DNA of 64,000 bases. Source: Actinoplanes sichuanensis (GTDB taxonomy: Bacteria; Actinomycetota; Actinomycetes; Mycobacteriales; Micromonosporaceae). The position numbers and the translations under genes are program-made. A model generated the notes under the pieces. The model was given only the letters and a program-made list of their open reading frames with translations. It had not been told where the DNA came from and did not search any database. Positions within the stretch are counted from its first letter, which is position 1; each line of letters opens with the position of its first letter. Of this stretch, positions 1 to 64,000 are shown piece by piece. Where the stretch lies: the NCBI RefSeq assembly GCF_033097365.1, contig NZ_AP028461.1, positions 9,176,001 through 9,240,000 of the forward strand. The letters are read 5' to 3'.

Positions 1-86
1 CCTGTTGTCGTCCGTTGCCGGGCATCCCGCTGACTTTCCGCTGACGATCTGACCCGCGTATCCGCAGGTCGGAATGGGGAAGCACG

Positions 87-275
87 ATGCGTCAGAAGCC
101 GTGCCGGATGCCCGCCCCAGCCGGACGGCTGGCGGACGATCCAGTTGAGTTCGTTGAGGATGCGGCCGGAGTGGCCTGCCTGGCTCTGCTGGTGAGAGAC
201 CCGCAGGCGTTGCCGGCCCAGTTAAAGCCGTTCCGGCTGCCGCATAGGCGCGGCAGACCACCCAAGAGCGGCTAG
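87..275 (+). CDS. Small basic hypothetical protein
   Basis: A 62-residue frame starting at ATG, with a GGGGAAG stretch upstream that could act as a ribosome site. The tail ends RRGRPPKSG, which resembles an AT-hook (core RGRP), so a DNA-contacting role is conceivable. No family is recognised. The next gene starts 44 nt downstream on the same strand. The frame is short and lies in G+C-rich DNA where chance frames are common, so it may not be real. Confidence 0.3.
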   Translation: MRQKPCRMPAPAGRLADDPVEFVEDAAGVACLALLVRDPQALPAQLKPFRLPHRRGRPPKSG

Positions 276-318
276 ACGGTCGACTGTCCTCGATGGCCAG
301 TCACGATACGGTCCGCCG

Positions 319-945
319 ATGACTTCATCGATGCCGCTGTTCGGTGCTGCCAACGCCTGGATCACCCCGCCGATAGCAGTCTCTGTGCTGGCTCTGCTGT
401 TCACCGTGGCGTCGTTCTGGTGGATCCAGGTACGCCGCGGACGGTTGCGTAGTTTCGGACCGTCGGCCTATGCCGCTAGCTACGGCAAAGACAAGACCTT
501 GGTCAACCTGCCGCTGGTCATTCACAACACTGGGCCGGCACCGCTCGCGGTCATCAATGCCCGCTTACGGCTTCGCCCGGCAAACATGGCCGACGGTTCG
601 GGTGAGATCGTTCTGTACTGGCATGCGCTGCGGACCGCGATCTATACGGACGCCGCGAACGGCGGGCGCACCTTTGCCTCGCCGTTCGCGGTAGAGGGCC
701 GGAAGTCTGTAGAGAAGTATCTGGAGTTTCAGCGCAATGTCCCCAACTCCCAGTTGGCGGCGGTCCCGTATCGGGCCACGGTTGACGTTCGGGTCGAACC
801 GTCCGCAAGGCCTTCCCGATGGGTGAAGCTGGTGAGGTTCACCTTGCATGCCGAGTTGATCACGGAGGCTCGTGAACCGTTCCTTCAGCGGAGTAACGAT
901 CCGGACCTTATGGGTGAGAAGTCCCAAACGTGGGTTCAAGGCTGA
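319..945 (+). CDS. Hypothetical membrane-anchored protein
   Basis: A 208-residue protein with one clear hydrophobic segment near the N-terminus (about residues 15-36, from ITPPIAVSVLALL to FWWIQV) followed by RRGR, the positive-inside signature of an N-terminal anchor. The remainder (about residues 45-190) looks like a beta-rich domain with alternating hydrophobics (LVNLPLVIHNTG, ATVDVRVEP). No catalytic motif is visible and no family is recognised. Codon use matches the high-G+C surroundings. It lies at the left of the accessory region, and the element probably continues beyond the window. Confidence 0.6.
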   Translation: MTSSMPLFGAANAWITPPIAVSVLALLFTVASFWWIQVRRGRLRSFGPSAYAASYGKDKTLVNLPLVIHNTGPAPLAVINARLRLRPANMADGSGEIVLYWHALRTAIYTDAANGGRTFASPFAVEGRKSVEKYLEFQRNVPNSQLAAVPYRATVDVRVEPSARPSRWVKLVRFTLHAELITEAREPFLQRSNDPDLMGEKSQTWVQG

Positions 946-988
946 GCTGTGCTGGCCACCACCAAGCTGATCCTTGACCGGAAGCGGT

Positions 989-1261
989 CTACTTGCCGAA
1001 CCGCCCTGTGGTGCGCTTGGACTCCCAGCGGTCGAGCTGGTGAAGGTCGTTCCGGTCGTAGCCGATGCTGGCCATCGCGGTTTTGACCTGTTCAAGGCGT
1101 ACGCCAGCGTCCGCGAAGTCCTTCAAGACCTTTGGCATCAATGCTTCGGACTGGCTGTTGCGCGCCCAACCGTTATTGCCCAGGTGGTCAAGGAAGTCCA
1201 GCAGTTTGCCCTGTTCGGGGGTGAACCCGTCCCACGTATGTCCTTCAGGTGATCTGGCCAT
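989..1261 (-). CDS. Hypothetical protein, 90 aa
   Basis: A 90-residue, probably cytosolic and helical protein (FTPEQGKLLDFLDHLGNN, ALMPKVLKDFADAGVRLEQV). Amino-acid composition and G+C-rich third positions look like genuine coding sequence, but no strong ribosome site precedes the ATG at 1261. It stands alone, convergent with the membrane protein to its left. No family is recognised and no function is proposed. Confidence 0.5.
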   Translation of the reverse strand: MARSPEGHTWDGFTPEQGKLLDFLDHLGNNGWARNSQSEALMPKVLKDFADAGVRLEQVKTAMASIGYDRNDLHQLDRWESKRTTGRFGK

Positions 1262-1418
1262 GGCCCGGAACGCTATGCCGCTTGCTCTACTGCCGCAATG
1301 TCAGCCGCCCCCCGATGCGTCGCTGGTCCCGGAATACGCAAAAGCCCGTCGCGTCGGCAAGCGAGGGCCGTCATCAACGGGTCAGGACGGCCCACCCGAT
1401 GCCGGGGCAGGGGGCTGG

Positions 1419-2096
1419 CTACTCCGCGGTCGGGATCGGCGGCATGGAAGGTGGTGTCGGCGTCGGATCCGGAATCGGTGAGTTTGACGACCTGACAGGT
1501 GTCGGTGACGTCGACGACCGGGCCGGGGACGGAGATGTGCTCTTGGCCGGGGACGCAGACGTTCTGGTAGGTGCTGGGGCCGGGCCACCGCACAGCGTGT
1601 GAGAGCCGGTGCGGCCCCACGTGCAGGTGTGCACCACCGTGTTCTTGTTGGTGCGCAGGGTGGCGGTGTCGCCGGTGTTGTTCCAAATGTAGTTCCCGGA
1701 CTGCCAGTAGCGGTGCCCATTGGGTCGCCCGTCGACGCCTCGGCCGGTGTGGATGATCCGGGAGTGGCCGGCAGGCAGGGTGCCGGACAGTCGGTAGGTG
1801 TGGCCGGTCTTGTCGCGGATGGTCCAGCCGGTGAGCGTGACGGTGGTCTTGCCACGGTTGGTGATCTGTGCGTATTCGGCGTTCAGGCTTGTGTTGGAGC
1901 GGGAGTCGGTACCGGGCGAGTTGTAGTAGATCTTCGTGAACCGCACGTTCGGAACGCTGGTCGTCGCCGCCGACGCGACCGTGATGCCAGCGGCTGTGAC
2001 GGCGAAGGCGGTGCCGGTGACGGCGATCCACCGCCACCGTTTACGCAAGGCGGGTGTGGACGGTGTGGGCATCCGGCCATGCTGCCAGTCGGACAC
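1419..2096 (-). CDS. Secreted lamin-tail-domain (LTD) protein
   Basis: A 225-residue protein. A basic stretch (RKRWRW) and a hydrophobic core ending in AAGITVASA form a Sec signal peptide at about residues 17-45. The next ~110 residues match the LTD fold of extracellular actinobacterial proteins: VRFTKIYYNSPGTD, then EYAQITNRG, LTGWTIRDKTGHTY and WNNTGDTATLRT. The last ~50 residues are a Pro/Ser/Thr-rich tail. LTDs are thought to mediate adhesion or extracellular DNA/protein contacts; the role here is unknown. The frame opens with GTG at 2096; an in-frame ATG at 2072 is an alternative start. It appears to be a single gene. Confidence 0.8.
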   Translation of the reverse strand: MSDWQHGRMPTPSTPALRKRWRWIAVTGTAFAVTAAGITVASAATTSVPNVRFTKIYYNSPGTDSRSNTSLNAEYAQITNRGKTTVTLTGWTIRDKTGHTYRLSGTLPAGHSRIIHTGRGVDGRPNGHRYWQSGNYIWNNTGDTATLRTNKNTVVHTCTWGRTGSHTLCGGPAPAPTRTSASPAKSTSPSPARSSTSPTPVRSSNSPIPDPTPTPPSMPPIPTAE

Positions 2097-2238
2097 TCGC
2101 GGCGCAGTGCCGCGAATGGGTGGTCGTGGATGCCTGACCGGTCAGCACGCCGGTCCATACAGGCCAAGCCCCGCAGGCGCGTAAGACAGCCCGTCGAGCA
2201 GGTCGGGTAGCCCGAGGGCGATCAGCGAGAATGACGGG

Positions 2239-2601
2239 ATGACCACGAGTGCACGACCTGATCCGGGCAACGCAACCGAGTTCATCGAGGTGAGTACGGC
2301 CACCGAGACCCGAGAGGCCGCGGTCGCGCTCGCTCGGATGGCTGTCGAGTCCCGCCTTGCCGCCGGGGCACAGATCACCGGGCCAGTCATTTCGGCGTTC
2401 TGGCACCTCGGCGAATTCGGGACTGGCGAAGAATGGCGACTTGTCCTGCGGACACGGTTCGACCTGTTTGACGACCTGCGATCCGATCTGATGAAAAACC
2501 ATCCGTGGCAGAATCCCGAAATCATCGCAACGCCGATTCTCGCTGGTTCAACGGAATGTCTTGAGTGGATTCGAGCCTCGACGCGTGACGCAGTCAGCTA
2601 G
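2239..2601 (+). CDS. CutA-like divalent-ion-tolerance family protein
   Basis: A 120-residue protein with the size and motif order of the CutA1 family, which forms trimeric ferredoxin-like folds. The first strand is EFIEVSTATE, the helix is EAAVALARMAVESRLAAGAQI (read across residues 24-44), then come GPVISAFWHLGEFGTGEEWRL, RTRFDLFDDLRSDL, and the family hallmark HPWQNPEIIATPI followed by CLEWI. The family Cys of the 'LAAC' motif is replaced by Gly. CutA proteins are linked to metal tolerance, though the biochemistry is unsettled. Its end overlaps the tail of the convergent regulator by 8 nt. Confidence 0.8.
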   Translation: MTTSARPDPGNATEFIEVSTATETREAAVALARMAVESRLAAGAQITGPVISAFWHLGEFGTGEEWRLVLRTRFDLFDDLRSDLMKNHPWQNPEIIATPILAGSTECLEWIRASTRDAVS

Positions 2602-3916
2602 GCGTCAACTTCTCGAAAACCTCCGCAACCTCGGGAACGGTGCGGAATTCGGCTAGTCCCCCAAGGACTCGGGAAAGCTGCTGCCGAGGGCGAACCGAGG
2701 CGACTCCCGCCGTGAGGTCGAGTGCCCGACTGACGGTGACGGCCGATTCCTCGACCTCTCCGGCATTCAGATACGAGTCCGCCAGCCACGACAGATAGAG
2801 CGCCTTGTCACGAGCGTATGCGTCGTCAAAATCGGCAAGAACCGCCTTCAGGATAGGTACGGCCCGGAGCGGTCGCCGCAACTCCGTCCAGCAACGTCCT
2901 GCCATGATCTGTAGCTCGCTCTCGTCGACCCAGGCCGACCAGTCAGGGTCCGGCTCCTGCCCGCCGGCCACGAGTGCCTGCTGAGCATCGTCGAGTGCTC
3001 GGGCAGTCTCATTGGCGTTACCGGCGATGGCGTGTGCCCAGGCACGACGTTCGTGAAGCAGGGCACCCGCCGAGCCGACGGCGGCGACGCCAGCCACCTC
3101 GCATGAGGCGGTGGCGAGTTGGACAGCGGCAGCCGGATCCGCCTGGATTCGCTGATAGGCAAGGAACGCGAACGCGTTGCCCGCGAGCAGCGGCTCACCG
3201 GCCTGCTCGGCCGCCGCGCGGCTTGCCTCATAGAGCCGTCCGGCTTCGGCGTGGTCGCCAGCATCGAATGCGGCCCACCCCGCCTGCTGGGCTTGCTCGG
3301 CCAGAACCGACAACAGTTCGCGGCCGGTAGCCTCCGAATACATCCCGTCTTTGATGAGAGCTTTCGTAGCCTTGTACTCACCAGCGTAGATACGAAATGT
3401 GTCACCACCGCCGAGCACATTGTCAAGGCGTCTGAGGCGCGCCGTACGCTTCCTCAGGACAGCCGGAAAATGCGAACCCACGCGGTATCTTCCGTTTTCC
3501 AGCCGGAGACCGACCGCGAACCCCGTGCCGACAGTGGCAGCCTTGAGGAAGTCTCTGCGGTGCACGGAACTGTCTCCATCCCATCGATCATCGGCAAGTA
3601 GCTGCGGGCTTTCGCCATGAGGGAAGCACTCCCACACGCGAGGGGCGAGACCCATCATCCAACCTGGGATGAGCAGCGCGTCAGAGATTTGCGCGATCTT
3701 CTCATACGACGTGATGCTGCCAACCCCGCGCGCCAATGCGCCCACACGCTCGGGCTTGATTCCGCACGCTTCGCCGATCTTGGAGTAGCTGATTCCCGCC
3801 CACTTCCTCACCAGGGCGAAGACCTGCCCGAAGTCGTGTCGCGCAAGGGCTTCCCGAACATCGGCCCGATCAAGTACGTGCGCCGGAATACCGGTTGCCG
3901 ACCTGTCCGCCGTCAC
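2594..3916 (-). CDS. XRE-type HTH regulator with TPR-like domain
   Basis: A 440-residue protein counted from GTG at 3916, chosen because GGAGGGGG sits 7 nt upstream; the frame stays open further upstream, but that part overlaps other genes. Residues ~15-80 hold an XRE-like helix-turn-helix (FALVRKWAGISYSKIGEACG, then RVGALARGVGSITSYEKIAQISDAL). A twin-arginine-like RRDFLKAATVGTGFAVG occurs near residues 122-138. The C-terminal ~280 residues are alanine-rich helical repeats of TPR type. Such XRE-TPR proteins are common actinobacterial regulators, often beside small genes they control. Here the divergent small gene at 4041 and the palindrome at 3942-3962 are candidate targets. Specific function unknown. 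Confidence 0.8.
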   Translation of the reverse strand: MTADRSATGIPAHVLDRADVREALARHDFGQVFALVRKWAGISYSKIGEACGIKPERVGALARGVGSITSYEKIAQISDALLIPGWMMGLAPRVWECFPHGESPQLLADDRWDGDSSVHRRDFLKAATVGTGFAVGLRLENGRYRVGSHFPAVLRKRTARLRRLDNVLGGGDTFRIYAGEYKATKALIKDGMYSEATGRELLSVLAEQAQQAGWAAFDAGDHAEAGRLYEASRAAAEQAGEPLLAGNAFAFLAYQRIQADPAAAVQLATASCEVAGVAAVGSAGALLHERRAWAHAIAGNANETARALDDAQQALVAGGQEPDPDWSAWVDESELQIMAGRCWTELRRPLRAVPILKAVLADFDDAYARDKALYLSWLADSYLNAGEVEESAVTVSRALDLTAGVASVRPRQQLSRVLGGLAEFRTVPEVAEVFEKLTPS

Positions 3917-3941
3917 TCGTACACCCCCTCCCCACCGACCC

Positions 3942-3962
3942 GGTACCCCCATCATGGGTACC
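3942..3962. promoter_or_regulatory. Inverted repeat between divergent genes (operator candidate)
   Basis: GGTACCC, seven spacer bases, then GGGTACC: a perfect 7-bp inverted repeat. It lies 26 nt upstream of the regulator's GTG (3916) and about 80 nt upstream of the small gene at 4041. Position and symmetry suit autoregulation by the XRE-TPR protein, which is an inference. Confidence 0.4.
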
Positions 3963-4040
3963 CCCACGCAGGGGAAGAGAACAGCCCCTACCAGCACGCA
4001 TCGTGGATCCACATCGAATGTCACACGGGTGGGGGGATCA

Positions 4041-4199
4041 ATGCTAGGCGCAGCAATCGTGTTCTTCGCGGTCGGCTTCGCGGTCGGACTCTTCCTTTTC
4101 AAGGTCAAACAGCGCTGGTGCCCACACTGCGGCTCGATGACGACCGCGACCGTTCCTGAACAGCCCGTTCCGGGAACACCGTCATGTCGACCGAGTTGA
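4041..4199 (+). CDS. Small single-pass membrane protein with CxxC
   Basis: A 52-residue protein from the ATG at 4041, preceded by GGGGGGATCA as ribosome site. One transmembrane helix (LGAAIVFFAVGFAVGLFLF) occupies residues 2-20. A short cytosolic tail follows with WCPHCGS, a possible thiol or metal-binding CxxC. Its last 16 nt overlap the start of the next gene, suggesting coupled translation. Divergent from the XRE-TPR regulator and possibly controlled by it. No family recognised. Confidence 0.55.
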   Translation: MLGAAIVFFAVGFAVGLFLFKVKQRWCPHCGSMTTATVPEQPVPGTPSCRPS

Positions 4200-4462
4200 T
4201 CATTACGGCCCGGCCGATCCTCGAACAGCCGGGAGAGCACGTTCCCGAGCGGCCATCGTGGGACTGCGGCAAGTGCGGACAGAGTTGGCCGTGCGCCAAC
4301 GCGAAGTCTGACCTTCTGTACGAACACCTCACCACTCCGGCGGCCGCGCTGGTCCGCTTGGCCCTGCACATGTGGGAAGCGTTCGACGACTTTGCCGCCC
4401 GTGGCCATATACCGGCGGATCTGCGTGAACGGTTCATCGGATGGGTCCGCGATTCGCCATGA
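4184..4462 (+). CDS. Conserved actinobacterial hypothetical (CGxxWPC protein)
   Basis: A 92-residue protein with a central DCGKCGQSWPC motif (residues ~27-37): four closely spaced Cys that may bind a metal. The C-terminal half is helical (LVRLALHMWEAFDDFAARGH) and ends ERFIGWVRDSP. Proteins with a CGQxWPC motif and this length occur widely in actinomycetes, typically beside XRE-TPR regulators, and are sometimes mislabelled flavin reductases; I recognise the type but not a function. It overlaps the preceding membrane-protein gene by 16 nt and is probably co-transcribed with it. Confidence 0.7.
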   Translation: MSTELIITARPILEQPGEHVPERPSWDCGKCGQSWPCANAKSDLLYEHLTTPAAALVRLALHMWEAFDDFAARGHIPADLRERFIGWVRDSP

Positions 4463-4516
4463 GGCAAACGATCCGACGGTCCTGTCGCCTTTCAGAGTCC
4501 AGGAAATCCATCCTCA

Positions 4517-4804
4517 ATGACCAGAGAGAGTCAATCGGCGATGACCACAACGCAGCCGGACCCGCAAGAGCCGGTGATCCCCGTACGTAACCCGCGCTCC
4601 CGTCGGGCGGTGTTGACGGTCGGTCCGCGTCGTCTGCCGACTGACGGGTGGGTAAACGTGTGGATCGACACCGGGTCGGGACCGGGCTACGTGCGCCAGG
4701 TATGTAGCGATCGGCTCACACTCGCCGACGCTGACGATGGTGCCGGCGAGAGCGCGATCTACCACCTCCACCCCGCTCCGGCGGACATCACTAGCCAAAC
4801 CTAG
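4517..4804 (+). CDS. Hypothetical protein, 95 aa
   Basis: A 95-residue protein, possibly shorter if translation starts at the second ATG (4541), which has GAGAGAG about 10 nt upstream. The N-terminal ~25 residues are Pro/Arg-rich. The remainder reads like a small beta barrel (RAVLTVGPRRLPTDGWVNVW, GYVRQVCSDRLTLADADD). No family recognised. It follows the 4184 gene by 54 nt on the same strand and converges with the ApeA-like gene, ending 5 nt from it. Confidence 0.5.
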   Translation: MTRESQSAMTTTQPDPQEPVIPVRNPRSRRAVLTVGPRRLPTDGWVNVWIDTGSGPGYVRQVCSDRLTLADADDGAGESAIYHLHPAPADITSQT

Positions 4805-4809
4805 GACCA

Positions 4810-6192
4810 TTAGACAGATTCTGCATCCTCCGATTCGCTCGCATATATTTCCGGCATCCGGGTTTGCGCCTGCCTCATGAATATCTGGAACACGAGATTC
4901 TCACGAAACGCCTCTGCAATCTTCTGAGGATTAATGCCCGATTCACGAATCATAAGTGAAATTAGAACCCAGTAGAGCGAAGCCGCCAGAACCCGCTTTT
5001 CTGAATCCGATAGATCTTCACCCTCATGAAGCTGATGAGCCACCCTGTTCCGTGACACTTTTACGCTCTTTATCCACAAATCAACGCGCCTGCCGAAGAT
5101 ATCCGCATTAATCTCATGCATCTCTGAGATTATTCGCTCTAGCCTCTGGTGATACGTCACCTGAGAAAGGAAGGCCAGGCTATCATTGAGTACATTGACG
5201 ACCTCTGGGCCAAACCGAGCAAAGATTTTCCTAGCGCTACGCCTTATAGTCTTTGCCAGCCCACGATCAATACGGGCACGATCATCATAAAGTCGCCGAT
5301 GCAGTCCTTCAATTGCGGACGCCAACTGAAAAAGAACTCCAGAGCTAGGAGTAGCGGCCGAAGAAAACTTAGCGTCCACAACCAGTTCACCAAGTGGCGA
5401 AATCGTGGGATTCAGCTTAATCCAGCCCGCAAGTCCCGCTAGCCCAATATCCTTGAATTTAAAAAGTGGCTCCGCCAGAGAGGTTTCGCTCCCAATCTCA
5501 TCCCAAACTCTTGGACCAAATACGCGCATCCATCTGCCAGGCATATCCGAGGGCTGCACATACACCGCACGCACATTGACACGAGCATCTACGCAGATAC
5601 TCACAATCGTACGGAGCGGTTCGACGTATGAGTCAACAACTTCATCCAGCGATGATGGACTAGCGTCCGACACACAAAGCGAGACCGCCCGCCATGCTCG
5701 AACTGAAATCGGGCTAGAGTCGGCCGTCCCGTGCGTAGCGAAGAGCGAAATATTTCCGAATCCTTCACCTATCTCTACAGACTCAGGGTTAGGAACCCTT
5801 CCCTCAACCGACACATATTGACCGGTCAAAGCGATAGAGAATTCCGGAATTTCTACCCAACTTTCAAGACCGGTGAGTTCCACGCGAACAGCGGCGTACG
5901 AATCACCAGATTCAGCAAGAACACCCCTTCCGGAAAGTACATACCTCGGAGCGATCGTCTGCATATTTCCGCTGGTCGAAAAAACTTCGTGGGTAACCGT
6001 CGAATCCAGGAGTGTGACCGTTCCAAGTTTCTCTACTTCACCATAAATAACACCGGGATTAAGAACGCTGGAAAATAGGGGAAAGATCTCACCCCTTACC
6101 ACTACCTTTGGCCATCGCTTGGAAAGATCCAACTCGCCCGGGATCTTCTTGGTGTCGTCCACTTCTGTCCAGAAAATTCCCTCATGTATCAT
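4810..6192 (-). CDS. ApeA-like HEPN protein (probable anti-phage abortive-infection RNase)
   Basis: A 460-residue protein. The C-terminal third is helical and carries the HEPN RNase signature RNxxxH as R381-N382-R383-V384-A385-H386. The N-terminal ~250 residues are beta-rich with the layout of the ApeA N-terminal domain (IFWTEVDDTKKIPGEL, VVVRGEIFPLFS, RYVLSGRGVL). Known ApeA-type proteins are single-gene anti-phage systems whose HEPN domain is thought to cleave RNA on infection. The DNA is visibly AT-richer than its neighbours (a counted line, 5401-5460, is 29/60 G+C) and codon use differs, indicating recent transfer. The start is the ATG at 6192 with a weak ribosome site. A truncated frame ends just upstream (6199). 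Assignment rests on motif and architecture, not a database match. Confidence 0.75.
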   Translation of the reverse strand: MIHEGIFWTEVDDTKKIPGELDLSKRWPKVVVRGEIFPLFSSVLNPGVIYGEVEKLGTVTLLDSTVTHEVFSTSGNMQTIAPRYVLSGRGVLAESGDSYAAVRVELTGLESWVEIPEFSIALTGQYVSVEGRVPNPESVEIGEGFGNISLFATHGTADSSPISVRAWRAVSLCVSDASPSSLDEVVDSYVEPLRTIVSICVDARVNVRAVYVQPSDMPGRWMRVFGPRVWDEIGSETSLAEPLFKFKDIGLAGLAGWIKLNPTISPLGELVVDAKFSSAATPSSGVLFQLASAIEGLHRRLYDDRARIDRGLAKTIRRSARKIFARFGPEVVNVLNDSLAFLSQVTYHQRLERIISEMHEINADIFGRRVDLWIKSVKVSRNRVAHQLHEGEDLSDSEKRVLAASLYWVLISLMIRESGINPQKIAEAFRENLVFQIFMRQAQTRMPEIYASESEDAESV

Positions 6193-6198
6193 AATGTC

Positions 6199-6315
6199 TC
6201 ACATTTCATCTAGCGCCGCTCTTGCAGTTTCAAAAGTTACAGCTTCGCCAAGATCACCGTTCGCTGCGAGTTGGGAATACGCCGTAACAAGGCCTCGCGC
6301 GCAACACCCGCTGTG
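6199..6315 (-). pseudogene. C-terminal remnant of an unknown gene upstream of the ApeA-like gene
   Basis: Between an in-frame TAG (6316-6318) and a TGA at 6199-6201, the minus strand reads 38 codons with protein-like composition: GLVTAYSQLAANGDLGEAV, then TFETARAALDEM. It has no ATG, GTG or TTG start and ends only 6 nt before the ApeA-like start codon, the spacing of an operon partner. The simplest reading is that an upstream gene of the transferred block was cut, leaving its 3' end. It could also be a chance frame. Confidence 0.35.
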
Positions 6316-6412
6316 CTACACCGACTCGTCTATGTAAATCTTCGCAGCGCCGGTCCCTGGCCTCGACGTTGCGGGGTGTTGCACCTCGTCCCATCGCGTC
6401 CATTCAGCTACA

Positions 6413-6500
6413 GAGTCCATCGAGCACATCGCCATCGATGGACTCTCCGCCGGTGGGGATGCCTTGATGAGGCATCCGTTGAGGCTGGGACTCTGTCCCA
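6413..6500 (+). promoter_or_regulatory. Three successive hairpins in the leader of the Nudix gene
   Basis: Three perfect inverted repeats lie in the 110 bp before the Nudix start: GAGTCCATCGA/TCGATGGACTC (6413-6423, 6435-6445), GGATGCCT/AGGCATCC (6457-6464, 6470-6477) and TGGGAC/GTCCCA (6486-6491, 6495-6500). They could be operators or a structured 5' leader. None is followed by a T-run, so simple termination is unlikely. Confidence 0.45.
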
Positions 6501-6521
6501 ACGATCAGAGAGAATCACTTG

Positions 6522-7349
6522 GTGACGACGACAACGCGGCCGGACCCTGAGGCTGAGTGGTGGACGACGAAGGATGTTGCGGCGTACCTCGGCATCGCGG
6601 TTGCCGCCGTCAGCAGCTACCGGCGTCGCGGGCAGATGCCCGAGCCTGACAAGACCATCGGCACCCGCACGCACCTGTGGAAACCGGCTCGGATCATCGA
6701 CTGGCACGGCTCCCGTGACCGGGTTGGCGTCGGTGGCCGGCCGCGCGGAAGCAAGGCCGAACTGGCACCCGTTCCGGCACCCGAGCCGGACGATCTCAGC
6801 CGGTGGGTCACACACGGTCGTCGACCGTTGTACGACAGCGAGTGGATCAAGCTCTACATGACCGATGTTGAACTGCCGGACGGCCAGCGCTTCGAGCACC
6901 ACACGGTGTGGATGCCGACCGCCGCCATGACGGCGGTTCTGAACGACGCCCTGACGCACGTGCTCCTGATGTGGCGACACCGGTTCGTGCCCGACCTGTG
7001 GAACTGGGAGTTGCCCGGCGGCCTGGTCGACGCGGACGAGGAGCCCGCGCAGACGGCGGCACGCGAGATCGAGGAGGAGACCGGGTACCGGCCCCGGAGC
7101 ATCGAGCACCTGGTGACGTTCGAGCCGATGATCGGCATGGTCAGCACCCCGCACCACGTCTTCATCGCGCGAGGCGCGGAGCGGATCGGTGAGCCCACCG
7201 AGAAGACCGAGATGCAACGCATGGAGTGGGTGCCGCTGACCCAGGTTCCGGCCCTGATCGCTCAGGGGCAGGTCAGCAACTCTGGAACGCTGGTCGCCCT
7301 GCTGCACGTGCTGGCGATCAGCGGCCCGAAGGCTCCATACCGCTCCTGA
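6522..7349 (+). CDS. Nudix hydrolase with N-terminal HTH domain
   Basis: About 275 residues from GTG at 6522 (TTG at 6519 is also possible; AGAGAG lies upstream). Residues ~13-70 form a helix-turn-helix of MerR/excisionase type (WWTTKDVAAYLGIAVAAV, SYRRRGQMPEPD, THLWKPARIIDW). The C-terminal half is a Nudix domain with a complete box: G-x5-E-x7-REIEEETG (residues ~166-190). Nudix enzymes hydrolyse nucleoside diphosphate derivatives such as NDP-sugars or dinucleotides; the substrate here is not predictable. The fusion suggests a DNA-bound or regulatory enzyme. Its 3' end overlaps the convergent broken regulator by 32 nt. Confidence 0.85.
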   Translation: MTTTTRPDPEAEWWTTKDVAAYLGIAVAAVSSYRRRGQMPEPDKTIGTRTHLWKPARIIDWHGSRDRVGVGGRPRGSKAELAPVPAPEPDDLSRWVTHGRRPLYDSEWIKLYMTDVELPDGQRFEHHTVWMPTAAMTAVLNDALTHVLLMWRHRFVPDLWNWELPGGLVDADEEPAQTAAREIEEETGYRPRSIEHLVTFEPMIGMVSTPHHVFIARGAERIGEPTEKTEMQRMEWVPLTQVPALIAQGQVSNSGTLVALLHVLAISGPKAPYRS

Positions 7350-8373
7350 GCAGCTTGGCGATACGGCGTCGTTGACGTTCCGATGAGGCTCGTGTGGCCA
7401 GCACCTCGGCCGCGCGAGCCTCGGTGCGTGCTTCCTCGTGCTGGCCCCGGACCGAATACGCCTGCGCGAGATCGACGCGTAGCCCTGCGGCGGCCCGCGT
7501 GAACGTCGGGTCCAGCTGGTTCACCGCGTCCGTCAGCTCCTGCACTGCGGCAGCCTTGCCGAGGCGGGCAAGGCAGTGTCCTCGCCAGCGAGCCAAGTGC
7601 ACCTCGTCCAGGAACAGGAACGGCAAGCTGTCGTCCTTGCCGTGAGCCGCCAGAACCTCGCTCGCGTTGTCGAGCGCGGTTTGGGCCTCGGTAGCCGCGC
7701 CGGCCGCCGCGAGCGCCTCCGCCTCGGCCGCCCATAACCACGAGCGGAGTTGGCCCGGCACCTTCCCGTCGGCTGTACGCCGAGCGTGCTGAATAAGTGC
7801 TACCGCGCTGGCTGGTCTATCGAGGTCGAGCAGGGCGTATGCCTGCTGCGCTGTCACATGGGCAACGATCGACGGATCTTCGCTGTCCCGAGCGGCTGCT
7901 TTGGCGGTTTCGTGCAACGCCCAGGCCTTGCCAGGGTCACCCAGGTCGAGCGCCTGCCATCCGGCCAACGCGGCACCCTCGGCGAGCGCTGCCGCAAGCG
8001 CCGTCCGGTGCGGCCCCGGTAGTGCATACCGCCACAAATCAGCCATCTGCCCGATATGCGCTTCGGTCTGCTGCAAGAGCCGCGCGGCCCCGAGCTGCCG
8101 ATCGAGCGTCCGGAACGATTGCGTCTGCGCCTCAAGCAGACTGACCAGGGACGCGTCAAGCGCCTCGGCTGCCGCGAGCCTCGCCGCGAGGTCGGCCTCG
8201 GCAGGCGGAAGCGAGACCGGCGACGCTGCCACGCCCTTGCCGACCGCGAACGGCACACCGAACACCTCGGCGAACAGTTCGGCGTAGTCGGCGGAGAGGG
8301 GCCTTCCCCCTTGATCTTGGACACTTGAACCTTGGATCGTGAGGTCCGGGTAGATCAGGAGTCCTGGAACAGC

Positions 8374-8685
8374 ATGGCGAACAAGCACTATCCCGCACAG
8401 TTCAAGGCCGACGCGGTGGCGTTGTACCGGTCTCGGCCAGGCGCCACGATCGCGGTGATCGCCGCCGATCTCGGGATCAACCGGGAGACGCTGCGGAGCT
8501 GGGTCCGCGCCGACGATCAGCGCCGCGGCGGTGGTCGCGTCGGCCGGCCCGCGGCGGCCACGCCGGAGCCGGGCTCGGTCGAGGCGGAGAACGCCGAACT
8601 GCGCCGGCGGGTCCGGGAACTGGAGGAGGAACGCGACATCCTACGCAAGGCGGCCCGGTATTTCGCCGGGGAGACGCGCTGGTGA
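8374..8685 (+). CDS. IS3-family transposase OrfA
   Basis: A 103-residue protein with an N-terminal helix-turn-helix (FKADAVALYRSRPGATIAVI, then ADLGINRETLRSWVRAD) and a C-terminal leucine-zipper-like coiled coil (ENAELRRRVRELEEERDIL) ending RKAARYFAGETRW, the standard IS3 OrfA layout. OrfA binds the IS ends. The start is the ATG at 8374, with AGGAG 12 nt upstream. Its TGA overlaps the GTG of orfB (GTGA), which may support coupling or frameshifting to an OrfAB fusion. Intact. Confidence 0.9.
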   Translation: MANKHYPAQFKADAVALYRSRPGATIAVIAADLGINRETLRSWVRADDQRRGGGRVGRPAAATPEPGSVEAENAELRRRVRELEEERDILRKAARYFAGETRW

Positions 8686-9281
8686 ACCGCTTCCAGTTCG
8701 TTGCCGACCACCAGCAGCGCTACGGCGTGAAGCGGTTGTGTCAGATCCTGGGCGTGGCCCGATCGAGCTACTACTACTGGACGTCGACCGCGCCTGCCCG
8801 GGCAGCCCGGCAGGCCGCCGACACCGTCCTGGCCCGGCAGATCCGTAAGGTCCACGCGGCCGACAACACCTACGGGGCGCCGCGGATCACCGCCGAACTG
8901 CGAGACCGTGGCACGCTGGTCAACCACAAACGCGTCGAACGGGTCATGCGCTCGATCGGTGCACAAGGGCTACGGCTGCGCCGCCGGACCCGCACCACGA
9001 TCAGCGATCCGGCCGCGGCCAAGGCCCCGGACCTGATCGGCCGGGACTTCACCGCCCCGGCGGTCAACCAGCGCTACGTCGGTGACATCACGTATCTGCC
9101 GGTCGGTGAGCGCGGGTTCCTCTACCTGGCCACCGTCATCGACCTGCACTCACGCCGCCTCGCCGGCTGGGCGATCGCCGACCACATGCGCACCGACCTG
9201 ATCATCGACGCCCTCACCGCCGCCCAGCGCACCCGCGGCAGCCTGGCCGGGGCGATCTTCCACAGCGACCACGGGGCCCAG

Positions 9282-10733
9282 CTTAGGTTCAAGGAGTCGT
9301 TGCAACACTGGCTCTCTGGAGCGATCTTAGATGCTCCTCGAAGGCTTCAGCAGGAGTTTTCCATTCCAGCATTTTGCGCGGTCGGCCGTTGAGTGCGGCG
9401 GCGATGGCGTTGAGGTCGCTGACGGTGTGTCGTGATAGGTCGGTCCCCTTCGGGAAGTACTGGCGCAGCAGGCCGTTGGTGTTCTCGTTCGTTCCGCGTT
9501 GCCAAGGACTGTGCGGGTCGCAGAAGTAGACGTCGAGGCCGGTGTCCAGTCGCAGTTGGACATGCTGGGCCATCTCGGCCCCTTGGTCCCAGGTCAACGA
9601 GCGTCGCAGTTGCTCGGGCAGGGTGAGGATCTGCTCCGCGATCGCGTCGCGCACGGCCTCGGCGCCGTGCCCGGCCAGCGGTGGACCGTTCTTCACGACA
9701 GGCTGCTGACCATGTCCTTCCATCCGGGGAAGATGCAGCAGCATCGTGAACCGTGTGGTCCGCTCGACCAGCGTGCCGATCGCGGACTTCTCGAGGCCGA
9801 TGATCAGATCGCCCTCCCAGTGCCCGGGAATCGCCCGATCGGCGACCTCCGGCGGCCGCTGGCTGATCATGACCTCGGGGCTGACGAAGTGCTTCCCGCG
9901 GCGGCGTGTGCGTGCTCTCGGCGCCCGCAACGCCCGGCCGGTCCGCAAGCACGCCGTCAGCTCCCGACGCAACGCGCCTCGTCCTTGGACGTACAGTGCC
10001 TGGTAGATCGCCTCGTGCGAGATTCGCATCGACTCATCATCCGGGAAGTCCCGCCGAAGCCGGCGGCTGATCTGCTCCGGGCTCCATGCCGTTCCCCAGC
10101 GCCGATCCGCGCGACGGCCATGCCGGCGGCCTTTCCACGGGACGTTCGGGCCGGGGATCGGCCGGCCCTCACCATCGGTGATCGCCCCGGCGAGCCGTTC
10201 CTGCACGTAGTCACGAAGCCGCTCGTTGACCGCCAGCTTCGCAACCTTCGGGCGGCGGCCACGCCGCTCGGCGTGCCACTGCGCATTCACCGCACGGTAG
10301 TCGATGCGACCACCCCTGGTCGCCGCGTTGCGGCGCAGCTCCCGCGAGATCGTCGACGCGTCACGGCCCACCGCCCGGCTGATCTCGCGCACGCCCTTGT
10401 CCTGCGCTTTGAGCAGGGCGATCTCCTCACGCTCAGCGAAGGACAGATACCGGCCCGACAGCGGCGCGAGCGACAAAGGTGGCATACCGCCACCCTGGCG
10501 AAACCAGCGCCCGCCTACGGGCTGCGACACACCGCACGCCGCGGCAGCCTCCTCACTCGACAGCCCTTCAGCGATCCGCAGCCAGAACTGCCGCCGCACC
10601 TCCCGGTGCTCGTTCACGCCCGGACGGCCCGGCGACCGCAACGCCGGCCTGCCCGTCATCGCCGTTGTCCAGCCCGGAGGTCTTCCCATGACACACCCCT
10701 CGATCAGGGTGTTGCGACGACCACTTGAATCCG
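9282..10733 (-). mobile_element. IS30-family insertion sequence nested in IS3
   Basis: A 1452-bp element with matching ends: TTCAAG-2 nt-GTCGT-1 nt-GCAACAC near the left end (about 9288-9307), with the same pattern inverted near the right end. Flanked by CCCAG at 9277-9281 and 10734-10738, read as a target duplication (a preceding G is also shared). It carries one transposase on the minus strand. Its intact gene and the younger, inner position suggest it was the last to arrive. Confidence 0.85.
9289..10689 (-). CDS. IS30-family transposase
   Basis: A 466-residue protein from ATG at 10689, preceded by GAGGGG; the frame is open further upstream but without this signal. The N-terminal helix-turn-helix reads LSFAEREEIALLKAQDKGVR, then EISRAVGRDASTISRELRRN. 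The catalytic domain has the IS30 DDE pattern: GHWEGDLIIG, LTWDQGAEM and NENTNGLLRQYFPKGTD. Length fits the family with a moderate N-terminal extension. The frame appears complete, so this is potentially an active transposase. Confidence 0.92.
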   Translation of the reverse strand: MGRPPGWTTAMTGRPALRSPGRPGVNEHREVRRQFWLRIAEGLSSEEAAAACGVSQPVGGRWFRQGGGMPPLSLAPLSGRYLSFAEREEIALLKAQDKGVREISRAVGRDASTISRELRRNAATRGGRIDYRAVNAQWHAERRGRRPKVAKLAVNERLRDYVQERLAGAITDGEGRPIPGPNVPWKGRRHGRRADRRWGTAWSPEQISRRLRRDFPDDESMRISHEAIYQALYVQGRGALRRELTACLRTGRALRAPRARTRRRGKHFVSPEVMISQRPPEVADRAIPGHWEGDLIIGLEKSAIGTLVERTTRFTMLLHLPRMEGHGQQPVVKNGPPLAGHGAEAVRDAIAEQILTLPEQLRRSLTWDQGAEMAQHVQLRLDTGLDVYFCDPHSPWQRGTNENTNGLLRQYFPKGTDLSRHTVSDLNAIAAALNGRPRKMLEWKTPAEAFEEHLRSLQRASVATTP

Positions 10734-11421
10734 CCCAGTACACATCGAAGGCCTTCGCTGCCGTCTGCGCGGCGGCCGGGGTCCGGCAGTCGATGAGCAA
10801 GGTCGGCAGCTCGGCCGACAACGCCCTCGCCGAGTCGTTCAACGCCACCTTCAAACGCGAAACCCTGCAAGGCCGCCGCGCGTTCACCGACGAACGCGAC
10901 GCCCGCCTGACCTCGTTCCGCTGGCTACACCGCTACAACACCGTCCGCCGCCATTCCCGCCTCGGACAACAGCCCCCGATCACCTACGAGCGGACCCAAG
11001 AAAGATCAGCTACCATCACACAAGCCGCATAAACCCCGTGTCCAAGTTCCGGGGGTAAGGCCCGAGGCCGCGTCGGCCGTGCGCCCACTCGCGGATCATC
11101 CTCTTCAGACTCGGGTCATCCGGGAGTAGTCCGCGATTCCTGCTGCGCGCGGCGTTGCGGAGTTCGAGCATGAGCCGGGCGCGGCTCCACCCCTGCTGGT
11201 CACAAAGCCTGACGAGGTCGGTTCCGTCCATCATGATCCGACAACCCGCCATCGTTGATCAGCAATCCGCATGATCACGGAATCGTAGCGGGGGATCGCG
11301 AGGGGACGAGTCCCCCGAGTCCCCTGCCGTCCCCTGATCTTTTCCGCTAACGGGCATCAAGCTAGATCCATAAGCGACAACGGATGACAGCGACCGACAG
11401 GGCGCGACGAACAACCGGGTT

Positions 11422-11450
11422 GCAAAGTACTAACTTAGTTAGTACTTTGC
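11422..11450. promoter_or_regulatory. 29-bp near-perfect palindrome, operator candidate
   Basis: GCAAAGTACTAACT, one central T, then AGTTAGTACTTTGC: 14-bp arms with no mismatch, AT-rich in a G+C-rich setting. It lies 80 bp upstream of the ATG at 11531, the first gene of the replication/integration module, in the divergent region facing the broken regulator. It looks like a dimeric repressor site. The cognate repressor is unknown. Confidence 0.6.
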
Positions 11451-11530
11451 TCCTAAGAACGGCGTCGGTCGGGGCGGCCACCCCGATCGACGCCAGACAT
11501 CCCGTCCTCCCCTGTGATTGGAGTACAAAG

Positions 11531-11950
11531 ATGCAGGTCAAGGCTATCTCTACCGCCTCGGTTCCGCCTCTGTCGATCGCGTGTCACCCTGGCGACTTCG
11601 AGGTGACCGGCCCGGCGGTCGTGAGCCTCGCCCCGGTCGTCACTCTGTCGCGTGAGGACCTGGTCGCCGCGCTGCTGCTGGCCGAGATCGACGCCGAGCA
11701 GGTCGCTTCGATGACGATCGAGCAGGTACGGCATGAGGTGGCGTACGCGCTGGCCGCGTACGGCATGACGGCCGTTCACGAGACGGTGTTCCACGAGCGC
11801 AACGGCCGATTTGCCGATGCCGACGTCATCGCCTACAAGGCGCTGTGCGCGTCGCGGATCGAGGCTGCGTTCGGACTCGCTCCGGCTACCCAGCCCCGGG
11901 CCGCGTCGCGCTCGATCGGTGCCCGTCGCGAGCTTGCTCGGGTTGCCTGA
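11531..11950 (+). CDS. Hypothetical protein at the head of the replication module
   Basis: A 139-residue protein from ATG at 11531 with GGAG 9 nt upstream. The middle (residues ~30-95) is helical and acidic (LSREDLVAALLLAEIDAEQV, MTIEQVRHEVAYALAAYGM). The end is basic and Ala-rich (RSIGARRELARVA). No family recognised. A 206-nt gap separates it from the prim-pol gene on the same strand; I see nothing coding there. Position downstream of the 29-bp palindrome suggests it is the first gene of the module. Confidence 0.6.
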   Translation: MQVKAISTASVPPLSIACHPGDFEVTGPAVVSLAPVVTLSREDLVAALLLAEIDAEQVASMTIEQVRHEVAYALAAYGMTAVHETVFHERNGRFADADVIAYKALCASRIEAAFGLAPATQPRAASRSIGARRELARVA

Positions 11951-12156
11951 TTCACCAGCACACCTCGCACCACCCTGCGGGCGTTCGCGCTCTGCGCATG
12001 TTCTCTGACAACTCCATCCGGGGCCGCGCCTCCCCCTGCCAACGGGGCGCAACCCGACGCGTCATCGACGCGTCACCAACCGGCACGCACGCTGCGCAAA
12101 CGGCAGCTTGCATGCCTCATTCCCTGCTTCTCCGATCGAAATAGTCAGGAGAGCTG

Positions 12157-13137
12157 ATGACGATCCCGATCAACCCCATGAGGGACCGCCTGACGGCGGC
12201 CTCACCACCGATGCGTGAGCACGGTGGGACTCACCCCGGATCGCCGCGCTCACGCCGAGCGTCCGCCGCGCTGGCGTACGCCAGGAACGGGGTTCCGGTA
12301 CTGCCGTTGTACGAGATCCGAGCCGATGGCGGGTGCGCTTGCGACCGGCCAGAATGCGACCGGCCCGGCAAACACCCACGCCTGCCGAAGGGCGTACACG
12401 ACGCGTCCGCCGACCTCGGGCGGGTGGCACAGTGGTGGCGCTGGTGGCCGGACGCCAACGTCGGCGCGGCGACCGGTCACCTGTTCGACGTGTGGGACAT
12501 CGACCTTCCCGCGGCTTCCGCCTGCGACCTGCTGGCGGACTACCTCGGCGACCTGGCCGCGTCCTGGCCGTCGACGCGGACGGGGTCCGGCGGGACGCAT
12601 GTGTTCGTGTACCCGACCGGACACGGCAACCGGGCGAAGTTCCTGCCCGGGTGCGACTGGCGCGGACGCGGCGGGTACGTGGTCCTCCCACCGTCCGGCC
12701 ACTCGTCCGGCGACCCGTACGAGTGGTTGGCCGTGCCGCTGGTCAGCCCGGTCGCAGACCCGGGCACGCGGGTGGCGTTCCCTCCGGCTCCGGTGGGTCT
12801 GCGCGAGGCGCTGCAACCGCGACCTTTGCGTGCCACCCCCGCGCGGGCGTGGCACGCGAACCAGACCCGCCCGTACGCCGAGGCCGCCCTACGGGCCGAG
12901 TGCGACGCTCTGGCCGCGATGTCCGCCGACTCCGGCCGCAACAACCGGTTGAACCGAGCCGCGTTCAACCTCGGCCAGCTCGTTGCCGTCGGACACCTCG
13001 GCTATGACGACGCGGCCGAAGCACTCGCCGCCGCTGCCGCAGCCTGCGGACTCGGCCCCCGGGAAGCGGCCCGGACGATCGGGTCCGGACTGACCGCCGG
13101 ACAGCTCAACCCGCGCACCGCTCGGAGGTCCGCATGA
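12157..13137 (+). CDS. Bifunctional DNA primase/polymerase (prim-pol) domain protein
   Basis: A 326-residue protein, start ATG at 12157 with AGGAGA 7 nt upstream. The AEP-type prim-pol domain spans about residues 30-215: ALAYARNGVPVLPLY, a Cys/His cluster (CACDRPECDRPGKHPR), WWRWWPDANVGAATG, catalytic D114-x-D116 in VWDIDLP, H148 in SGGTHVFV, and GYVVLPPSGH. The tail (residues ~245-320) is helical. Such proteins replace RepSA-type initiators in many actinomycete integrative elements, synthesising primers and DNA during element replication. Its stop overlaps the next gene by 4 nt (ATGA), so the two are translationally coupled. Confidence 0.88.
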   Translation: MTIPINPMRDRLTAASPPMREHGGTHPGSPRSRRASAALAYARNGVPVLPLYEIRADGGCACDRPECDRPGKHPRLPKGVHDASADLGRVAQWWRWWPDANVGAATGHLFDVWDIDLPAASACDLLADYLGDLAASWPSTRTGSGGTHVFVYPTGHGNRAKFLPGCDWRGRGGYVVLPPSGHSSGDPYEWLAVPLVSPVADPGTRVAFPPAPVGLREALQPRPLRATPARAWHANQTRPYAEAALRAECDALAAMSADSGRNNRLNRAAFNLGQLVAVGHLGYDDAAEALAAAAAACGLGPREAARTIGSGLTAGQLNPRTARRSA

Positions 13138-14696
13138 CCGTCACGAGCGTCAACGGACGGACGGCGTCCGGCCCGGCATCCTCCGGCTCCGGCGACGGTC
13201 CGATGTGGGAGATCCCGGTTCCGCTTTCCCAGACGCTGGCGTTGCCACCGTTCCCGGTCGATGTGTTCCCCGGCTGGTTGGCCGACATGGTCACCGCTAC
13301 GGCCCGGTTCACTCAGACCGATGTGGCGATGGCCGGCGGAGTCGCCCTGGCCGTGCTGTCCGCTTGTGCGGGCGGACGTCTGGAGATCGAGGCGCGTCCG
13401 GGGTGGCGGGAGCAGGTGAACCTGTTTCTCGCGGTGGTCGCCGATCCGGGCGAGCGTAAGAGCCCGGTGCACGGTGCCTTGACCGACCCGCTGGAGTCGG
13501 CCGAGAAGACCTTGGGAGCGAAGACCGAGGCGAGGATCGCCGAGGCCGCCGCGCTCAAGGACATCGCGACCCGACAGGCCGAACACGCGAAAGCCCTTGC
13601 GGCGAAGGCCGATCCGGCCAAGCGCGACGACGCAACCGCCGAGGCGCTGGCCGCGTCGGTGGCGGCCGAGGCGATCACCGTGCCGGAGCTGCCACGGCTG
13701 TTCGCCGATGACGCCACCCCGGAACAGTTGGTATCGCTGATGGCCGCCAACGGCGGCCGGATGGCCGTGATCAGCGATGAGGGCGGCGTGTTCGACATGC
13801 TGGCTGGACGGTATTCGTCGGCACCGAACCTCGACCCCTACCTCAAGGGGCACGTCGGCCGCCCGATCCGTGTCGACCGCAAGGGCCGCGCGGCGGAGTA
13901 CATCGCGCGTCCGGCACTGACGGTCGGGGTGATGATCCAACCGTCGGTGCTGCGCAAGTTCGGCGGTAACGACGACCTGGCCGGACGTGGTCTGGTTGCC
14001 CGGTTCCTCTTCGTGCTTCCGGCCAGTCTCGCCGGGTGGCGCGAGACGGACCCAGACCCGATCCCGGACGACGTCCGGCACCGGTACGCCACCCAGGTTC
14101 ACGACCTGGCCGCCACGCTCGCCGAGTGGACCGACCCGGCCGTCATCACCTTGACGCCGGAGGCCGCGCCGATCCGGTCGGCCGCCGCCGCTGAGGTCGA
14201 GCGGCAACTACGGCCGGGTGGCACGCTTCGCGACGTGCCGGACTGGGCGAACAAGCTGGGCGGCACCATGGTCCGGCTTGCAGGACTGCTGCACGTCGCG
14301 CGGCGTCCGGGCGACGGATGGCGACACCCGATCGAGGCGGACACGATGGCGGACGCGGTCAAGCTGACCGGGTTCCTGGTCGCGCACTACAAAGCGGCCC
14401 GCAACACCATCGTGGCGGACACGGCACTCGGACCGGCCCGGTACGTGCTCGGCGTGCTGGTCGATAAGCAGATCAGCGCGTTCACGGTCCGGGAGTTGCA
14501 TCGCCGGGTGATCCGGCAGTTGCCGAAGTCCGCCGACGTCGCCGCCGCGCTCGACGCTCTGGCCCAGCGCGGGTGGGTGCGCCAACGCGAGGGCCGATGG
14601 GAGACCCACCCCCGCGCGGCGGAACTCGCGAAAGCCGTTGACACGTTGACAAACGACCTCGACACGGCCTTTTCCGCAGTTCAAGACACCGATTGA
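13134..14696 (+). CDS. DUF3987 (YfjI-like) protein, replication-helicase-like partner of prim-pol
   Basis: A 520-residue protein. Residues ~35-390 match the DUF3987 layout: PPFPVDVFPGWLADMV, DVAMAGGVALAVLSACAGG, a degenerate Walker-A-like VADPGERKSP near residue 107, VISDEGGVFDML, GVMIQPSVLRKFGG and GRGLVARFLFVLP. The C-terminus looks like a winged helix (SAFTVRELHRRVIRQLPKSA, DALAQRGWVRQREGRW). Members usually sit beside prim-pol genes on mobile elements and are presumed to act in replication as an ATPase or helicase. Two tandem CGTTGACA copies lie within its 3' end (14636-14651), so the iteron cluster begins inside the gene. Confidence 0.85.
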   Translation: MTVTSVNGRTASGPASSGSGDGPMWEIPVPLSQTLALPPFPVDVFPGWLADMVTATARFTQTDVAMAGGVALAVLSACAGGRLEIEARPGWREQVNLFLAVVADPGERKSPVHGALTDPLESAEKTLGAKTEARIAEAAALKDIATRQAEHAKALAAKADPAKRDDATAEALAASVAAEAITVPELPRLFADDATPEQLVSLMAANGGRMAVISDEGGVFDMLAGRYSSAPNLDPYLKGHVGRPIRVDRKGRAAEYIARPALTVGVMIQPSVLRKFGGNDDLAGRGLVARFLFVLPASLAGWRETDPDPIPDDVRHRYATQVHDLAATLAEWTDPAVITLTPEAAPIRSAAAAEVERQLRPGGTLRDVPDWANKLGGTMVRLAGLLHVARRPGDGWRHPIEADTMADAVKLTGFLVAHYKAARNTIVADTALGPARYVLGVLVDKQISAFTVRELHRRVIRQLPKSADVAAALDALAQRGWVRQREGRWETHPRAAELAKAVDTLTNDLDTAFSAVQDTD

Positions 14697-14852
14697 GCCG
14701 TCAACGGGGGCGTTGACACCCCGTCGACAGGCGTTGACACCCACCCGGTTGTCGACGATGTCAACGCCCTGTCAACGCCCCCGTTGACAGCCACACACCC
14801 CCACCTAGCAGCGCAAATATCCCTGCGAGTGGCGATTGTCAACGTGTCAACG
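14636..14852. repeat. Iteron-like cluster of CGTTGACA octamers (origin candidate)
   Basis: The octamer CGTTGACA or its complement TGTCAACG occurs at 14636, 14644, 14711, 14732, 14759, 14770, 14782, 14837 and 14845, with a 7/8 form at 14700. Two copies at the left edge (CGTTGACACGTTGACA) and two at the right (TGTCAACGTGTCAACG) form a perfect 16-bp inverted pair 185 bp apart. Inner copies form GTCAACG-4-CGTTGAC and TGTCAACG-4-CGTTGACA. The tract follows the prim-pol/DUF3987 genes, as expected of a replication origin or initiator-binding region; that role is inferred. Confidence 0.7.
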
Positions 14853-14899
14853 CTGTCAGCGCCTCTCCGCCCGATCCGGCCCTTGGAGGACTCACCCCG

Positions 14900-15316
14900 A
14901 TGAACGACCCGACCGCCCTGACCGACCAGCTCAAGGCCGCCAGCGCCGACGCGAACGCCCGACTCCGCCGCGCCGGGCACCTCCCGCACCTGCGATACAC
15001 CCACGACCCCGCCACACCCGGGTGGCTCGCTGACCTGTTCAACCACCACGCCGAGGCGTTGCGCTCCGGCCGAGGCCGCATCTGCCCGCACATCGGCCCC
15101 GCACCGCGCGTCGTCTGCGCGTTCGCGTGGACACCCGGCCTGCTGGTCTGCACCGGCTGTCGGCACCTCGCGACGCCGGACGCGGCCGAAGACAATACGT
15201 GCGACCGGTGCCGCAGACCGTGTGAGCCGATCTGGCCCGGCATTGCCCAGGTCGGCCCGATCCTCTTCGCCTACGGCCTCTGCGGCGCCTGCCATCGCCT
15301 CGCTTCAGCTACCTAG
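14900..15316 (+). CDS. Zinc-ribbon-like hypothetical protein
   Basis: A 138-residue protein, start ATG at 14900 with GGAGG about 14 nt upstream. The N-terminal half is helical (ALTDQLKAASADANARLRRA). The C-terminal half has a Cys-rich pattern: CPHIG, VVCAF, LLVCTGCRHL, NTCDRCRRPC and GLCGACHRL, four CxxC-like pairs suggesting one or two zinc sites. No named family recognised. It starts 48 nt after the iteron-like cluster and precedes the excisionase. Its end overlaps the opposing small gene by 4 nt. Confidence 0.6.
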   Translation: MNDPTALTDQLKAASADANARLRRAGHLPHLRYTHDPATPGWLADLFNHHAEALRSGRGRICPHIGPAPRVVCAFAWTPGLLVCTGCRHLATPDAAEDNTCDRCRRPCEPIWPGIAQVGPILFAYGLCGACHRLASAT

Positions 15317-15507
15317 AGCCTCTGGATCCGGAGTTTGCGCAGGTCGCAGTCAGCCTGAAGATCCGCAATCGGATGGACCGCACCGTCAGGTTCCAAGGTC
15401 GCGTGTGTCGTGCCGTACTCCGGGTGGCCAATCTGGCCGCGCCATTGCACTCGTGGACCATTCCAGATTTCGAAGCGGTCACCGGCCTGTAGCTCCTCCA
15501 GCCGCAC
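15313..15507 (-). CDS. Small hypothetical protein antisense to the excisionase leader
   Basis: A 64-residue protein from GTG at 15507 with a strong GGAGG 6 nt upstream, which decides the start. The sequence reads as a compact beta-rich domain (RLEELQAGDRFEIWNGPRV, GQIGHPEYGTTHATLEPDG). No family recognised. It faces left against an otherwise rightward module, ends 4 nt inside the zinc-ribbon-like gene, and starts 80 nt from the excisionase start, so the two share a divergent promoter region. Confidence 0.6.
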   Translation of the reverse strand: MRLEELQAGDRFEIWNGPRVQWRGQIGHPEYGTTHATLEPDGAVHPIADLQADCDLRKLRIQRL

Positions 15508-15586
15508 AGTGCACCTCCTGTCTACCGAGCCGCACGCTGCGGCTAGTCAATGCCGCGTCACAACATCCCACATCGGAGGCAGCAAA

Positions 15587-15934
15587 CTGAACGCCCGCAT
15601 CTATAACCTCGCTCCGCGCACCACGGCCGCCGAGGCACCTGCCCTGCCCGGCGCTCCCGCCCCGGTCGGCCGCGTGGTCTACACCGTCAAGGAAGTCGCC
15701 GAGATGCTCTCGCTCGCGCTCGGCGGCACCTATGCCCTGATTCGGTCGGGTGAGATTCCCGCGATCAAGCTGGGCGGCCGGTGGGTCATCCCCAAGGGCC
15801 GCTTCCACGCGTGGCTCGACTCCTGCCGCGTCGAGCCGGAGGCCGATCCGGACATCGACCCCAAGCTGATCGAGCAGGCACACGCCGAGGTCCTGGCCGC
15901 CATCCAACGCCGCCGCGAGCGGCACGGAGCGTGA
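15587..15934 (+). CDS. Excisionase-like HTH protein, probable CTG start
   Basis: About 115 residues. Residues ~28-80 form an HTH_17/excisionase fold: VVYTVKEVAEMLSLALGGTY, ALIRSGEIPAIKLGGRWVIP, then KGRFHAWLDS. The tail is helical and charged. No ATG, GTG or TTG fits: an ATG at 15410 would overlap the antisense gene and lacks a ribosome site, while CTG at 15587 has GGAGG 8 nt upstream. A CTG start is therefore the best reading. Such proteins bind attachment-site arms and steer the integrase toward excision. The integrase gene follows after a 1.2-kb repeat-rich gap. Confidence 0.8.
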   Translation: MNARIYNLAPRTTAAEAPALPGAPAPVGRVVYTVKEVAEMLSLALGGTYALIRSGEIPAIKLGGRWVIPKGRFHAWLDSCRVEPEADPDIDPKLIEQAHAEVLAAIQRRRERHGA

Positions 15935-15954
15935 CCGGATCGAAGGCCGGTGAA

Positions 15955-15994
15955 GGTGCTAGCGCTAGCAACCACCCCTGCTAGCGCTAGCACC
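15955..15994. repeat. 40-bp inverted repeat with nested GCTAGC palindromes
   Basis: GGTGCTAGCGCTAGCA, 8 spacer bases, then its exact complement TGCTAGCGCTAGCACC. Each arm contains the 12-bp palindrome GCTAGCGCTAGC. A further half-site, GCTAGCACC, follows at 15998-16006. It starts 20 nt after the excisionase stop. It could be a terminator stem or a protein-binding site; the doubled internal symmetry favours binding. Confidence 0.6.
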
Positions 15995-16159
15995 TCCGCT
16001 AGCACCCGATCCGGGCGTTGATCAGGTTGATAGCGGATAGCAGGCCAATCGACCATGGCCCCGAGAACCGCCCCGGAAGGCAATTCCCGCCCTCTCCGCC
16101 GCCTGCTAGACGGACCAGCAATCCAATCACTTTCCGTGATATCTCGGGAGCCGGTAGCC

Positions 16160-16195
16160 GCTAGGCCTAGCCCCTACCGCCGCTAGGCCTAGCGG
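16160..16195. repeat. Paired CTAGGCCTAG palindromes at 22-bp pitch
   Basis: GCTAGGCCTAGC at 16160-16171 and CCGCTAGGCCTAGCGG at 16180-16195 are perfect palindromes whose shared cores begin 22 bp apart, about two helical turns. The pitch would place two bound dimers on the same face of the DNA. Confidence 0.5.
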
Positions 16196-16232
16196 CACCG
16201 CTAGCCCCACCCTTGCCCCTCTGAGCAGCGAT

Positions 16233-16549
16233 CTAGCGGCCTAGCGGCCAAACCGCCCAACCCCTCGAAACCGGCCCGCACGGCGGTTCACAACAGTGCG
16301 CCCAGCCGCTAGCTAGGCCACAGCACCACGCACCGACCGTGACGAATTCAGCGGGCCACTCGCCGCGATGCATCGCGGGTTAGACCGCGATGCATCGCAG
16401 GGCCGCGAGGGTGGGGCCTCGCGGCCTCTGCCAGCGACCTAGCGGCATCGCGGCCAAACCACACGACCACCCGGAACCGGTCCCCACGGCGATCCACGCC
16501 ACTCCGCCCAGCCGCTAGCTAGGCCACCAGCCCGCGCACTGACCGTGAC
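16233..16549 (+). repeat. Degenerate ~110-bp direct duplication
   Basis: Segment A (16233-16343) and segment B (16439-16549) align along their length: both start CTAGCGGC, pass through GCGGCCAAACC, share GCCCAGCCGCTAGCTAGGCC and end GACCGTGAC. The copies have diverged in the middle. The spacer holds the CGATGCATCG palindromes and a 10-bp hairpin (16401-16426). An old duplication of a functional non-coding unit is the simplest reading. Confidence 0.55.
16363..16398. repeat. CCGCGATGCATCGC palindromes, two copies 22 bp apart
   Basis: CCGCGATGCATCGCGG (16363-16378) is a perfect 16-bp palindrome. CCGCGATGCATCGC recurs at 16385-16398. The 22-bp pitch equals that of the pair at 16160-16195, although the sequences differ. 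Confidence 0.5.
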
Positions 16550-17042
16550 TGTCTCACCCTGTCCCTCCTCGCGCGCCCGCGCGAAGACCGCCCCCGCCTG
16601 CTGTCTCACGTCGCATGAGACACCCGCGCGACAGTTACACCACCTCACCACCCGCACGACCGGCCACGGGCGCGGGCCGTCCGCGACCGGTCGCGGCGAC
16701 GCGACCACCACCGCGACCGGCCTAGCCAGCACGACCACCCGCCGGCCGTGCGTCGCGGCCAACCTGCCACCCGTCACGAACGGCCGGAAAAGACGCCTCA
16801 CCGGGCCGCGACCGCCGCGACCGCAACCGGGCCGCCGCATCGACCCGCCGACACCGCCCCGACCCGGCACCCCTCACGGCGTTACCGACACCCGCTCTAC
16901 ACGGCGATCACGGTAGCGCAGAGTCACGCCCCTGCCTCGCTCACAGAGGTAGCGGCAGGGGTAACGGAACGCCGAAAGGTAGCGGAAACGCTACCCCCGC
17001 CGCTACCTGCCTCGGCCGAACTGATCAGCACGAACAGCCCGA

Positions 17043-17130
17043 GGTAGCGGGTAGCGGCACCCGCCACCAACCCCGCACCAACCCCCAGAAACAGCGGGAC
17101 AGACACCCACGCGGGCCGCTACCCGCTACC
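17043..17130. repeat. GGTAGCGG-type inverted repeats before the integrase
   Basis: GGTAGCGGGTAGCGG (17043-17057) and its exact complement CCGCTACCCGCTACC (17116-17130) enclose 58 bp, ending 25 nt before the integrase start. Related GGTAGCG copies occur at 16912, 16949 and 16979, the last forming GGTAGCG-gaaa-CGCTACC. They may be arm-type or excisionase sites controlling int expression, or part of a recombination site. Confidence 0.5.
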
Positions 17131-17155
17131 CACAACACGAAGGAGATCCATCACC

Positions 17156-18316
17156 GTGGGTCACGTCATCTCAACCCCTTCGGGCAACTGGCGTGCCAAC
17201 TGGCGCGACCCGTCCGGCAAGCAGAAAGCCAAGACGTTCAAGACCAAGAAGGCAGCCAATGCCCACCTTGCCGAGGTCGAGAGCAGCAAGCACCGGGGCA
17301 CCTACGTCGATCCGGACGCGGGCAAGGTCCGGTTCGCTGATTTCGCCGCGCGATGGCTCCTCGGTAGGGAGGTCGAGGCCCGGACGGCCGAGCGCACGAT
17401 GTCGCTCCTGCGGACGCATCTCGTTCCCCGATGGGGCGCTTTGCAGCTCGCGCAGATCGACTACATGTCGGTTCAGGAGTGGGTGGTGGAGCTGGGCACC
17501 AAACTCGCTCCGCCCACTGTCTCCAAGTGCTACGGCCTCTTGAAGGCCATCCTGGCCACAGCGGTCCGGGCGCGCATTCTGCCGTACAACGCGGCCGAGG
17601 GCGTGAAGGTGCGCCGGGAGGCACGCGAGGCCGCCCAGCGCTCCTCGGCCATCACCCGCGACGAGTTCTTCGGCAAGCTGCTGCCGGCCGTTTCCGTCCG
17701 GCACAAGGCCATCGTCTGTCTGGCAGCCGGAGCAGGTCTGCGCTGGGGTGAATGCGCCGGGTTGACGTGGAGCGCACTCGACCTCGACGCGGCCACGGTG
17801 CGCGTGGTCCAGGTCGCCGAGGAGACGCCCCATGGCGTGACCCTCCGGCCGTACCCGAAGACGAAGGCAGGTGTTCGCACCGCGCCGCTCCCCTCGTTCT
17901 TGACGGCAGAGCTATGCGCCCACCTCGGACGGTTCCGCGAACGGCCCGCGCTTACCGACCTCGTCTTCCCGACCCGGCACGGAACACCGATCCTCCGGGG
18001 CAACTTCCGCCGGGAGGTGTGGAATCTCGCGCTGGCCCGCTCCGGCCTGCCGACGACCCTTCGGTTTCACGACCTGCGCCACTCCTACGCGACGTGGCTC
18101 ATCTCCGAGGGCGTACCTGTCAACGCCGTCCAGAAGGTCATGGGGCACGCCAACGCGTCCACGACCCTCGACCGCTACACCCACGCCCCGACCGACTATC
18201 AGGCGCTTGTACGGGGCGTTTTCGACCCCTCTGCTGACGATCTGCTGACTTTTCCGGCCTCGGACCGCTCGGACGAGGACGACGATGGCGGGGCGGCTCT
18301 GCCGCTACCTGCATAG
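17156..18316 (+). CDS. int: Tyrosine site-specific integrase
   Basis: A 386-residue protein from GTG at 17156, with GGAGAT 8 nt upstream. The N-terminal arm-binding domain reads GNWRANWRDPSGKQKAKTF. A SAM-like core-binding domain covers residues ~60-150. The catalytic domain shows R196 (AGLRWGE), the lysine region (PKTKAGVRTAPL), H305-x-x-R308 (HDLRHSYAT), H331 (MGHANAS) and nucleophile Y341 (LDRYTHAP). All catalytic residues are present. It catalyses integration and, with the excisionase, excision of the element. Being the last gene of the module, the attachment site is expected just downstream (18317-18650). Confidence 0.95.
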   Translation: MGHVISTPSGNWRANWRDPSGKQKAKTFKTKKAANAHLAEVESSKHRGTYVDPDAGKVRFADFAARWLLGREVEARTAERTMSLLRTHLVPRWGALQLAQIDYMSVQEWVVELGTKLAPPTVSKCYGLLKAILATAVRARILPYNAAEGVKVRREAREAAQRSSAITRDEFFGKLLPAVSVRHKAIVCLAAGAGLRWGECAGLTWSALDLDAATVRVVQVAEETPHGVTLRPYPKTKAGVRTAPLPSFLTAELCAHLGRFRERPALTDLVFPTRHGTPILRGNFRREVWNLALARSGLPTTLRFHDLRHSYATWLISEGVPVNAVQKVMGHANASTTLDRYTHAPTDYQALVRGVFDPSADDLLTFPASDRSDEDDDGGAALPLPA

Positions 18317-18326
18317 GAGCACGATC

Positions 18327-18443
18327 GGGGGTCGGTCCCGGATAGGGAACGACCCCCGTCGGGGGAGACGGGGGCCGTCCTGGGATTCGGCTCCGGGGGG
18401 GGTCGAGCCGAATCACCCGGTGATCGCGGGGGGCGCGATCACC
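18327..18443. terminator. Three consecutive hairpins after the integrase
   Basis: GGGGGTCGGTCCC/GGGAACGACCCCC (18327-18339, 18345-18357, one mismatch), GATTCGGCTC/GAGCCGAATC (18384-18393, 18405-18414) and GGTGATCGCG/CGCGATCACC (18419-18428, 18434-18443). The first can terminate int transcription. The other two may insulate the element border or belong to the recombination site. No clear T-run follows any of them. Confidence 0.55.
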
Positions 18444-18480
18444 GAGGCCTGAAATCACCTAGTTGTAGGTCACTGGTTGA
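18444..18480 (+). other. Candidate attachment-site core (tRNA-like fragment)
   Basis: Immediately after the hairpins the sequence TTGTAGGTCACTGGTT resembles the anticodon-stem/variable-loop/T-arm part of a tRNA, then diverges before a T-loop is completed. Integrases of this type often use a tRNA 3' end, and the location between int and the first backbone gene is right for attR. No complete tRNA is present here and the matching left end is outside the window, so this is tentative. Confidence 0.2.
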
Positions 18481-18653
18481 AGCGGGAACAACACACACCT
18501 CATAGCAAACACAAGTTTGCCTCAGGATCACGCTCCGCGTCGAGTACCGATTGTCGCCGACTGGCCCGGGTCCTACCCGTCTGACCGATTTCACAGGCTG
18601 TCACCGCAGGGCGCGTCACGCGTGCGGGACAACGGGTTCGGGTGTGGTGCGGC

Positions 18654-18659
18654 TACACT
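18654..18659 (+). promoter_or_regulatory. -10 element for a leaderless HAD-phosphatase transcript
   Basis: TACACT ends 8 nt before the GTG at 18668, leaving no room for a ribosome site; transcription would begin at or next to the start codon. Leaderless mRNAs are common in actinobacteria. No convincing -35 hexamer is seen. Confidence 0.5.
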
Positions 18660-18667
18660 TTCGGCCC

Positions 18668-19465
18668 GTGGGGCTGAGCGCCGCCTTTTTCGACCTCGAC
18701 AAGACCGTCATCGCCAAGTCCAGTGCGCTGGCCTTCGGACGGCCGTTCTATCGGGATGGCCTGATCAGCCGGCGTGACGTGGTGAAGACCGCCTATGCCC
18801 AGTTGATGTTCCGGCTGGGTGGCGGCACCGACGAGCAGTCGATGGCCCGCACTCGTGACTACATGGCCGCCCTGTGCAAGGGCTGGCGGGTCGAGCAGGT
18901 GCAGCAGATCGTCGCCGAGACCCTCGGGACTCTGATCAATCCGTATGTCTATGCGGAAGCCGCCGCGTTGATCGCCGAACATCAGGCCGCGGGCCGAGAT
19001 GTGGTGCTCGTCTCAGCTTCCGGTGATGAGATGGTCCGCCCGATCGGCGCGCTACTCGGCATCACCGACGTGATCGCGACCCGGATGGCGATCGTCGACG
19101 GGCGTTACAGCGGCGCGGTGGAGTTCTACGCGGCCGGCCCGGCCAAGGTCACCGGCGTCCAGCGGCTCGCCGACGAGCGCGGATACGACCTCTCCGAGTG
19201 CTACGCCTACTCGGATTCCAGCAGCGATCTTCCGCTGTTGGAGGCGGTCGGCCATCCCAGCGCCGTCAATCCGGACCGCGCGCTGCGCCGGGTGGCCGCC
19301 CTGCGCTCCTGGCCGATCCTGGAGTTCCGCCATCCCGTACCGCTCGGTCGCCGCCTTCGCGACCGCCCGGCGGTGCCGGTCGCCGCTGCGCTCGGCGTCG
19401 GCGTGGGCGTCGCCATCGGCGTGGCCCTTTACGGTCGCCACCGCCGATCCCGCGCGGTCGCTTGA
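18668..19465 (+). CDS. HAD-superfamily subfamily IB phosphatase
   Basis: A 265-residue protein. HAD motif I is AAFFDLDKTVIAKSS (nucleophile Asp and acid Asp), the cap domain follows, motif II is DVVLVSASGDEM, a motif-III-type lysine lies in GPAKVTGV, and motif IV is YAYSDSSSDLPLLEAVG. The C-terminus has a hydrophobic stretch (VPVAAALGVGVGVAIGVALY) and a basic end, suggesting membrane attachment. The family is SerB-like and often linked to phosphoserine or phospholipid head groups; substrate unknown. The GTG at 18668 is preferred over upstream frames because of the -10 at 18654. It is the first backbone gene right of the mobile region. Confidence 0.85.
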   Translation: MGLSAAFFDLDKTVIAKSSALAFGRPFYRDGLISRRDVVKTAYAQLMFRLGGGTDEQSMARTRDYMAALCKGWRVEQVQQIVAETLGTLINPYVYAEAAALIAEHQAAGRDVVLVSASGDEMVRPIGALLGITDVIATRMAIVDGRYSGAVEFYAAGPAKVTGVQRLADERGYDLSECYAYSDSSSDLPLLEAVGHPSAVNPDRALRRVAALRSWPILEFRHPVPLGRRLRDRPAVPVAAALGVGVGVAIGVALYGRHRRSRAVA

Positions 19466-19849
19466 AACCCCTTATTCGGTACGGCTACGAAGAGCACCGT
19501 GGCTGTCCACGCGACGTGATCAACCACTCCAGGCCGAAACGCGACCGCCGGGCTTATCCGGTGGTTCCCCGGCTATTGGTCTGAGTATTTCCCTTTCGGC
19601 CACCTTTCCCGCTGAAATCTGGCGATCAAGCGACGAGCGGCGTAGAAATGAGTCGCGGGCCCGGAAACATCGGGCACCGTGCACGGCCACCGGGAACCCA
19701 CGCGCGATCAGCCACGGCAGGCACGTTGCGATGGGACCTCCGCCCTGCGGGGCGCTGGACCGTCGACAACGACCCAGGTGCACGCTTGTTAACCCGGTCC
19801 GGACGCGCACAGCCGGCGCCCCCGCGAGGGACGCCGGCTCTTCGGTTTC
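19466..19849. other. Intergenic stretch with a terminator and no gene
   Basis: I see no supportable gene in these 384 bases. The right end carries the hairpin described at 19811-19839. The remainder has no repeat or RNA structure I can name. Confidence 0.6.
19811..19839. terminator. Terminator hairpin between convergent genes
   Basis: AGCCGGCG, a 13-nt loop that can extend the stem, then CGCCGGCT followed by CTTCGGTTTCT. It lies just past the stop of the PH-domain gene and downstream of the HAD gene, so it can serve both directions. Confidence 0.65.
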
Positions 19850-20326
19850 TCAGGCTTTCCCAGCCGCCCGGTGCCGGTTACGGATCTCCTGGTAGACGGC
19901 TCGGAACAGCTTCGGCCGGGCGTGGAAGTCGACCCCTTGGGCCCACAGTTCGGTGTTCACCGTGGCGCCGTCATGCCGCTCGATCAGCACCGTGGTGTCC
20001 CGCTGCAGCTCCCAGCGCCCGACCCGATGGGTGGCCTGATGCAGGTGCACCCCGGCGATCTCCCGCCAGCGCAGGATGCGCGACCGCAGCAGCCCACGGA
20101 TCAGCACGCCCTCACTGCTGACGTAGACACCGTGCTGGATGATCCGCCAGGCGCCGATCACCCAGACCGCGGCGAGCACCACGGCGATGGCACGCACTCC
20201 GTGCCCGATCAGGTCGAACTGTCGGATGGACGCCCATGTGAGCAGTGCCAGTGCGACCGCTTCCCAGATGATCACAAGCCAGCGGCCGACACCCGGCGGA
20301 TAGGGACGGACCCAGTGCGAACCCAC
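19850..20326 (-). CDS. PH-domain-like membrane protein
   Basis: About 158 residues from the GTG at 20326; upstream residues of the longer frame overlap the next gene and look non-coding. Two adjacent hydrophobic helices (residues ~15-35 and ~43-62: LVIIWEAVALALLTWASI, IAVVLAAVWVIGAW) form a hairpin. A bacterial PH-like domain follows (IIQHGVYVSSEGVLIRGLLR, RILRWREIAGVHLHQ). It is a membrane-anchored protein of the small 'PH domain-containing' type common in actinobacteria. No enzymatic motif. The start lies 20 nt from the end of the Fic-like gene, so the two are probably co-transcribed. Confidence 0.7.
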   Translation of the reverse strand: MGSHWVRPYPPGVGRWLVIIWEAVALALLTWASIRQFDLIGHGVRAIAVVLAAVWVIGAWRIIQHGVYVSSEGVLIRGLLRSRILRWREIAGVHLHQATHRVGRWELQRDTTVLIERHDGATVNTELWAQGVDFHARPKLFRAVYQEIRNRHRAAGKA

Positions 20327-20346
20327 GCAGAGAAGTATGCCGCCGT

Positions 20347-21078
20347 TCAGACGGCGGCCAGGACACCGTCTCCGATCACGCTGATCTCCTGGGCACCGGC
20401 CGTGATCGCCGCGGCATAGTGCCGCAGCCACGACCGCACACCGTCCGGGGTTCCGGTGGCGTAGGCGCCGGCCGACCCGACGTACTCCGGCTCGCGGGAG
20501 TGGTGGCCGGCCTCGACCACGACCAGGCCGCGCGGGTCGAAGCCGCGGGCGGTCAGGGTGAGACGGGCGGCGGCGCGGGCGACCACACCGGCCGGGCCGG
20601 CGAACGGGCGCAGCGTGATCAGCTCGGCGTGGACGATCGCGGCGAGCAGCATCGGCGGGGTGGTCTCGTTGCCGGCGACGAGACCGGCGAGCGCGTCGAT
20701 CCGCTCCGCCCCGGAGGTCAGGCGCCCGAGGTCGTGCTCGTGGACGACACCGCGGGCGGCGAGCACGTGCAGTTTGGCGAGCACCTGACGGGGCGCGCGG
20801 GGCCAGAGGTCGACCAGGCCCGGTAGCGACTCGGCGACGCGGAGGGCGCCCTGCACGACCGGATCGGTGACGGTTCCGCCGCGTACCTCATCGAGGTCGT
20901 AGGTGTTGCCTTCGAGAGCCGCGCTGGCGACCGCGGCCCGGAGGCTGGCCTCTGCGGCCACCTGGCCGCCGTGCCGGCGCAGAGCGCGGTGTTTGTGGGC
21001 GGCGTCGACGGCTTCTCGTGCGCTCGCGAAGGCGGGCGCGACATCCGCGAGGTCGAGCAACGGGGCAAGTGGATCCAC
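20347..21078 (-). CDS. Degenerate Fic-fold protein
   Basis: About 243 residues from GTG at 21078. It has the helical layout of Fic proteins, including an EGNTYDLDEVRGG segment where Fic proteins carry SSxIEG-like inhibitory or N-terminal helix motifs. The catalytic position reads ITLRPFAGPAGVVARAAARL, compared with the canonical HPFxDGNGRxxR. The catalytic His, the Asp/Glu, the Asn and the first Arg are all replaced, so AMPylation activity is not expected. Divergent from acetyl-CoA synthetase, 212 bp apart. Some homologues are labelled oxidoreductases, without support here. Confidence 0.6.
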   Translation of the reverse strand: MDPLAPLLDLADVAPAFASAREAVDAAHKHRALRRHGGQVAAEASLRAAVASAALEGNTYDLDEVRGGTVTDPVVQGALRVAESLPGLVDLWPRAPRQVLAKLHVLAARGVVHEHDLGRLTSGAERIDALAGLVAGNETTPPMLLAAIVHAELITLRPFAGPAGVVARAAARLTLTARGFDPRGLVVVEAGHHSREPEYVGSAGAYATGTPDGVRSWLRHYAAAITAGAQEISVIGDGVLAAV

Positions 21079-21289
21079 GTGAACACGGTAACCGGTAAAA
21101 GTACGGAAACCTGGGGTGCACAAACGAGCGCGGAACTGGCAAGATTCGCGCAGTAGTGAGCATCGATTCGCCAGTCGGCGCGCGCACGACACCATCGAGC
21201 GCGGGCTGGCGTGCAAACCTTCGCCGGGCCTACCGGCGCAACTAGTGTGCAGGAATAGAGACCCCGGTCACGGCAGAGGAGCCGCCCTC

Positions 21290-23275
21290 ATGAGCGAGAC
21301 ACTGGAGAACCTGTCCTCGGAGACGCGGCAGTTCCCGCCGCCCGCCGACCTTGCGGCGAACGCCAATGTGCAGGCCGACGCCTACCAGGAGGCCGCCGAC
21401 GACCGGCTCGCCTTCTGGGCGAAGCAGGCCGAGCGTCTGGCCTGGAGCAAGCCGTGGGACCAGATCCTGGACTGGTCGAACCCCCCGTTCGCGAAGTGGT
21501 TCGTCGGTGGCGAACTGAACCTCGCCTACAACTGTGTGGACCGGCACGTCGAGGCCGGCCTCGGTGATCGCGTCGCCATCCACTGGGAGGGCGAGCCCGG
21601 CGACACCCGTACCGTCACCTACGCCGAGCTGCTGAAGCTCGTCAGCCAGGCGGCCAACACCCTGACCGACCTCGGTGTGACCGCGGGCGACCGGGTGATG
21701 ATCTACCTGCCGATGATCCCGGAGGCCGCGGTCGCGATGCTGGCCTGCGCCCGGATCGGCGCCACCCACAGCGTGGTGTTCGGCGGCTTCTCGGTGGACG
21801 CGCTGTCCACCCGGATCGACGACGCCGACGCCAAGGTGGTGATCACCGCGGACGGTGGCTACCGCCGGGGCAAGCCGTCGGCACTGAAACCGACCGTGGA
21901 CGAGGCGGTGGCCCGTACCAACCGCATCGAGCACGTGCTCGTGGTCCGCCGGACCGGCCAGGAGGTCGCCTGGACCGACAAGGACAAGTGGTGGCACGAG
22001 ACGGTCGAGCAGGCCAGCCCTTCGCATGAGGCGCAGCCGTTCGACTCGGAGCACCCGCTCTTCATCCTCTACACCTCGGGCACGACCGGTAAGCCGAAGG
22101 GCATCCTGCACACCACCGGTGGCTACCTGACCCAGGCGTCGTACACCCACCACGCCGTCTTCGACCTGAAGCCGGAGACCGACGTCTACTGGTGCACCGC
22201 CGACATCGGCTGGGTGACCGGGCACTCGTACATCGTCTACGGCCCGCTCTCCAACGGCGCGACCCAGGTGATGTACGAGGGCACGCCGGACACCCCGGAC
22301 CGAGGCCGGTTCTGGCAGATCGTCGACAAGTACAAGGTGTCGATCCTCTACACCGCGCCGACCCTGATCCGCACCATGATGAAGTGGGGCGACGACATCC
22401 CCGCCAAGTACGACCTGTCGTCGCTGCGGGTCCTCGGCAGTGTGGGTGAGCCGATCAACCCGGAGGCCTGGATCTGGTATCGGGAGCACGTCGGCCGGGA
22501 GCGGACCCCGATCGTGGACACCTGGTGGCAGACCGAGACCGGCGCGATCATGATCTCGCCGCTGCCCGGTGTGACCGCCGCGAAGCCGGGTTCGGCGATG
22601 ACCGCGCTGCCCGGCATCACCGCGGACGTGATCGACGACCAGGCCCAGTCGGTGCCCAACGGCGGTGGCGGCTTCCTGGTGCTGCGTGACCCGTGGCCGT
22701 CGATGCTGCGCACGATCTGGGGCGACGACCAGCGGTTCCTGGACACGTACTGGTCGCGGTTCGGCGCCGGTGCGGGTGTCGGTGACGAGTGGATCTACTT
22801 CGCCGGTGACGGTGCGAAGAAGGACGACGACGGCGCACTCTGGCTGCTCGGCCGGGTCGACGACGTGATGCTGGTGTCCGGTCACAACATCTCCACCACC
22901 GAGGTCGAGTCGGCGCTGGTGTCGCACCCGTCGGTGGCCGAGGCGGCGGTGGTCGGCGCGACCGACCCGACGACGGGCCAGGCGATCGTCGCGTTCACCA
23001 TTCCGCGGGGCAATGTGGACACTTCGGGCGATGCCGGCGAGGCACTGATCAAGGATCTGCGCGACCACGTGGCCAAGACACTCGGCCCGATCGCCAAGCC
23101 GCGTCAGATCATGCTCGTTCCCGAACTGCCGAAGACCCGGTCCGGAAAGATCATGCGGCGACTGCTGCGTGACGTGGCGGAGAACCGGTCGCTCGGTGAC
23201 GTCCAGACACTTCAGGACTCAACCGTGATGGATCTGATCTCCTCGGGACTGAAGACGGCCAAACCGGAAGACTGA
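21290..23275 (+). CDS. acs: Acetyl-CoA synthetase
   Basis: A 661-residue AMP-forming ligase (acetate + ATP + CoA to acetyl-CoA). The start is the ATG at 21290, with GAGGAG 9 nt upstream. Adenylation motifs include [20 protein letters not shown], the acetate-pocket region [25 protein letters not shown] and [12 protein letters not shown] with [18 protein letters not shown]. The C-terminal [14 protein letters not shown] carries the catalytic lysine that is acetylated to inactivate Acs in many bacteria. Length matches the family (~650). It sits between a Fic-like gene and a strong terminator, so it is probably monocistronic. It supplies acetyl-CoA for the cytosolic glyoxylate or TCA route. Confidence 0.97.
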
Positions 23276-23286
23276 CGACGATTAAT

Positions 23287-23320
23287 AAAGGCTGGTGACA
23301 GAACTATGTCACCAGCCTTT
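23287..23320 (+). terminator. Rho-independent terminator of acs
   Basis: AAAGGCTGGTGACA, a 6-nt loop, then TGTCACCAGCCTTT followed by TGTCG: a perfect 14-bp stem 11 nt after the acs stop codon. Confidence 0.9.
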
Positions 23321-23507
23321 TGTCGTATTTGCCGGTCCCCGTGCTATGGCCGGACCATATTGGGTAACCATTGGTCATCAATATGCTTGGTGATCCCCGA
23401 ACATCGTTTGGTTTGCATACGTTCACCTGAGTCCCGAACGACGGGACCGTTTCACGCCGGACGCCCGTACCCCAGTGATCCGGCTGGCGAAAGCGGAGGT
23501 AAACGTA

Positions 23508-25922
23508 GTGCGCAAGGTGGTCGCAGGACTGCTCGGCGCCGTGGTCGTGTCCAGCGTCGGTGCGATGGCACCGATGATGGCCGTGGCGGCGCCACCCTCG
23601 GACTCAGCCCCGGCTGCGCCCGCTAGCGAATCCGCTCACCTCGACGACCATGACATGCCCAACCCGCTCGAAGAGAAGCGCCGCGCCCTGCGCGAGCAGG
23701 CGGTCTCCGAGGTGGTCAGCGGCAAGGCCAAGGTCGAGACCGTGAACGGAAGCCGGGTCGTCAACCTGGGCAAGACCTATGGAAACGGCGGCTTCGGGCA
23801 CCCGGGCAAGAACCAGTACGTCGAACTGGCTCGGGAGAAGACCGACAAGATCTTCGTCATCCTGACCGAGTTCGGTAACGAGCGGCACCCGAACTTCCCG
23901 GACAAGGACACGACGACGCAGTTCGCCGGCCCCTCGACCTTCGAGGGCCCGCTGCACAACGCGATTCCGGAGCCGGACCGGAAGGTGGACAACTCCACCA
24001 TCTGGCAGGCGGACTACTCGCCCGACTACTTCCGGAAGCTGTACTTCGGCACCGGCAAGAACGTCGAGTCGGTCAAGACCTACTTCGAGGAGCAGTCCTC
24101 GGGTCGCTACAGCGTCGACGGCCAGGTCTCCGACTGGGTCAAGGTCAAGTACAACGAGGCGCGGTACGGCCGGTCCAGCGACAACCCGACCGACGCCAAC
24201 GGTGACGACCCCGCCGTCTGCGCGAGCAGCAACTGCACCAACGTGTGGGAGCTGGTCAAGGACGGCGTGAACCAGTGGTACGCGGACCAGCTTGCGGCCG
24301 GCAAGACCGAGGCCCAGGTCAACGCCGCGCTCGCCGAGTACGACGTCTACGACCGTTACGACTACAACGGCAACGGTAACTTCAACGAGCCCGACGGTTA
24401 CCTGGACCACTTCCAGATCGTCCACTCCGGCGGCGACCAGGCCGACGGCGACCCGTACCAGGGTGAGGACGCGATCTGGAGCCACCGCTGGTACGCCTAC
24501 TCCAGCAGCGCCGGCGTGACCGGCCCGGCGTTCAACAAGCTCGGTGGCGCCAAGGTCGGCAGCAGCAACCTGTGGGTCGGTGACTACACCGTCCAGCCCG
24601 AGAACGGCGGCCTCAGCGTCTTCGTTCACGAGTACACCCACGACCTCGGTCTGCCGGACGACTACGACACCAGTGGTCTGGGCGACAACAACAGCGAGTA
24701 CTGGACGCTGATGGCGCAGAGCCGTCTCAGCGCCAAGAACGACCAGGGCATCGGCACGCGGCCGGGCGACCTGGGCGCGTGGAACAAGCTCCAGCTCGGG
24801 TGGCTGAACTACGAGACGGTCAAGGCCGGCCAGAAGAAGGTCGTCAACCTCGGCCCCGAGGAGTACAACACCAAGAAGAAGCAGGCCATCGTGGTCAACC
24901 TGCCGGACAAGCCGGTGACCACCGACCTGGGTGCCCCGTTCGCCGGCAGCAAGCAGTTCTTCTCCGGCAACGCCGACGACCTGAACGTCTCGCTGTCGAA
25001 GTCGATCGACCTCACCGGCAAGACCTCGGGCAGCGTCTCGCTCAAGGGCCGGTACGCGATCGAGCTCGACTACGACTACCTCTACGCCGAGGTGTCGACC
25101 GACGGTGGCGCGAACTGGACCAAGCTCGACGGCACCGCGGGCGGTGCCCCGTTCGTCAAGGACGGCGCGGGCGCTCCGGCGATCAGTGGCTCCTCCAACG
25201 GCGCCTGGGTCGACGTCAACGTGCCGCTGAACGCGTACGCGGGTCAGAAGTTCGACTTCCGCCTGCACTACGTGACCGATGGTGGTGTCTCCGAGGGCGG
25301 CTTCTTCGGTGACGAGCTGACCATCACCGCCGATGGCGCGGTCGTCTCCACCGAGGGCGCCGAGGGCACCTCGACCTGGACCGCGAACGGGTTCTCGATC
25401 GTGGGTGCCACCAGCACCGCGAACTACCCGAACTACTACATCGCCGGTTACCGCAGCTACACCTCGTACGACAAGTACCTGGCGACCGGCCCGTACAACT
25501 TCGGCTTCGCGAACACCAAGCCGGACTGGGTGGAGCACTACAACTACCAGACCGGTCTGCTGATCTCGTACTGGGACACCTCGCAGGTCGACAACAACAC
25601 CAACGAGCACCCGGGTACGGGCCGCAACCTGTACATCGACGCTCACCCGAAGCCGGTCCTCAACCCGACCGGTGTCCCGTGGCGGGCCCGGGTCCAGGTG
25701 TACGACGCTCCGTTCAGCCTCTACCCGACTGACGGAATGACCCTGCACCTGAACGGCGCGAAGTCGGTCATCAAGCCGCAGTTCGGTGACCCGATCTTCA
25801 ACGACAAGGACAAGTACTTCTACGAGGAGCTGCCGAACCACGGCGTCAAGCTCCCCGCCGTCGGCGTCAAGCTGGCCGTCCTGAGCCAGGTCGGCACCTC
25901 GATGACGGTGGCCGTTTACTGA
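23508..25922 (+). CDS. Secreted M6-family metalloprotease (immune inhibitor A-like)
   Basis: An 804-residue protein from GTG at 23508, with GGAGGT 7 nt upstream. The signal peptide is RKVVAGLLGAVVVSSVGA and following residues up to AVAA. A propeptide-like charged helix follows (NPLEEKRRALREQAVSEVV). The M6 catalytic domain contains the zinc site HEYTHDLGLPDDYD (HExxH at about residues 375-379), preceded by GGDQADGDPYQGEDAIWSHR. A downstream beta-sandwich (LDYDYLYAEVSTDGGANWT) and C-terminal domain match InhA/PrtV-type enzymes. It degrades extracellular proteins for nutrition or competition. Monocistronic, ending in a strong terminator. Confidence 0.93.
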   Translation: MRKVVAGLLGAVVVSSVGAMAPMMAVAAPPSDSAPAAPASESAHLDDHDMPNPLEEKRRALREQAVSEVVSGKAKVETVNGSRVVNLGKTYGNGGFGHPGKNQYVELAREKTDKIFVILTEFGNERHPNFPDKDTTTQFAGPSTFEGPLHNAIPEPDRKVDNSTIWQADYSPDYFRKLYFGTGKNVESVKTYFEEQSSGRYSVDGQVSDWVKVKYNEARYGRSSDNPTDANGDDPAVCASSNCTNVWELVKDGVNQWYADQLAAGKTEAQVNAALAEYDVYDRYDYNGNGNFNEPDGYLDHFQIVHSGGDQADGDPYQGEDAIWSHRWYAYSSSAGVTGPAFNKLGGAKVGSSNLWVGDYTVQPENGGLSVFVHEYTHDLGLPDDYDTSGLGDNNSEYWTLMAQSRLSAKNDQGIGTRPGDLGAWNKLQLGWLNYETVKAGQKKVVNLGPEEYNTKKKQAIVVNLPDKPVTTDLGAPFAGSKQFFSGNADDLNVSLSKSIDLTGKTSGSVSLKGRYAIELDYDYLYAEVSTDGGANWTKLDGTAGGAPFVKDGAGAPAISGSSNGAWVDVNVPLNAYAGQKFDFRLHYVTDGGVSEGGFFGDELTITADGAVVSTEGAEGTSTWTANGFSIVGATSTANYPNYYIAGYRSYTSYDKYLATGPYNFGFANTKPDWVEHYNYQTGLLISYWDTSQVDNNTNEHPGTGRNLYIDAHPKPVLNPTGVPWRARVQVYDAPFSLYPTDGMTLHLNGAKSVIKPQFGDPIFNDKDKYFYEELPNHGVKLPAVGVKLAVLSQVGTSMTVAVY

Positions 25923-25934
25923 TCCACGTACGAC

Positions 25935-25964
25935 AACGGCGCCCGGGGCAACCCGGGCGCCGTT
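25935..25964 (+). terminator. Terminator of the M6 protease gene
   Basis: AACGGCGCCCGGG, loop GCAA, then CCCGGGCGCCGTT followed by CGTGTTT. A perfect 13-bp stem with a tetraloop, 12 nt past the stop codon. Confidence 0.85.
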
Positions 25965-26036
25965 CGTGTTTCACGGAACCGGGTACACCCGCGATTCGTC
26001 CTATCTTCTACGCCTTACGCGGGAAGGATGAGCTTC

Positions 26037-26531
26037 ATGCGCACTCAAGCAACGTTCCGGATCGGCCTGGCCGTCGTGGCCGGGGCGATCATCGCCGGTT
26101 GCGCGAACAGTTCGGGCTCACCGGCCACGCCCTCTTCTTCGGTGTCCTCCCCCGGCAGCGCTCCGGTGCCCTCCACGGCCCCCTCCTCGCCCCCGGCGCC
26201 CGTTCCGACCACCGAGTCGACGACGCCCGCGGGCACGCCGCCCACCGGGAAGCCACTGCCGACGATCACGTTGACCGACAAGCCGCCCAAGGAGCCCACC
26301 GACCAGCAGCCGAACACCGGCTGGGTGGCCGGGATGGTCACTCGCGGCGGCAAGGGTCCGTGTTACGGCTTGATCGCCGACGACGGCCAGCGGTACGCCC
26401 TCTACTCCACCGCCGGCATCGAACTGGCCCAAGGCTCCCGGGTGAAGGTGAAGCTGGAGACGACCCCGCTGCGCATCTACTGCGGGCCGGGCACGTTGAT
26501 GGCGATGACCGAGGCCGACCCGGTCAAATGA
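26037..26531 (+). CDS. Lipoprotein with Pro/Ser/Thr-rich linker
   Basis: About 164 residues from ATG at 26037, chosen over the ATG at 26028 because GGGAAGG then has proper spacing. The lipoprotein signal peptide ends in the lipobox IIAGC (Cys about 22), so it is anchored to the outer face of the membrane. About 70 residues of Pro/Ser/Thr-rich spacer follow. A small C-terminal domain comes last (GWVAGMVTRGGKGPCYGLIA, DDGQRYALYSTAGIELAQG) with two Cys that could form a disulfide, compatible with an OB-like barrel. Function unknown. Confidence 0.75.
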   Translation: MRTQATFRIGLAVVAGAIIAGCANSSGSPATPSSSVSSPGSAPVPSTAPSSPPAPVPTTESTTPAGTPPTGKPLPTITLTDKPPKEPTDQQPNTGWVAGMVTRGGKGPCYGLIADDGQRYALYSTAGIELAQGSRVKVKLETTPLRIYCGPGTLMAMTEADPVK

Positions 26532-26597
26532 TCACGGTGTGGCTCCATTTCACCACCGTTCGACGTCGTCCGTGACAGCGGAGCCTAGGCTTACGAC

Positions 26598-27524
26598 ATG
26601 GGTGGTCGGGTGGACGAGTCGTGCGTGCTGACGGAGGGGCCGTGGTCGCACCGTTTCGTCGGCGCCAACGGCTCCCGGTTCCACGTCGCTGAGGTCGGCA
26701 CCGGCCCGCTCGTTCTCTTCCTGCACGGCTTCCCCGAGTTCTGGTGGGCCTGGCACGACATCATGGTCCGGGTCGCCGACGCCGGTTTCCGGGCGGCGGC
26801 GATCGACCTGCGTGGCTACGGTGCGAGCGACAAACCCCCGCGGGGGTATGACGGTTACACGATGGCCGCCGACGTCACCGGCCTGATCCGCGCCCTCGGT
26901 GAGCGGTCGGCGACCGTGGTCGGAGCCGGCGCGGGCGGCATGATCGGCTGGGCCGCCGCCTCGTTCCACCCCAAGCTGGTGAACAGGCTCGTGGTGCTCG
27001 GTGCCGCCCATCCGCTGCGGTTGCGGGCCGCGCTCTTCGCCGACCCGCGGGGGCAGCTCTCCGCCTCGTCGACTGTCGTGCGCTTCCAGGTGCCCCGCTT
27101 CGAGCACGTGCTGACGCGTGACGACGCGGCCCTGGTCGGCGAGCTGATGACCAGGTGGAGCAGCCCGCGCTGGGCGGCCACCCCGGAGTTCGACGACTAT
27201 GTGGCGCGCTGCCGAGAGGCCATGCAGATCCCGCAGGCGTCGTTCTGCGCCCTGGAGGCGTACCGCTGGGTGGCCCGGAGTGCGTTGCGGCTCCAGGGCT
27301 ACCGGTTCGTGAAGCTCATGCAGCGCCCGTCGAGTGTGCCGACACTTCAGTTGCACGGTGCGCTGGACACGGCTGTGCTGCCCCGTACCGCGCAGGGTTC
27401 CGGACGTTACGTGACCGCCCCGTACGAGTGGCGGCTGTTGCCCGATGCCGGGCACTTCCTGCACCAGGAAGCCCCGGACGTGGTGACCGGCGAGATCCTC
27501 AGGTGGCTCAAAACCCCGTCCTGA
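26598..27524 (+). CDS. Alpha/beta hydrolase (epoxide-hydrolase type) lacking the nucleophile
   Basis: A 308-residue protein. The fold is clear: PLVLFLHGFPEFWWAWHDIM (oxyanion HGFPE), AAIDLRGYGASDKP, YDGYTMAADVTGLIRAL, acid Asp in LQLHGALDTAVLP, and the base His in LLPDAGHFLHQEAP. The nucleophile elbow, normally GHDWGG in epoxide hydrolases or GxSxG in esterases, reads GAGAGG, with Gly at the nucleophile position and Ala replacing the adjacent His. It is EphE-like in position near acs, as in mycobacteria (recalled synteny). Either a non-hydrolytic pseudoenzyme or an enzyme with a shifted mechanism. Confidence 0.8.
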   Translation: MGGRVDESCVLTEGPWSHRFVGANGSRFHVAEVGTGPLVLFLHGFPEFWWAWHDIMVRVADAGFRAAAIDLRGYGASDKPPRGYDGYTMAADVTGLIRALGERSATVVGAGAGGMIGWAAASFHPKLVNRLVVLGAAHPLRLRAALFADPRGQLSASSTVVRFQVPRFEHVLTRDDAALVGELMTRWSSPRWAATPEFDDYVARCREAMQIPQASFCALEAYRWVARSALRLQGYRFVKLMQRPSSVPTLQLHGALDTAVLPRTAQGSGRYVTAPYEWRLLPDAGHFLHQEAPDVVTGEILRWLKTPS

Positions 27525-28046
27525 TTTTCCGCTTATGATCACCTTAAGTGGCCATTAATAGATCAACTAGGGCATCAATCTGTCCTATTCTCACCGTCGG
27601 TTGCGGTTGATACCGCTTCCCGACTGTGACTTCCCCACCCATCCCCACCAGATCAGGGTCGGCCCGGTCCCCCAACCCGGGCCGGCCACGATCTCCGGAT
27701 GCCGGGGCCGAACCCCTTTCGTCATCGGCCCCGGCATCCGGCAAAGGCACCGCGTCACTCCCGGGCATCCCCTGCAACGCCCGTGAGTGACGACCGGTTC
27801 CGGCCGTCCCACCGGTGCGCGGCGACCATTACCTTCTCTCCTCAGGTCGCCGAACATCCGGGAACGGTCGACGGGCTCCCCACCTCCCAGGCGGGGAGCC
27901 CAACCTTTTCCACAGAGTTATCCACAGGCTGGCAACCATCGCATCAGCCCGGCGGGCGCGCTTCGGCCCGGAGGGGCCGGAGCCTCGCGGGGTAGGTCCG
28001 GGGACGTGTGGATGCGGTTGGGGGCCGATGGCCGTACCAGATGGGG
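27525..28046. other. 522-bp intergenic stretch with hairpins and a DnaA-box-like site
   Basis: No convincing gene. It holds three hairpins: GGCCCGG/CCGGGCC (27661-27667, 27677-27683), the 17-bp stem at 27695-27741, and GGGCTCCCC/GGGGAGCCC (27873-27881, 27893-27901). TTATCCACA at 27918-27926 matches the classical DnaA box, and the preceding TTTTCCACA (27906-27914) is one mismatch away. Genes on both sides converge here, so the hairpins may act as terminators. Confidence 0.6.
27695..27741. terminator. Perfect 17-bp hairpin between convergent genes
   Basis: CCGGATGCCGGGGCCGA, 13-nt loop, then TCGGCCCCGGCATCCGG. There is no mismatch in the stem. No T-run follows, so factor-independent termination is uncertain, but position and stability suit a bidirectional transcription block. 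Confidence 0.5.
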
Positions 28047-28409
28047 TCAGATTCGGTGTTCGTAGCGGTCTCGGACCTCGTGGGCCGGAGCCCATCCCTG
28101 ATAGACGCCGTAGTCGAACTCTTCGAGGCCGAGCTGGCGGGCCACCGGCGCGCGGCCGCCCGTGTACTCCAGACGCAGCCAGGCATCGGCTTCGGCGAGG
28201 ACGATGAACGGCTCGCCGCGCCAGGTGCACAGGGTGCGGACGTAGGCCATTTCGTCGTACTCGTCCGGTTCCAGGACGCGGACGTAACGGCCCGGCTTAG
28301 TCTCCTCGAAGCCGTCACCCGGGGAGGCGCTGTAGATGCGGACATTGTCGCCATCAGGGGCCGCGTCGTACTCCCGGCCCTGCCAGGTGACCACGTAACC
28401 GTCGCGCAT
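28047..28409 (-). CDS. Hypothetical protein, last gene of the WXG100/SseB operon
   Basis: A 120-residue protein of acidic, beta-rich character (GYVVTWQGREYDAAPDGDNV, GRYVRVLEPDEYDEMAYVRT, EPFIVLAEADAWLRLEYTGG). No named family is recognised. It starts 2 nt after the stop of the giant SseB-like gene, so they are co-transcribed and probably work together, presumably around type VII secretion. No signal peptide or membrane segment. Confidence 0.7.
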   Translation of the reverse strand: MRDGYVVTWQGREYDAAPDGDNVRIYSASPGDGFEETKPGRYVRVLEPDEYDEMAYVRTLCTWRGEPFIVLAEADAWLRLEYTGGRAPVARQLGLEEFDYGVYQGWAPAHEVRDRYEHRI

Positions 28410-28411
28410 CG

Positions 28412-31400
28412 TTACTCACCCACCCGGCGCCACTGAGGGCCGTCCGCGTCGAAGATCGCCATCATCCGCTCGTTGCCGTCCACGTCGATGCTCCACAGCT
28501 GCGCGCCGTGCGGCAGGCGGACACTGTCCACCTTGAACTCGGCGATGACGTCCCGGCCCTCGCCCGGCGCGAATCCGTTGCCACGGAACGGCGGACGCTC
28601 TATCACCCAGCCGTCCATGGCGCGCAGAGCCTGCTCGTTCTGGCCACCGTAGGGGATCCGGTAGAGGCTCGGCCGATACGCCGGCCACCGCAACACGAAC
28701 GCCTCTTTGGCGTCCGGCTGGAACGGTGACGAGTCGTAGTAGAGCCCGAGGGCACCGAACAACTCGGCCGGGGTACTCAGGTGCTCGACCTCGGACGCCC
28801 GGTGCACGAAACCGGCCACCCGGTCGTAACCCCGGTCGAGGTAGTAATCGACCTGCTCGGCGGCGATCGTCTTCTGCATGACGGTGGCCTGCTGGGCCTC
28901 GTCGCTGGCCGGTTGGGGCGCCGGCACCGGGGCGGGCTGCGTCTCGGTCACCGGCGCCTCGGCCGGTTCGGCGCCGAGACCGGCCTCGGTGGCCCAGTTG
29001 GCCAGCGCGATGATCTGCGCACCGGGGTACTTGGCGCCGACCGGAGTGCCCGGGTTCACCGCGAACGACCACGCCGGGTCCGGCCAGTTGCGAATCAGCT
29101 CGTAGAAGCGGACCCCGACCGTCCGGGTCGGCTCGCCGAAGTGATCGGAGAGCCGGTCCTTGCTGGTGAACACGATCAGGTAGCGCTCGCCGTCGACCTC
29201 CTCCGGCAGGAACGCGAAACCGGACTCGCCGGGCGCACTACCGGGACGGGAGTGGCTGGCGACCGGCACCAGGACCTGAGCCAGCAGCAGCGTGGACAGG
29301 AACACGTCGGTGTTGCCGGTGTCCGCGGCGTCCTGCAACTCCTGCTCGACCTCGTTGGCCGGCACGAAATCCGTGCCGGACGGGCCCCGGGAACCGGTGG
29401 CCGACCCGGAGACGCCGAGGTTGGACGCGCCGGTCGGGGTGTAACCGCCGGTTGCGACGGGCAGCGCCTGGGTCGCGAAGGCCGGGCCCGACAACGCCTG
29501 CGTGGCATACGCCGACGCCGGGCTGCCCTGCGGCGGAAGCCCGTAGGCCGGACCGGGCGCGGGCTGGGTGTACGCCTGCGGCGCGGCCGGGGCCGGGTAA
29601 CCGGAACCGGAACCGGACGGATAGGCGGTGGCGCCACCGGCACCCGGGATCACCGGCGGCAGCAGGTTCGTCATCGTCGTCGCCGCGGGCGACTCGGCCT
29701 CCGGCCGAGGGGTGATCGACGGCGCCGGACCTGACGGCCCGAAACGGTCGGCGGCGGACGGCGGGGCCTGACGGTCCCATGCCGGAGGCTCAGCGGGGGT
29801 ACGGGCTCCGAGCGCCTGTGCCGCGGCGGCCATCGAAGTGGGCCGCTCGGACGGCGGCGTGACCTGGCGGCGCGGCAGGGCCCCACCCGGCCCACCGGAG
29901 CCGGGAGCCGATGCGGGCGGACTGACCGGCTGCTGAGCCGGCGGGCCACCGAATGCCGGAGCCGAAGCCGGACTGACCGGCTGCTGCGCTGGCGGGCCGC
30001 CGAAAGCCGGACTGGTCGGTTGCTGCGCCGACGGGCCTCCGAAAGCCGGAGCCGAAGCCGGACTGACCGCCTGTTGCGCCGACGGACCACCGAAGGCGGG
30101 CGCCGACCCTCCGAAGGCCGAAGCCGCTCCCCCGGTGGACGACGGCGATCCGCCGAAACCCGGGGTGGGTGAGCCATAGGACGGGGGCGCCGACACGGGA
30201 GCGCCGGGCGGTGGAGCGGCCGGGCGGATCGCGGGACCCGCACCGGAGCCGCCGGTGGCGTTGGCGACATTCGACGAGGCCGGCACGAACCCGGCCATGC
30301 TGGTCATCGGACCGCCGCCGGTCGACTGCCCAGGCTGCCGCCGCGGCAGGGCACCACCGGGACCGGACCCGGCCGGCGCACTCGCAGGCGGCCCACCGAA
30401 CTGCGGCGCACTCGCGGGCGGCCCACTCATCGGCGCTGCACTCGCAGGCGGCCCACCGAACTGTGGTGCACCGGCCGGGCCGCCGAAGGACTGCCCACCA
30501 CCGGGACCACCGAACGACGGAGCACCGCCGGGACCACCGAAGGACGGAGCGCCTGCCGGCGGAGCGCTCGCCGGAGCGGCACCGGCGGGCGGAGCGTAGG
30601 GAGGCGCGCTGGCCGGCTGTGTGCCCTGCTTCCCGGCCCAGGCCGGGTCGACCGGGGCCTCAGCCGGGTTGTAGGGCGTCACGTGCTCGGGCACCGGCGG
30701 CGTGTTGGCCATCGGTGTACGAACCGGTAGGGGTGCGCCCAGGTCTTGGAGAGGACCGCGAGGGTCTTCGTCCGGCCGGAACGGCATGCCCGGCTTCTCC
30801 CAGCCGGGAGTGGCCATCCCGGCGCCGCCACGCGTCGGCGGAGCAGCCGGAACCTGCGGAGCGGCCGGTGCCGGCGGAACCACGGGAGGCGCATAGGCCG
30901 CTGGAGCGACCGGCGGCGCATAGGCGGCCGGAGCGGGCGGCGGCGCATAGGCCGCAGGTGTCGCCGCCGGGGCGGACGGGCTGCGCACCGGCAGGCCGCT
31001 CGGCGAGGTCCCGCTGGGGGTACGCACCGGGAGCCCACCCGGACCCATCGGTGGCGTGTTGCCCACCGGGGGGATCGGGGCCACCGCGGGAGCGACCGGA
31101 GGGGCCGGCGGAGCACTGACCGGAGCCGGTGGAGCCGACGGGACGGTCGGAGCCGACGAAGCGGCAGTCGCCGCGGCCGGCTCGGGCTCGTAGGTCGGAC
31201 CACCGACCGCGCTCTCGCCACCCGCCCGGCTGGCCGCCAGCGCGGCCGCACCCAGCTCCTGGATCTTCGAGGTGGGGTGCGCCTCACGACCCGGGCCACG
31301 GGTGGGCAGCCGCAGGTCGCCCCGGGCGAGCTGGGCCACGAACCAGGCCGGCAGGTAGCCCTCGATCGGCAGACCGGGGTTGACGGCGAGCCACCACTCG

Positions 31401-31699
31401 AGGTTGGGCCAGGTGTTGGCCAACTCCGAATACGGCACTCGGCGGGCCGAGCCGGTGTAGTCGGCCAGGCAGGACTGCAGCGCGGCGTTCGACGTGAACG
31501 CCAGCACGTGGGTGCGACCGCCGGTACTCCACGTGCCCCAGCCCATCGGCGCAGTGCCGGCTAGAACCTCAGCGGAGACCGGTAACAGAAGGTCGACACC
31601 GGCGAGAATGCGGAAGTAGGACTCCTGGTCGTCGGTGCGCAACGCATCGCGCATCGCAGCCTCGGCGTCCGTAGCCGGTTCCCACTCGGACACGTCCAC
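28412..31699 (-). CDS. Giant SseB-like protein with long Pro/Ala/Gly-rich linker
   Basis: A 1095-residue protein. Residues ~1-130 are an SseB N-terminal-like domain (AMRDALRTDDQESYFRILAG, VDLLLPVS, WWLAVNPGLPIEGYLPAWFV). Residues ~150-720 are a low-complexity Pro/Ala/Gly/Ser linker with recurrent PASAPAFGGP and AQQPVSP units. A second SseB-like domain follows (ELQDAADTGNTDVFLSTLLL, VLVPVAS, SFAVNPGTPVGAKYPGAQII). The last ~150 residues include helices near VDYYLDRGYDRVAGFVHRAS. SseB-type proteins occur near type VII secretion genes in actinobacteria. Cytosolic, no signal peptide. Two copies of the domain with a disordered bridge suggest scaffolding. Confidence 0.8.
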   Translation of the reverse strand: MDVSEWEPATDAEAAMRDALRTDDQESYFRILAGVDLLLPVSAEVLAGTAPMGWGTWSTGGRTHVLAFTSNAALQSCLADYTGSARRVPYSELANTWPNLEWWLAVNPGLPIEGYLPAWFVAQLARGDLRLPTRGPGREAHPTSKIQELGAAALAASRAGGESAVGGPTYEPEPAAATAASSAPTVPSAPPAPVSAPPAPPVAPAVAPIPPVGNTPPMGPGGLPVRTPSGTSPSGLPVRSPSAPAATPAAYAPPPAPAAYAPPVAPAAYAPPVVPPAPAAPQVPAAPPTRGGAGMATPGWEKPGMPFRPDEDPRGPLQDLGAPLPVRTPMANTPPVPEHVTPYNPAEAPVDPAWAGKQGTQPASAPPYAPPAGAAPASAPPAGAPSFGGPGGAPSFGGPGGGQSFGGPAGAPQFGGPPASAAPMSGPPASAPQFGGPPASAPAGSGPGGALPRRQPGQSTGGGPMTSMAGFVPASSNVANATGGSGAGPAIRPAAPPPGAPVSAPPSYGSPTPGFGGSPSSTGGAASAFGGSAPAFGGPSAQQAVSPASAPAFGGPSAQQPTSPAFGGPPAQQPVSPASAPAFGGPPAQQPVSPPASAPGSGGPGGALPRRQVTPPSERPTSMAAAAQALGARTPAEPPAWDRQAPPSAADRFGPSGPAPSITPRPEAESPAATTMTNLLPPVIPGAGGATAYPSGSGSGYPAPAAPQAYTQPAPGPAYGLPPQGSPASAYATQALSGPAFATQALPVATGGYTPTGASNLGVSGSATGSRGPSGTDFVPANEVEQELQDAADTGNTDVFLSTLLLAQVLVPVASHSRPGSAPGESGFAFLPEEVDGERYLIVFTSKDRLSDHFGEPTRTVGVRFYELIRNWPDPAWSFAVNPGTPVGAKYPGAQIIALANWATEAGLGAEPAEAPVTETQPAPVPAPQPASDEAQQATVMQKTIAAEQVDYYLDRGYDRVAGFVHRASEVEHLSTPAELFGALGLYYDSSPFQPDAKEAFVLRWPAYRPSLYRIPYGGQNEQALRAMDGWVIERPPFRGNGFAPGEGRDVIAEFKVDSVRLPHGAQLWSIDVDGNERMMAIFDADGPQWRRVGE

Positions 31700-31937
31700 C
31701 TCTCCCCACGCGTGTCAACGAGCCAACTCAACGCGTATAACCTACAAGGTCAGGCCACAATCACAATGGGCGGCGGCATGCTGACCGTCAGGTTGGGCCT
31801 ACGACGCCTCCGGAAACGAGCCGTCCGGGCCCCGCGGCATGCACCGATGGCTCGATGTGATCACCCAACAACCGATGGTAACCGCGGGATCCGGCGACGC
31901 CATTTACGCGAACGGGCGACCCGATCGGCTCATCGGC

Positions 31938-32231
31938 TCACTGGAACCGGTTGGCCGCGGCCCGCTCGGTGTCCTGGTAGTCGTCGTGCGACCGCTCCAG
32001 CGCCGAACCGATCTCGGCCAGGATGATCTGCAGGTCCTTGGAGGCCGCCTGCCACGTGCGCTGGCGGATGTCGTAGGCATCCTGAGCCGCGCCGGACCAG
32101 GTGCCCTGCAGCTTCTTGCCCTCGCTCTCCAGGTACTCGAGGTCGGCGGTCAGCTTGTTCACCGCCTTCGCGATGTCCAGGCGCGCCTGGTGGAGCGAGT
32201 TGAAGTTGACGAGCAGGTGTCCGTCGTTCAT
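31938..32231 (-). CDS. WXG100-family protein (type VII secretion substrate)
   Basis: A 97-residue protein from ATG at 32231 with GGAGG upstream. Two helices flank a W-x-G turn (KLQGTWSGAAQDAY). The C-terminus carries a YxxxE-type export signal (YQDTERAAANRF). Such proteins form four-helix dimers, typically with a partner encoded next door, here the gene 16 nt upstream (32248-32565). It is secreted through the ESX/type VII machine, and divergent eccE supports this. The cognate core genes eccB, eccC, eccD and mycP are not in this window. Confidence 0.9.
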   Translation of the reverse strand: MNDGHLLVNFNSLHQARLDIAKAVNKLTADLEYLESEGKKLQGTWSGAAQDAYDIRQRTWQAASKDLQIILAEIGSALERSHDDYQDTERAAANRFQ

Positions 32232-32247
32232 GACTTCCTCCGGTAGA

Positions 32248-32565
32248 TCAGAGCGGCAGGGTGAACTGGCCGCCGGTCCGGCCGATGCTGGACGCGGCCT
32301 CGGTGTCGGAACGCTCGTAGCTGGCACCGGACGTACGGATACCCTCGGCGGTCTCGGCGAGAGCGTCGTTGAGCCGCTTGAGGTCGCCCGCATACCGCGT
32401 CTTGACGTCCTCGAACGCCAGCGCGCCCTGACCCTTCCACCCGGCGCTGAGGCCCTCCAGCTCCCGCATCAGCGTGCTGAGCATGCTCTGGAGCGAACCG
32501 TTGATCCGTTCGAACTCGTTGGCGGTACTCGCCATCTGTGCGGACTGGCTCTCAGTCTGCGACAT
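32248..32565 (-). CDS. WXG100-family protein, partner of the 31938 gene
   Basis: A 105-residue protein. The W-x-G motif is in LSAGWKGQGALAF, between two helices (INGSLQSMLSTLMRELEGL and GDLKRLNDALAETAEGIRTS). The C-terminal YERSDTEAASSI resembles the YxxxD export signal. It is the first gene of the minus-strand operon that runs through its partner to the SseB-like protein. The 266-bp gap to divergent eccE carries the promoters and two DnaA-box-like sites. Confidence 0.9.
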   Translation of the reverse strand: MSQTESQSAQMASTANEFERINGSLQSMLSTLMRELEGLSAGWKGQGALAFEDVKTRYAGDLKRLNDALAETAEGIRTSGASYERSDTEAASSIGRTGGQFTLPL

Positions 32566-32729
32566 CCTGACGTCACCCCTTTCCCAAATCTGATCCGTTG
32601 TGGACCACCGGTCGCATCGACGCGGGCCACCAGGTTAGCCGCTCACGAGCAGGCCGGCGGCCCGCCGCGAAATAACAGCGACGACGTTAGCGGCCCGGTA
32701 CGAGCTCCGTCTGCCCCGAGACGCCAACC

Positions 32730-32769
32730 TGTGGATAACTCCGCACGCGGGCAGTAGAGCTGTGGATAA
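32730..32769. promoter_or_regulatory. Two DnaA-box-like sites upstream of eccE
   Basis: TGTGGATAA at 32730-32738 and again at 32761-32769, a 31-bp pitch in the same orientation; each is a perfect match to the classical box TTATCCACA read on the other strand. They lie in the divergent region between the WXG100 operon and eccE. Confidence 0.45.
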
Positions 32770-32831
32770 CTGCCCTACGATGAGCCGCGCATGTGGGTAG
32801 ATGGATGCCGGGCCACGGGGAGGGACGGTTC

Positions 32832-34613
32832 ATGAGCACCGAGAGCGCGGTTCCGATGACCGAGTCCCTGCTGCGCCCCCGCCGTGATGGCCGGTTCCTC
32901 GGCGCGCGCCCGGAGCAGGTCGTCGCCACCCAGGTCGCCGCGGCGACGGTGTTGGCCGGTCTGGTGGCCGGCGGGCTGGCCATGGTGCCGGCGGTGATCG
33001 TCGCGACCGGGCTGCTGGCGCTGACCTGGCTGCGGTTGCGCGGCCGGTGGGCCTTCCAGTGGCTCGGGGTGTTGGCCCGCTATTCCGGTCGTCGCCGCTC
33101 CGCCTCGATCGGCAGCAGCACGGCCCTGCTGTCCTTCGCCGCACCCCGAGTCCGCCTGACCAGCCTCGATCTGCCAGGCACCACGGCCGCGGTCCTCGCC
33201 GACGACTCCGGGCTCACAGTTCTGATCGAGCTGGGTGACCCGGCCGACGAGGCGTCCGCCATCCCGTCCTTCGCCGCCCTGCTCCACGCCACCGGCCGCG
33301 ACCAGGCCGTCGGCGACCAGCCTCGGGTGCGTGCCCAACTGGTGCTGAGCGCGGTCTCGGCCCCGACCGCCCGGGGTGGCACCGGGCCGGCGCAGAGCTC
33401 CTACCGGACTCTGGCCGAGGGCAGCTCGCTCAGCTATCTGCGGGCGGTGCTGGCGCTGCGGGTGTCGCGGGCCGGCGGCTGGTCCGACGACGAGCTGCAC
33501 CGCAGTCTGGCCGGCATGACCCGTCGCCTGACCCGCCGGCTCGGGCCGTCGCTGGCCCGCCCGCTGGGTGAGGTGGCCGCGCTGCGCGCCATCGCGGACC
33601 TGGCCAACGCCGAGACCGGCGGCTCGGACAGTGCCCGGGAGACCTGGTCGTCGCTGCGCCTGGGTGGTCTGGCCCAGGCGACGTTCCGGTGCCGGCCGGC
33701 CGCCGGGTCCGACCTCACCGGCAATCTGATCACCCGGATCCTGCATCTGCCGGCGGCCGCGACCACGGTGTCGATGACCGCGACCGGCCTCTTCGTCCGG
33801 GTCGCCGCCCCCGATGCCACCGCGCTGGACACGGCGGTCCGCGCGTTGCGCACCCTACTCGCCACCGACCGAGTGCGGCTGCGGCGCCTGGAGGGCGCTC
33901 AACTGCCGGGCCTGGCCGCCACCCTGCCGCTCGGCGGCGAGGCGGTGGACGGCAAGCAGATCGGTGCTCCGGAGCTGCCGATCAGCCCGGCCGGCCTGAT
34001 GATCGGCCGCAACCAGGGTGGTGGCGCGGTGTTGATCCGGCTGTTCCGGCCGGAGCCGACCCGGGCGCTTCTGGTCGGCGGTCTACCCGGCGCGCAGTTG
34101 CTGGCGTTCCGTTCGATGGCGACCGGGGCCCGGGTCGTGGTCCGGACGACCCGGCCGCACGCCTGGGAGCCGTTCGCGCGGGGTGCGGCGGTGCCCGGGG
34201 AGGCGATCACGATCCTGCCGCCGGGGCGCCCGTTCGAGGCACCGGCCGGTTCGGTTCGGCACCCGACGCTCACCGTCCTCGACACCGGCTCGGCCCCGGG
34301 CGGCCCGGAGCCGGCCCGGGACGCGGGCTGGCAGACCACCCTGGTGGTCCGGGACGAGTTCGGCGCTCCGGACGTCCCGCACGCCACCGAGGCCGATCTG
34401 GTGGTGCTCCAGCGACTGACTCCGGCCGAGGCGACACTGCTCGGCGGCACGCTGGGGCTGGGCGAGACCGCGTCGTACTTCCCCCGGATGCGCACCGACA
34501 TGGTCGCGGTGATCAACCGGCGGGCGGTCCGGTGGGCGGTGTTCTCCCAGACACCGATCGAGCAGAGCCTGATCGGCGAGCCGACCCGCGGCCAGGCCCT
34601 GACCCCGGCGTGA
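32832..34613 (+). CDS. eccE: Type VII secretion protein EccE
   Basis: A 593-residue protein from ATG at 32832 with GGAGGG upstream. Two hydrophobic helices lie near the N-terminus (about residues 30-70: VVATQVAAATVLAGLVAGGL, AMVPAVIVATGLLALTWLRL), followed by RGRWAFQWLGVLARYSGRR, a hallmark of EccE. The C-terminal cytosolic region carries GLMIGRNQGGGAVLIRLFRP. EccE sits at the periphery of the ESX membrane complex. Divergent from the WXG100 operon. Its stop codon is followed directly by a tandem repeat array (34626-34751). Confidence 0.85.
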   Translation: MSTESAVPMTESLLRPRRDGRFLGARPEQVVATQVAAATVLAGLVAGGLAMVPAVIVATGLLALTWLRLRGRWAFQWLGVLARYSGRRRSASIGSSTALLSFAAPRVRLTSLDLPGTTAAVLADDSGLTVLIELGDPADEASAIPSFAALLHATGRDQAVGDQPRVRAQLVLSAVSAPTARGGTGPAQSSYRTLAEGSSLSYLRAVLALRVSRAGGWSDDELHRSLAGMTRRLTRRLGPSLARPLGEVAALRAIADLANAETGGSDSARETWSSLRLGGLAQATFRCRPAAGSDLTGNLITRILHLPAAATTVSMTATGLFVRVAAPDATALDTAVRALRTLLATDRVRLRRLEGAQLPGLAATLPLGGEAVDGKQIGAPELPISPAGLMIGRNQGGGAVLIRLFRPEPTRALLVGGLPGAQLLAFRSMATGARVVVRTTRPHAWEPFARGAAVPGEAITILPPGRPFEAPAGSVRHPTLTVLDTGSAPGGPEPARDAGWQTTLVVRDEFGAPDVPHATEADLVVLQRLTPAEATLLGGTLGLGETASYFPRMRTDMVAVINRRAVRWAVFSQTPIEQSLIGEPTRGQALTPA

Positions 34614-34625
34614 GGCGCCATAGAT

Positions 34626-34751
34626 CAAGCAAGGCACCCAGACCAAGCGAGGCGCCACAAATCAAGCAAGGCGCACAAATTAAGCAAGGCGCATAGACCA
34701 AGCAAGGCGCATAGACCAAGCAAGGCGCTAGAGATCAAGCAAGGCGCGCCA
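34626..34751 (+). repeat. Seven-copy ~18-bp tandem repeat (minisatellite)
   Basis: Units begin at 34626, 34644, 34663, 34681, 34699, 34717 and 34736, with periods of 18 or 19 bp and consensus CAAGCAAGGCGCATAGAC. Units 4 and 5 are nearly identical, the outer ones degenerate. The array starts 13 nt after the eccE stop. It may affect transcript ends or simply be a variable-number repeat. Confidence 0.8.
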
Positions 34752-34841
34752 CAGAGCATGTGCGGCGCCACGAACAAAGAGGCTGCGCCGGCATAGATCC
34801 GGCAAAGATCGCGGAGTGTCGTTTCCACAGGTGGACGGGCC

Positions 34842-35234
34842 ATGGCACGATTCCCGGCCATGGGCATCCTCATCCGGCTGGTGATCACCGCCGTATCGCT
34901 GTGGATCGCGACTCTGGTGATCGACGGCATCGAGCTGACCGCCGACTCCGCCGCCAACAAAGCGGGCACACTGCTCGCCGTCGCAGTGATCTTCGGCCTG
35001 GTCAACGCGGTTCTCCGACCGATCATCAAAACCATCGGCTGCGGCCTCTACGTCCTCACGCTGGGCCTGGTGGCGGTCCTGGTCAACGGTCTGCTCCTGC
35101 TGCTCACCAGCTGGATCGCGGACAAGCTGGACCTGGCCTTCCACGTGGACGGCGTCCTCCCCGCGGTCCTCGGCGCGCTGCTGGTCGGCGTCGTGAGCTG
35201 GCTGCTGAACATGCTGGTGCCGGACGGAGACTGA
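34842..35234 (+). CDS. Phage-holin-family-4-like integral membrane protein (YvlD-like)
   Basis: A 130-residue protein (124 if started at the ATG at 34860). Four hydrophobic helices: LIRLVITAVSLWIATLVI, AGTLLAVAVIFGLVNAVL, TLGLVAVLVNGLLLLLTSW and VLPAVLGALLVGVVSWLL. The NAVLRPIIKTIGCGLYVLTL segment is typical of the Phage_holin_4_2 (DUF360) family, whose members are ordinary chromosomal membrane proteins of unknown role. ATG 34842 has AGGTGG upstream and is preferred. Single gene before rarD. Confidence 0.75.
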   Translation: MARFPAMGILIRLVITAVSLWIATLVIDGIELTADSAANKAGTLLAVAVIFGLVNAVLRPIIKTIGCGLYVLTLGLVAVLVNGLLLLLTSWIADKLDLAFHVDGVLPAVLGALLVGVVSWLLNMLVPDGD

Positions 35235-35327
35235 TTCACAAGTGCAGGCCAGGAGGCCCGAATTGGCCTCGTGACCTGCTTCATATTTGCAAGGACCGAA
35301 ACATGCCCCCGCCCTTACGGTGGGGGC

Positions 35328-36239
35328 ATGAGCGACGAGCGGCGCGGATACGTGTACGGCCTCACGGCGTACGCGATGTGGGGTTTCTTCCCCATCTATT
35401 TCAAATTCCTGCGCCCCTCGCCGCCACTGGAGATCCTGGCCCACCGGGTGGTGTGGTCGGTCGTCTTCGTGGCCCTGCTGCTCACCGTGATGCGTAACTG
35501 GCGGTTCCTGGGACGGCTGGTGCGCACTCCACGGCTGCTCGGCGGGGTCACCCTGGCGGCCGTGCTGATCGGCGTCAACTGGGGCACCTACATCTACGGG
35601 GTCAACTCGTCCCGGGTGGTGGAGACCGCGCTCGGCTACTTCATCACACCGCTGCTGGTCGTCCTGCTCGGTGTCACGGTGATGGGTGAGCGGCTGCGTC
35701 CGCTGCAGTGGGCCGCGGTGGGCATCGGCGGGCTGGCGGTGGCGATCCTGACCATCGACTACGGGCGTCTGCCGTACATCGCGCTGACCCTGGCCGCCTC
35801 GTTCGGCTGCTACGGGCTGATCAAGAAGCGGATGTCACTGCCGCCGGCCGAGGGCCTGTTCGTCGAGTCGGCGGTGCTGATGCTGCCGGCGCTGGCGTTC
35901 CTGACCTGGCTCAATCTGTCCGGCGAGGCGAAGTTCGGGCATGTCTCGGCGACGCACACCGTACTGATGCTGATCGCCGGTGTGCTGACCGCGATCCCGC
36001 TGCTGCTGTTCGCCGCCGCCACGAACCGGGTGCCCCTGGTCGGCCTCGGCATCCTTCAGTACGTGGCGCCGATCCTCCAGCTCGCGGTCGGGGTGCTGAT
36101 CTACCACGAGCCGATGCCACCGGCCCGGCTCGCCGGGTTCGGCCTGGTCTGGCTGGCGCTGATCGTCTTCACCGCGGACGGCATCCGCAGCGTCCGCAAC
36201 GCGGCCCGGATCCGAGCCGCGCAGGCCATGACCGCCTAG
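35328..36239 (+). CDS. rarD: EamA-family transporter RarD
   Basis: A 303-residue membrane protein from ATG at 35328 with GGTGGGGGC upstream. It has about ten transmembrane helices in two EamA repeats. The RarD hallmark is the start RRGYVYGLTAYAMWGFFPIY, then FLRPSPPLEILAHRVVWSVV and NWGTYIYGVNSSRVVETALG with YFITPLLVVLLGV. Members of the drug/metabolite transporter superfamily; RarD confers chloramphenicol sensitivity or resistance phenotypes in some bacteria, and the physiological substrate is unknown. Its stop overlaps that of the convergent anti-sigma-type gene by 4 nt. Confidence 0.9.
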   Translation: MSDERRGYVYGLTAYAMWGFFPIYFKFLRPSPPLEILAHRVVWSVVFVALLLTVMRNWRFLGRLVRTPRLLGGVTLAAVLIGVNWGTYIYGVNSSRVVETALGYFITPLLVVLLGVTVMGERLRPLQWAAVGIGGLAVAILTIDYGRLPYIALTLAASFGCYGLIKKRMSLPPAEGLFVESAVLMLPALAFLTWLNLSGEAKFGHVSATHTVLMLIAGVLTAIPLLLFAAATNRVPLVGLGILQYVAPILQLAVGVLIYHEPMPPARLAGFGLVWLALIVFTADGIRSVRNAARIRAAQAMTA

Positions 36240-36904
36240 CTCTGCGGCTCGTAGACGAGCATCACCTTGTCGTCGGAGCGAACCAGTTCGAGCCGGGACA
36301 GGCTGCCCTGGGTGAAGTGGGTGGCCGCCGGCATCTGGAACTTCTTGCCCGGCTGGGCCAGCCACGACCCGAGCTGTTCGGTCTGCTCGTCGGGTCCGTA
36401 GGCGATCAGCCGGAACGTGTACGGCTTGGCCACATCGCTGTACGAACATTCCATCTCGACCCGGCTGCCGGCCCCGGTGCTGGTGATCCGTACGGTGGCC
36501 GCGATCTGAGACGCCGGGTCGACCTTCGTCATCGCGATCGGCGGCCCGGCTGGTGGGCTGGTCGGGTCACCCGCGTTCAGTCCCCAGTACGCCAGCCCGC
36601 CCCCGATGACGAGGAAGAGCACGAGCGCCGCGATCGAACTGACGATCCGGATCGGCCGGGCCCGAACTTTCTTCAACGACGGCGCATGCGCGGGCCGGGA
36701 CAGATTGGACAGACTGGGATCGAGCAGCTTGGCGAACTCGTCCGCGTCGAGCCGGTCGAGCATGTCCGGCACGAGCGCCAGATCGGCGACCGCCTCCCGG
36801 CAGAACGAGCATGTTGCCAGGTGACGCTCATATGCGGCCCGTTCTATCGGCGACAGCGCGCCAAGGACGTAGGCGGCGTCGTCGTGCCCGTCCTCGCATC
36901 GCAT
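36236..36904 (-). CDS. Anti-sigma-factor-type zinc-finger membrane protein
   Basis: A 222-residue protein from ATG at 36904 (a longer frame opens at 36928). The N-terminal zf-HC2-type zinc motif reads DGHDDAAYVLGALSPIERAA, then YERHLATCSFCREAV (HxxxCxxC). One transmembrane helix (IVSSIAALVLFLVIGGGLAY) lies at about residues 88-107. The extracytoplasmic domain follows (IAATVRITSTGAGSRVEMEC, WLAQPGKKFQMPAATHF), like the anti-sigma K/RskA C-terminal region. It would sequester an ECF sigma factor and release it on an external signal. No sigma gene is adjacent, which is unusual. Confidence 0.75.
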   Translation of the reverse strand: MRCEDGHDDAAYVLGALSPIERAAYERHLATCSFCREAVADLALVPDMLDRLDADEFAKLLDPSLSNLSRPAHAPSLKKVRARPIRIVSSIAALVLFLVIGGGLAYWGLNAGDPTSPPAGPPIAMTKVDPASQIAATVRITSTGAGSRVEMECSYSDVAKPYTFRLIAYGPDEQTEQLGSWLAQPGKKFQMPAATHFTQGSLSRLELVRSDDKVMLVYEPQS

Positions 36905-37031
36905 TCCTACCGCCTCCAACCGGGTCACTTCTCCCGGTCTCTGGTACGCGGCATCGGGCTCTAAGGTTCAACGATTCCTTAAACCCCCACCTCAAGCCGT
37001 GGCGGCTCAAATTCGGAGAGCGACCACCCGT

Positions 37032-37826
37032 TCAGGCAGTTGCGGACTCGCCTCCGGACAGGGCTTCCGCGACGTTCCGCGCGGCCACGGTGAGCTTCGC
37101 CCGGACCACACGTGCCGAGGTCAGCATCTCCGCCGCGGGCATCGAGCAGGCCAGAACGAGGCGGCGCTCCATGTCTCGGTCGGCGACGACGACCACCGCG
37201 GCGGACGCGAGACCCTGCCGGAACTGACCCATCTCGATCTGCATGCCGCGTCGTTCACCGGCGGCCAGATCGGCCTCCAGCGCCTCAGGTGTGGTGAGGG
37301 TGGCCGGGGTGAACGCCCGCATCCCGTAATCACGCAGATAGCGCGAACGCTGGTCGGGGGTGAGCGTGGCGAGCAGCGCCTTGCCGAGCGCGGTGGCGTG
37401 GCCACCCTCGTCGAAGCCGGGCGCCACATCGTCCATGAACGGGGAGCGGGCGCCCTCGGCGGAGGCGGTGACCGCTATCCGCCCGCCGACGAACCGGCCG
37501 AGGTAGTGGCTGTATCCACTGTCGACCGCGGCCCGGCGCAGCGCCTCACCGACCGCGGGTGGCCCACGGAAGGCGGAGACCAGCTCACGGTATCGATCGG
37601 CGATCTCGAGCCCGACGATGTACGTGCCGTCCTCGCGCCGGATCACGTAGCCCTCGTAGGCCAGCGTCCGGACGAGGTGGTACGTCGTGGCGACGGTCAG
37701 CTCGCATCGACGGGCGATCTGTTTCACGGTGAGTCCGCGCGGAGCCCGGCCCACGGACTCCAGCACGCGCAGGGCACGCGAAACGCTCCGGATGAGATCT
37801 GACGGCTCCGCTAGGGGGTCACGCAC
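37032..37826 (-). CDS. IclR-family transcriptional regulator
   Basis: A 264-residue protein from GTG at 37826, preceded by GGAGGTAGCT, which decides the start. The N-terminal winged helix reads SVSRALRVLESVGRAPRGLT, VKQIARRCELTVATTYHLVR and TLAYEGYVIRREDGTYIVGL. The C-terminal IclR effector domain contains EGGHATALGKALLATLTPDQ and RGMQIEMGQFRQGLASAAVV. IclR proteins sense small carboxylic or aromatic metabolites, often acetate/glyoxylate-related. No catabolic genes are adjacent, so the target is unknown. Faces left, 181 bp from the polyprenyl synthase end. Confidence 0.92.
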   Translation of the reverse strand: MRDPLAEPSDLIRSVSRALRVLESVGRAPRGLTVKQIARRCELTVATTYHLVRTLAYEGYVIRREDGTYIVGLEIADRYRELVSAFRGPPAVGEALRRAAVDSGYSHYLGRFVGGRIAVTASAEGARSPFMDDVAPGFDEGGHATALGKALLATLTPDQRSRYLRDYGMRAFTPATLTTPEALEADLAAGERRGMQIEMGQFRQGLASAAVVVVADRDMERRLVLACSMPAAEMLTSARVVRAKLTVAARNVAEALSGGESATA

Positions 37827-38007
37827 AGCTACCTCCGAGGCCAGGGACTTACACCATATGAACAATCGGCCTCGGACGGAATGCCAAACAGGAGTGGATC
37901 ACGGTCGATTTACACAGCGCGTGCGACCGACGGAACTGTCCGCAGTGGAGAAACTCCGAAATGCCCGCTTTGACCCACGCAAACGTGGGCGAGAGGGTTG
38001 AGAGAGC

Positions 38008-39036
38008 TCAGTTCGTGCGGTCGGCGATGAAGTCGCAGAGCGCTTCCATCGCCCGTTTCGCCTCACCGGCCGGCAGCGGAGCCAGTCGGGCCCGCGCCTC
38101 CTCGGCGTAGGACCGCACGGTCTCCCGCGCCCGTTTCATCGCCGAGGACTCGCGCAGCAGCGTCAGCGCCTCGGCGTGCAGCTCGTCGTCGGTGATCGGA
38201 CCGGCCGACAGCAGCTCGCGCAACCGGACCGCGGAGGCGTCGGTGTCGTCGCCGGCCAGCGCGTAGAACACCGGCAGCGTCGGGACACCCTCGCGCAGGT
38301 CGGTGCCCGGGGTCTTGCCGGACTGGACCGACTCGCTGGCGATGTCGAGCAGGTCGTCGGAGAGCTGGAAGGCGATGCCGATGGTCTCGCCATAACCGGC
38401 GAGCGCCTCCACGAACTCCGGGCGCGCGCCGGAGAACAGCCCGCCGAAACGGGCCGCCGTGGCGATCAGGGACGCCGTCTTCTCGGTGATGACGTGCAGG
38501 TGGTGCTCGATCGGGTCGGTGCCGCGCGGGCCCACCGTCTCGGCGATCTGCCCGTGCACCAGTCGCGCGAACGTCTGCGCCTGCAGGTGCACCGCCTCGG
38601 TGCCGAGGGTGGCGGCCAGATCGGCGGCCTGGGCGAAGAGGTAGTCACCGACCAGGATGGCCACCGAGTTGCCCCAACGCGCATTCGCACTCGGCGCCCC
38701 ACGGCGCACCAGCGCCTCATCCATGACGTCGTCGTGGTAGAGCGTGGCCAGATGGGTCAGCTCCACCACATTCGCCGCATCGACGATCTGTGGCGACTCC
38801 GGGTCACCGAACTGCGCCCCGAGCGCGACGAGCAGCGGCCGGAACCGCTTGCCGCCGGCGTCGGCAAGATGACGCGCGGCCTCGGCCACCAGTGGATCGG
38901 CGCTGGCCACATGGCCCCTCAGCGCAACCTCCACAGCGGCCAGCGTCGCAGACACCGACTCGTCCATCGCGGGATCGACGTCGAGGCCCAGCGATGACAG
39001 CGCGAGATCGCGCGGGGTCAGATCACCGGTGCTCAC
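38008..39036 (-). CDS. Long-chain polyprenyl diphosphate synthase
   Basis: About 342 residues, start GTG at 39036 (a GTG also directly precedes it), with AAGGTG upstream. Signatures: VADAGGKRFRPLLVALG-like GGKRFRP, the first Asp-rich motif LYHDDVMDEALVRRGAPSAN, and the second FQLSDDLLDIASESVQSGKT with GTDLREGVPTLPVFYAL. It condenses isopentenyl diphosphate onto an allylic starter to make the menaquinone side chain. The residues just before the first DDxxD motif (ELTHLATLY) suggest a C30 or longer product, by family knowledge. Related GrcC1 genes lie near menaquinone genes in mycobacteria. Confidence 0.9.
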   Translation of the reverse strand: MSTGDLTPRDLALSSLGLDVDPAMDESVSATLAAVEVALRGHVASADPLVAEAARHLADAGGKRFRPLLVALGAQFGDPESPQIVDAANVVELTHLATLYHDDVMDEALVRRGAPSANARWGNSVAILVGDYLFAQAADLAATLGTEAVHLQAQTFARLVHGQIAETVGPRGTDPIEHHLHVITEKTASLIATAARFGGLFSGARPEFVEALAGYGETIGIAFQLSDDLLDIASESVQSGKTPGTDLREGVPTLPVFYALAGDDTDASAVRLRELLSAGPITDDELHAEALTLLRESSAMKRARETVRSYAEEARARLAPLPAGEAKRAMEALCDFIADRTN

Positions 39037-39127
39037 CACGCATTCACCTTGCCATACGGCCCTACCGCTTTCTGTCCCAGGGTGGCATGGGACAAGATCA
39101 AAAATCCGACACCAGCGGTACGGCCTC

Positions 39128-40042
39128 TCAGCTGCCGTTTCGGACCCGGGAGCGGATCGCCCGATAGTCCGCCCACGGGATCACCGGACGGGCCAGCCCA
39201 CGACGTTCGAGGTACCGCTTGGTGGCCGCCTTGGTCTCCCGCAGGATGCGGAACTGGTCGAGTGGGCTCCCCTTATGGCGGGCGCCGGGTTCGACGAGAC
39301 GGTCCGGTTTGAGCAGCCAGCCGTCCCCGTCGGCGAACAACTCGCCCCGCACGCTCGCGTTGTAGAGGTTCCACAGCTTGTCGTCGTGGCGATGCACCAG
39401 CAACCCGGCCGGGCCCTCGGCGACCGGCACGTCGTCCGGTACGTCGATCCGGTACCCCCCGGACGCCACCCTCGCCGTGGTCCGCAGCAGAACCGGGGCG
39501 CCGGACTTGTCGACGGCGGTCAGCACCACCGAGTCGAAGCCCGCGAGCACCTCGGTGCCGAGCATCGACGTCACCTTGGACCGGGACGGAACGGGCAACG
39601 GCCGCTGGACCACCTCGGTCGGAGTGATCGTGATCAACAATCGCATGTAGTAGAAATCGGTCATCGCCGTCATCGGCCAGTCCAGGTAGGACTGCGAGTG
39701 GGGCTGCCGGGCCAGCAGCAGTTCCCAGAACTCCGCCAGATCGCCCTCAGGCCGCACGTGGACCTCGTCCGGGCAGATCGCGTCACCCCGTACCAGAATC
39801 TGCTCGGGCTGCTTCAGACCGCTCGCGGTGGGGTCGGAGAAGAGCAGTGCCACCCGCCCGTCCCGTCGGACGTTGAAGGCCTTCTGCGGGTATCCGAGCG
39901 AGGTGGTGAGCAGGATCGTGCCGTCCGGGCGGACCAGCCCGGAGGTCGGCCAGGCGACCGGCGCCCCGCTCTTGGTCAGCGTCGCGAACTCACATGTCCG
40001 GTAGGCCTGGAGGGTTTTGTGAAGCGCTGTCGGATCAGACAC
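39128..40042 (-). CDS. Pyridoxamine-5'-phosphate-oxidase-fold (split-barrel) protein
   Basis: A 304-residue protein. The N-terminal split barrel reads LQAYRTCEFATLTKSGAPVA, WPTSGLVRPDGTILLTTSLG, QKAFNVRRDGRVALLFSDPT. A second, less obvious barrel-like half follows (VVLTAVDKSGAPVLLRTTAR, GPAGLLVHRHDDKLWNLYNA). Such proteins bind FMN, F420 or heme and act as oxidoreductases or binding proteins; the cofactor cannot be told from sequence alone. It lies 88 bp upstream of the polyprenyl synthase start on the same strand, so the two may be co-transcribed. Confidence 0.75.
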   Translation of the reverse strand: MSDPTALHKTLQAYRTCEFATLTKSGAPVAWPTSGLVRPDGTILLTTSLGYPQKAFNVRRDGRVALLFSDPTASGLKQPEQILVRGDAICPDEVHVRPEGDLAEFWELLLARQPHSQSYLDWPMTAMTDFYYMRLLITITPTEVVQRPLPVPSRSKVTSMLGTEVLAGFDSVVLTAVDKSGAPVLLRTTARVASGGYRIDVPDDVPVAEGPAGLLVHRHDDKLWNLYNASVRGELFADGDGWLLKPDRLVEPGARHKGSPLDQFRILRETKAATKRYLERRGLARPVIPWADYRAIRSRVRNGS

Positions 40043-40095
40043 GCGGCGAGGTTAGACGGTCGTGATCGACAACCGATGAACGACCTGGAGACGAC

Positions 40096-40122
40096 GGAGG
40101 CCCCGGCATCGCCGGGGCCTCC
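40096..40122 (-). terminator. Terminator of the nuo operon
   Basis: GGAGGCCCCGGC, loop ATC, then GCCGGGGCCTCC: a perfect 12-bp stem starting 15 nt past the nuoN stop codon. Confidence 0.85.
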
Positions 40123-40137
40123 ACGCACTGATCAGAA

Positions 40138-41670
40138 TCAGCGAACGAACTCCGATGCCTCTCGGGTCAGGTCGAGCAGCGCGTCCGGAGCCACGCCCAG
40201 CGCCACCGTGACGAGCACACCGAGACCCAACACCGCCGAGGTGAGGAAACCCGGGATGGAGACGGCCGGAGTGGTCTCACCCGGCTCGGAGAGCCACATC
40301 AGTACGACCACCCGCAGGTACGGGAAGGCCAGCAGCATGCTGGTGATCACACCGAAGATCACCAGCCACGTCTGACCGCCGTCGACCGCCGCCCCGAAGA
40401 CCGCGAACTTGCTGGTGAAGCCGCTGGTCAGCGGAATACCGGCGAAGGCGAGCAGGATGAACGTGAAGATCCCGGCGAGCAGCGGACTCTTCCGGCCGAC
40501 GCCGGCCCACCGGGACAGGTGGGTGGCCTCGCCGTCGGCGTCGCGCACCAGGCTGATCACCGCGAACGCGGCGAGCACCGAGAAGCCGTACGCCACCAGG
40601 TAGAACATCGTGCTGCTGAGGCCCTCGTCGTTGAGCGCGAGGACACCCACCATGAGGTATCCGGCGTTCGCGATCGACGAGTAGGCCAGCAGGCGCTTGA
40701 GGTCGGTCTGAGTGACCGCCAGGATCGCGCCGATGAACATGGTCAGCACCGCGATGCCACCGAGGATCGGCTGGAAGTCCCAGCGCACCCCCTCGAACGC
40801 CACGTACAGCACCCGCAGCAGGGCGCCGAACGCGGCGACCTTGGTACAGGCCGCCATGAACGCGGTGACCGGCGTGGGCGCGCCCTGGTAGACGTCCGGC
40901 GTCCAGACGTGGAACGGCGCGAGCGCGGCCTTGAAGAGCAGGCCGATCGAGACCATCGCCAGGCCGACGTAGAGCAGCACCTGGCTGCGCTGCGGGTTGG
41001 CGACCGCCTCGTGCACCACACCGAGCTGGATCCCGCCCGCGAAGCCGTAGATGAAGGCCACCCCGAACAGGAAGAACGCCGAGGCGTACGAGCCGAGCAG
41101 GAAGTACTTGAGCGCGGCCTCTTGGCTGAGCAGCCGCCGGCGACGGGCCAGCGCGCACAGCAGGTAGAGCGGCAGCGAGAAGACCTCCAGCGCCACGAAC
41201 ATGGTGAGCAGGTCGTTCGCCGCCACGAAGAGCAGCATGCCGCCGAGCGCGAAGACACTCAGCGGGTACACCTCGGTGGCACCGGGCTGGCCGCTCGCCT
41301 GCTGGGCGTCCTTCTGCGAGCCGACGGTGACCGCGGCCTGCGAGACGAACACGCCACCACGCTCGATCGAACGCTCGCCGATCAGCAGCAGCGACACCCC
41401 GCCGAGCACCAGGATCGAGCCCTGCAGGAACAGGGTCGGCCCGTCCACGGCGACCGCGCCGCCGATGGTGATCGTCCGGGTGCCGCGCTCCATCACCACA
41501 GCGACCAGCGACAACACGACGGCGAACAGCGCCAGTGACAGCTGGACCGCGTTGCGGGCCCGGCGCGGCACGATCACCTCGACGAGCACACCAAGGCATG
41601 CCGCGCCGAAGAGGATCAGCATCGGGAGCAGTGCCCCGTAGTCGATCGGGGGCAGTTTCAACGGTTCCAT
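40138..41670 (-). CDS. nuoN: NADH-quinone oxidoreductase subunit N
   Basis: A 510-residue antiporter-like membrane subunit of complex I with about 14 helices. Family motifs include AALKYFLLGSYASAFFLFGV, FKAALAPFHVWTPDVYQGAP (the conserved Lys/His/Pro helix), VTAFMAACTKVAAFGALLRV, LKRLLAYSSIANAGYLMVGV and FAGIPLTSGFTSKFAVFGAA. It contributes a proton-translocation channel. It starts 1 nt after the nuoM stop and is the last gene before the terminator at 40096. Confidence 0.97.
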   Translation of the reverse strand: MEPLKLPPIDYGALLPMLILFGAACLGVLVEVIVPRRARNAVQLSLALFAVVLSLVAVVMERGTRTITIGGAVAVDGPTLFLQGSILVLGGVSLLLIGERSIERGGVFVSQAAVTVGSQKDAQQASGQPGATEVYPLSVFALGGMLLFVAANDLLTMFVALEVFSLPLYLLCALARRRRLLSQEAALKYFLLGSYASAFFLFGVAFIYGFAGGIQLGVVHEAVANPQRSQVLLYVGLAMVSIGLLFKAALAPFHVWTPDVYQGAPTPVTAFMAACTKVAAFGALLRVLYVAFEGVRWDFQPILGGIAVLTMFIGAILAVTQTDLKRLLAYSSIANAGYLMVGVLALNDEGLSSTMFYLVAYGFSVLAAFAVISLVRDADGEATHLSRWAGVGRKSPLLAGIFTFILLAFAGIPLTSGFTSKFAVFGAAVDGGQTWLVIFGVITSMLLAFPYLRVVVLMWLSEPGETTPAVSIPGFLTSAVLGLGVLVTVALGVAPDALLDLTREASEFVR

Positions 41671-41671
41671 C

Positions 41672-43210
41672 TCAGCCGCCCACCTTTCCGCCGGCTTCCA
41701 CGGTGGGTGCCGGGTCGTTCACGCCGACGTCCTGCATGGTCGCCTGTACCGCGGGGTTGATCACATCGGTGACCGGCTTCGGGTAGAAGCCGAGCACCAG
41801 GAGCAGCGCGATCAGCGGCGCGACGACCACCTTCTCGCGCAGGGTGATGTCCTTCGACATCGCCGGCACCTCGGTGAGAGCCGGGTTCAGGGTGCCCTGG
41901 GTGGTCCGCTGGATCATCCACAGCACGTACGCCGCGGCCAGCACGATGCCCAGAGTGGCCACCACGGCGTACCCCTTGTTGGTGCTGAACGTGCCGATCA
42001 GCACCAGGAACTCACTGACGAAGGGTGCGGTGCCGGGCAGCGCCAGCGAGGCGAGACCGGCGAAGAACAGCACTCCGGCCAGCACCGGCATCAGCTTGCC
42101 GGCCCCGCCGAAGTCACTGACCAACGACGACCCGCGGCGGGCGACGAACATGCCGACCACGATGAACAGCAGGCCGGTGGCCAGGCCGTGGTTGACCATG
42201 TAGAGCACCGCACCGGTACCGGCCTGGGTGGTGAAGGCGAAGATGCCGATGCCGATGAAACCGAAGTGCGCGATCGAGGTGTACGACACCAGGCGCTTCA
42301 GGTCGTTCTGGCCGACCGCGAGCAGCGCCGCGTAGATGATGCCGATCACCGCGAGAACCATGGCGGCCGGGGCGAACCAGCGCGACGCCTCGGGGAAGAG
42401 CGAGAGGCAGTAGCGCAGGATGCCGAACGTGCCGACCTTGTCCATCACGCCGACCAGCAGCGCCGCCGCGCCGGCCGGAGCGGCTCCACCGGAGTCCGGC
42501 AGCCAGGTGTGGAACGGGAAGAACGGCGCCTTGATCGCGAACGCCACGAAGAAGCCGAGGAACAGCCACCGCGCGGTGTTCTGGTCGATCGACGCGGTCG
42601 CCTCGGCCAGTTTCGTGAAGTCGAAGGTCTTCCCGCCGAGCACCCACAGACCGATCACCGAGGCCAGCATGAAGAGGCCGCCGACCAGGCTGTAGAGGAA
42701 GAACTTGACCGCCGCGTACTGCTTCTGGCCACTGCCGAACGACCCGATGATGAAGTACATCGGGATCAGCATGATCTCGAAGAACACGTAGAACAGGAAG
42801 ATGTCCGCCGCGGCGAACACCCCGATCATCGTGAACTCGAAGGACAGCAGCAGCGCGAAGTAGGCCGGAGCCGACCTGGTGCTCTGGTCGACGTCATGCC
42901 AGGACGCCAGGATCACGACCGGGAACAGAACCGCGATCAGCATCAGCATGACGAGCGCGATGCCGTCGGCGGCGAAGGTGAAGTTCGCACCCCAGGACGG
43001 GATCCAGGTGTACGACTCCCGGAACTGGAAGCGGTCGCCGCCGACGTTGTAGGCCACCCACATGAAGATGCTCAGCACCAGGACGAGCACCGACCAGCCG
43101 AGCGCGACCATCTTGGCCAGTTCGGCCTTCGTCCTGGGGATGAAGGCCACCACCAGCGCCCCGACCAGGGGCAGCAGGGTGAGGACGGAAAGGAACGGGA
43201 AGTCTTTCAC
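41672..43210 (-). CDS. nuoM: NADH-quinone oxidoreductase subunit M
   Basis: About 512 residues from the GTG at 43210, which overlaps the nuoL TGA as GTGA, the coupling used across this operon (another GTG is 9 nt upstream). Antiporter-like membrane subunit: VFAAADIFLFYVFFEIMLIP (conserved TM5 Glu), FAIKAPFFPFHTWLPDSGGA, AALLVGVMDKVGTFGILRYC, LKRLVSYTSIAHFGFIGIGI and SLALPGTAPFVSEFLVLIGT. It forms one of the distal proton channels. Confidence 0.97.
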   Translation of the reverse strand: MKDFPFLSVLTLLPLVGALVVAFIPRTKAELAKMVALGWSVLVLVLSIFMWVAYNVGGDRFQFRESYTWIPSWGANFTFAADGIALVMLMLIAVLFPVVILASWHDVDQSTRSAPAYFALLLSFEFTMIGVFAAADIFLFYVFFEIMLIPMYFIIGSFGSGQKQYAAVKFFLYSLVGGLFMLASVIGLWVLGGKTFDFTKLAEATASIDQNTARWLFLGFFVAFAIKAPFFPFHTWLPDSGGAAPAGAAALLVGVMDKVGTFGILRYCLSLFPEASRWFAPAAMVLAVIGIIYAALLAVGQNDLKRLVSYTSIAHFGFIGIGIFAFTTQAGTGAVLYMVNHGLATGLLFIVVGMFVARRGSSLVSDFGGAGKLMPVLAGVLFFAGLASLALPGTAPFVSEFLVLIGTFSTNKGYAVVATLGIVLAAAYVLWMIQRTTQGTLNPALTEVPAMSKDITLREKVVVAPLIALLLVLGFYPKPVTDVINPAVQATMQDVGVNDPAPTVEAGGKVGG

Positions 43211-45126
43211 GCCAACCACCCCAGCTGGATCGCGAGGAAGGCGCCCACGACGAGCATGGCGCCGGTGAGCATCGACAGCGCGTACGAGCGGACGAAGCCG
43301 GTCTGCATCCGGCGCAGCCGGCCGGAACCGCCGCCGATGGCCGCCGCGATGCCGTTGACCAGGCCGTCGATCCCCCGGTTGTCGAGGTAGACGAGCGCCC
43401 GGGTCAGGTAGATGCCGGGCCGTTCGAAGACCGCCTCGTTGAACGCGTCGGTGTAGAGGTTGCGCCGGGCCGCGGTGACCAGCACGCCGGCCGGCTGCGG
43501 TTCGAGCGCGGTGCCGTTACGGAACAGCGCCCAGGCCAGGCCCGCCCCGATCACCGTGACCAGCAGCGACAGGATGGTGATCACGGTGTGCGAGAGCACG
43601 CCGTGGGCCTCTTCGCCGTGCTCACCCAGAACCGGCGTCAACCAGTCCGGCACGCTGGTGGCGAGGAGGAAGCCGGCACCGACCGAACCGATCGCCAGCA
43701 GGATCAGCGGGATGGTCATGATCGCCGGGGACTCGTGCGGGTGCTGGTTGTCCTCGGTCCAGCGGGCCGGCCCGTGGAACGTCAGCACGAAGAGCCGGGT
43801 CATGTAGAAGGCGGTCAGACCGGCGCCCAGCATCGCGGCGCCGCCGAAGACCCACGGCCGCCAGCCCTCGCCCACGAACGCGGCCGCGATGATCGGCTCC
43901 TTGGAGAAGAAGCCGGAGAGCGGCCAGATGCCGATGATCGCGAGCCAGCCGGTCCCGAAGGTCAGCCAGGTGATCTTCATGTGCTTGGACAGGCCACCGA
44001 ACCGCCGGATGTCGACCTGGTCGTGCATACCGTGCATGACCGAGCCGGCCCCGAGGAACATGTTGGCCTTGAAGAAGCCGTGCGCCAGCAGGTGCACGAT
44101 GGCCAGGGCGTACGCCCCGCCGCCGAGCCCGACGCCGAGGAACATGTAGCCGATCTGGGAGACCGTCGACCAGGCCAGGATCCGCTTGATGTCGTCCTTG
44201 GCCGCGCCGATGAGACAGCCCATCAGCAGGGTGATCGCACCGATGCTGACCACGATCAGCTGGAGCGTCTCGTTGGCCGAGAAGATCGGGTTGGACCGGG
44301 CGATCAGGTAGACACCGGCGGTGACCATGGTCGCCGCGTGGATGAGGGCGGAGACCGGGGTCGGGCCCTCCATCGCGTCCGGGAGCCAGGCCTGCAGCGG
44401 GAACTGGCCGGACTTACCGCAGGCGCCGAGCAGCAGCAGGATGCCCATCAGCAGGATGGTCCCGGCGGCCAGCGAGTCGACGCGGTTGAAGACTCCGTCG
44501 TACTGGGTGGTGCCGAGCTCGGTGAACATCAGGAAGATGCCGATCGCCAGGCCGGCGTCGCCGACCCGGTTCATCAGGAACGCCTTCTTGCCGGCGGTCG
44601 CCGCTGACGGCTTGGTGTACCAGAACGAGATCAGCAGGTACGACGCCAGACCGACGCCCTCCCAGCCGAAGTACAGCATCACGTAGTTGTTGCCCAGGAC
44701 CAGCAGAAGCATCGCCGAGACGAACAGGTTGAAGTAGGCGAAGAACTTCCGGCGGCCGGGGTCGTGCTCCATGTACCCGACCGCGTACAGGTGGATCAGC
44801 GAGCCGACACCGGTGATCAGCAGGACGAAGACACCGGCCAGCGGGTCGAAGAGCAGACCGAAGTCGACCTTCAGATCGCCGACCACGATGAAGTCCCAGA
44901 GACTCAGCTCAGCGGAACGCTTCGCCGGGTCCAGACCGGAGAGATTGAAAAAGAAGATCAGCCCGAGTACGAACGACGCCGCGACCGAGGCCACGCCGAG
45001 CCAGTGCCCCCAGCGGTCGGACCGCTTGCCGAGCAGCAGCAGGATCGTCGCACTGGCCAGCGGGATGGCCACGAGCAACCAGATGTTGCTCAGCACTCCC
45101 GTCGCCGGGGCGAATGTGTGTTCCAC
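43207..45126 (-). CDS. nuoL: NADH-quinone oxidoreductase subunit L
   Basis: A 639-residue protein from GTG at 45126 with AGGGG 7 nt upstream; residues of the longer open frame are not NuoL-like. Motifs: LYFGWEGVGLASYLLISFWY (TM5 Glu), AGKKAFLMNRVGDAGLAIGI, GKSGQFPLQAWLPDAMEGPT, PVSALIHAATMVTAGVYLIA, IKRILAWSTVSQIGYMFLGV and the C-terminal amphipathic helix region. The most distal proton channel of complex I, with the lateral helix bracing the membrane arm. Confidence 0.97.
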   Translation of the reverse strand: MEHTFAPATGVLSNIWLLVAIPLASATILLLLGKRSDRWGHWLGVASVAASFVLGLIFFFNLSGLDPAKRSAELSLWDFIVVGDLKVDFGLLFDPLAGVFVLLITGVGSLIHLYAVGYMEHDPGRRKFFAYFNLFVSAMLLLVLGNNYVMLYFGWEGVGLASYLLISFWYTKPSAATAGKKAFLMNRVGDAGLAIGIFLMFTELGTTQYDGVFNRVDSLAAGTILLMGILLLLGACGKSGQFPLQAWLPDAMEGPTPVSALIHAATMVTAGVYLIARSNPIFSANETLQLIVVSIGAITLLMGCLIGAAKDDIKRILAWSTVSQIGYMFLGVGLGGGAYALAIVHLLAHGFFKANMFLGAGSVMHGMHDQVDIRRFGGLSKHMKITWLTFGTGWLAIIGIWPLSGFFSKEPIIAAAFVGEGWRPWVFGGAAMLGAGLTAFYMTRLFVLTFHGPARWTEDNQHPHESPAIMTIPLILLAIGSVGAGFLLATSVPDWLTPVLGEHGEEAHGVLSHTVITILSLLVTVIGAGLAWALFRNGTALEPQPAGVLVTAARRNLYTDAFNEAVFERPGIYLTRALVYLDNRGIDGLVNGIAAAIGGGSGRLRRMQTGFVRSYALSMLTGAMLVVGAFLAIQLGWLA

Positions 45127-45137
45127 GAAATGCCCCT

Positions 45138-45437
45138 TCAGTACTTCAGGAGGTTCGCGTCGTCGACGCTCGCCGAGCGTCGCGTACGGAAGATCGACAT
45201 GATGATGGCGAGGCCCACGACGACCTCGGCCGCCGCGACGACCATCACGAAGAACGAGATGATCTGGCCGTCCAGGCCGCCGTTGATCCGGCTGAAGGTG
45301 ATCAGCGCGAGGTTGGCGGCGTTGAGCATCAACTCGATGCACATGAACAGCACGATCGCATTGCGCCGGACCAGCACCCCGGCAGCGCCGATGGTGAACA
45401 GGATGGCCGACAACACCAGGTAATAATCAGGAGTCAC
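45138..45437 (-). CDS. nuoK: NADH-quinone oxidoreductase subunit K
   Basis: A 99-residue protein with three helices: [40 protein letters not shown] (with the two conserved membrane Glu/Asn positions of NuoK), and [20 protein letters not shown]. Together with NuoA and NuoJ it forms part of the E-channel linking quinone reduction to proton pumping. Gap of 11 nt to nuoL and 10 nt to nuoJ. Confidence 0.96.
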
Positions 45438-45447
45438 TTCGCAACCC

Positions 45448-46191
45448 TCATTTTTCGGTACCCTTCGGCGCGGCCTCGGACTGGCTCAGCTCACGAACCG
45501 GCAGGATCGGCGAGATGCTCCGCTCGGCCCCGTTGCCGTCCGGCAGGCGGGCCGGCGCGGCCACCGACATGGTGTTGGCGTAGATGCCGGGTCCGGGCTT
45601 CGGACCGGGGTAGTTGCCCGGGCGGAAGCGCTCCTTCATCCGGGTCACCTGGTCACGCACGTCCTCCTTGGCCTTCTCGACGTGCGCCAGGATCATGGCG
45701 CCGACGGCGGCCGTGATCAGGAGCGCCGAGGTGACCTCGAAGGCGAAGACGTACTTGGTGAACAGGAGGGAGGCCAGGCCCTCGACGTTGCCGTTCGCGT
45801 TGGCCTTGTCCAGGCCGACCGTGAAGGTCGAGCCGAGCGCCCGGGCCAGCCCGGCGCCGATCAGCGCCGCGAACCCGACGCCGAGCACGATCGCCGCGAT
45901 CCGCTGGCCGCGCAACGTCTCGATCAGCGAGTCCGACGCGTCCCGGCCGACCAGCATCAGCACGAACAGGAACAGCATCATGATCGCGCCGGTGTAGACG
46001 ATGATCTGCACGAAGCCGAGGAACGGCGCCGAGTTGATCACGTAGAAGAACCCGAGGTTCAGCATCGTGACGACCAGCCACAGCGCGGAGTGCACCGCGT
46101 TGCGGGCCAGCACCATCCCGAGCGCCCCGATCACGGCGAGGGAGCCGAGGATCCAGAAGGCGACCTGCTCGCCGGTGGAGACCGCGTTCAT
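45448..46191 (-). CDS. nuoJ: NADH-quinone oxidoreductase subunit J
   Basis: A 247-residue protein from ATG at 46191, overlapping the nuoI stop as ATGA. Five helices: [40 protein letters not shown], the NuoJ hallmark [40 protein letters not shown] and [21 protein letters not shown] cytosolic C-terminal extension of about 70 residues ([20 protein letters not shown] onward) is longer than in E. coli, as often in actinobacteria. Confidence 0.96.
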
Positions 46192-46748
46192 TCCTGGTCC
46201 CCCTGCACAAGCGGAGCCTTCTCGGCACCGACCGACGTGCCCGGGTTGGTGAGCGCCCCGACGTAGTAGTCCTTGTCGGTGTCGCCCAGGCGCATCGGGT
46301 GCGGCGGCTGCTCCATGCCGGGCAGCAGCGGAGCCAGGAGCTCCTTCTTCGTGAAGATCAGGTCCTGGCGGTTGTCGCGGGCCAGCTCGTACTCGTTGCT
46401 CATGGTCAGCGACCGGGTCGGGCAGGCCTCGATGCACAGACCGCAGAAGATGCACCGCGCGTAGTTGATCTGGTAGATCTTCGCGTACCGCTCGCCCGGC
46501 GAGAACCGCTGCTCGTCGGTGTTGTCGCCGCCCTCGACGTAGATCGCGTCGGCCGGGCAGGCCCAGGCGCACAGCTCGCAGCCGATGCACTTCTCCAGGC
46601 CGTCCGGGTGCCGGTTGAGGATGTGCCGCCCGTGGTAGCGCGGCGCCGGCTTCGGCGGGGAGAACGGGTAGTCAGTCGTGATCACCTTGCGGAACATGTG
46701 CGCGAAGGTCACGCCGAAACCCTTGAAGGAGCCGGTGAACGTACCCAC
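46188..46748 (-). CDS. nuoI: NADH-quinone oxidoreductase subunit I
   Basis: A 186-residue protein from GTG at 46748, with AGGAGG 7 nt upstream, which decides the start. It carries two [4Fe-4S] clusters (N6a/N6b) through [12 protein letters not shown] and [33 protein letters not shown] precedes the first. It passes electrons from the NuoG side to NuoB. The start lies 1 nt after the nuoH stop. Confidence 0.97.
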
Positions 46749-46749
46749 G

Positions 46750-48135
46750 TCACACCTCCTTCGTTTCGGGCTCGTCGCCGTCCGCCGAGGCGGGAACGGT
46801 GGCCGGGGCGCGTTCGGCCACGGCACGGCGGGCGCGGGGACTCGGCGGGACCTGGAGGTCCATCGGCGGGACCGGGAAACTGCCCGGTGGCCGCTGATGC
46901 AGCTCCTCCTCGATGGAGAGCTGCTTCGGTTTCTTCGGCGACGGCCAGCCCCAGGCGATGCCCAGGACGAGCACCGCCACGACGCCGGTGGTGACCCAGC
47001 GGGTGGTGTCCGAGATGGCACCGCTGCGGGCGACCTTGAAGAACGCCAGGAAGAGGATCCACACCAGGCTGACCGGGATGAGGACCTTCCACCCGAAGCG
47101 CATGAACTGGTCGTAACGCATCCGGGGGAGCGTGGCCCGCAGCCAGATGAAGCCGAAGAGCAGGATCAGCACCTTGCCGAAGAACCAGAGCAGCGGCCAG
47201 TAGCCGGAGTTCGCACCCTCCCAGAACGTGGTGATCGGAGCCGGAGCCCGCCATCCACCCAGGAAGAGCGTGGTCGCGAAGGCCGAGACGGTGATCATGT
47301 TGATGTACTCGGCGAGGAAGAAGAGCGCGAACTTGAACGACGAGTACTCCGTGTGGAAGCCGCCGACCAGCTCGGACTCCGCCTCGGGCAGGTCGAACGG
47401 GGCCCGGTTCGTCTCACCGACCGCCGCGATCATGTAGATGATGAAGCTCGGCAGGAGCTGCACCGCGTACCAGCCGGGCGCGGTCACCTCGAAGCCGAAC
47501 AGCTGCACCGGGTCGCCGGAGGCCTGCGCCGCGACGATCTGCGAGGTGCTCATCGTGCCCGCGGTCATGAACACCGCCACGATCGACAGGCCCATCGCGA
47601 CCTCGTACGAGATCATCTGTGCGCTCGACCGCAGACCACCCAGCAGCGGGTAGGTCGAGCCGGACGCCCAGCCCGCCAGCACCACGCCGTAGACGCTCAT
47701 CGACGAGCAGGCCAGCAGCACCAGCACCGAGACCGGCACGTCGGTGAGCTGGAGTGCCGTCTTCTGGCCGAACATGGTGACCACACCGCCGAACGGCATC
47801 ACCGAGAACGCGGTGAACGCGGTGGTCGCGGAGATCACCGGGGCGATGAAATAGACCACCTTGTCGGCGGTCTTCGGGATGATCTCCTCTTTGAACGGCA
47901 GCTTCAGGCCGTCGGTGAGACTCTGCAACCAGCCCTTGGGGCCGACCTGGTTGGGGCCCGGCCGGACCGCCATCCGGGCCACGACCTTGCGCTCGTAGTT
48001 GATGGTGAACAGCGTCAGCAGCAGGAGCAGCGCGAACACGCCGACCAGCTTGATCAGGACGATCCACCAGACGTCGTTCTCGAACGTCTCCAGAGTCGGG
48101 TCGACGGCGGTCGCCGCCACCACGATGTCGTTCAT
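46750..48135 (-). CDS. nuoH: NADH-quinone oxidoreductase subunit H
   Basis: A 461-residue protein from ATG at 48135, overlapping the nuoG stop as ATGA. Eight or more helices. The quinone-site loop motifs are [40 protein letters not shown] and [20 protein letters not shown] with [22 protein letters not shown]-terminal extension of ~60 residues ([20 protein letters not shown] onward) is Pro-rich and cytosolic. It anchors the hydrophilic arm and forms the quinone tunnel with NuoB and NuoD. Confidence 0.97.
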
Positions 48136-50627
48136 CGCGCGGCCCCTTCGGCCAGGATCGGGCCGGGGACACCGGCCGCCAGCGTGACCACCGCGCCGGC
48201 GGTGACCCCGAGACTGCGCCGGACCGTCGAGCCCGGCGAGTTCGTCGGCAGCCACACCACCCGCGGCGGCAGGTCGGAGATCGCGGCCGGCAGCGTGATC
48301 GAGCCCCGGTCGGTGCCGACCGTGACCAGGTCACCGTCGGCAAGACCGAGCGACTCGGCCAGGTCCTTGCCGAGCCGGGCCACCGGCGGCCGGGCGGTGC
48401 CGGCCAGCACCTGGTCGCCGTCGAGCAGCGAGCCCAGGTCGATCAGCTGGTGCCAGGTGGCGAGGACCGCCTGGCCCGGGCCGGGTGCGGCCGCTGTTGA
48501 AGCCGCAGCGGTCGGCACGGACCGCTGCTCCGTGGTGCCGGGAAGAGAGCCGAGTTCACGACGGATCTGGTTGACGTCACCGGTGTTCAGACTGACGTCG
48601 AGCAGTGCGGCGATGGCCTCGAGAACCCGGCCGTCGGTCATCGCGGTGCTCTTCAGCACCGCTTCGAACGACCGGAGGCGACCCTCCCAGTCCATGTACG
48701 TGCCGGCCTTCTCGACCGCCGGCGCGATCGGCAGGACCACGTCGGCCCGCCGGGTCACCGCGCTCTGCCGCATCTCCAGACTGACCAGGAACGGCACCGT
48801 GTCCAGCGCGTTCTCGGCGAGCGCCGGATCGGCCAGGTCGGCCGGGTCCACGCCGCCGACCAACAGGGCACCGAGAGTGCCGTCCGCGGCCGCCGCGATG
48901 ATCCGGTCGGTGTCGCGGCCCGGAGTCCCGGGCAGCACACCGGCCTCGACCCCCCAGGCCAGCGACAGCGCGGCGCGAGCCGAGTCGTCGTCGACCGGAC
49001 GACCGCCGGGCAGCAGGTTCGGCAGCAGACCGGCGTCGATGGCGCCACGGTCGCCGGCCCGGCGGGGCACCCACGCCAGCTTCGCGCCGGTACGGGCGGC
49101 CAGACCGGCCGCCGCGCTGAGCGCACCCGGCACGGTGGCCAGACGCTCACCGACGATCAGCAGGGCGCCGGGGGCGCCGAGCGCTTCCGCCACGACGGCG
49201 TCGGACGCGAGAAGGTTCGCCTCGTCACCGGGGACTGCCGCGACGAGCGCGGCGCCGAGCTTCTCCAAACCGCGGGAGAGGTACGGCGAGACCGCCGTGA
49301 CCTTGAGCTTCCGGCGGATGTGGCCCTTACGCAGGCGCAGGAAGAGGATCGGTGACTCCTCCTCCGGCTCCAGTCCGGCGAGCACCACCGACGGGGCGTT
49401 CTCCACCTGCTCGTACGTCACCTCGGTGATCCCGGCGACCGCGGCGGCCAGGAAGTCGGCCTCCTCGGTCGTGGTCACCGCGGAACCCGTCGCGCGGATC
49501 GGCCGGGCCCGGAAGTCGACGTCGTTGGTGCCGAGGACGGCCCGGGCGAACTTGGCGTACGCGTACGCGTCCTCGACGGTGAGCCGGCCGCCGGGCAGGA
49601 CCCCGACGCCGCGCTCCCGGGCCGCCCGGAATCCTTCGGCCGCCGCGAGCAGCGCCTCGCTCCAGGAGGCCTCCCGCAGCTCACCGGTCTTGGCGTCGCG
49701 GATCTGCGGGGTGAGGATGCGGTCGGTGGCCGTGGCGTAGCGGAAGCCCCAGCGCCCCTTGTCGCAGTTCCACTCCTCGTTCACCGCCGGATCGTCACCG
49801 GCCAGGCGGCGCAGCACCTTCCCGCGCCGGTGGTCGGTGCGCTGGGAGCAGCCGGAGGCGCAGTGCTCGCAGGCGCTCGGCGTGGAGACCAGGTCGAACG
49901 GGCGGGCCCGGAACCGGTACTGCTCGCCGGTGAGCGCGCCGACCGGGCAGATCTGGATGGTGTTGCCGGAGAAGTACGAGTTGAACGCGACGTCGCCGTC
50001 GCCCTCACCGACCTGTCCGTCACCGGTGCCCGTACCCCCGAAGAAGTCGTCCCGATAGACGTTGATCTGCTCGCCGGAGGACCGGTCCATCAGGTCGATG
50101 AACTTGTCGCCGGCGATCTCCTCGGAGAACCTGGTGCACCGCTGGCAGAGCACGCAGCGCTCCCGGTCCAGCAGCACCTGGCTGGAGATGTGGATCGGCT
50201 TCTCGTACTCCCGCTTCTCCTCCTTGAACCGCGAGTCGGCACGGCCGGTGCTCATCGCCTGGTTCTGCAGCGGGCACTCACCGCCCTTGTCGCAGGTGGG
50301 GCAGTCGAGCGGGTGGTTGATCAGTAGCAGCTCCATCACGCCGGCCTGCGCCTTCGCGGCGACCGGCGAGCTGAGCTGGGTCTTTACGACCATGCCCTCG
50401 GCCACCGTCTGGGTGCAGGAGGCGACCGGCTTGCGCTGGCCCTCCACCTCGACGAGGCACTGCCGGCAGGCGCCGGCCGGGGCGAGCAGCGGGTGATCGC
50501 AGAACCGCGGGATGGCGGTTCCCATCCGCTCGGCGACGCGGATGAGCAGCTCACCCTTCTCCGCGGTCACCTCGACCCCGTCGATGATCAGAGTGACCTG
50601 GTCGGCCCTCTTCGCTACGTCCGTCAT
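48132..50627 (-). CDS. nuoG: NADH-quinone oxidoreductase subunit G
   Basis: An 831-residue protein from ATG at 50627, overlapping the nuoF stop by 1 nt (TGATG). N-terminal [2Fe-2S] ferredoxin domain ([20 protein letters not shown]), His/Cys cluster motif ([20 protein letters not shown]), [4Fe-4S] motif ([20 protein letters not shown]) and the extra cluster region ([20 protein letters not shown]). The molybdopterin-oxidoreductase-like domain follows without cofactor function. Peripheral arm of complex I. Confidence 0.97.
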
Positions 50628-51943
50628 CAGTGCGCTCCTACGAGGGACTTCTCGGAGAGCCGCGGTGCGGTGCGGCCCTCGATGTAGCCGAGGTAGTCGT
50701 CCCGGAACCACTTGAGCGTCGACACGACGGGCGTCGCCGCACCGTCGCCGAGGCCGCAGAAGGACCGGCCGAAGATGTTGTCCGCGGTGTCCTGGAGGGT
50801 GTCCAGGTCCTTGACGGTGCCGTGACCGGCGAGGATCCGCCGGTAGGTGCGCACCATCCAGTAGTTGCCCTCCCGGCACGGGGTGCATTTGCCGCACGAC
50901 TCGTGGTGGTAGAACTCCAGCCACCGCCACGTGTTGTAGACCGGGCAGTCCTGGTCGGAGAAGATCTGCATCGCCGTGGTGCCCAGGATCGACCCGGCCG
51001 CCGCCACACCCTCGAAGTCCATCGCGGTGTCGATGTGCTCGGCCGTCAGCAGCGGCGTCGACGAGCCACCGGGCGTCCAGAACTTCAGCTTGTGGCCCGG
51101 CTGCATGCCACCGGCCAGTTCGATCAGCTCACGCAGGGTGATGCCGAGGCCGCACTCGTACTGACCGGGATTGACCACCCGGCCGGACAGCGAGTAGATC
51201 ATCGGGCCGGACGACTTCTCCGTGCCCATGCTCTTCCACCAGTCGGCGCCGCCCAACACGATGTACGGCACGCTGGCGATGGTGCCGACGTTGTTGACCA
51301 CGGTCGGGCTCGCGTAGAGCCCGGCGATGGCCGGGAACGGCGGGCGGAGACGGGGCTGCCCACGGAACCCTTCGAGAGAGTCCAGCAGTGCGGTCTCCTC
51401 ACCGCAGATGTACGCGCCGGCGCCGCTGTGGACGACCAGGTCGAGGTCGAAGCCCGAGCCCAGGATGTTCTTGCCGAGGTACCCCTTGGCGTACGCCTCC
51501 TGGACCGCGTTGCGCAGCCGCCGCGCGGCGTGCACCGCTTCACCGCGGATGTAGATGAACGCCCGGTTCGCGCGGATCGCGTAGGAGGCGATGATCGCGC
51601 CCTCGACCAGCGAGTGCGGGTCGTAGGTCATCAGCGGCAGGTCCTTGCAGGTGCCCGGCTCGCCCTCGTCCGCGTTGATCACGAGGTAGTGCGGCTTGCC
51701 GTCGCCCTGCGGGATGAAGCCCCACTTGAGACCGGTCGGGAAGCCGGCGCCGCCACGACCGCGCAGGCCGGAGTCCTTGATCAGCTGGATCAGGTCGTCC
51801 GGGTGCACGTCGAGCGACTTGCGCAGCGCGCGGTATCCGTCCAGCTGCTCGTAGACCCCGATCTGCCAGGCGTCCGGCGACAGCCAGCGCTTGGTCAGGA
51901 CCGGGGTGAGCTTCTGGAGGAGCTCCTGTCGGGGCTGTGTCAC
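50627..51943 (-). CDS. nuoF: NADH-quinone oxidoreductase subunit F
   Basis: A 438-residue protein from GTG at 51943 (GTGA overlap with nuoE). FMN/NADH site motifs: [60 protein letters not shown]. The [4Fe-4S] N3 ligands lie in [11 protein letters not shown], with the fourth Cys in [13 protein letters not shown]. It oxidises NADH and passes electrons to the cluster chain. Confidence 0.97.
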
Positions 51944-52776
51944 TTCGCTCCCTCCCCACCACTCGGGCGGGCGTCACCGGCGGGCTTGGCGTCCGAGGCC
52001 GGCTTGTTCGCGGCCACGCCGGCCGCCTCGGCCTTGGTGGTGACCTCGTCCTTGGGCAGCGGCTTGGTCTTGGTGATCGGGGTGTCGGGGTCGAACCCGG
52101 CCACCGCCACGCCGTGCTCCTGGGCGAGCCGTACACCGCGCAGCGTCGGCGCTCCGGCCACGCCGTCGGCGACCGCGCCGTCGCGGGGGTCGGCGAATCC
52201 GGCGAGCTGGTACTGCATCTCCTTGAGCGAGCAGATCCGCGCGCCACGCGACGGGGTCTGCTCCTTCCCCTGGCGCAGGTTCTCCACCAGCTCGACCGCG
52301 CTCTGCGGGGTCGCCTGGTCGACGGTGAAGTCGTAGTTGACCGTCACCACCGGTGCGTAGTCGCAGGCCGCGAGGCACTCGGCGTGCTCCAGCGTGATCT
52401 TGCCGTCGGCCGAGGTCTCGCCGTGGCCGACACCGAGGTGCTCGACCAGTCCGTCGTACACCTCCTGGCCGCCCATGACGTTGCAGAGGGTGTTGGTACA
52501 GACGCTGACCAGGTACTCGCCGGTGGGCCGGCGCTTGTACATGGTGTAGAACGTCGCGACCGCGCCGACCTGGGCCTTGTTGATGCCGAGGATCTCGGCG
52601 CAGAACGCCACCCCGTTCGGGCTGACGAAGCCCTCCTCGGTCTGCACCAGGTGCAGCAGCGGCAGCAGCGCCGAACGCTCCCGGCCGGCCGGGTACCGGG
52701 CCAGGATCTCCCGGGCCGGTTCGAGAAGCTTCGCCGCCAGCGGTTCGGCCGCCGGCGAGAATTCCACGGTTGTCAC
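51940..52776 (-). CDS. nuoE: NADH-quinone oxidoreductase subunit E with C-terminal extension
   Basis: A 278-residue protein from GTG at 52776 (GTGA overlap with nuoD). The thioredoxin-like [2Fe-2S] domain spans residues ~1-165, with ligands in [12 protein letters not shown] and [12 protein letters not shown]. The remaining ~110 residues are an Ala/Pro/Lys-rich tail ([20 protein letters not shown]) preceded by [20 protein letters not shown], well beyond the ~170 residues of E. coli NuoE. The tail is probably disordered; its role is unknown. Confidence 0.96.
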
Positions 52777-54116
52777 CTGTCACACCCACCCATCACGGGA
52801 TCCAGCGAGGCGCCGCCGGCGATGACGTCGGCCAGCAGGGCGCCCTCGGCCATCGCGGGGATGGCCTGGAGGTTCACGAAGCTCGGCTCGCGGTAGTGCA
52901 CCCGGTAGGGGTGGGTGCCACCGTCGGAGACCGCGTGTACGCCGAGTTCGCCACGCGGGTGCTCGACCGCGACATAGACTTGACCAGGCGGAACCCGGAA
53001 GCCCTCGGTGACGAGCTTGAAGTGGTGGATCAGCGACTCCATCGACTGACCCATGATGTTGGCGACGTGTTCGAGGGAGTTCCCGAGCCCGTCCAGACCG
53101 AGCGCGAGCTGCGCCGGCCAGGCGATCTTCTTGTCCTCGATCCAGATCGGCCCCGGCTTCAGGCGGTCCAGCGCCTGCTCGACGATCTTCAGCGACTCGC
53201 GGATCTCCGCCATCCGGACCAGGTAGCGGCCCCAGACGTCGGCCGTGGTCGCGGTCGGCACGTCGAACTCGTAGGTCTCGTAACCGCAGTACGGCATGGT
53301 CTTGCGCAGGTCCCAGGGCAGGCCCGCCGAGCGCAGCACCGGGCCGGTGATGCCGAGCGCGAGGCACCCGGTCACGTCCAGCACGGCGACACCCTGCGTC
53401 CGCTGCTGCCAGATGATCTGGCCGGACAGCATGTCCTCGTATTCCTTGAGCTTCTTCGGCAGGTACTTGAGGAAGTCGCGGATCTTGCGGATCGCCGAGT
53501 CCGGCACATCCTGGGCGAGTCCGCCGGGGCGGATGTAGCCGTTGTTCATCCGCAGGCCGGAGGTCTCCTCGAAGATGTCGAGGATGTACTCCCGCTCGCG
53601 GAAGCCGTACAGCATCATCGAGATCGCGCCCAACTCCATGCCCGTGGTCGCGAGCCAGACCAGGTGCGAGGCGATCCGCTGGAGTTCCATGAACATCACG
53701 CGGATGGTGGTGGTGCGCTCGGTGATCTGGTCGGTGACGCCGAGCAGCTTCTCCACCGCGAGGCAGTAGGCCGTCTCGTTCGACATGTTCGCGAGGTAGT
53801 CCATGCGGGTCACGAAGGTGACGCCCTGCGTCCAGTTCCGGTATTCGAGGTTCTTCTCGATCCCGGTGTGCAGGTAGCCGACGACCGGCCGGACCTCGGT
53901 GACCGTCTCGCCCTCGAGTTCCAGCACGAGCCGGAGCACACCGTGCGTCGACGGGTGCTGTGGACCCATGTTGACGACGATCTTCTCGTTGCTGAGCGGG
54001 TCGATGCTGGACGTGATGCTGTCCCAGTCGCCGCCGGTGACCGTGAAGACCCGGCCCTCGGTGGTCTCGCGCTCGGTCGCGTACTCAGGTCCGGACAGGT
54101 TCTCAGAAATGGTCAC
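52773..54116 (-). CDS. nuoD: NADH-quinone oxidoreductase subunit D
   Basis: A 447-residue protein from GTG at 54116. 49-kDa subunit motifs: [20 protein letters not shown] (quinone-site His/Gly loop), [40 protein letters not shown] and [20 protein letters not shown]. It forms the quinone headgroup site with NuoB. Overlaps nuoC and nuoE by the GTGA arrangement. Confidence 0.97.
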
Positions 54117-54820
54117 TGGTAGACCCTCCGCTGGTCGGGAGGCGGAATCTCGGCGCCCTTGTACTCGACGGGCACGCCGCCGAGCGGGTAGTCCTTGCGC
54201 TGGGGGTGGCCCTCCCAGTCGTCCGGCATGAGGATGCGGGTCAGGTTCGGATGGCCGGCGAAGACGACGCCGAACATGTCGTAGACCTCCCGCTCCTGCC
54301 AGTCGGCGGTCGGGTAGACCCGGGTGACGCTCGGAACGGTCACGCCCTCGGCCACCGCGACCTCCAGCCGCACCCGGCGGCGATAGGTCATCGAAGTCAA
54401 TTGATAAGCGACGTGGAAACGGCGCTCGTCGGAGCCGAGATAATCCACTGCGTCAACGGACGAACACAGTTCGAAGCGCAAAGAGGCGTCGTCACGCATT
54501 ACCTGACACACGTCGACGATGTGCTCGGCGCGTACGTGAAGTGTGAGCTCGGCCCTATCTACGACCACCTTCTCGATGGCTTCGGAGATGGCCGGATAAG
54601 CTTCTTCCAACGCGTCATAGACGTCGTCGAAATACCCGCCGTACGGCCGTGGGCTGTCAAAAACAGCAGGTCGGGGGCGGACCAGGCGACCGAAGCCGGA
54701 AACGTCTCCGGTCCCCTTGACGCCGAACATGCCCTTATCCGGGCTGGGCGGCGTCTGAGCCGGAGCACCCAATTCGGCGCCCGCCGGGACACTACCCTGA
54801 GTTCCGGGTTCAATACTCAT
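54113..54820 (-). CDS. nuoC: NADH-quinone oxidoreductase subunit C
   Basis: A 235-residue protein (ATG at 54820, ATGA overlap with nuoB). The 30-kDa subunit signature is [20 protein letters not shown], then [20 protein letters not shown] and [20 protein letters not shown]. The first ~60 residues are a low-complexity extension. Separate from nuoD, unlike the nuoCD fusion of enterobacteria. Part of the hydrophilic arm. Confidence 0.97.
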
Positions 54821-55488
54821 TTGTGAGCCTCCCGCAAATGCGGCTGGAGTTTCATCCAGTTCTCGATCCGCAATTGCTCTTCGCGTCCCTCTTTAACGGC
54901 CTGGGTCCATTCCTCGCGACGGACCTTGTCCACGCGGTAGGACGACGGCATGGCTCCCGGAGCGACGACCGGAACTCGGCCCTCGGCCTGCCGAGCTTCG
55001 AGCATCTTCCGACCATTGGGGCCGAGCGGCTGCGCCATGACCTTCTCGCGCATCTTGAGGATCGCGTCGATCAGCATCTCGGGGCGCGGCGGGCAGCCCG
55101 GAAGGTAGATGTCGACCGGGACGATGTGGTCGACACCCTGCACGATCGCGTAGTTGTTGAACATCCCGCCGGACGACGCACAGACGCCCATCGAGATCAC
55201 CGATCGCGGCTCGGGCATCTGGTCGTAGATCTGCCGGACCACCGGTGCCATCTTCTGGCTGACCCGGCCCGCCACGATCATCAGGTCGGCCTGACGGGGC
55301 GAGGCCCGGAACACCTCCATCCCCCAACGACCGAGGTCGTAGTGGGGACCGCCGGAGGCCATCATCTCGATGGCACAGCAGGCGAGGCCGAACGTGGCGC
55401 CCCAGAACGACGACTTCCGAGCGTAGTTGGACAGTTTCTCGACGCTCGTCAGCAGGATGCCTGCCGGGAGTTTCTCTTCGATTCCCAT
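54817..55488 (-). CDS. nuoB: NADH-quinone oxidoreductase subunit B
   Basis: A 223-residue protein. [4Fe-4S] cluster N2 ligands lie in [29 protein letters not shown] and [16 protein letters not shown]; adjacent [20 protein letters not shown] is typical. N2 hands electrons to menaquinone. The tail ([20 protein letters not shown]) is an actinobacterial feature. 6 nt from nuoA. Confidence 0.98.
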
Positions 55489-55494
55489 GTCACA

Positions 55495-55860
55495 TCAGTC
55501 CCAGTTGAGGCCGCCACGCCGCCACACATACGCGTAGGCGATGAAGACGGTGAGGATGAACAGGACCATCTCCACGAACCCGAACAGGCCGAGCATGTCG
55601 AAGGAGACGGCCCACGGGTACAGGAAGATGGTCTCGATGTCGAAGATGATGAAGAGCATGGCGGTCAGGTAGAACTTCACCGGGAACCGCCCGCCACCGA
55701 TCGGTTGTGGCGCCGGCTCGATTCCGCACTCATAAGCGTCGAGTTTCGCGCGGTTGAAGCGCTTGGGCCCGACGATGGGGGCGACGGACACCGAGAACAA
55801 CGCGAACAGGGCGCCTAGAATCAGCAACCCGACGATCGGGACATAAGGGTTGATCGTCAT
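55495..55860 (-). CDS. nuoA: NADH-quinone oxidoreductase subunit A
   Basis: A 121-residue protein, first gene of the operon; ATG at 55860 with GGGAGT upstream. Three helices (YVPIVGLLILGALFALFSVS, KFYLTAMLFIIFDIETIFLY, LFGFVEMVLFILTVFIAYAY) and the loop YECGIEPAPQP-GGRFPVKF with the conserved Cys-Gly. The 92 bp before it, back to the MenJ-type gene, must hold the operon promoter unless transcription reads through. Confidence 0.97.
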   Translation of the reverse strand: MTINPYVPIVGLLILGALFALFSVSVAPIVGPKRFNRAKLDAYECGIEPAPQPIGGGRFPVKFYLTAMLFIIFDIETIFLYPWAVSFDMLGLFGFVEMVLFILTVFIAYAYVWRRGGLNWD

Positions 55861-55952
55861 TTCTACTCCCGTACGACTGTTAGCCGCTTCACACTAGTTA
55901 CTGCGGTTGTGCTGTCCTTTGGTCGGGGTGCCTGATTTGCCTGATTTCGAAG

Positions 55953-57248
55953 TCAGACGGAGGGCGCCACCTTGGTCAAACCGTTGATGATGCGGTCCAT
56001 GGCGTCGCCACCCCGGGGGTCGGTGAGGTTGGCCAGGAGCTTGAGGACGAACTTCATGAGCAGCGGCTGCGGCATGCCGTACTTGGTGGCCAGTCGCATG
56101 ATCTGGGGGTTGCCGATCAGCTTCACGAAGATCCCGCCGATCCGGTAGTAACCACCGAACCGGAGACTCAACTCGGCGGGGTACGCCTGCAGGGCCCGCT
56201 CGCGCTCGGGGCCGAACGGGCGGGCCAGAGCCTGCACCGCGACCTCGGCCGCCATCTCGCCGGACTCCATCGCGTAGGCGATGCCCTCGCCGTTCATCGG
56301 GTTGACCATGCCGCCGGAGTCACCGACCAGCAACACGCCACGGGTGTAGTGCGGCACCCGGTTGAAGCCCATCGGAAGCGCGGCACCGAGCGTGGGGCCG
56401 TCCGCGTTCGCCTCGTCACGCAGGCCCCACTCCTCAGGGGTGCTGCCGAGCCAGTCGGTGAGCAGGTGCCGGTAGTTCGTCTTACCGAACGCGTCGGAGG
56501 AGTTGAGGATGCCGAGGCCCACGTTCACCCTGCCGTCGCCCAGGCCGAAGATCCAGCCGTACCCGGGTAGGAGCCGCGCCGGGTCCTGCGCGCTGCGCAG
56601 CTCCAGCCAGGACTCCAGATAGTCGTCGTCGGCCTTCACCGCCGAGTGGTAATACCGCCGGACCGCCACACCGAGCGGCCGGTCGTCGCGCTTGGCCAGG
56701 CCCAGCGCGAGCGGGAACTTGCCGGAGACGCCGTCCGCGGTGATCACCAGCGGCGCGCGGAACTGGGCCGGCTCCTTGCCCGGGCCGACCTTGGCCTCGA
56801 CGCCGATCACGTAGCCGTCGTCGTTCTGTACCGGGCCGGTGACGTTCACCCCGGTCCGCAGCAGGGCGCCGGCCTCGACCGCGCGCTGGGCCAGCATGTC
56901 GTCGAAGTCCATCCGGGTACGGACGAGACCGTAGTTGGGGAAGCTGGCCAGCTCGGGCCAGTCGAGCTCCAGCCGGACGCCGCCACCGATCACCCGCAGG
57001 CCCCGGTTCTGCAGCCAGCCGGCCTTCTCGGAGGTGTCGATGCCCATCCGGATGAGCTGGCGGACGGCACGCGGGGTGAGACCGTCGCCGCAGACCTTCT
57101 CCCGGGGGAACTCGGTCTTCTCCAGGAGCAGGACCCGGACGCCGTGCCGAGCCAGGTGGTACGCCGCCGCGGAGCCGCCCGGGCCCGCTCCGACCACGAT
57201 CACGTCAGCCTCGTCGGCGACGGGTCCACTCGCTACGTGGTCGTCCAC
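55953..57248 (-). CDS. menJ: Geranylgeranyl-reductase-family FAD protein (probable MenJ)
   Basis: A 431-residue flavoprotein. Dinucleotide-binding motif VIVVGAGPGGSAAAYHLARH, then LLLEKTEFPREKVCGDGLTP, the family Cys motif, and the second FAD motif GVLLVGDSGGMVNPMNGEGI with AYAMESGEMAAEVAVQAL. In mycobacteria MenJ reduces one double bond of the menaquinone isoprenoid chain. The position between nuoA and menG supports this over chlorophyll or archaeal-lipid roles, which do not apply here. The start is the GTG or ATG near 57248. Confidence 0.88.
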   Translation of the reverse strand: MDDHVASGPVADEADVIVVGAGPGGSAAAYHLARHGVRVLLLEKTEFPREKVCGDGLTPRAVRQLIRMGIDTSEKAGWLQNRGLRVIGGGVRLELDWPELASFPNYGLVRTRMDFDDMLAQRAVEAGALLRTGVNVTGPVQNDDGYVIGVEAKVGPGKEPAQFRAPLVITADGVSGKFPLALGLAKRDDRPLGVAVRRYYHSAVKADDDYLESWLELRSAQDPARLLPGYGWIFGLGDGRVNVGLGILNSSDAFGKTNYRHLLTDWLGSTPEEWGLRDEANADGPTLGAALPMGFNRVPHYTRGVLLVGDSGGMVNPMNGEGIAYAMESGEMAAEVAVQALARPFGPERERALQAYPAELSLRFGGYYRIGGIFVKLIGNPQIMRLATKYGMPQPLLMKFVLKLLANLTDPRGGDAMDRIINGLTKVAPSV

Positions 57249-57368
57249 GGTCCAACCTCCGTCTCACCCGGAACGCTCGTGAATTAGTTCACAAGCATGC
57301 CTCGATCGGAGTGTAGGCCGACAATCGAAGATCTTTGCGCTTAGGTCTGCCTAATTGTTTCGACGACA

Positions 57369-57629
57369 CTAACGTCCCTGCTCAGGTACCTGAAGGACCC
57401 GCTCCGCCACGCCGAGCGCCGGACCGTCAAGGTGTTCGCGGATGGTCCCGCCCATCGCCCGGTCGAGCGCCACGATCAGCCCTTCGACCAGATCCTGAGC
57501 AAGATCGGGGTCCTGCGCCGCGACCGCCCGGAGTCGGGTGGCCAATTCGGTGGCACGGCGCTCGCCCGCTTCACCCTCGTCGATGGCGAGGTCGATGTCG
57601 GTGTCGTCGAGTTGCCCGATATCAGTCAT
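57369..57629 (-). CDS. Small acidic hypothetical protein
   Basis: An 86-residue protein from ATG at 57629 (another possible start at 57650). Acidic and helical: LDDTDIDLAIDEGEAGERRA, TELATRLRAVAAQDPDLAQD, LVEGLIVALDRAMGGTI. No ribosome site is obvious and no family recognised. It lies between MenJ-type and menG genes on the same strand, so co-transcription is likely if it is real. Confidence 0.45.
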   Translation of the reverse strand: MTDIGQLDDTDIDLAIDEGEAGERRATELATRLRAVAAQDPDLAQDLVEGLIVALDRAMGGTIREHLDGPALGVAERVLQVPEQGR

Positions 57630-57678
57630 AAGTCGAGCAAAACAGCGCATTCATCGTGTTGTTCGCAAAATGCGTTTT

Positions 57679-58374
57679 TTACACCCGGGTGGCTCGATGG
57701 AGCGCCACGACACCGCCGGTCAGGTTCCGCCAACCCACCCGGTCCCACGGGCCGGCCTCGGCGATCCGGGTCGCCAGGCCCTGCTGGTCGGGCCAGGCGC
57801 GGATGGACTCGGCGAGGTAGACATACGCCTCCGGGTTGCTCGCCACCGCACGCGCCACCGCCGGCAGCGACCGCATCAGATATTGGAGATAGACGGTACG
57901 GAAGGCGCCGTTGACCGGGTGGCTGAACTCACACACCACCAACCGCCCGCCCGGCCGGACCACCCGGGCGAACTCGCGCAGCGCGGCCCCGGTGTCGACC
58001 ACGTTGCGCAGCGCGAAGGAGATCGTCACGGCGTCGAAGGTGGCGTCCGCGAACGGCAGCCGCAGCGCGTCACCGGCCAGCAGCGGCACCTCGGCCCGCA
58101 CCCGGCGCCCGGCCCGCAGCATGCCCACCGAGATGTCCGCACCGACCGCGAACGCGCCCGACCGGCCCAGCTCCTCGGTGGAGACGCCGGTGCCGGCACC
58201 CACATCCAGCACCCGCTCCCCCGGCCGGAGCCCGAGAGCGGCCCGGGTGGCCCGGCGCCAGCCCCGATCCTGGCCGAACGAGATCACGGTGTTGGTGAGG
58301 TCGTACCGATTGGCCACGCCGTCGAACATCTCGGCGACCTCGTGCGGCTGCTTGTCCAGATCTGCGCGCGTCAC
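57679..58374 (-). CDS. menG: Demethylmenaquinone methyltransferase
   Basis: A 231-residue SAM-dependent methyltransferase (UbiE/MenG family) from GTG at 58374. The family start is [23 protein letters not shown] motif I is [17 protein letters not shown], and the diagnostic [20 protein letters not shown] follows, then [20 protein letters not shown]. It carries out the last step of menaquinone synthesis, C-methylating demethylmenaquinone. A longer frame opens at 58443 but adds non-family residues. Confidence 0.93.
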
Positions 58375-58722
58375 GGGTCCAACTCTCTCACCCCATCCGA
58401 CCACCCCGACCCCCGCCCCGAAATCGGAAAAGGCTCTCTCCACACAACAGAACGGGCGGGATGGTTTCCCATCCCGCCCGTGCCTTGTGCGTTATATATA
58501 CGACCGCCATCGGTCGGGTCCGACTGCTCGTCACCGACGCTGACCGCGGCAGGCGACGCATGAGTGTTACCGGTGCCTTACAAGAGGCAACGTAACCAGC
58601 GGGAACGACCCGGTACAGCCAACCGCCGGGCTCGTTACGAAGGAGCAACCCAGCCTCACCGGTCCGACGATCCGAACCTGGCCGAACGGCTGACTGCCAC
58701 CCCCCGAAGGGACTGGTTTAAC
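58375..58722. other. 348-bp intergenic stretch between mqnC and menG
   Basis: It contains the mqnC terminator (58453-58480) and the menG promoter region. The 58560-58680 part has partial stem potential (GAACGACCCGG facing CCGGGCTCGTTAC). I see no tRNA or recognisable riboswitch and no gene. Confidence 0.5.
58453..58480 (-). terminator. Terminator downstream of mqnC
   Basis: CGGGCGGGATGG, loop TTTC, then CCATCCCGCCCG: a perfect 12-bp stem. On the minus strand it is followed by TTCTGTTG, a T-rich run, so it would stop mqnC transcripts before menG. Confidence 0.85.
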
Positions 58723-59961
58723 TCAGGAAGCGTCGACCAGGGGAAGGCTCTTACGGACCCCGCCGCCGGGCAGGGCGATCGAGCTGAAGTGCGAGACCAC
58801 GCGGTCGTCGGTCGGATCGTCGGCCGGCGTGTGGTGCACGGCGAGATGCCGGTACCAGGTATCGCGCCAGGCCGGGATGCGGTCCGCGGTGCGGATCATC
58901 GAGATCAGCTCCTGGAGGTTCGACCGGTGCTTGGCGCCGGCCGAGGAGATCACGTTCTCCTCCAGCATGATCGAGCCCAGGTCGTCGACACCCATGTGCA
59001 GCGAGAGCTGGCCGATGTCCTTGCCGGTGGTGAGCCAGGACGCCTGCAGGTGCGACACGTTGTCGAAGAACAGCCGGGAGACGGCGATGAACCGCAGATA
59101 CTCCATCGTGGTGGCCTGGGTGCGGCCCTTCAGATGGTTGTTCTCCGGCTGGTAGGTCCACGGGATGAAGGCCCGGAAGCCACCCACCTCGTGCGACTGC
59201 TCGACCGGCACGTCCTGGTAACCGTTGGCCACGGCCAGGTCCTGCACGTCACGGATCATCCGGATGTGCTCGATGCGCTCGAAGTTGGTCTCGCCGGTGC
59301 CCATCATCATGGTCGCGGTCGAGGAGAGACCGTGCCGGTGCGCGATCGCCATGACCTCCAGCCAGCGGGCGCCGCTCTCCTTGAGTGGGGCGATCGCCTT
59401 ACGCGGCCGATCCGGCAGCATCTCGGCCCCGGCACCGGCGATCGAGTCCAGCCCGGCCGCCTTGATCCGGATCACCGCCTCCTCGATGGAGACACCGTCG
59501 ACCTTGGCCATGTGCAGGATCTCGCTCGGGCCGATCGAGTGGATCGCCAGCTGCGGGAACGCCTGCTTGACCGAGGAGAAGAGATTCTCGTAATACGCCA
59601 CCCCGAAGTCCGGGTGGTGGCCACCCTGGAGCATCACCTGGGTGGCGCCGAGGTCGACCGCCTCGCCGGCTCGGCGCAGGATCTCCTCGGTCGGGTGCGC
59701 CCAGCCCTCCTTGTGTTTGGGGGCCCGGAAGAACGCACAGAACTTGCACGCCGTCACGCAGACGTTCGTGTAGTTGATGTTGCGGTCGATCAGGTAGGTG
59801 ACGATGCCCTCCGGATGCCGCCGACGCCGGACCGCGTCGGCCGCCTCGCCCAGCGCGTGGAACGGGGCCTCCGTGTAGAGCAGCAGCGCCTCCTCGGGCG
59901 TGATCCGCCCACCGTCGGCGCCACGCTGCAGGATGCTGTCGATCTCCGGATTCGCGGTCAC
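58723..59961 (-). CDS. mqnC: Cyclic dehypoxanthine futalosine synthase
   Basis: A radical-SAM enzyme of the futalosine menaquinone pathway, 412 residues from GTG at 59961 (TTG at 59991 possible). The 4Fe-4S/SAM motif is TNVCVTACKFCAFFRAPKHK. Downstream: ATQVMLQGGHHPDFGVAYYE, HSIGPSEILHMAKVDG, TMMMGTGETNFERIEHIRMI and the C-terminal MGVDDLGSIMLEENVISSAG, all typical of MqnC/MqnE and closest to MqnC. It cyclises dehypoxanthine futalosine. No mqnA, mqnB, mqnD or mqnE is in this window. Confidence 0.92.
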   Translation of the reverse strand: MTANPEIDSILQRGADGGRITPEEALLLYTEAPFHALGEAADAVRRRRHPEGIVTYLIDRNINYTNVCVTACKFCAFFRAPKHKEGWAHPTEEILRRAGEAVDLGATQVMLQGGHHPDFGVAYYENLFSSVKQAFPQLAIHSIGPSEILHMAKVDGVSIEEAVIRIKAAGLDSIAGAGAEMLPDRPRKAIAPLKESGARWLEVMAIAHRHGLSSTATMMMGTGETNFERIEHIRMIRDVQDLAVANGYQDVPVEQSHEVGGFRAFIPWTYQPENNHLKGRTQATTMEYLRFIAVSRLFFDNVSHLQASWLTTGKDIGQLSLHMGVDDLGSIMLEENVISSAGAKHRSNLQELISMIRTADRIPAWRDTWYRHLAVHHTPADDPTDDRVVSHFSSIALPGGGVRKSLPLVDAS

Positions 59962-60057
59962 GGTCTGAAGCGTACGTCCAGCGGTCGTCAATCGTCAGCG
60001 GCGCGTGTCACCGGGCTGTCACCGGCCGGCGGATAGGCTCTACCCGTTATTCAGGGG

Positions 60058-63021
60058 GTGGATGTGCTCGTCGTGCACGGTGGGTGGGTGCCCGGCAGCG
60101 GGCTGATCGTCTGGGCCGAGGATCCGGGCCTGCCGCTGACCACGAGCTCGCGGGCGAGATCCCGTCCACACCCGTTCGCCACGGCGGACCTGCCGGATCT
60201 GCCCGGTGCGGTCGCCGGGTCGGTGCAGCTCATGCTCCCCGGGACCGGCCGGGGCCCGCTGCCCTCGCCGGAGACCGGTCTGGAGTCCTCGGCCCGGGGC
60301 GCCAAGCTCGGGGCCTGGACGGTTCCGGTGCTGACCGTGCCGGGCGACCGGGCGCTCGAGGCCCTCGCCGAGCCCGACCTGACCGATCAGTGGGTCGCCG
60401 GCTCGTCGCTGCGCTACCTCCGCCTGCTCGCCGGTTACGCCTGTGACCTGGCCCGACGCGGCCGGATGCTGCCGCAGCTGGTGATCGAGGGCGGGGTACC
60501 GGCGGCTCGCTGGCGGCCGGTGCTGACCGGCGGCGACACCGCCTCCTTCCGGGACTTCGCGGCGGGCATGCCACCCGCGGTCCGGGCCGCGGGCGAGGGC
60601 CAACCCCTCGGGCGTACGGTGCGGGACGCTCTCGAGTGGCTGCTGGACAGCGCGGCCCGGGCCGTCCTGCCGGACCGTCTGATGGTCGGCCAACGCCCGG
60701 GGCCGAAAGCCGCGCTGCCCGACCGCTGGCTCTCCGCCCTGACCGGTGACCCGGCTCTGCCCGGCGCACCCGAGGGCGACGTCCGTGACCTGCGCCGGGC
60801 GCTCGACGACTGGATGCGGGCGGCAAACGAGGCGCACGGGCCGATCCGGGTCAGTTTCCGGCTGATCGAGCCGGCGCCGGAGACCGACGAGTGGGCGATG
60901 GAGTTCGCGCTCCAGTCCGCCGAGGATCCGGCTCTCTATCTACCCGCCGAGGATCTGTGGGCGGGAGCGCGTTTCCCCGGGTTGCCCCAGCGGCCCGACG
61001 AGACGCTGCTCGCCGGGCTGGGCCGGGCCGTGCGGCTGTTCCCGCTGCTGCACGTCGCTCTGCTGGAGCAGCGTCCGGCGGTGATGACACTGAGCACCGC
61101 CGAGGCCTACGAGTTCCTGCGCCAGGCCGCTCCGCTGTTGCAGGCCGCCGGGTTCGGGGTGCAGCTGCCCGCGTGGGCCGGCCGCAAGGCGGTGGGGCTG
61201 AAGATGACGACGCGCACGAAATCGAAGGGGAGTTCCGGCCGGGCCGCCGCGGATTCCGGGTTCGGCCTGGAGCAGCTGGTCGATTTCCGACTCGACCTGG
61301 TGATCGGCGACAGCCTGGTGAGCGCCGAGGAGTTGGCCGAGCTGGCCCGGCTCAAGGTGCCGATGGTCCGGGTCCGCGGGCAGTGGGTGGAGCTCGACGA
61401 TCGGCAGCTCAAGGCGGCTCTGAAGGCGGTCGGCCAGCGGCGCGAGGGTGAGATCACCGCCGGTGAGCTGCTGCAGCGGGTGGTCGAGGGCGGCGACGAG
61501 GATCTGCCGCTGGTCGAGGTGGACGCCGACGGTGATCTCGGTGACCTGTTGTCCGGGCAGGCGGCCGAGCGGCTGAGCCCGATGCCCACTCCGGCCGGAT
61601 TCCAGGGTGCCCTCCGGCCGTACCAGGAGAGGGGTCTGTCGTGGTTGACCTTTTTGGGGCGTCTCGGCCTGGGCGGGATCCTCGCTGACGACATGGGCCT
61701 GGGCAAGACCGCCCAGACGTTGTCTCTGCTGCTCACCGACGAGGGCGCGAAAACGCTGTTGATCTGCCCGATGTCGCTGGTCAGCAACTGGTTCAAGGAG
61801 GCCGCACGGTTCGCACCGGGACTGCGGGTCTACGTGCACCACGGCGGCACCCGGCTGCGCGGCGAGGAGTTCGACGAGGCGGTCGCCGGCGCCGATCTGG
61901 TGATCACCACCTATGGCACGGCGCTGCGTGATCTGGCCACGCTGCGCGAGGTGACCTGGAGCCGGGTGGTCTGTGACGAGGCGCAGGCGATCAAGAACAG
62001 CGGGACCAGGCAGTCGCAGGCGGTCCGGGCGATCCCGGCGCGGACCCGGGTGGCGCTGACCGGTACACCTGTGGAGAACCATCTCGCCGAACTCTGGTCG
62101 ATCATGGATTTCTGCAATCCCGGCCTGCTCGGGCCGGCCAAACGGTTCCGTCGACGATTCCAGGAGCCGATCGAGAGCCGGCAGGACGAGGACGCCACCG
62201 CCGCTCTGAAACGGGCCACCGGGCCGTTCGTCCTGCGCCGCCTGAAAACCGACAAGACCATCATCTCGGACCTTCCGGAGAAGAACGAGATGAAGGTGTG
62301 GTGCTCGCTCACTCCCGAGCAGGCCACCCTCTACCAGGCCGTGGTCGAGGACATGATGGCCGAGATCGAGAGCAGCGAGGGCATTCAGCGCCGCGGCAAC
62401 GTGCTGGCCGCGATGATGAAGCTCAAGCAGGTCTGCAACCACCCGGCCCACCTGCTCAAGGACGGTTCCCGGCTGCCCGGGCGGTCCGGCAAGCTGGCCC
62501 GCCTGGAGGAGCTGGCCGACGAGATCATCGAGGACGGCGACAAGGCCCTGATCTTCACGCAGTACGCCGAGTGGGGCACCCTGCTGCAGCCCTACCTCGC
62601 CGCGCACACCGACCGGCCGGTGCTCTGGCTGCACGGCGGTCTCAGCAAGGCCCGCCGGGACGAGCTGGTCGAGCGGTTCCAGACCTCGGCCGAGCCGATG
62701 CTGTTCCTACTGTCGCTCAAGGCGGCCGGCACCGGCCTCAACCTGACCGCCGCCAATCACGTCGTCCACTTCGACAGGTGGTGGAACCCGGCGGTCGAGG
62801 ACCAGGCCACCGACCGGGCCTTCCGGATCGGGCAGTCGCGGGACGTGCAGGTCCGTAAGTTCATCTGCACCGGGACGCTGGAGGAGAAGATCGACGCGAT
62901 GATCGAGCGGAAGAAGGCGCTGGCCTCCTCGGTCGTCGGAACCGGCGAAGAGTGGATCACCGATCTGAGCACCGATCAGCTGCGCGAGCTGTTCGCGCTG
63001 GACCCGGGAGCGGTGCGCTGA
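60058..63021 (+). CDS. SNF2-family DEAD/DEAH-box helicase
   Basis: A 987-residue protein from GTG at 60058. The N-terminal ~500 residues are a DUF3670-like region (PLTTSSRARSRPHPFATADL, VGLKMTTRTKSKGSSGRAA). The SNF2 ATPase follows: LGGILADDMGLGKTAQTLSL (Walker A, about residue 550), VVCDEAQAIKN (DEAQ box), VALTGTPVENHLAELWSIMD, and helicase-C motifs IFTQYAEWGTLLQPYL, LSLKAAGTGLNLTAANHVVH, FDRWWNPAVEDQATDRAFRI. An actinobacterial HepA/HelZ-type remodeller of DNA-protein complexes. Translated with the SWIM gene, which overlaps by 1 nt. Confidence 0.93.
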   Translation: MDVLVVHGGWVPGSGLIVWAEDPGLPLTTSSRARSRPHPFATADLPDLPGAVAGSVQLMLPGTGRGPLPSPETGLESSARGAKLGAWTVPVLTVPGDRALEALAEPDLTDQWVAGSSLRYLRLLAGYACDLARRGRMLPQLVIEGGVPAARWRPVLTGGDTASFRDFAAGMPPAVRAAGEGQPLGRTVRDALEWLLDSAARAVLPDRLMVGQRPGPKAALPDRWLSALTGDPALPGAPEGDVRDLRRALDDWMRAANEAHGPIRVSFRLIEPAPETDEWAMEFALQSAEDPALYLPAEDLWAGARFPGLPQRPDETLLAGLGRAVRLFPLLHVALLEQRPAVMTLSTAEAYEFLRQAAPLLQAAGFGVQLPAWAGRKAVGLKMTTRTKSKGSSGRAAADSGFGLEQLVDFRLDLVIGDSLVSAEELAELARLKVPMVRVRGQWVELDDRQLKAALKAVGQRREGEITAGELLQRVVEGGDEDLPLVEVDADGDLGDLLSGQAAERLSPMPTPAGFQGALRPYQERGLSWLTFLGRLGLGGILADDMGLGKTAQTLSLLLTDEGAKTLLICPMSLVSNWFKEAARFAPGLRVYVHHGGTRLRGEEFDEAVAGADLVITTYGTALRDLATLREVTWSRVVCDEAQAIKNSGTRQSQAVRAIPARTRVALTGTPVENHLAELWSIMDFCNPGLLGPAKRFRRRFQEPIESRQDEDATAALKRATGPFVLRRLKTDKTIISDLPEKNEMKVWCSLTPEQATLYQAVVEDMMAEIESSEGIQRRGNVLAAMMKLKQVCNHPAHLLKDGSRLPGRSGKLARLEELADEIIEDGDKALIFTQYAEWGTLLQPYLAAHTDRPVLWLHGGLSKARRDELVERFQTSAEPMLFLLSLKAAGTGLNLTAANHVVHFDRWWNPAVEDQATDRAFRIGQSRDVQVRKFICTGTLEEKIDAMIERKKALASSVVGTGEEWITDLSTDQLRELFALDPGAVR

Positions 63022-63836
63022 TGGCGTTCTTCGAGCACGGGCGGCCGATCGAGGTGGACGGCGGGCTGGCCGTCCGGTCCAGGCGCGGCAAGATCGGCGA
63101 GCAGTGGTGGTCCCGCCGGTTCGTGGACGTCCTGGAGGAGGTCTGTGACCCCGGCCGGCTCTCCCGCGGGCGCAGCTACGCCCGGAAGGGCCAGGTCATC
63201 GACTTCGCCCTGGCTCCGGGCCGGGTGCTGGCCCGGGTCCAGGGTTCGCGCCCGAAGCCGTATGAGGTGACCATCCGCGTCGCCGCCTACGACGACGCCC
63301 GCTGGTCGGATGTGATCGACGCCCTCGGCTCCCGGGCCCTCTACCGCGCGGCGCTGCTGGCCGGTGAGATGCCGCACGAGATCGTCGACCTCTTCACCGA
63401 GCTGGGGTTGCCGCTGTTCCCGGAGCGGCTGGACATCGACTGCAACTGCCCGGACTGGGGCGTGCCCTGCAAACACGGCTCGGCGGTGCTCTACGTGCTG
63501 GCCGAGGCGTTCGACGACGACCCGTTCCTGGTGCTGGCGTGGCGTGGTCTCGGGCGCGACGAGCTGCTCGAAGCGCTGCGCGGCACACCCGAGCCGTCCG
63601 ACGTGATCGACCCGCTGGCGATCGAGGAGGAGCCGCTGGATGCCCGGCTGGCCGATTTCTGGTCGCCGGCGATCAGCCTGGGCCGTCTGCGCGAGCGGCC
63701 GGCCCGCGGCGTCACCCCACCGGAACTACTGTTGCGGGCCCTCGATGCGCCGCCGGTGAAGGTGCGGCACGTGCCGCTCACCGACGTGCTCCGCCCGCAC
63801 TACCGTGATCTGGCGAAATCCGACGCGGAAGAGTAG
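63021..63836 (+). CDS. SWIM zinc-finger protein, partner of the SNF2 helicase
   Basis: A 271-residue protein from ATG at 63021, whose A is the last base of the helicase TGA (TGATG). The SWIM motif CxCxnCxH reads DCNCPDWGVPCKHGSAVLYV (residues ~143-162). The N-terminus has WWSRRFVDVLEEVCDPGRLS, then RGRSYARKGQVIDFALAPGR, standard for this family. The SNF2-SWIM gene pair is conserved in actinobacteria and cyanobacteria; the SWIM domain is thought to guide the helicase to nucleic acids or proteins. Confidence 0.9.
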   Translation: MAFFEHGRPIEVDGGLAVRSRRGKIGEQWWSRRFVDVLEEVCDPGRLSRGRSYARKGQVIDFALAPGRVLARVQGSRPKPYEVTIRVAAYDDARWSDVIDALGSRALYRAALLAGEMPHEIVDLFTELGLPLFPERLDIDCNCPDWGVPCKHGSAVLYVLAEAFDDDPFLVLAWRGLGRDELLEALRGTPEPSDVIDPLAIEEEPLDARLADFWSPAISLGRLRERPARGVTPPELLLRALDAPPVKVRHVPLTDVLRPHYRDLAKSDAEE

Positions 63837-63862
63837 TGGCCACGTCCACAGGTAAGGGCCGA

Positions 63863-63901
63863 GTCCATCATGGACCGATCGTGGGTTGGTCCATGATGGA
63901 C
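63863..63901. promoter_or_regulatory. Inverted repeat between the SWIM gene and the aldo/keto reductase
   Basis: GTCCATCATGGACC, 11 spacer bases, then GGTCCATGATGGAC: perfect 14-bp arms, each nearly palindromic by itself. It starts 27 nt after the SWIM stop and ends 61 nt before the next start codon. It could be a terminator stem without a T-run, or an operator for the next gene; the internal symmetry favours the latter. Confidence 0.5.
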
Positions 63902-63961
63902 GCAGCGTTACGTCACGCTACCAGGCGTGTTCATCGACAACTAGCTACGTTGGAGTGGTTC

Positions 63962-64000
63962 ATGAGCGAGATGACCTACCGGCGACTCGGCGACTCGGGC
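63962..64000 (+). CDS. Aldo/keto reductase, N-terminal fragment (window ends)
   Basis: ATG at 63962 with GGAG 8 nt upstream. The 13 codons inside the window read MSEMTYRRLGDSG, the characteristic opening of actinobacterial aldo/keto reductases (the first beta hairpin before the barrel). These NADPH-dependent enzymes reduce carbonyl substrates. The rest lies outside the window. Confidence 0.7.
   Translation, partial: MSEMTYRRLGDSG

Follow-up and report, generated by a model that had tools for sequence, protein, structure and literature searches.

The replication genes in this window (the whole 64-kb stretch of DNA analysed here) are accompanied by a dense array of short repeats, and the question raised by this locus is what such an array does and which protein reads it. 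A preliminary description had seen at least nine exact octamers in 217 bp, with a tandem doublet at each end and two internal palindromic pairs, and had taken them for a candidate origin. The features on which the present analysis bears are collected in the table.

Features of the array and of the genes around it (positions are those of the window)
Feature	Position	Strand	Remarks
Prim-Pol (bifunctional primase/polymerase) gene	12157..13137	+	PF09250, E 3.2e-30
DUF3987 (YfjI-type) gene, candidate initiator	13134..14696	+	PF13148; predicted MCM-like AAA+, C-terminal winged-helix-like domain
Residue 460 (Ile) codon	14511..14513	+	residue tracking base 3 of the repeat
Outer left doublet, CGTTGACA x2	14636..14651	+	within the DUF3987 frame, encodes VDTLT
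Left 47-bp spacer	14652..14698		box TTTTCCGCAG at 14670-14679, reverse of CTGCGGAAAA
Left inverted inner site	14699..14706	-	one mismatch
Left inner trio	14711..14739	+	sites 14711, 14722 (one mismatch), 14732
Two-fold symmetry centre	14740..14749		six mirrored pairs
Right inner trio	14750..14777	-	sites 14750 (one mismatch), 14759, 14770
Right inverted inner site	14782..14789	+	exact CGTTGACA
Right 47-bp spacer	14790..14836		box CAGCGCAAAT at 14809-14818, 7/10 matches to CTGCGGAAAC
Outer right doublet, CGTTGACA x2	14837..14852	-	exact sites
Third outer right site, TGTCAGCG	14854..14861	-	one mismatch; not part of the symmetry
Helix-turn-helix (HTH_17) gene	15410..15934	+	PF12728, E 3.4e-14; start codon uncertain
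Tyrosine integrase gene	17156..18316	+	PF00589, E 2.7e-28

An exact count returns nine copies of CGTTGACA within 14636-14852, in the number and at the places described before, on the (+) strand at 14636, 14644, 14711, 14732 and 14782 and on the (-) strand at 14759, 14770, 14837 and 14845. Sites with one mismatch are added at 14699, 14722, 14750 and 14854, which brings the sites with at most one mismatch to 13 between 14600 and 14899. The doublets at the two ends do form the perfect 16-bp inverted pair that had been claimed; the pair can be extended to 20 bp at 95%, and the doublet is unique to the array within the 12.1-Mb genome with one mismatch allowed. Both internal palindromic pairs are likewise present, at 14699-14718 (where the left site has one mismatch) and at 14769-14790. 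What the preliminary description had missed is the overall two-fold symmetry: 12 of the 13 sites fall into six mirrored pairs about a single centre near 14744 (tolerance 1 bp), and in each half exactly 47 bp lead from the inverted inner site to the outer doublet.

The number of octamers is, as had been stated, far above chance. Among 2000 dinucleotide-shuffled versions of the 300 bp from 14600 to 14899, none exceeded 2 exact sites, 5 sites with at most one mismatch, or 1 mirrored pair, and none of the 630 other 300-bp windows across the 64 kb holds more than 2 sites with one mismatch allowed. Over the complete window, 11 exact copies of CGTTGACA are observed against 1.94 expected. The array had been placed directly after the Prim-Pol and DUF3987 genes; also missed was that its left part (14636-14696) is still within the DUF3987 frame, at the 3' end of it. 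An AT-rich zone was looked for in the array and not found: the A+T content of the spacer is 26-44% in windows of 10 columns, and its mean GC is 65%, against 68% in the flanks.

Among 300 genomes of the family, 84 contain relatives of the DUF3987 protein, as do 24 of 394 of the class, the own genome, which has a single match, being included in both counts; Catenuloplanes, Micromonospora, Longispora and Frankia are among the named sources of such relatives. Further searches of 35 genomes of another family gave no new locus, and of 354 of the own family, seven. The 35 analysed loci with a DUF3987 protein at least 56% identical constitute clade 1, from whose counts the window itself (L001-L003), L008 (on the contig of L004) and the fragments L060 and L120 are left out. 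The core pattern was defined as an inner site of the CGNTGACA type, a spacer of 45-49 bp and an inverted doublet, with N free and the trio counted separately. This core is present at the 3' end of DUF3987 in all 35 clade-1 loci: 26 have it to the left, 34 to the right and 25 on either side, as a mirrored pair; it occurs in none of 3500 shuffled flanks and in none of the 86 loci below 50% identity. The array thus holds its standing as an origin candidate, its core and spacing being kept at the same place in 35/35 loci. The conservation of the octamer among relatives, on the other hand, is true of core and spacing and not of the octamer itself, which varies as CGNTGACA with N being T, G or C.

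The grammar of these cores is rather strict. Their spacer measures 47 bp in 53 of the 65 cores, 48 bp in 8, 46 bp in 3 and 49 bp in 1, this last one sitting in the array centre of L019 and probably being spurious. The 42 bp preceding the inner site contain three exact TGTCA in 50 of the 65 cores, two in 10 and one in 5, mostly in steps of 9-11 bp; counted by locus, at least one half has three in 28 of 35 loci, and two or more in 32. Other arrangements include one half only (L024, L028, L029), two tandem halves (L026, L027) and three right halves (L040). In addition, an A-CTGCGGAAAC box with up to 2 bits per column holds a constant place in the 53 half-units whose spacer is 47 bp long (31 loci). 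The left box lies within the DUF3987 frame and the right box past the stop in most loci, so that DUF3987 coding does not account for the box on the right. A more general test compared the 300 bp spanning the DUF3987 stop with 25 shuffles. An array stands above all of these shuffles in 32 of the 35 clade-1 loci (the other 3 arrays do not), in 18 of the 75 loci with 40-50% identity and in 1 of 11 below 40%, while a control region 400 bp downstream does so in 0/35, 0/74 and 1/11.

Outside clade 1, several loci at 40-50% identity, L033, L034 and L095 among them, carry short inverted trios of other motifs, of the TGACAGAAC, TGCCAGAAC and CCGCGGATT types, and by eye these motif types accompany different sequences of the DUF3987 C-terminal domain. 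Inverted trios with other motifs can be seen by eye in several more of the 75 loci, outside the count of 18. Another conserved block, GATCTTGSCTCTACGGCGCTCTCAGCGGGCCG, often preceded by an inverted partner, GGCCCGCTGAGAGC, lies 184-364 bp past the DUF3987 stop in 20 of the 35 clade-1 loci (L013, L018, L012, L020 and 16 others) and in four relatives at 46-47% identity; it was not seen at the corresponding place in the window. A search against Rfam gave no match in the seven loci scanned.

The variable base of the repeat offers a way to its reader. Read past the stop codon only, N is T in 18 loci, G in 14 and C in 3, and this base follows a single residue of the DUF3987 protein, residue 460, which was picked by scanning the DUF3987 columns in 28 loci. 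After seven loci were added, the rule holds in 35 of 35: residue 460 is H, Q or R in all 14 G-type loci, and S, I, A or Y in all 21 T- or C-type loci. The T and C types are only partly separated, since A accompanies C in three loci and T in one. Translated, the outer doublet reads VDTLT, GDTVT or ADTLT, so base 3 can be read from the protein alone. Among 86 proteins, 52 are informative, 33 have no readable doublet and one (P0011) is ambiguous. In the readable ones G goes with H, Q or R in 25 of 25, T with S, I, Y, A, M or P (23 proteins), and C with A (4). The rule as set on the loci fits all 31 further proteins, which are less than 95% identical to each other and to any locus protein. The two types also meet among close relatives: in P0002, 84% identical to the window, I stands with T, and in P0003 (83%) H stands with G.

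Shared descent was taken into account with trees. A 35-locus tree built without the C-terminal domain contains five supported contrasts, all of them concordant (p 0.0625). In a quick tree of the joint set of 66 rows, in which the 28 loci used for picking column 460 are contained, the supported branches carry eight independent contrasts, every one of them in agreement (sign test p 0.0078), there being 10 contrasts when unsupported branches are counted too. In the same rows, column 460 classifies 100%, and the next best of the 380 well-filled columns, 89%. Columns 434, 437, 440, 484, 485 and 488 are associated with base 3 as well, less strongly, so that linkage of the gene's 3' end with the array may add to the signal. 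Columns 10, 12, 13 and 17 also split G from non-G, but they precede most alignment starts and are sparsely filled, and a second column, identified by its residues as 505, does so too, since it falls in the part of the frame that encodes the doublet.

As controls, six other ORF families, present in 19-33 of the 34 contexts, were searched for a column of this kind, and none of their 1534 variable columns (229 for Prim-Pol, 644 for Tra, then 395, 72, 94 and 100) separates G from the rest. The four families besides Prim-Pol and Tra are one at the integrase position and three small ones; families 9 and 13 overlap, and one of the two at least is probably no gene. The covariation controls cover 7 of the 32 listed ORF families, the remainder including many antisense and flanking frames, and the 34 contexts are of 20 kb, L011 being left out with its contig of 4.3 kb. 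Prim-Pol was considered as reader and judged less likely: none of 154 columns separates G by tblastn (27 of 35 loci), and none of 229 when the longest family ORF per locus is taken (33 of 34 loci). This pattern across sequences argues that the array is very probably read, that is, bound, by DUF3987. Since the base change tracks a DUF3987 residue and no tested Prim-Pol column, DUF3987 is the better candidate for footprinting.

DUF3987 was earlier predicted to be a mobile-element helicase, as the consulted part of PMC5862659 has it. In the model obtained here, the protein has the predicted fold of an MCM-like AAA+ ATPase and carries a winged-helix-like domain at its C terminus. It is the succession of secondary-structure elements in the full-length model that gives the winged-helix reading; the isolated C-terminal fold had a pLDDT of 49 and was not used. 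In the full model, residue 460 falls in the turn that links helix 452-458 to helix 466-478. A location in the recognition helix was rejected, since the model puts the residue before the third helix of the domain. Foldseek TM-scores against MCM are low across the whole model (0.36), and the VIA-align rows span model residues 43-481 for the most part, most of them stopping near 424, so that the DNA-binding domain is barely compared. By sequence, the DUF3987 profile found a single, chance-level match among PDB chains (E 0.73).

These genes belong to what is an AICE-like replication module. AICEs are actinomycete integrative and conjugative elements; they carry an FtsK/SpoIIIE-like Tra and are flanked by att repeats, usually with a tRNA end. 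In the window, the end of Prim-Pol and the start of DUF3987 overlap by 4 bp, and the array is followed by a 138-aa frame without Pfam match, the HTH_17 gene, perhaps an excisionase, and the tyrosine integrase; integrase and replication genes thus share one module, as in an AICE. Two 142-nt direct repeats, 76% alike, lie between the HTH gene and the integrase (16226-16367 and 16432-16573). On the other side of the module are found a NUDIX gene, an ApeA-like gene and IS3/IS30-type transposase genes. The ApeA-like HEPN gene (PF18862, PF18739; 4810-6192, (-) strand) is a possible anti-phage gene near the element, and the IS3-type and IS30-type genes, which adjoin each other at 8332-10887, perhaps occupy the slot where relatives carry tra. 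A Tra-like family is present in 28 of the 34 contexts and absent from the window slice 4001-24000; from this absence and the gene content, the module is taken as AICE-like and the element carrying it as possibly damaged. No tRNA was found in the window, and no framing direct repeats of at least 20 bp in 1-19500.

The contexts of relatives hold Prim-Pol alongside DUF3987, often together with Tra-like and integrase-like genes. The 20-kb contexts of four relatives were inspected: a tRNA-Ser or tRNA-Tyr is present in L128-L130 and none in L131, and sub-threshold matches were obtained to FtsK-like proteins in L128 and L130 and to an integrase in L128. Contig 1 of genome G064 has three equal-score DUF3987 matches about 8.1 kb apart (7368250, 7376377 and 7384502), as if one element were repeated in tandem.

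As for its function, the array is probably the replication origin (the initiation site) of this AICE-like integrated element, with its DUF3987 protein as the reader, a claim that draws on comparative sequence evidence. The same protein could instead bind the array for control or maintenance, as copy-number, handcuffing or partition iterons do, with initiation elsewhere in the element. Iteron arrays frequently serve copy control, and covariation points to the reading protein and says nothing of what follows; a fixed spacer with a conserved box and mirrored halves, however, resembles a loading assembly and not a store of sites, and a control site appears unlikely. It is also conceivable that DUF3987 is not the reader and that the gene's 3' end and the array are merely inherited as a block. 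Such hitchhiking would fit the raised signal of the adjacent columns 434-440 and 484-488 and the overlap of the outer doublet with the coding end. Against it, H, Q and R, which often contact guanine, each occur with G in separate lineages, the supported contrasts agree without exception, and 460 is the sole perfect column among the well-filled ones, all of which leaves this account quite improbable.

Readers other than DUF3987 would imply other functions. In Streptomyces plasmids, the winged-helix domain of TraB reads 8-bp repeats, and the array might by this precedent be a conjugal transfer locus (clt) read by an FtsK-like Tra, all the more as the Tra-like family is so frequent in the contexts. 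Tra as reader was nevertheless rejected, with 0/644 columns separating G from the other types (28 of 34 loci), and the family is absent from the contexts of the window and of five other array-bearing loci (about 9-10 kb per side), which makes a clt very unlikely; a different Tra is possible in contexts lacking the family, as in L131, where a 734-aa protein has a sub-threshold AAA_22 match. A transcriptional operator, acting on downstream genes or in autoregulation of the replication genes, would suit an array placed between DUF3987 and the frame that follows, with a repeat that includes TTGACA, which resembles a -35 hexamer. Yet the array stands at the 3' end of two replication genes and is partly coding, in 17 of 35 loci a G or C at base 3 alters the first base of the hexamer, and twelve mirrored sites exceed, in our judgement, what an operator usually needs, so there is little to be expected from this reading. 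Least credible of all are DnaA boxes or a site for another host protein: TGTCAACG is loosely like TTGTCCACA, but there is no match to TTRTCCACA within one mismatch across the array, and a host protein would not account for the tracking of an element-encoded residue.

An origin read by DUF3987 can be set beside known systems. In the iteron plasmid origins of the RepA/RepE class, an array of short repeats is read by a winged-helix initiator, and RepA-class origins have DnaA boxes and an AT-rich unwinding zone; here, neither was found, and the proposed initiator is the AAA+ protein DUF3987. In SaPI-type origins, an AT-rich region accompanies the iteron sets. According to the portion of PMC7581432 consulted, the C-terminal domain of SaPI Rep recognises repeats directly 3' of its gene, with a primase also encoded, and that of SCCmec Cch2 binds direct repeats downstream of its gene. 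The present array resembles the SaPI origins in lying directly 3' of a predicted helicase gene, with the core in 35/35 loci. The MCM-like fold of the DUF3987 model and the covariation of residue 460 with the repeat may point to an AAA+ helicase whose C-terminal domain reads the repeats. The array differs from the SaPI origins in having no AT-rich zone and in its mostly 47-bp spacer, its CTGCGGAAAC box and its mirrored 12-site grammar. The DUF3987 profile, moreover, finds no SaPI Rep chain in the PDB at E up to 1, and SaPI5 Rep (7ola), which is in the PDB, gives a Foldseek E of only 0.08, SaPIbov1-type Rep standing outside this comparison. By analogy, the best reading is that the array would work in the manner of SaPI origins; it is not classed as a member of the SaPI type, because neither the sequence relation nor the AT-rich zone was found. 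SCCmec Cch2 is a D5-type helicase with three 5-nt iterons (a putative origin), unlike the MCM-like fold and mirrored 8-bp sites seen here. SCO4617/4618 of SLP1 is a known Prim-Pol AICE replication module, likened by module type alone.

For Prim-Pol/DUF3987 elements, a search mostly limited to open-access literature, to the exclusion of most subscription papers, brought up no published description of an origin, and the novelty claimed here is accordingly provisional. In PMC3218068, on Prim-Pol AICE modules, the word 'iteron' is absent from the main text and the portion consulted describes no origin; the consulted parts of PMC5862659 and PMC10803314 describe none for DUF3987, and no open-access paper was found that combines YfjI and iteron. 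In kind, the array would be an ordinary, iteron-like origin; what is new is its probable reader, the mirrored grammar and the one-residue code.

The mechanism proposed for this origin starts with copies of the DUF3987 domain, which would bind the doublet and the inner sites in each half, each half placing one hexamer beside its fixed spacer. The mirrored pair would establish two opposed helicases, leaving the origin as two rings, while the spacer melts, the conserved box either melting or docking a partner, and the Prim-Pol encoded alongside would prime synthesis. Single halves, as in some relatives, would launch one fork only. Melting would have to start in DNA of 65% G+C. A broader and more tentative proposal, which we regard as possible but doubtful, is that DUF3987 proteins constitute a bacterial class of MCM-like initiators that load themselves, at an origin that is modular, made of half-units and a position-460 code. 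The half-unit (trio, inverted site, 47-bp spacer with its CTGCGGAAAC box, and doublet) would load one hexamer, a mirrored pair giving two opposed forks, and a single or tandem half giving one.

The candidate origin can be drawn base by base, with a probable reader and a residue-to-base rule that predicts the array type from the protein, and this rule makes origin recognition testable by swapping natural proteins and arrays. Replicating vectors for Micromonosporaceae could also come of it, and sequence searches could locate origins of this type in many genomes. If the reading is true, a one-residue code at position 460 sets the base specificity, and related elements would avoid each other's origins.
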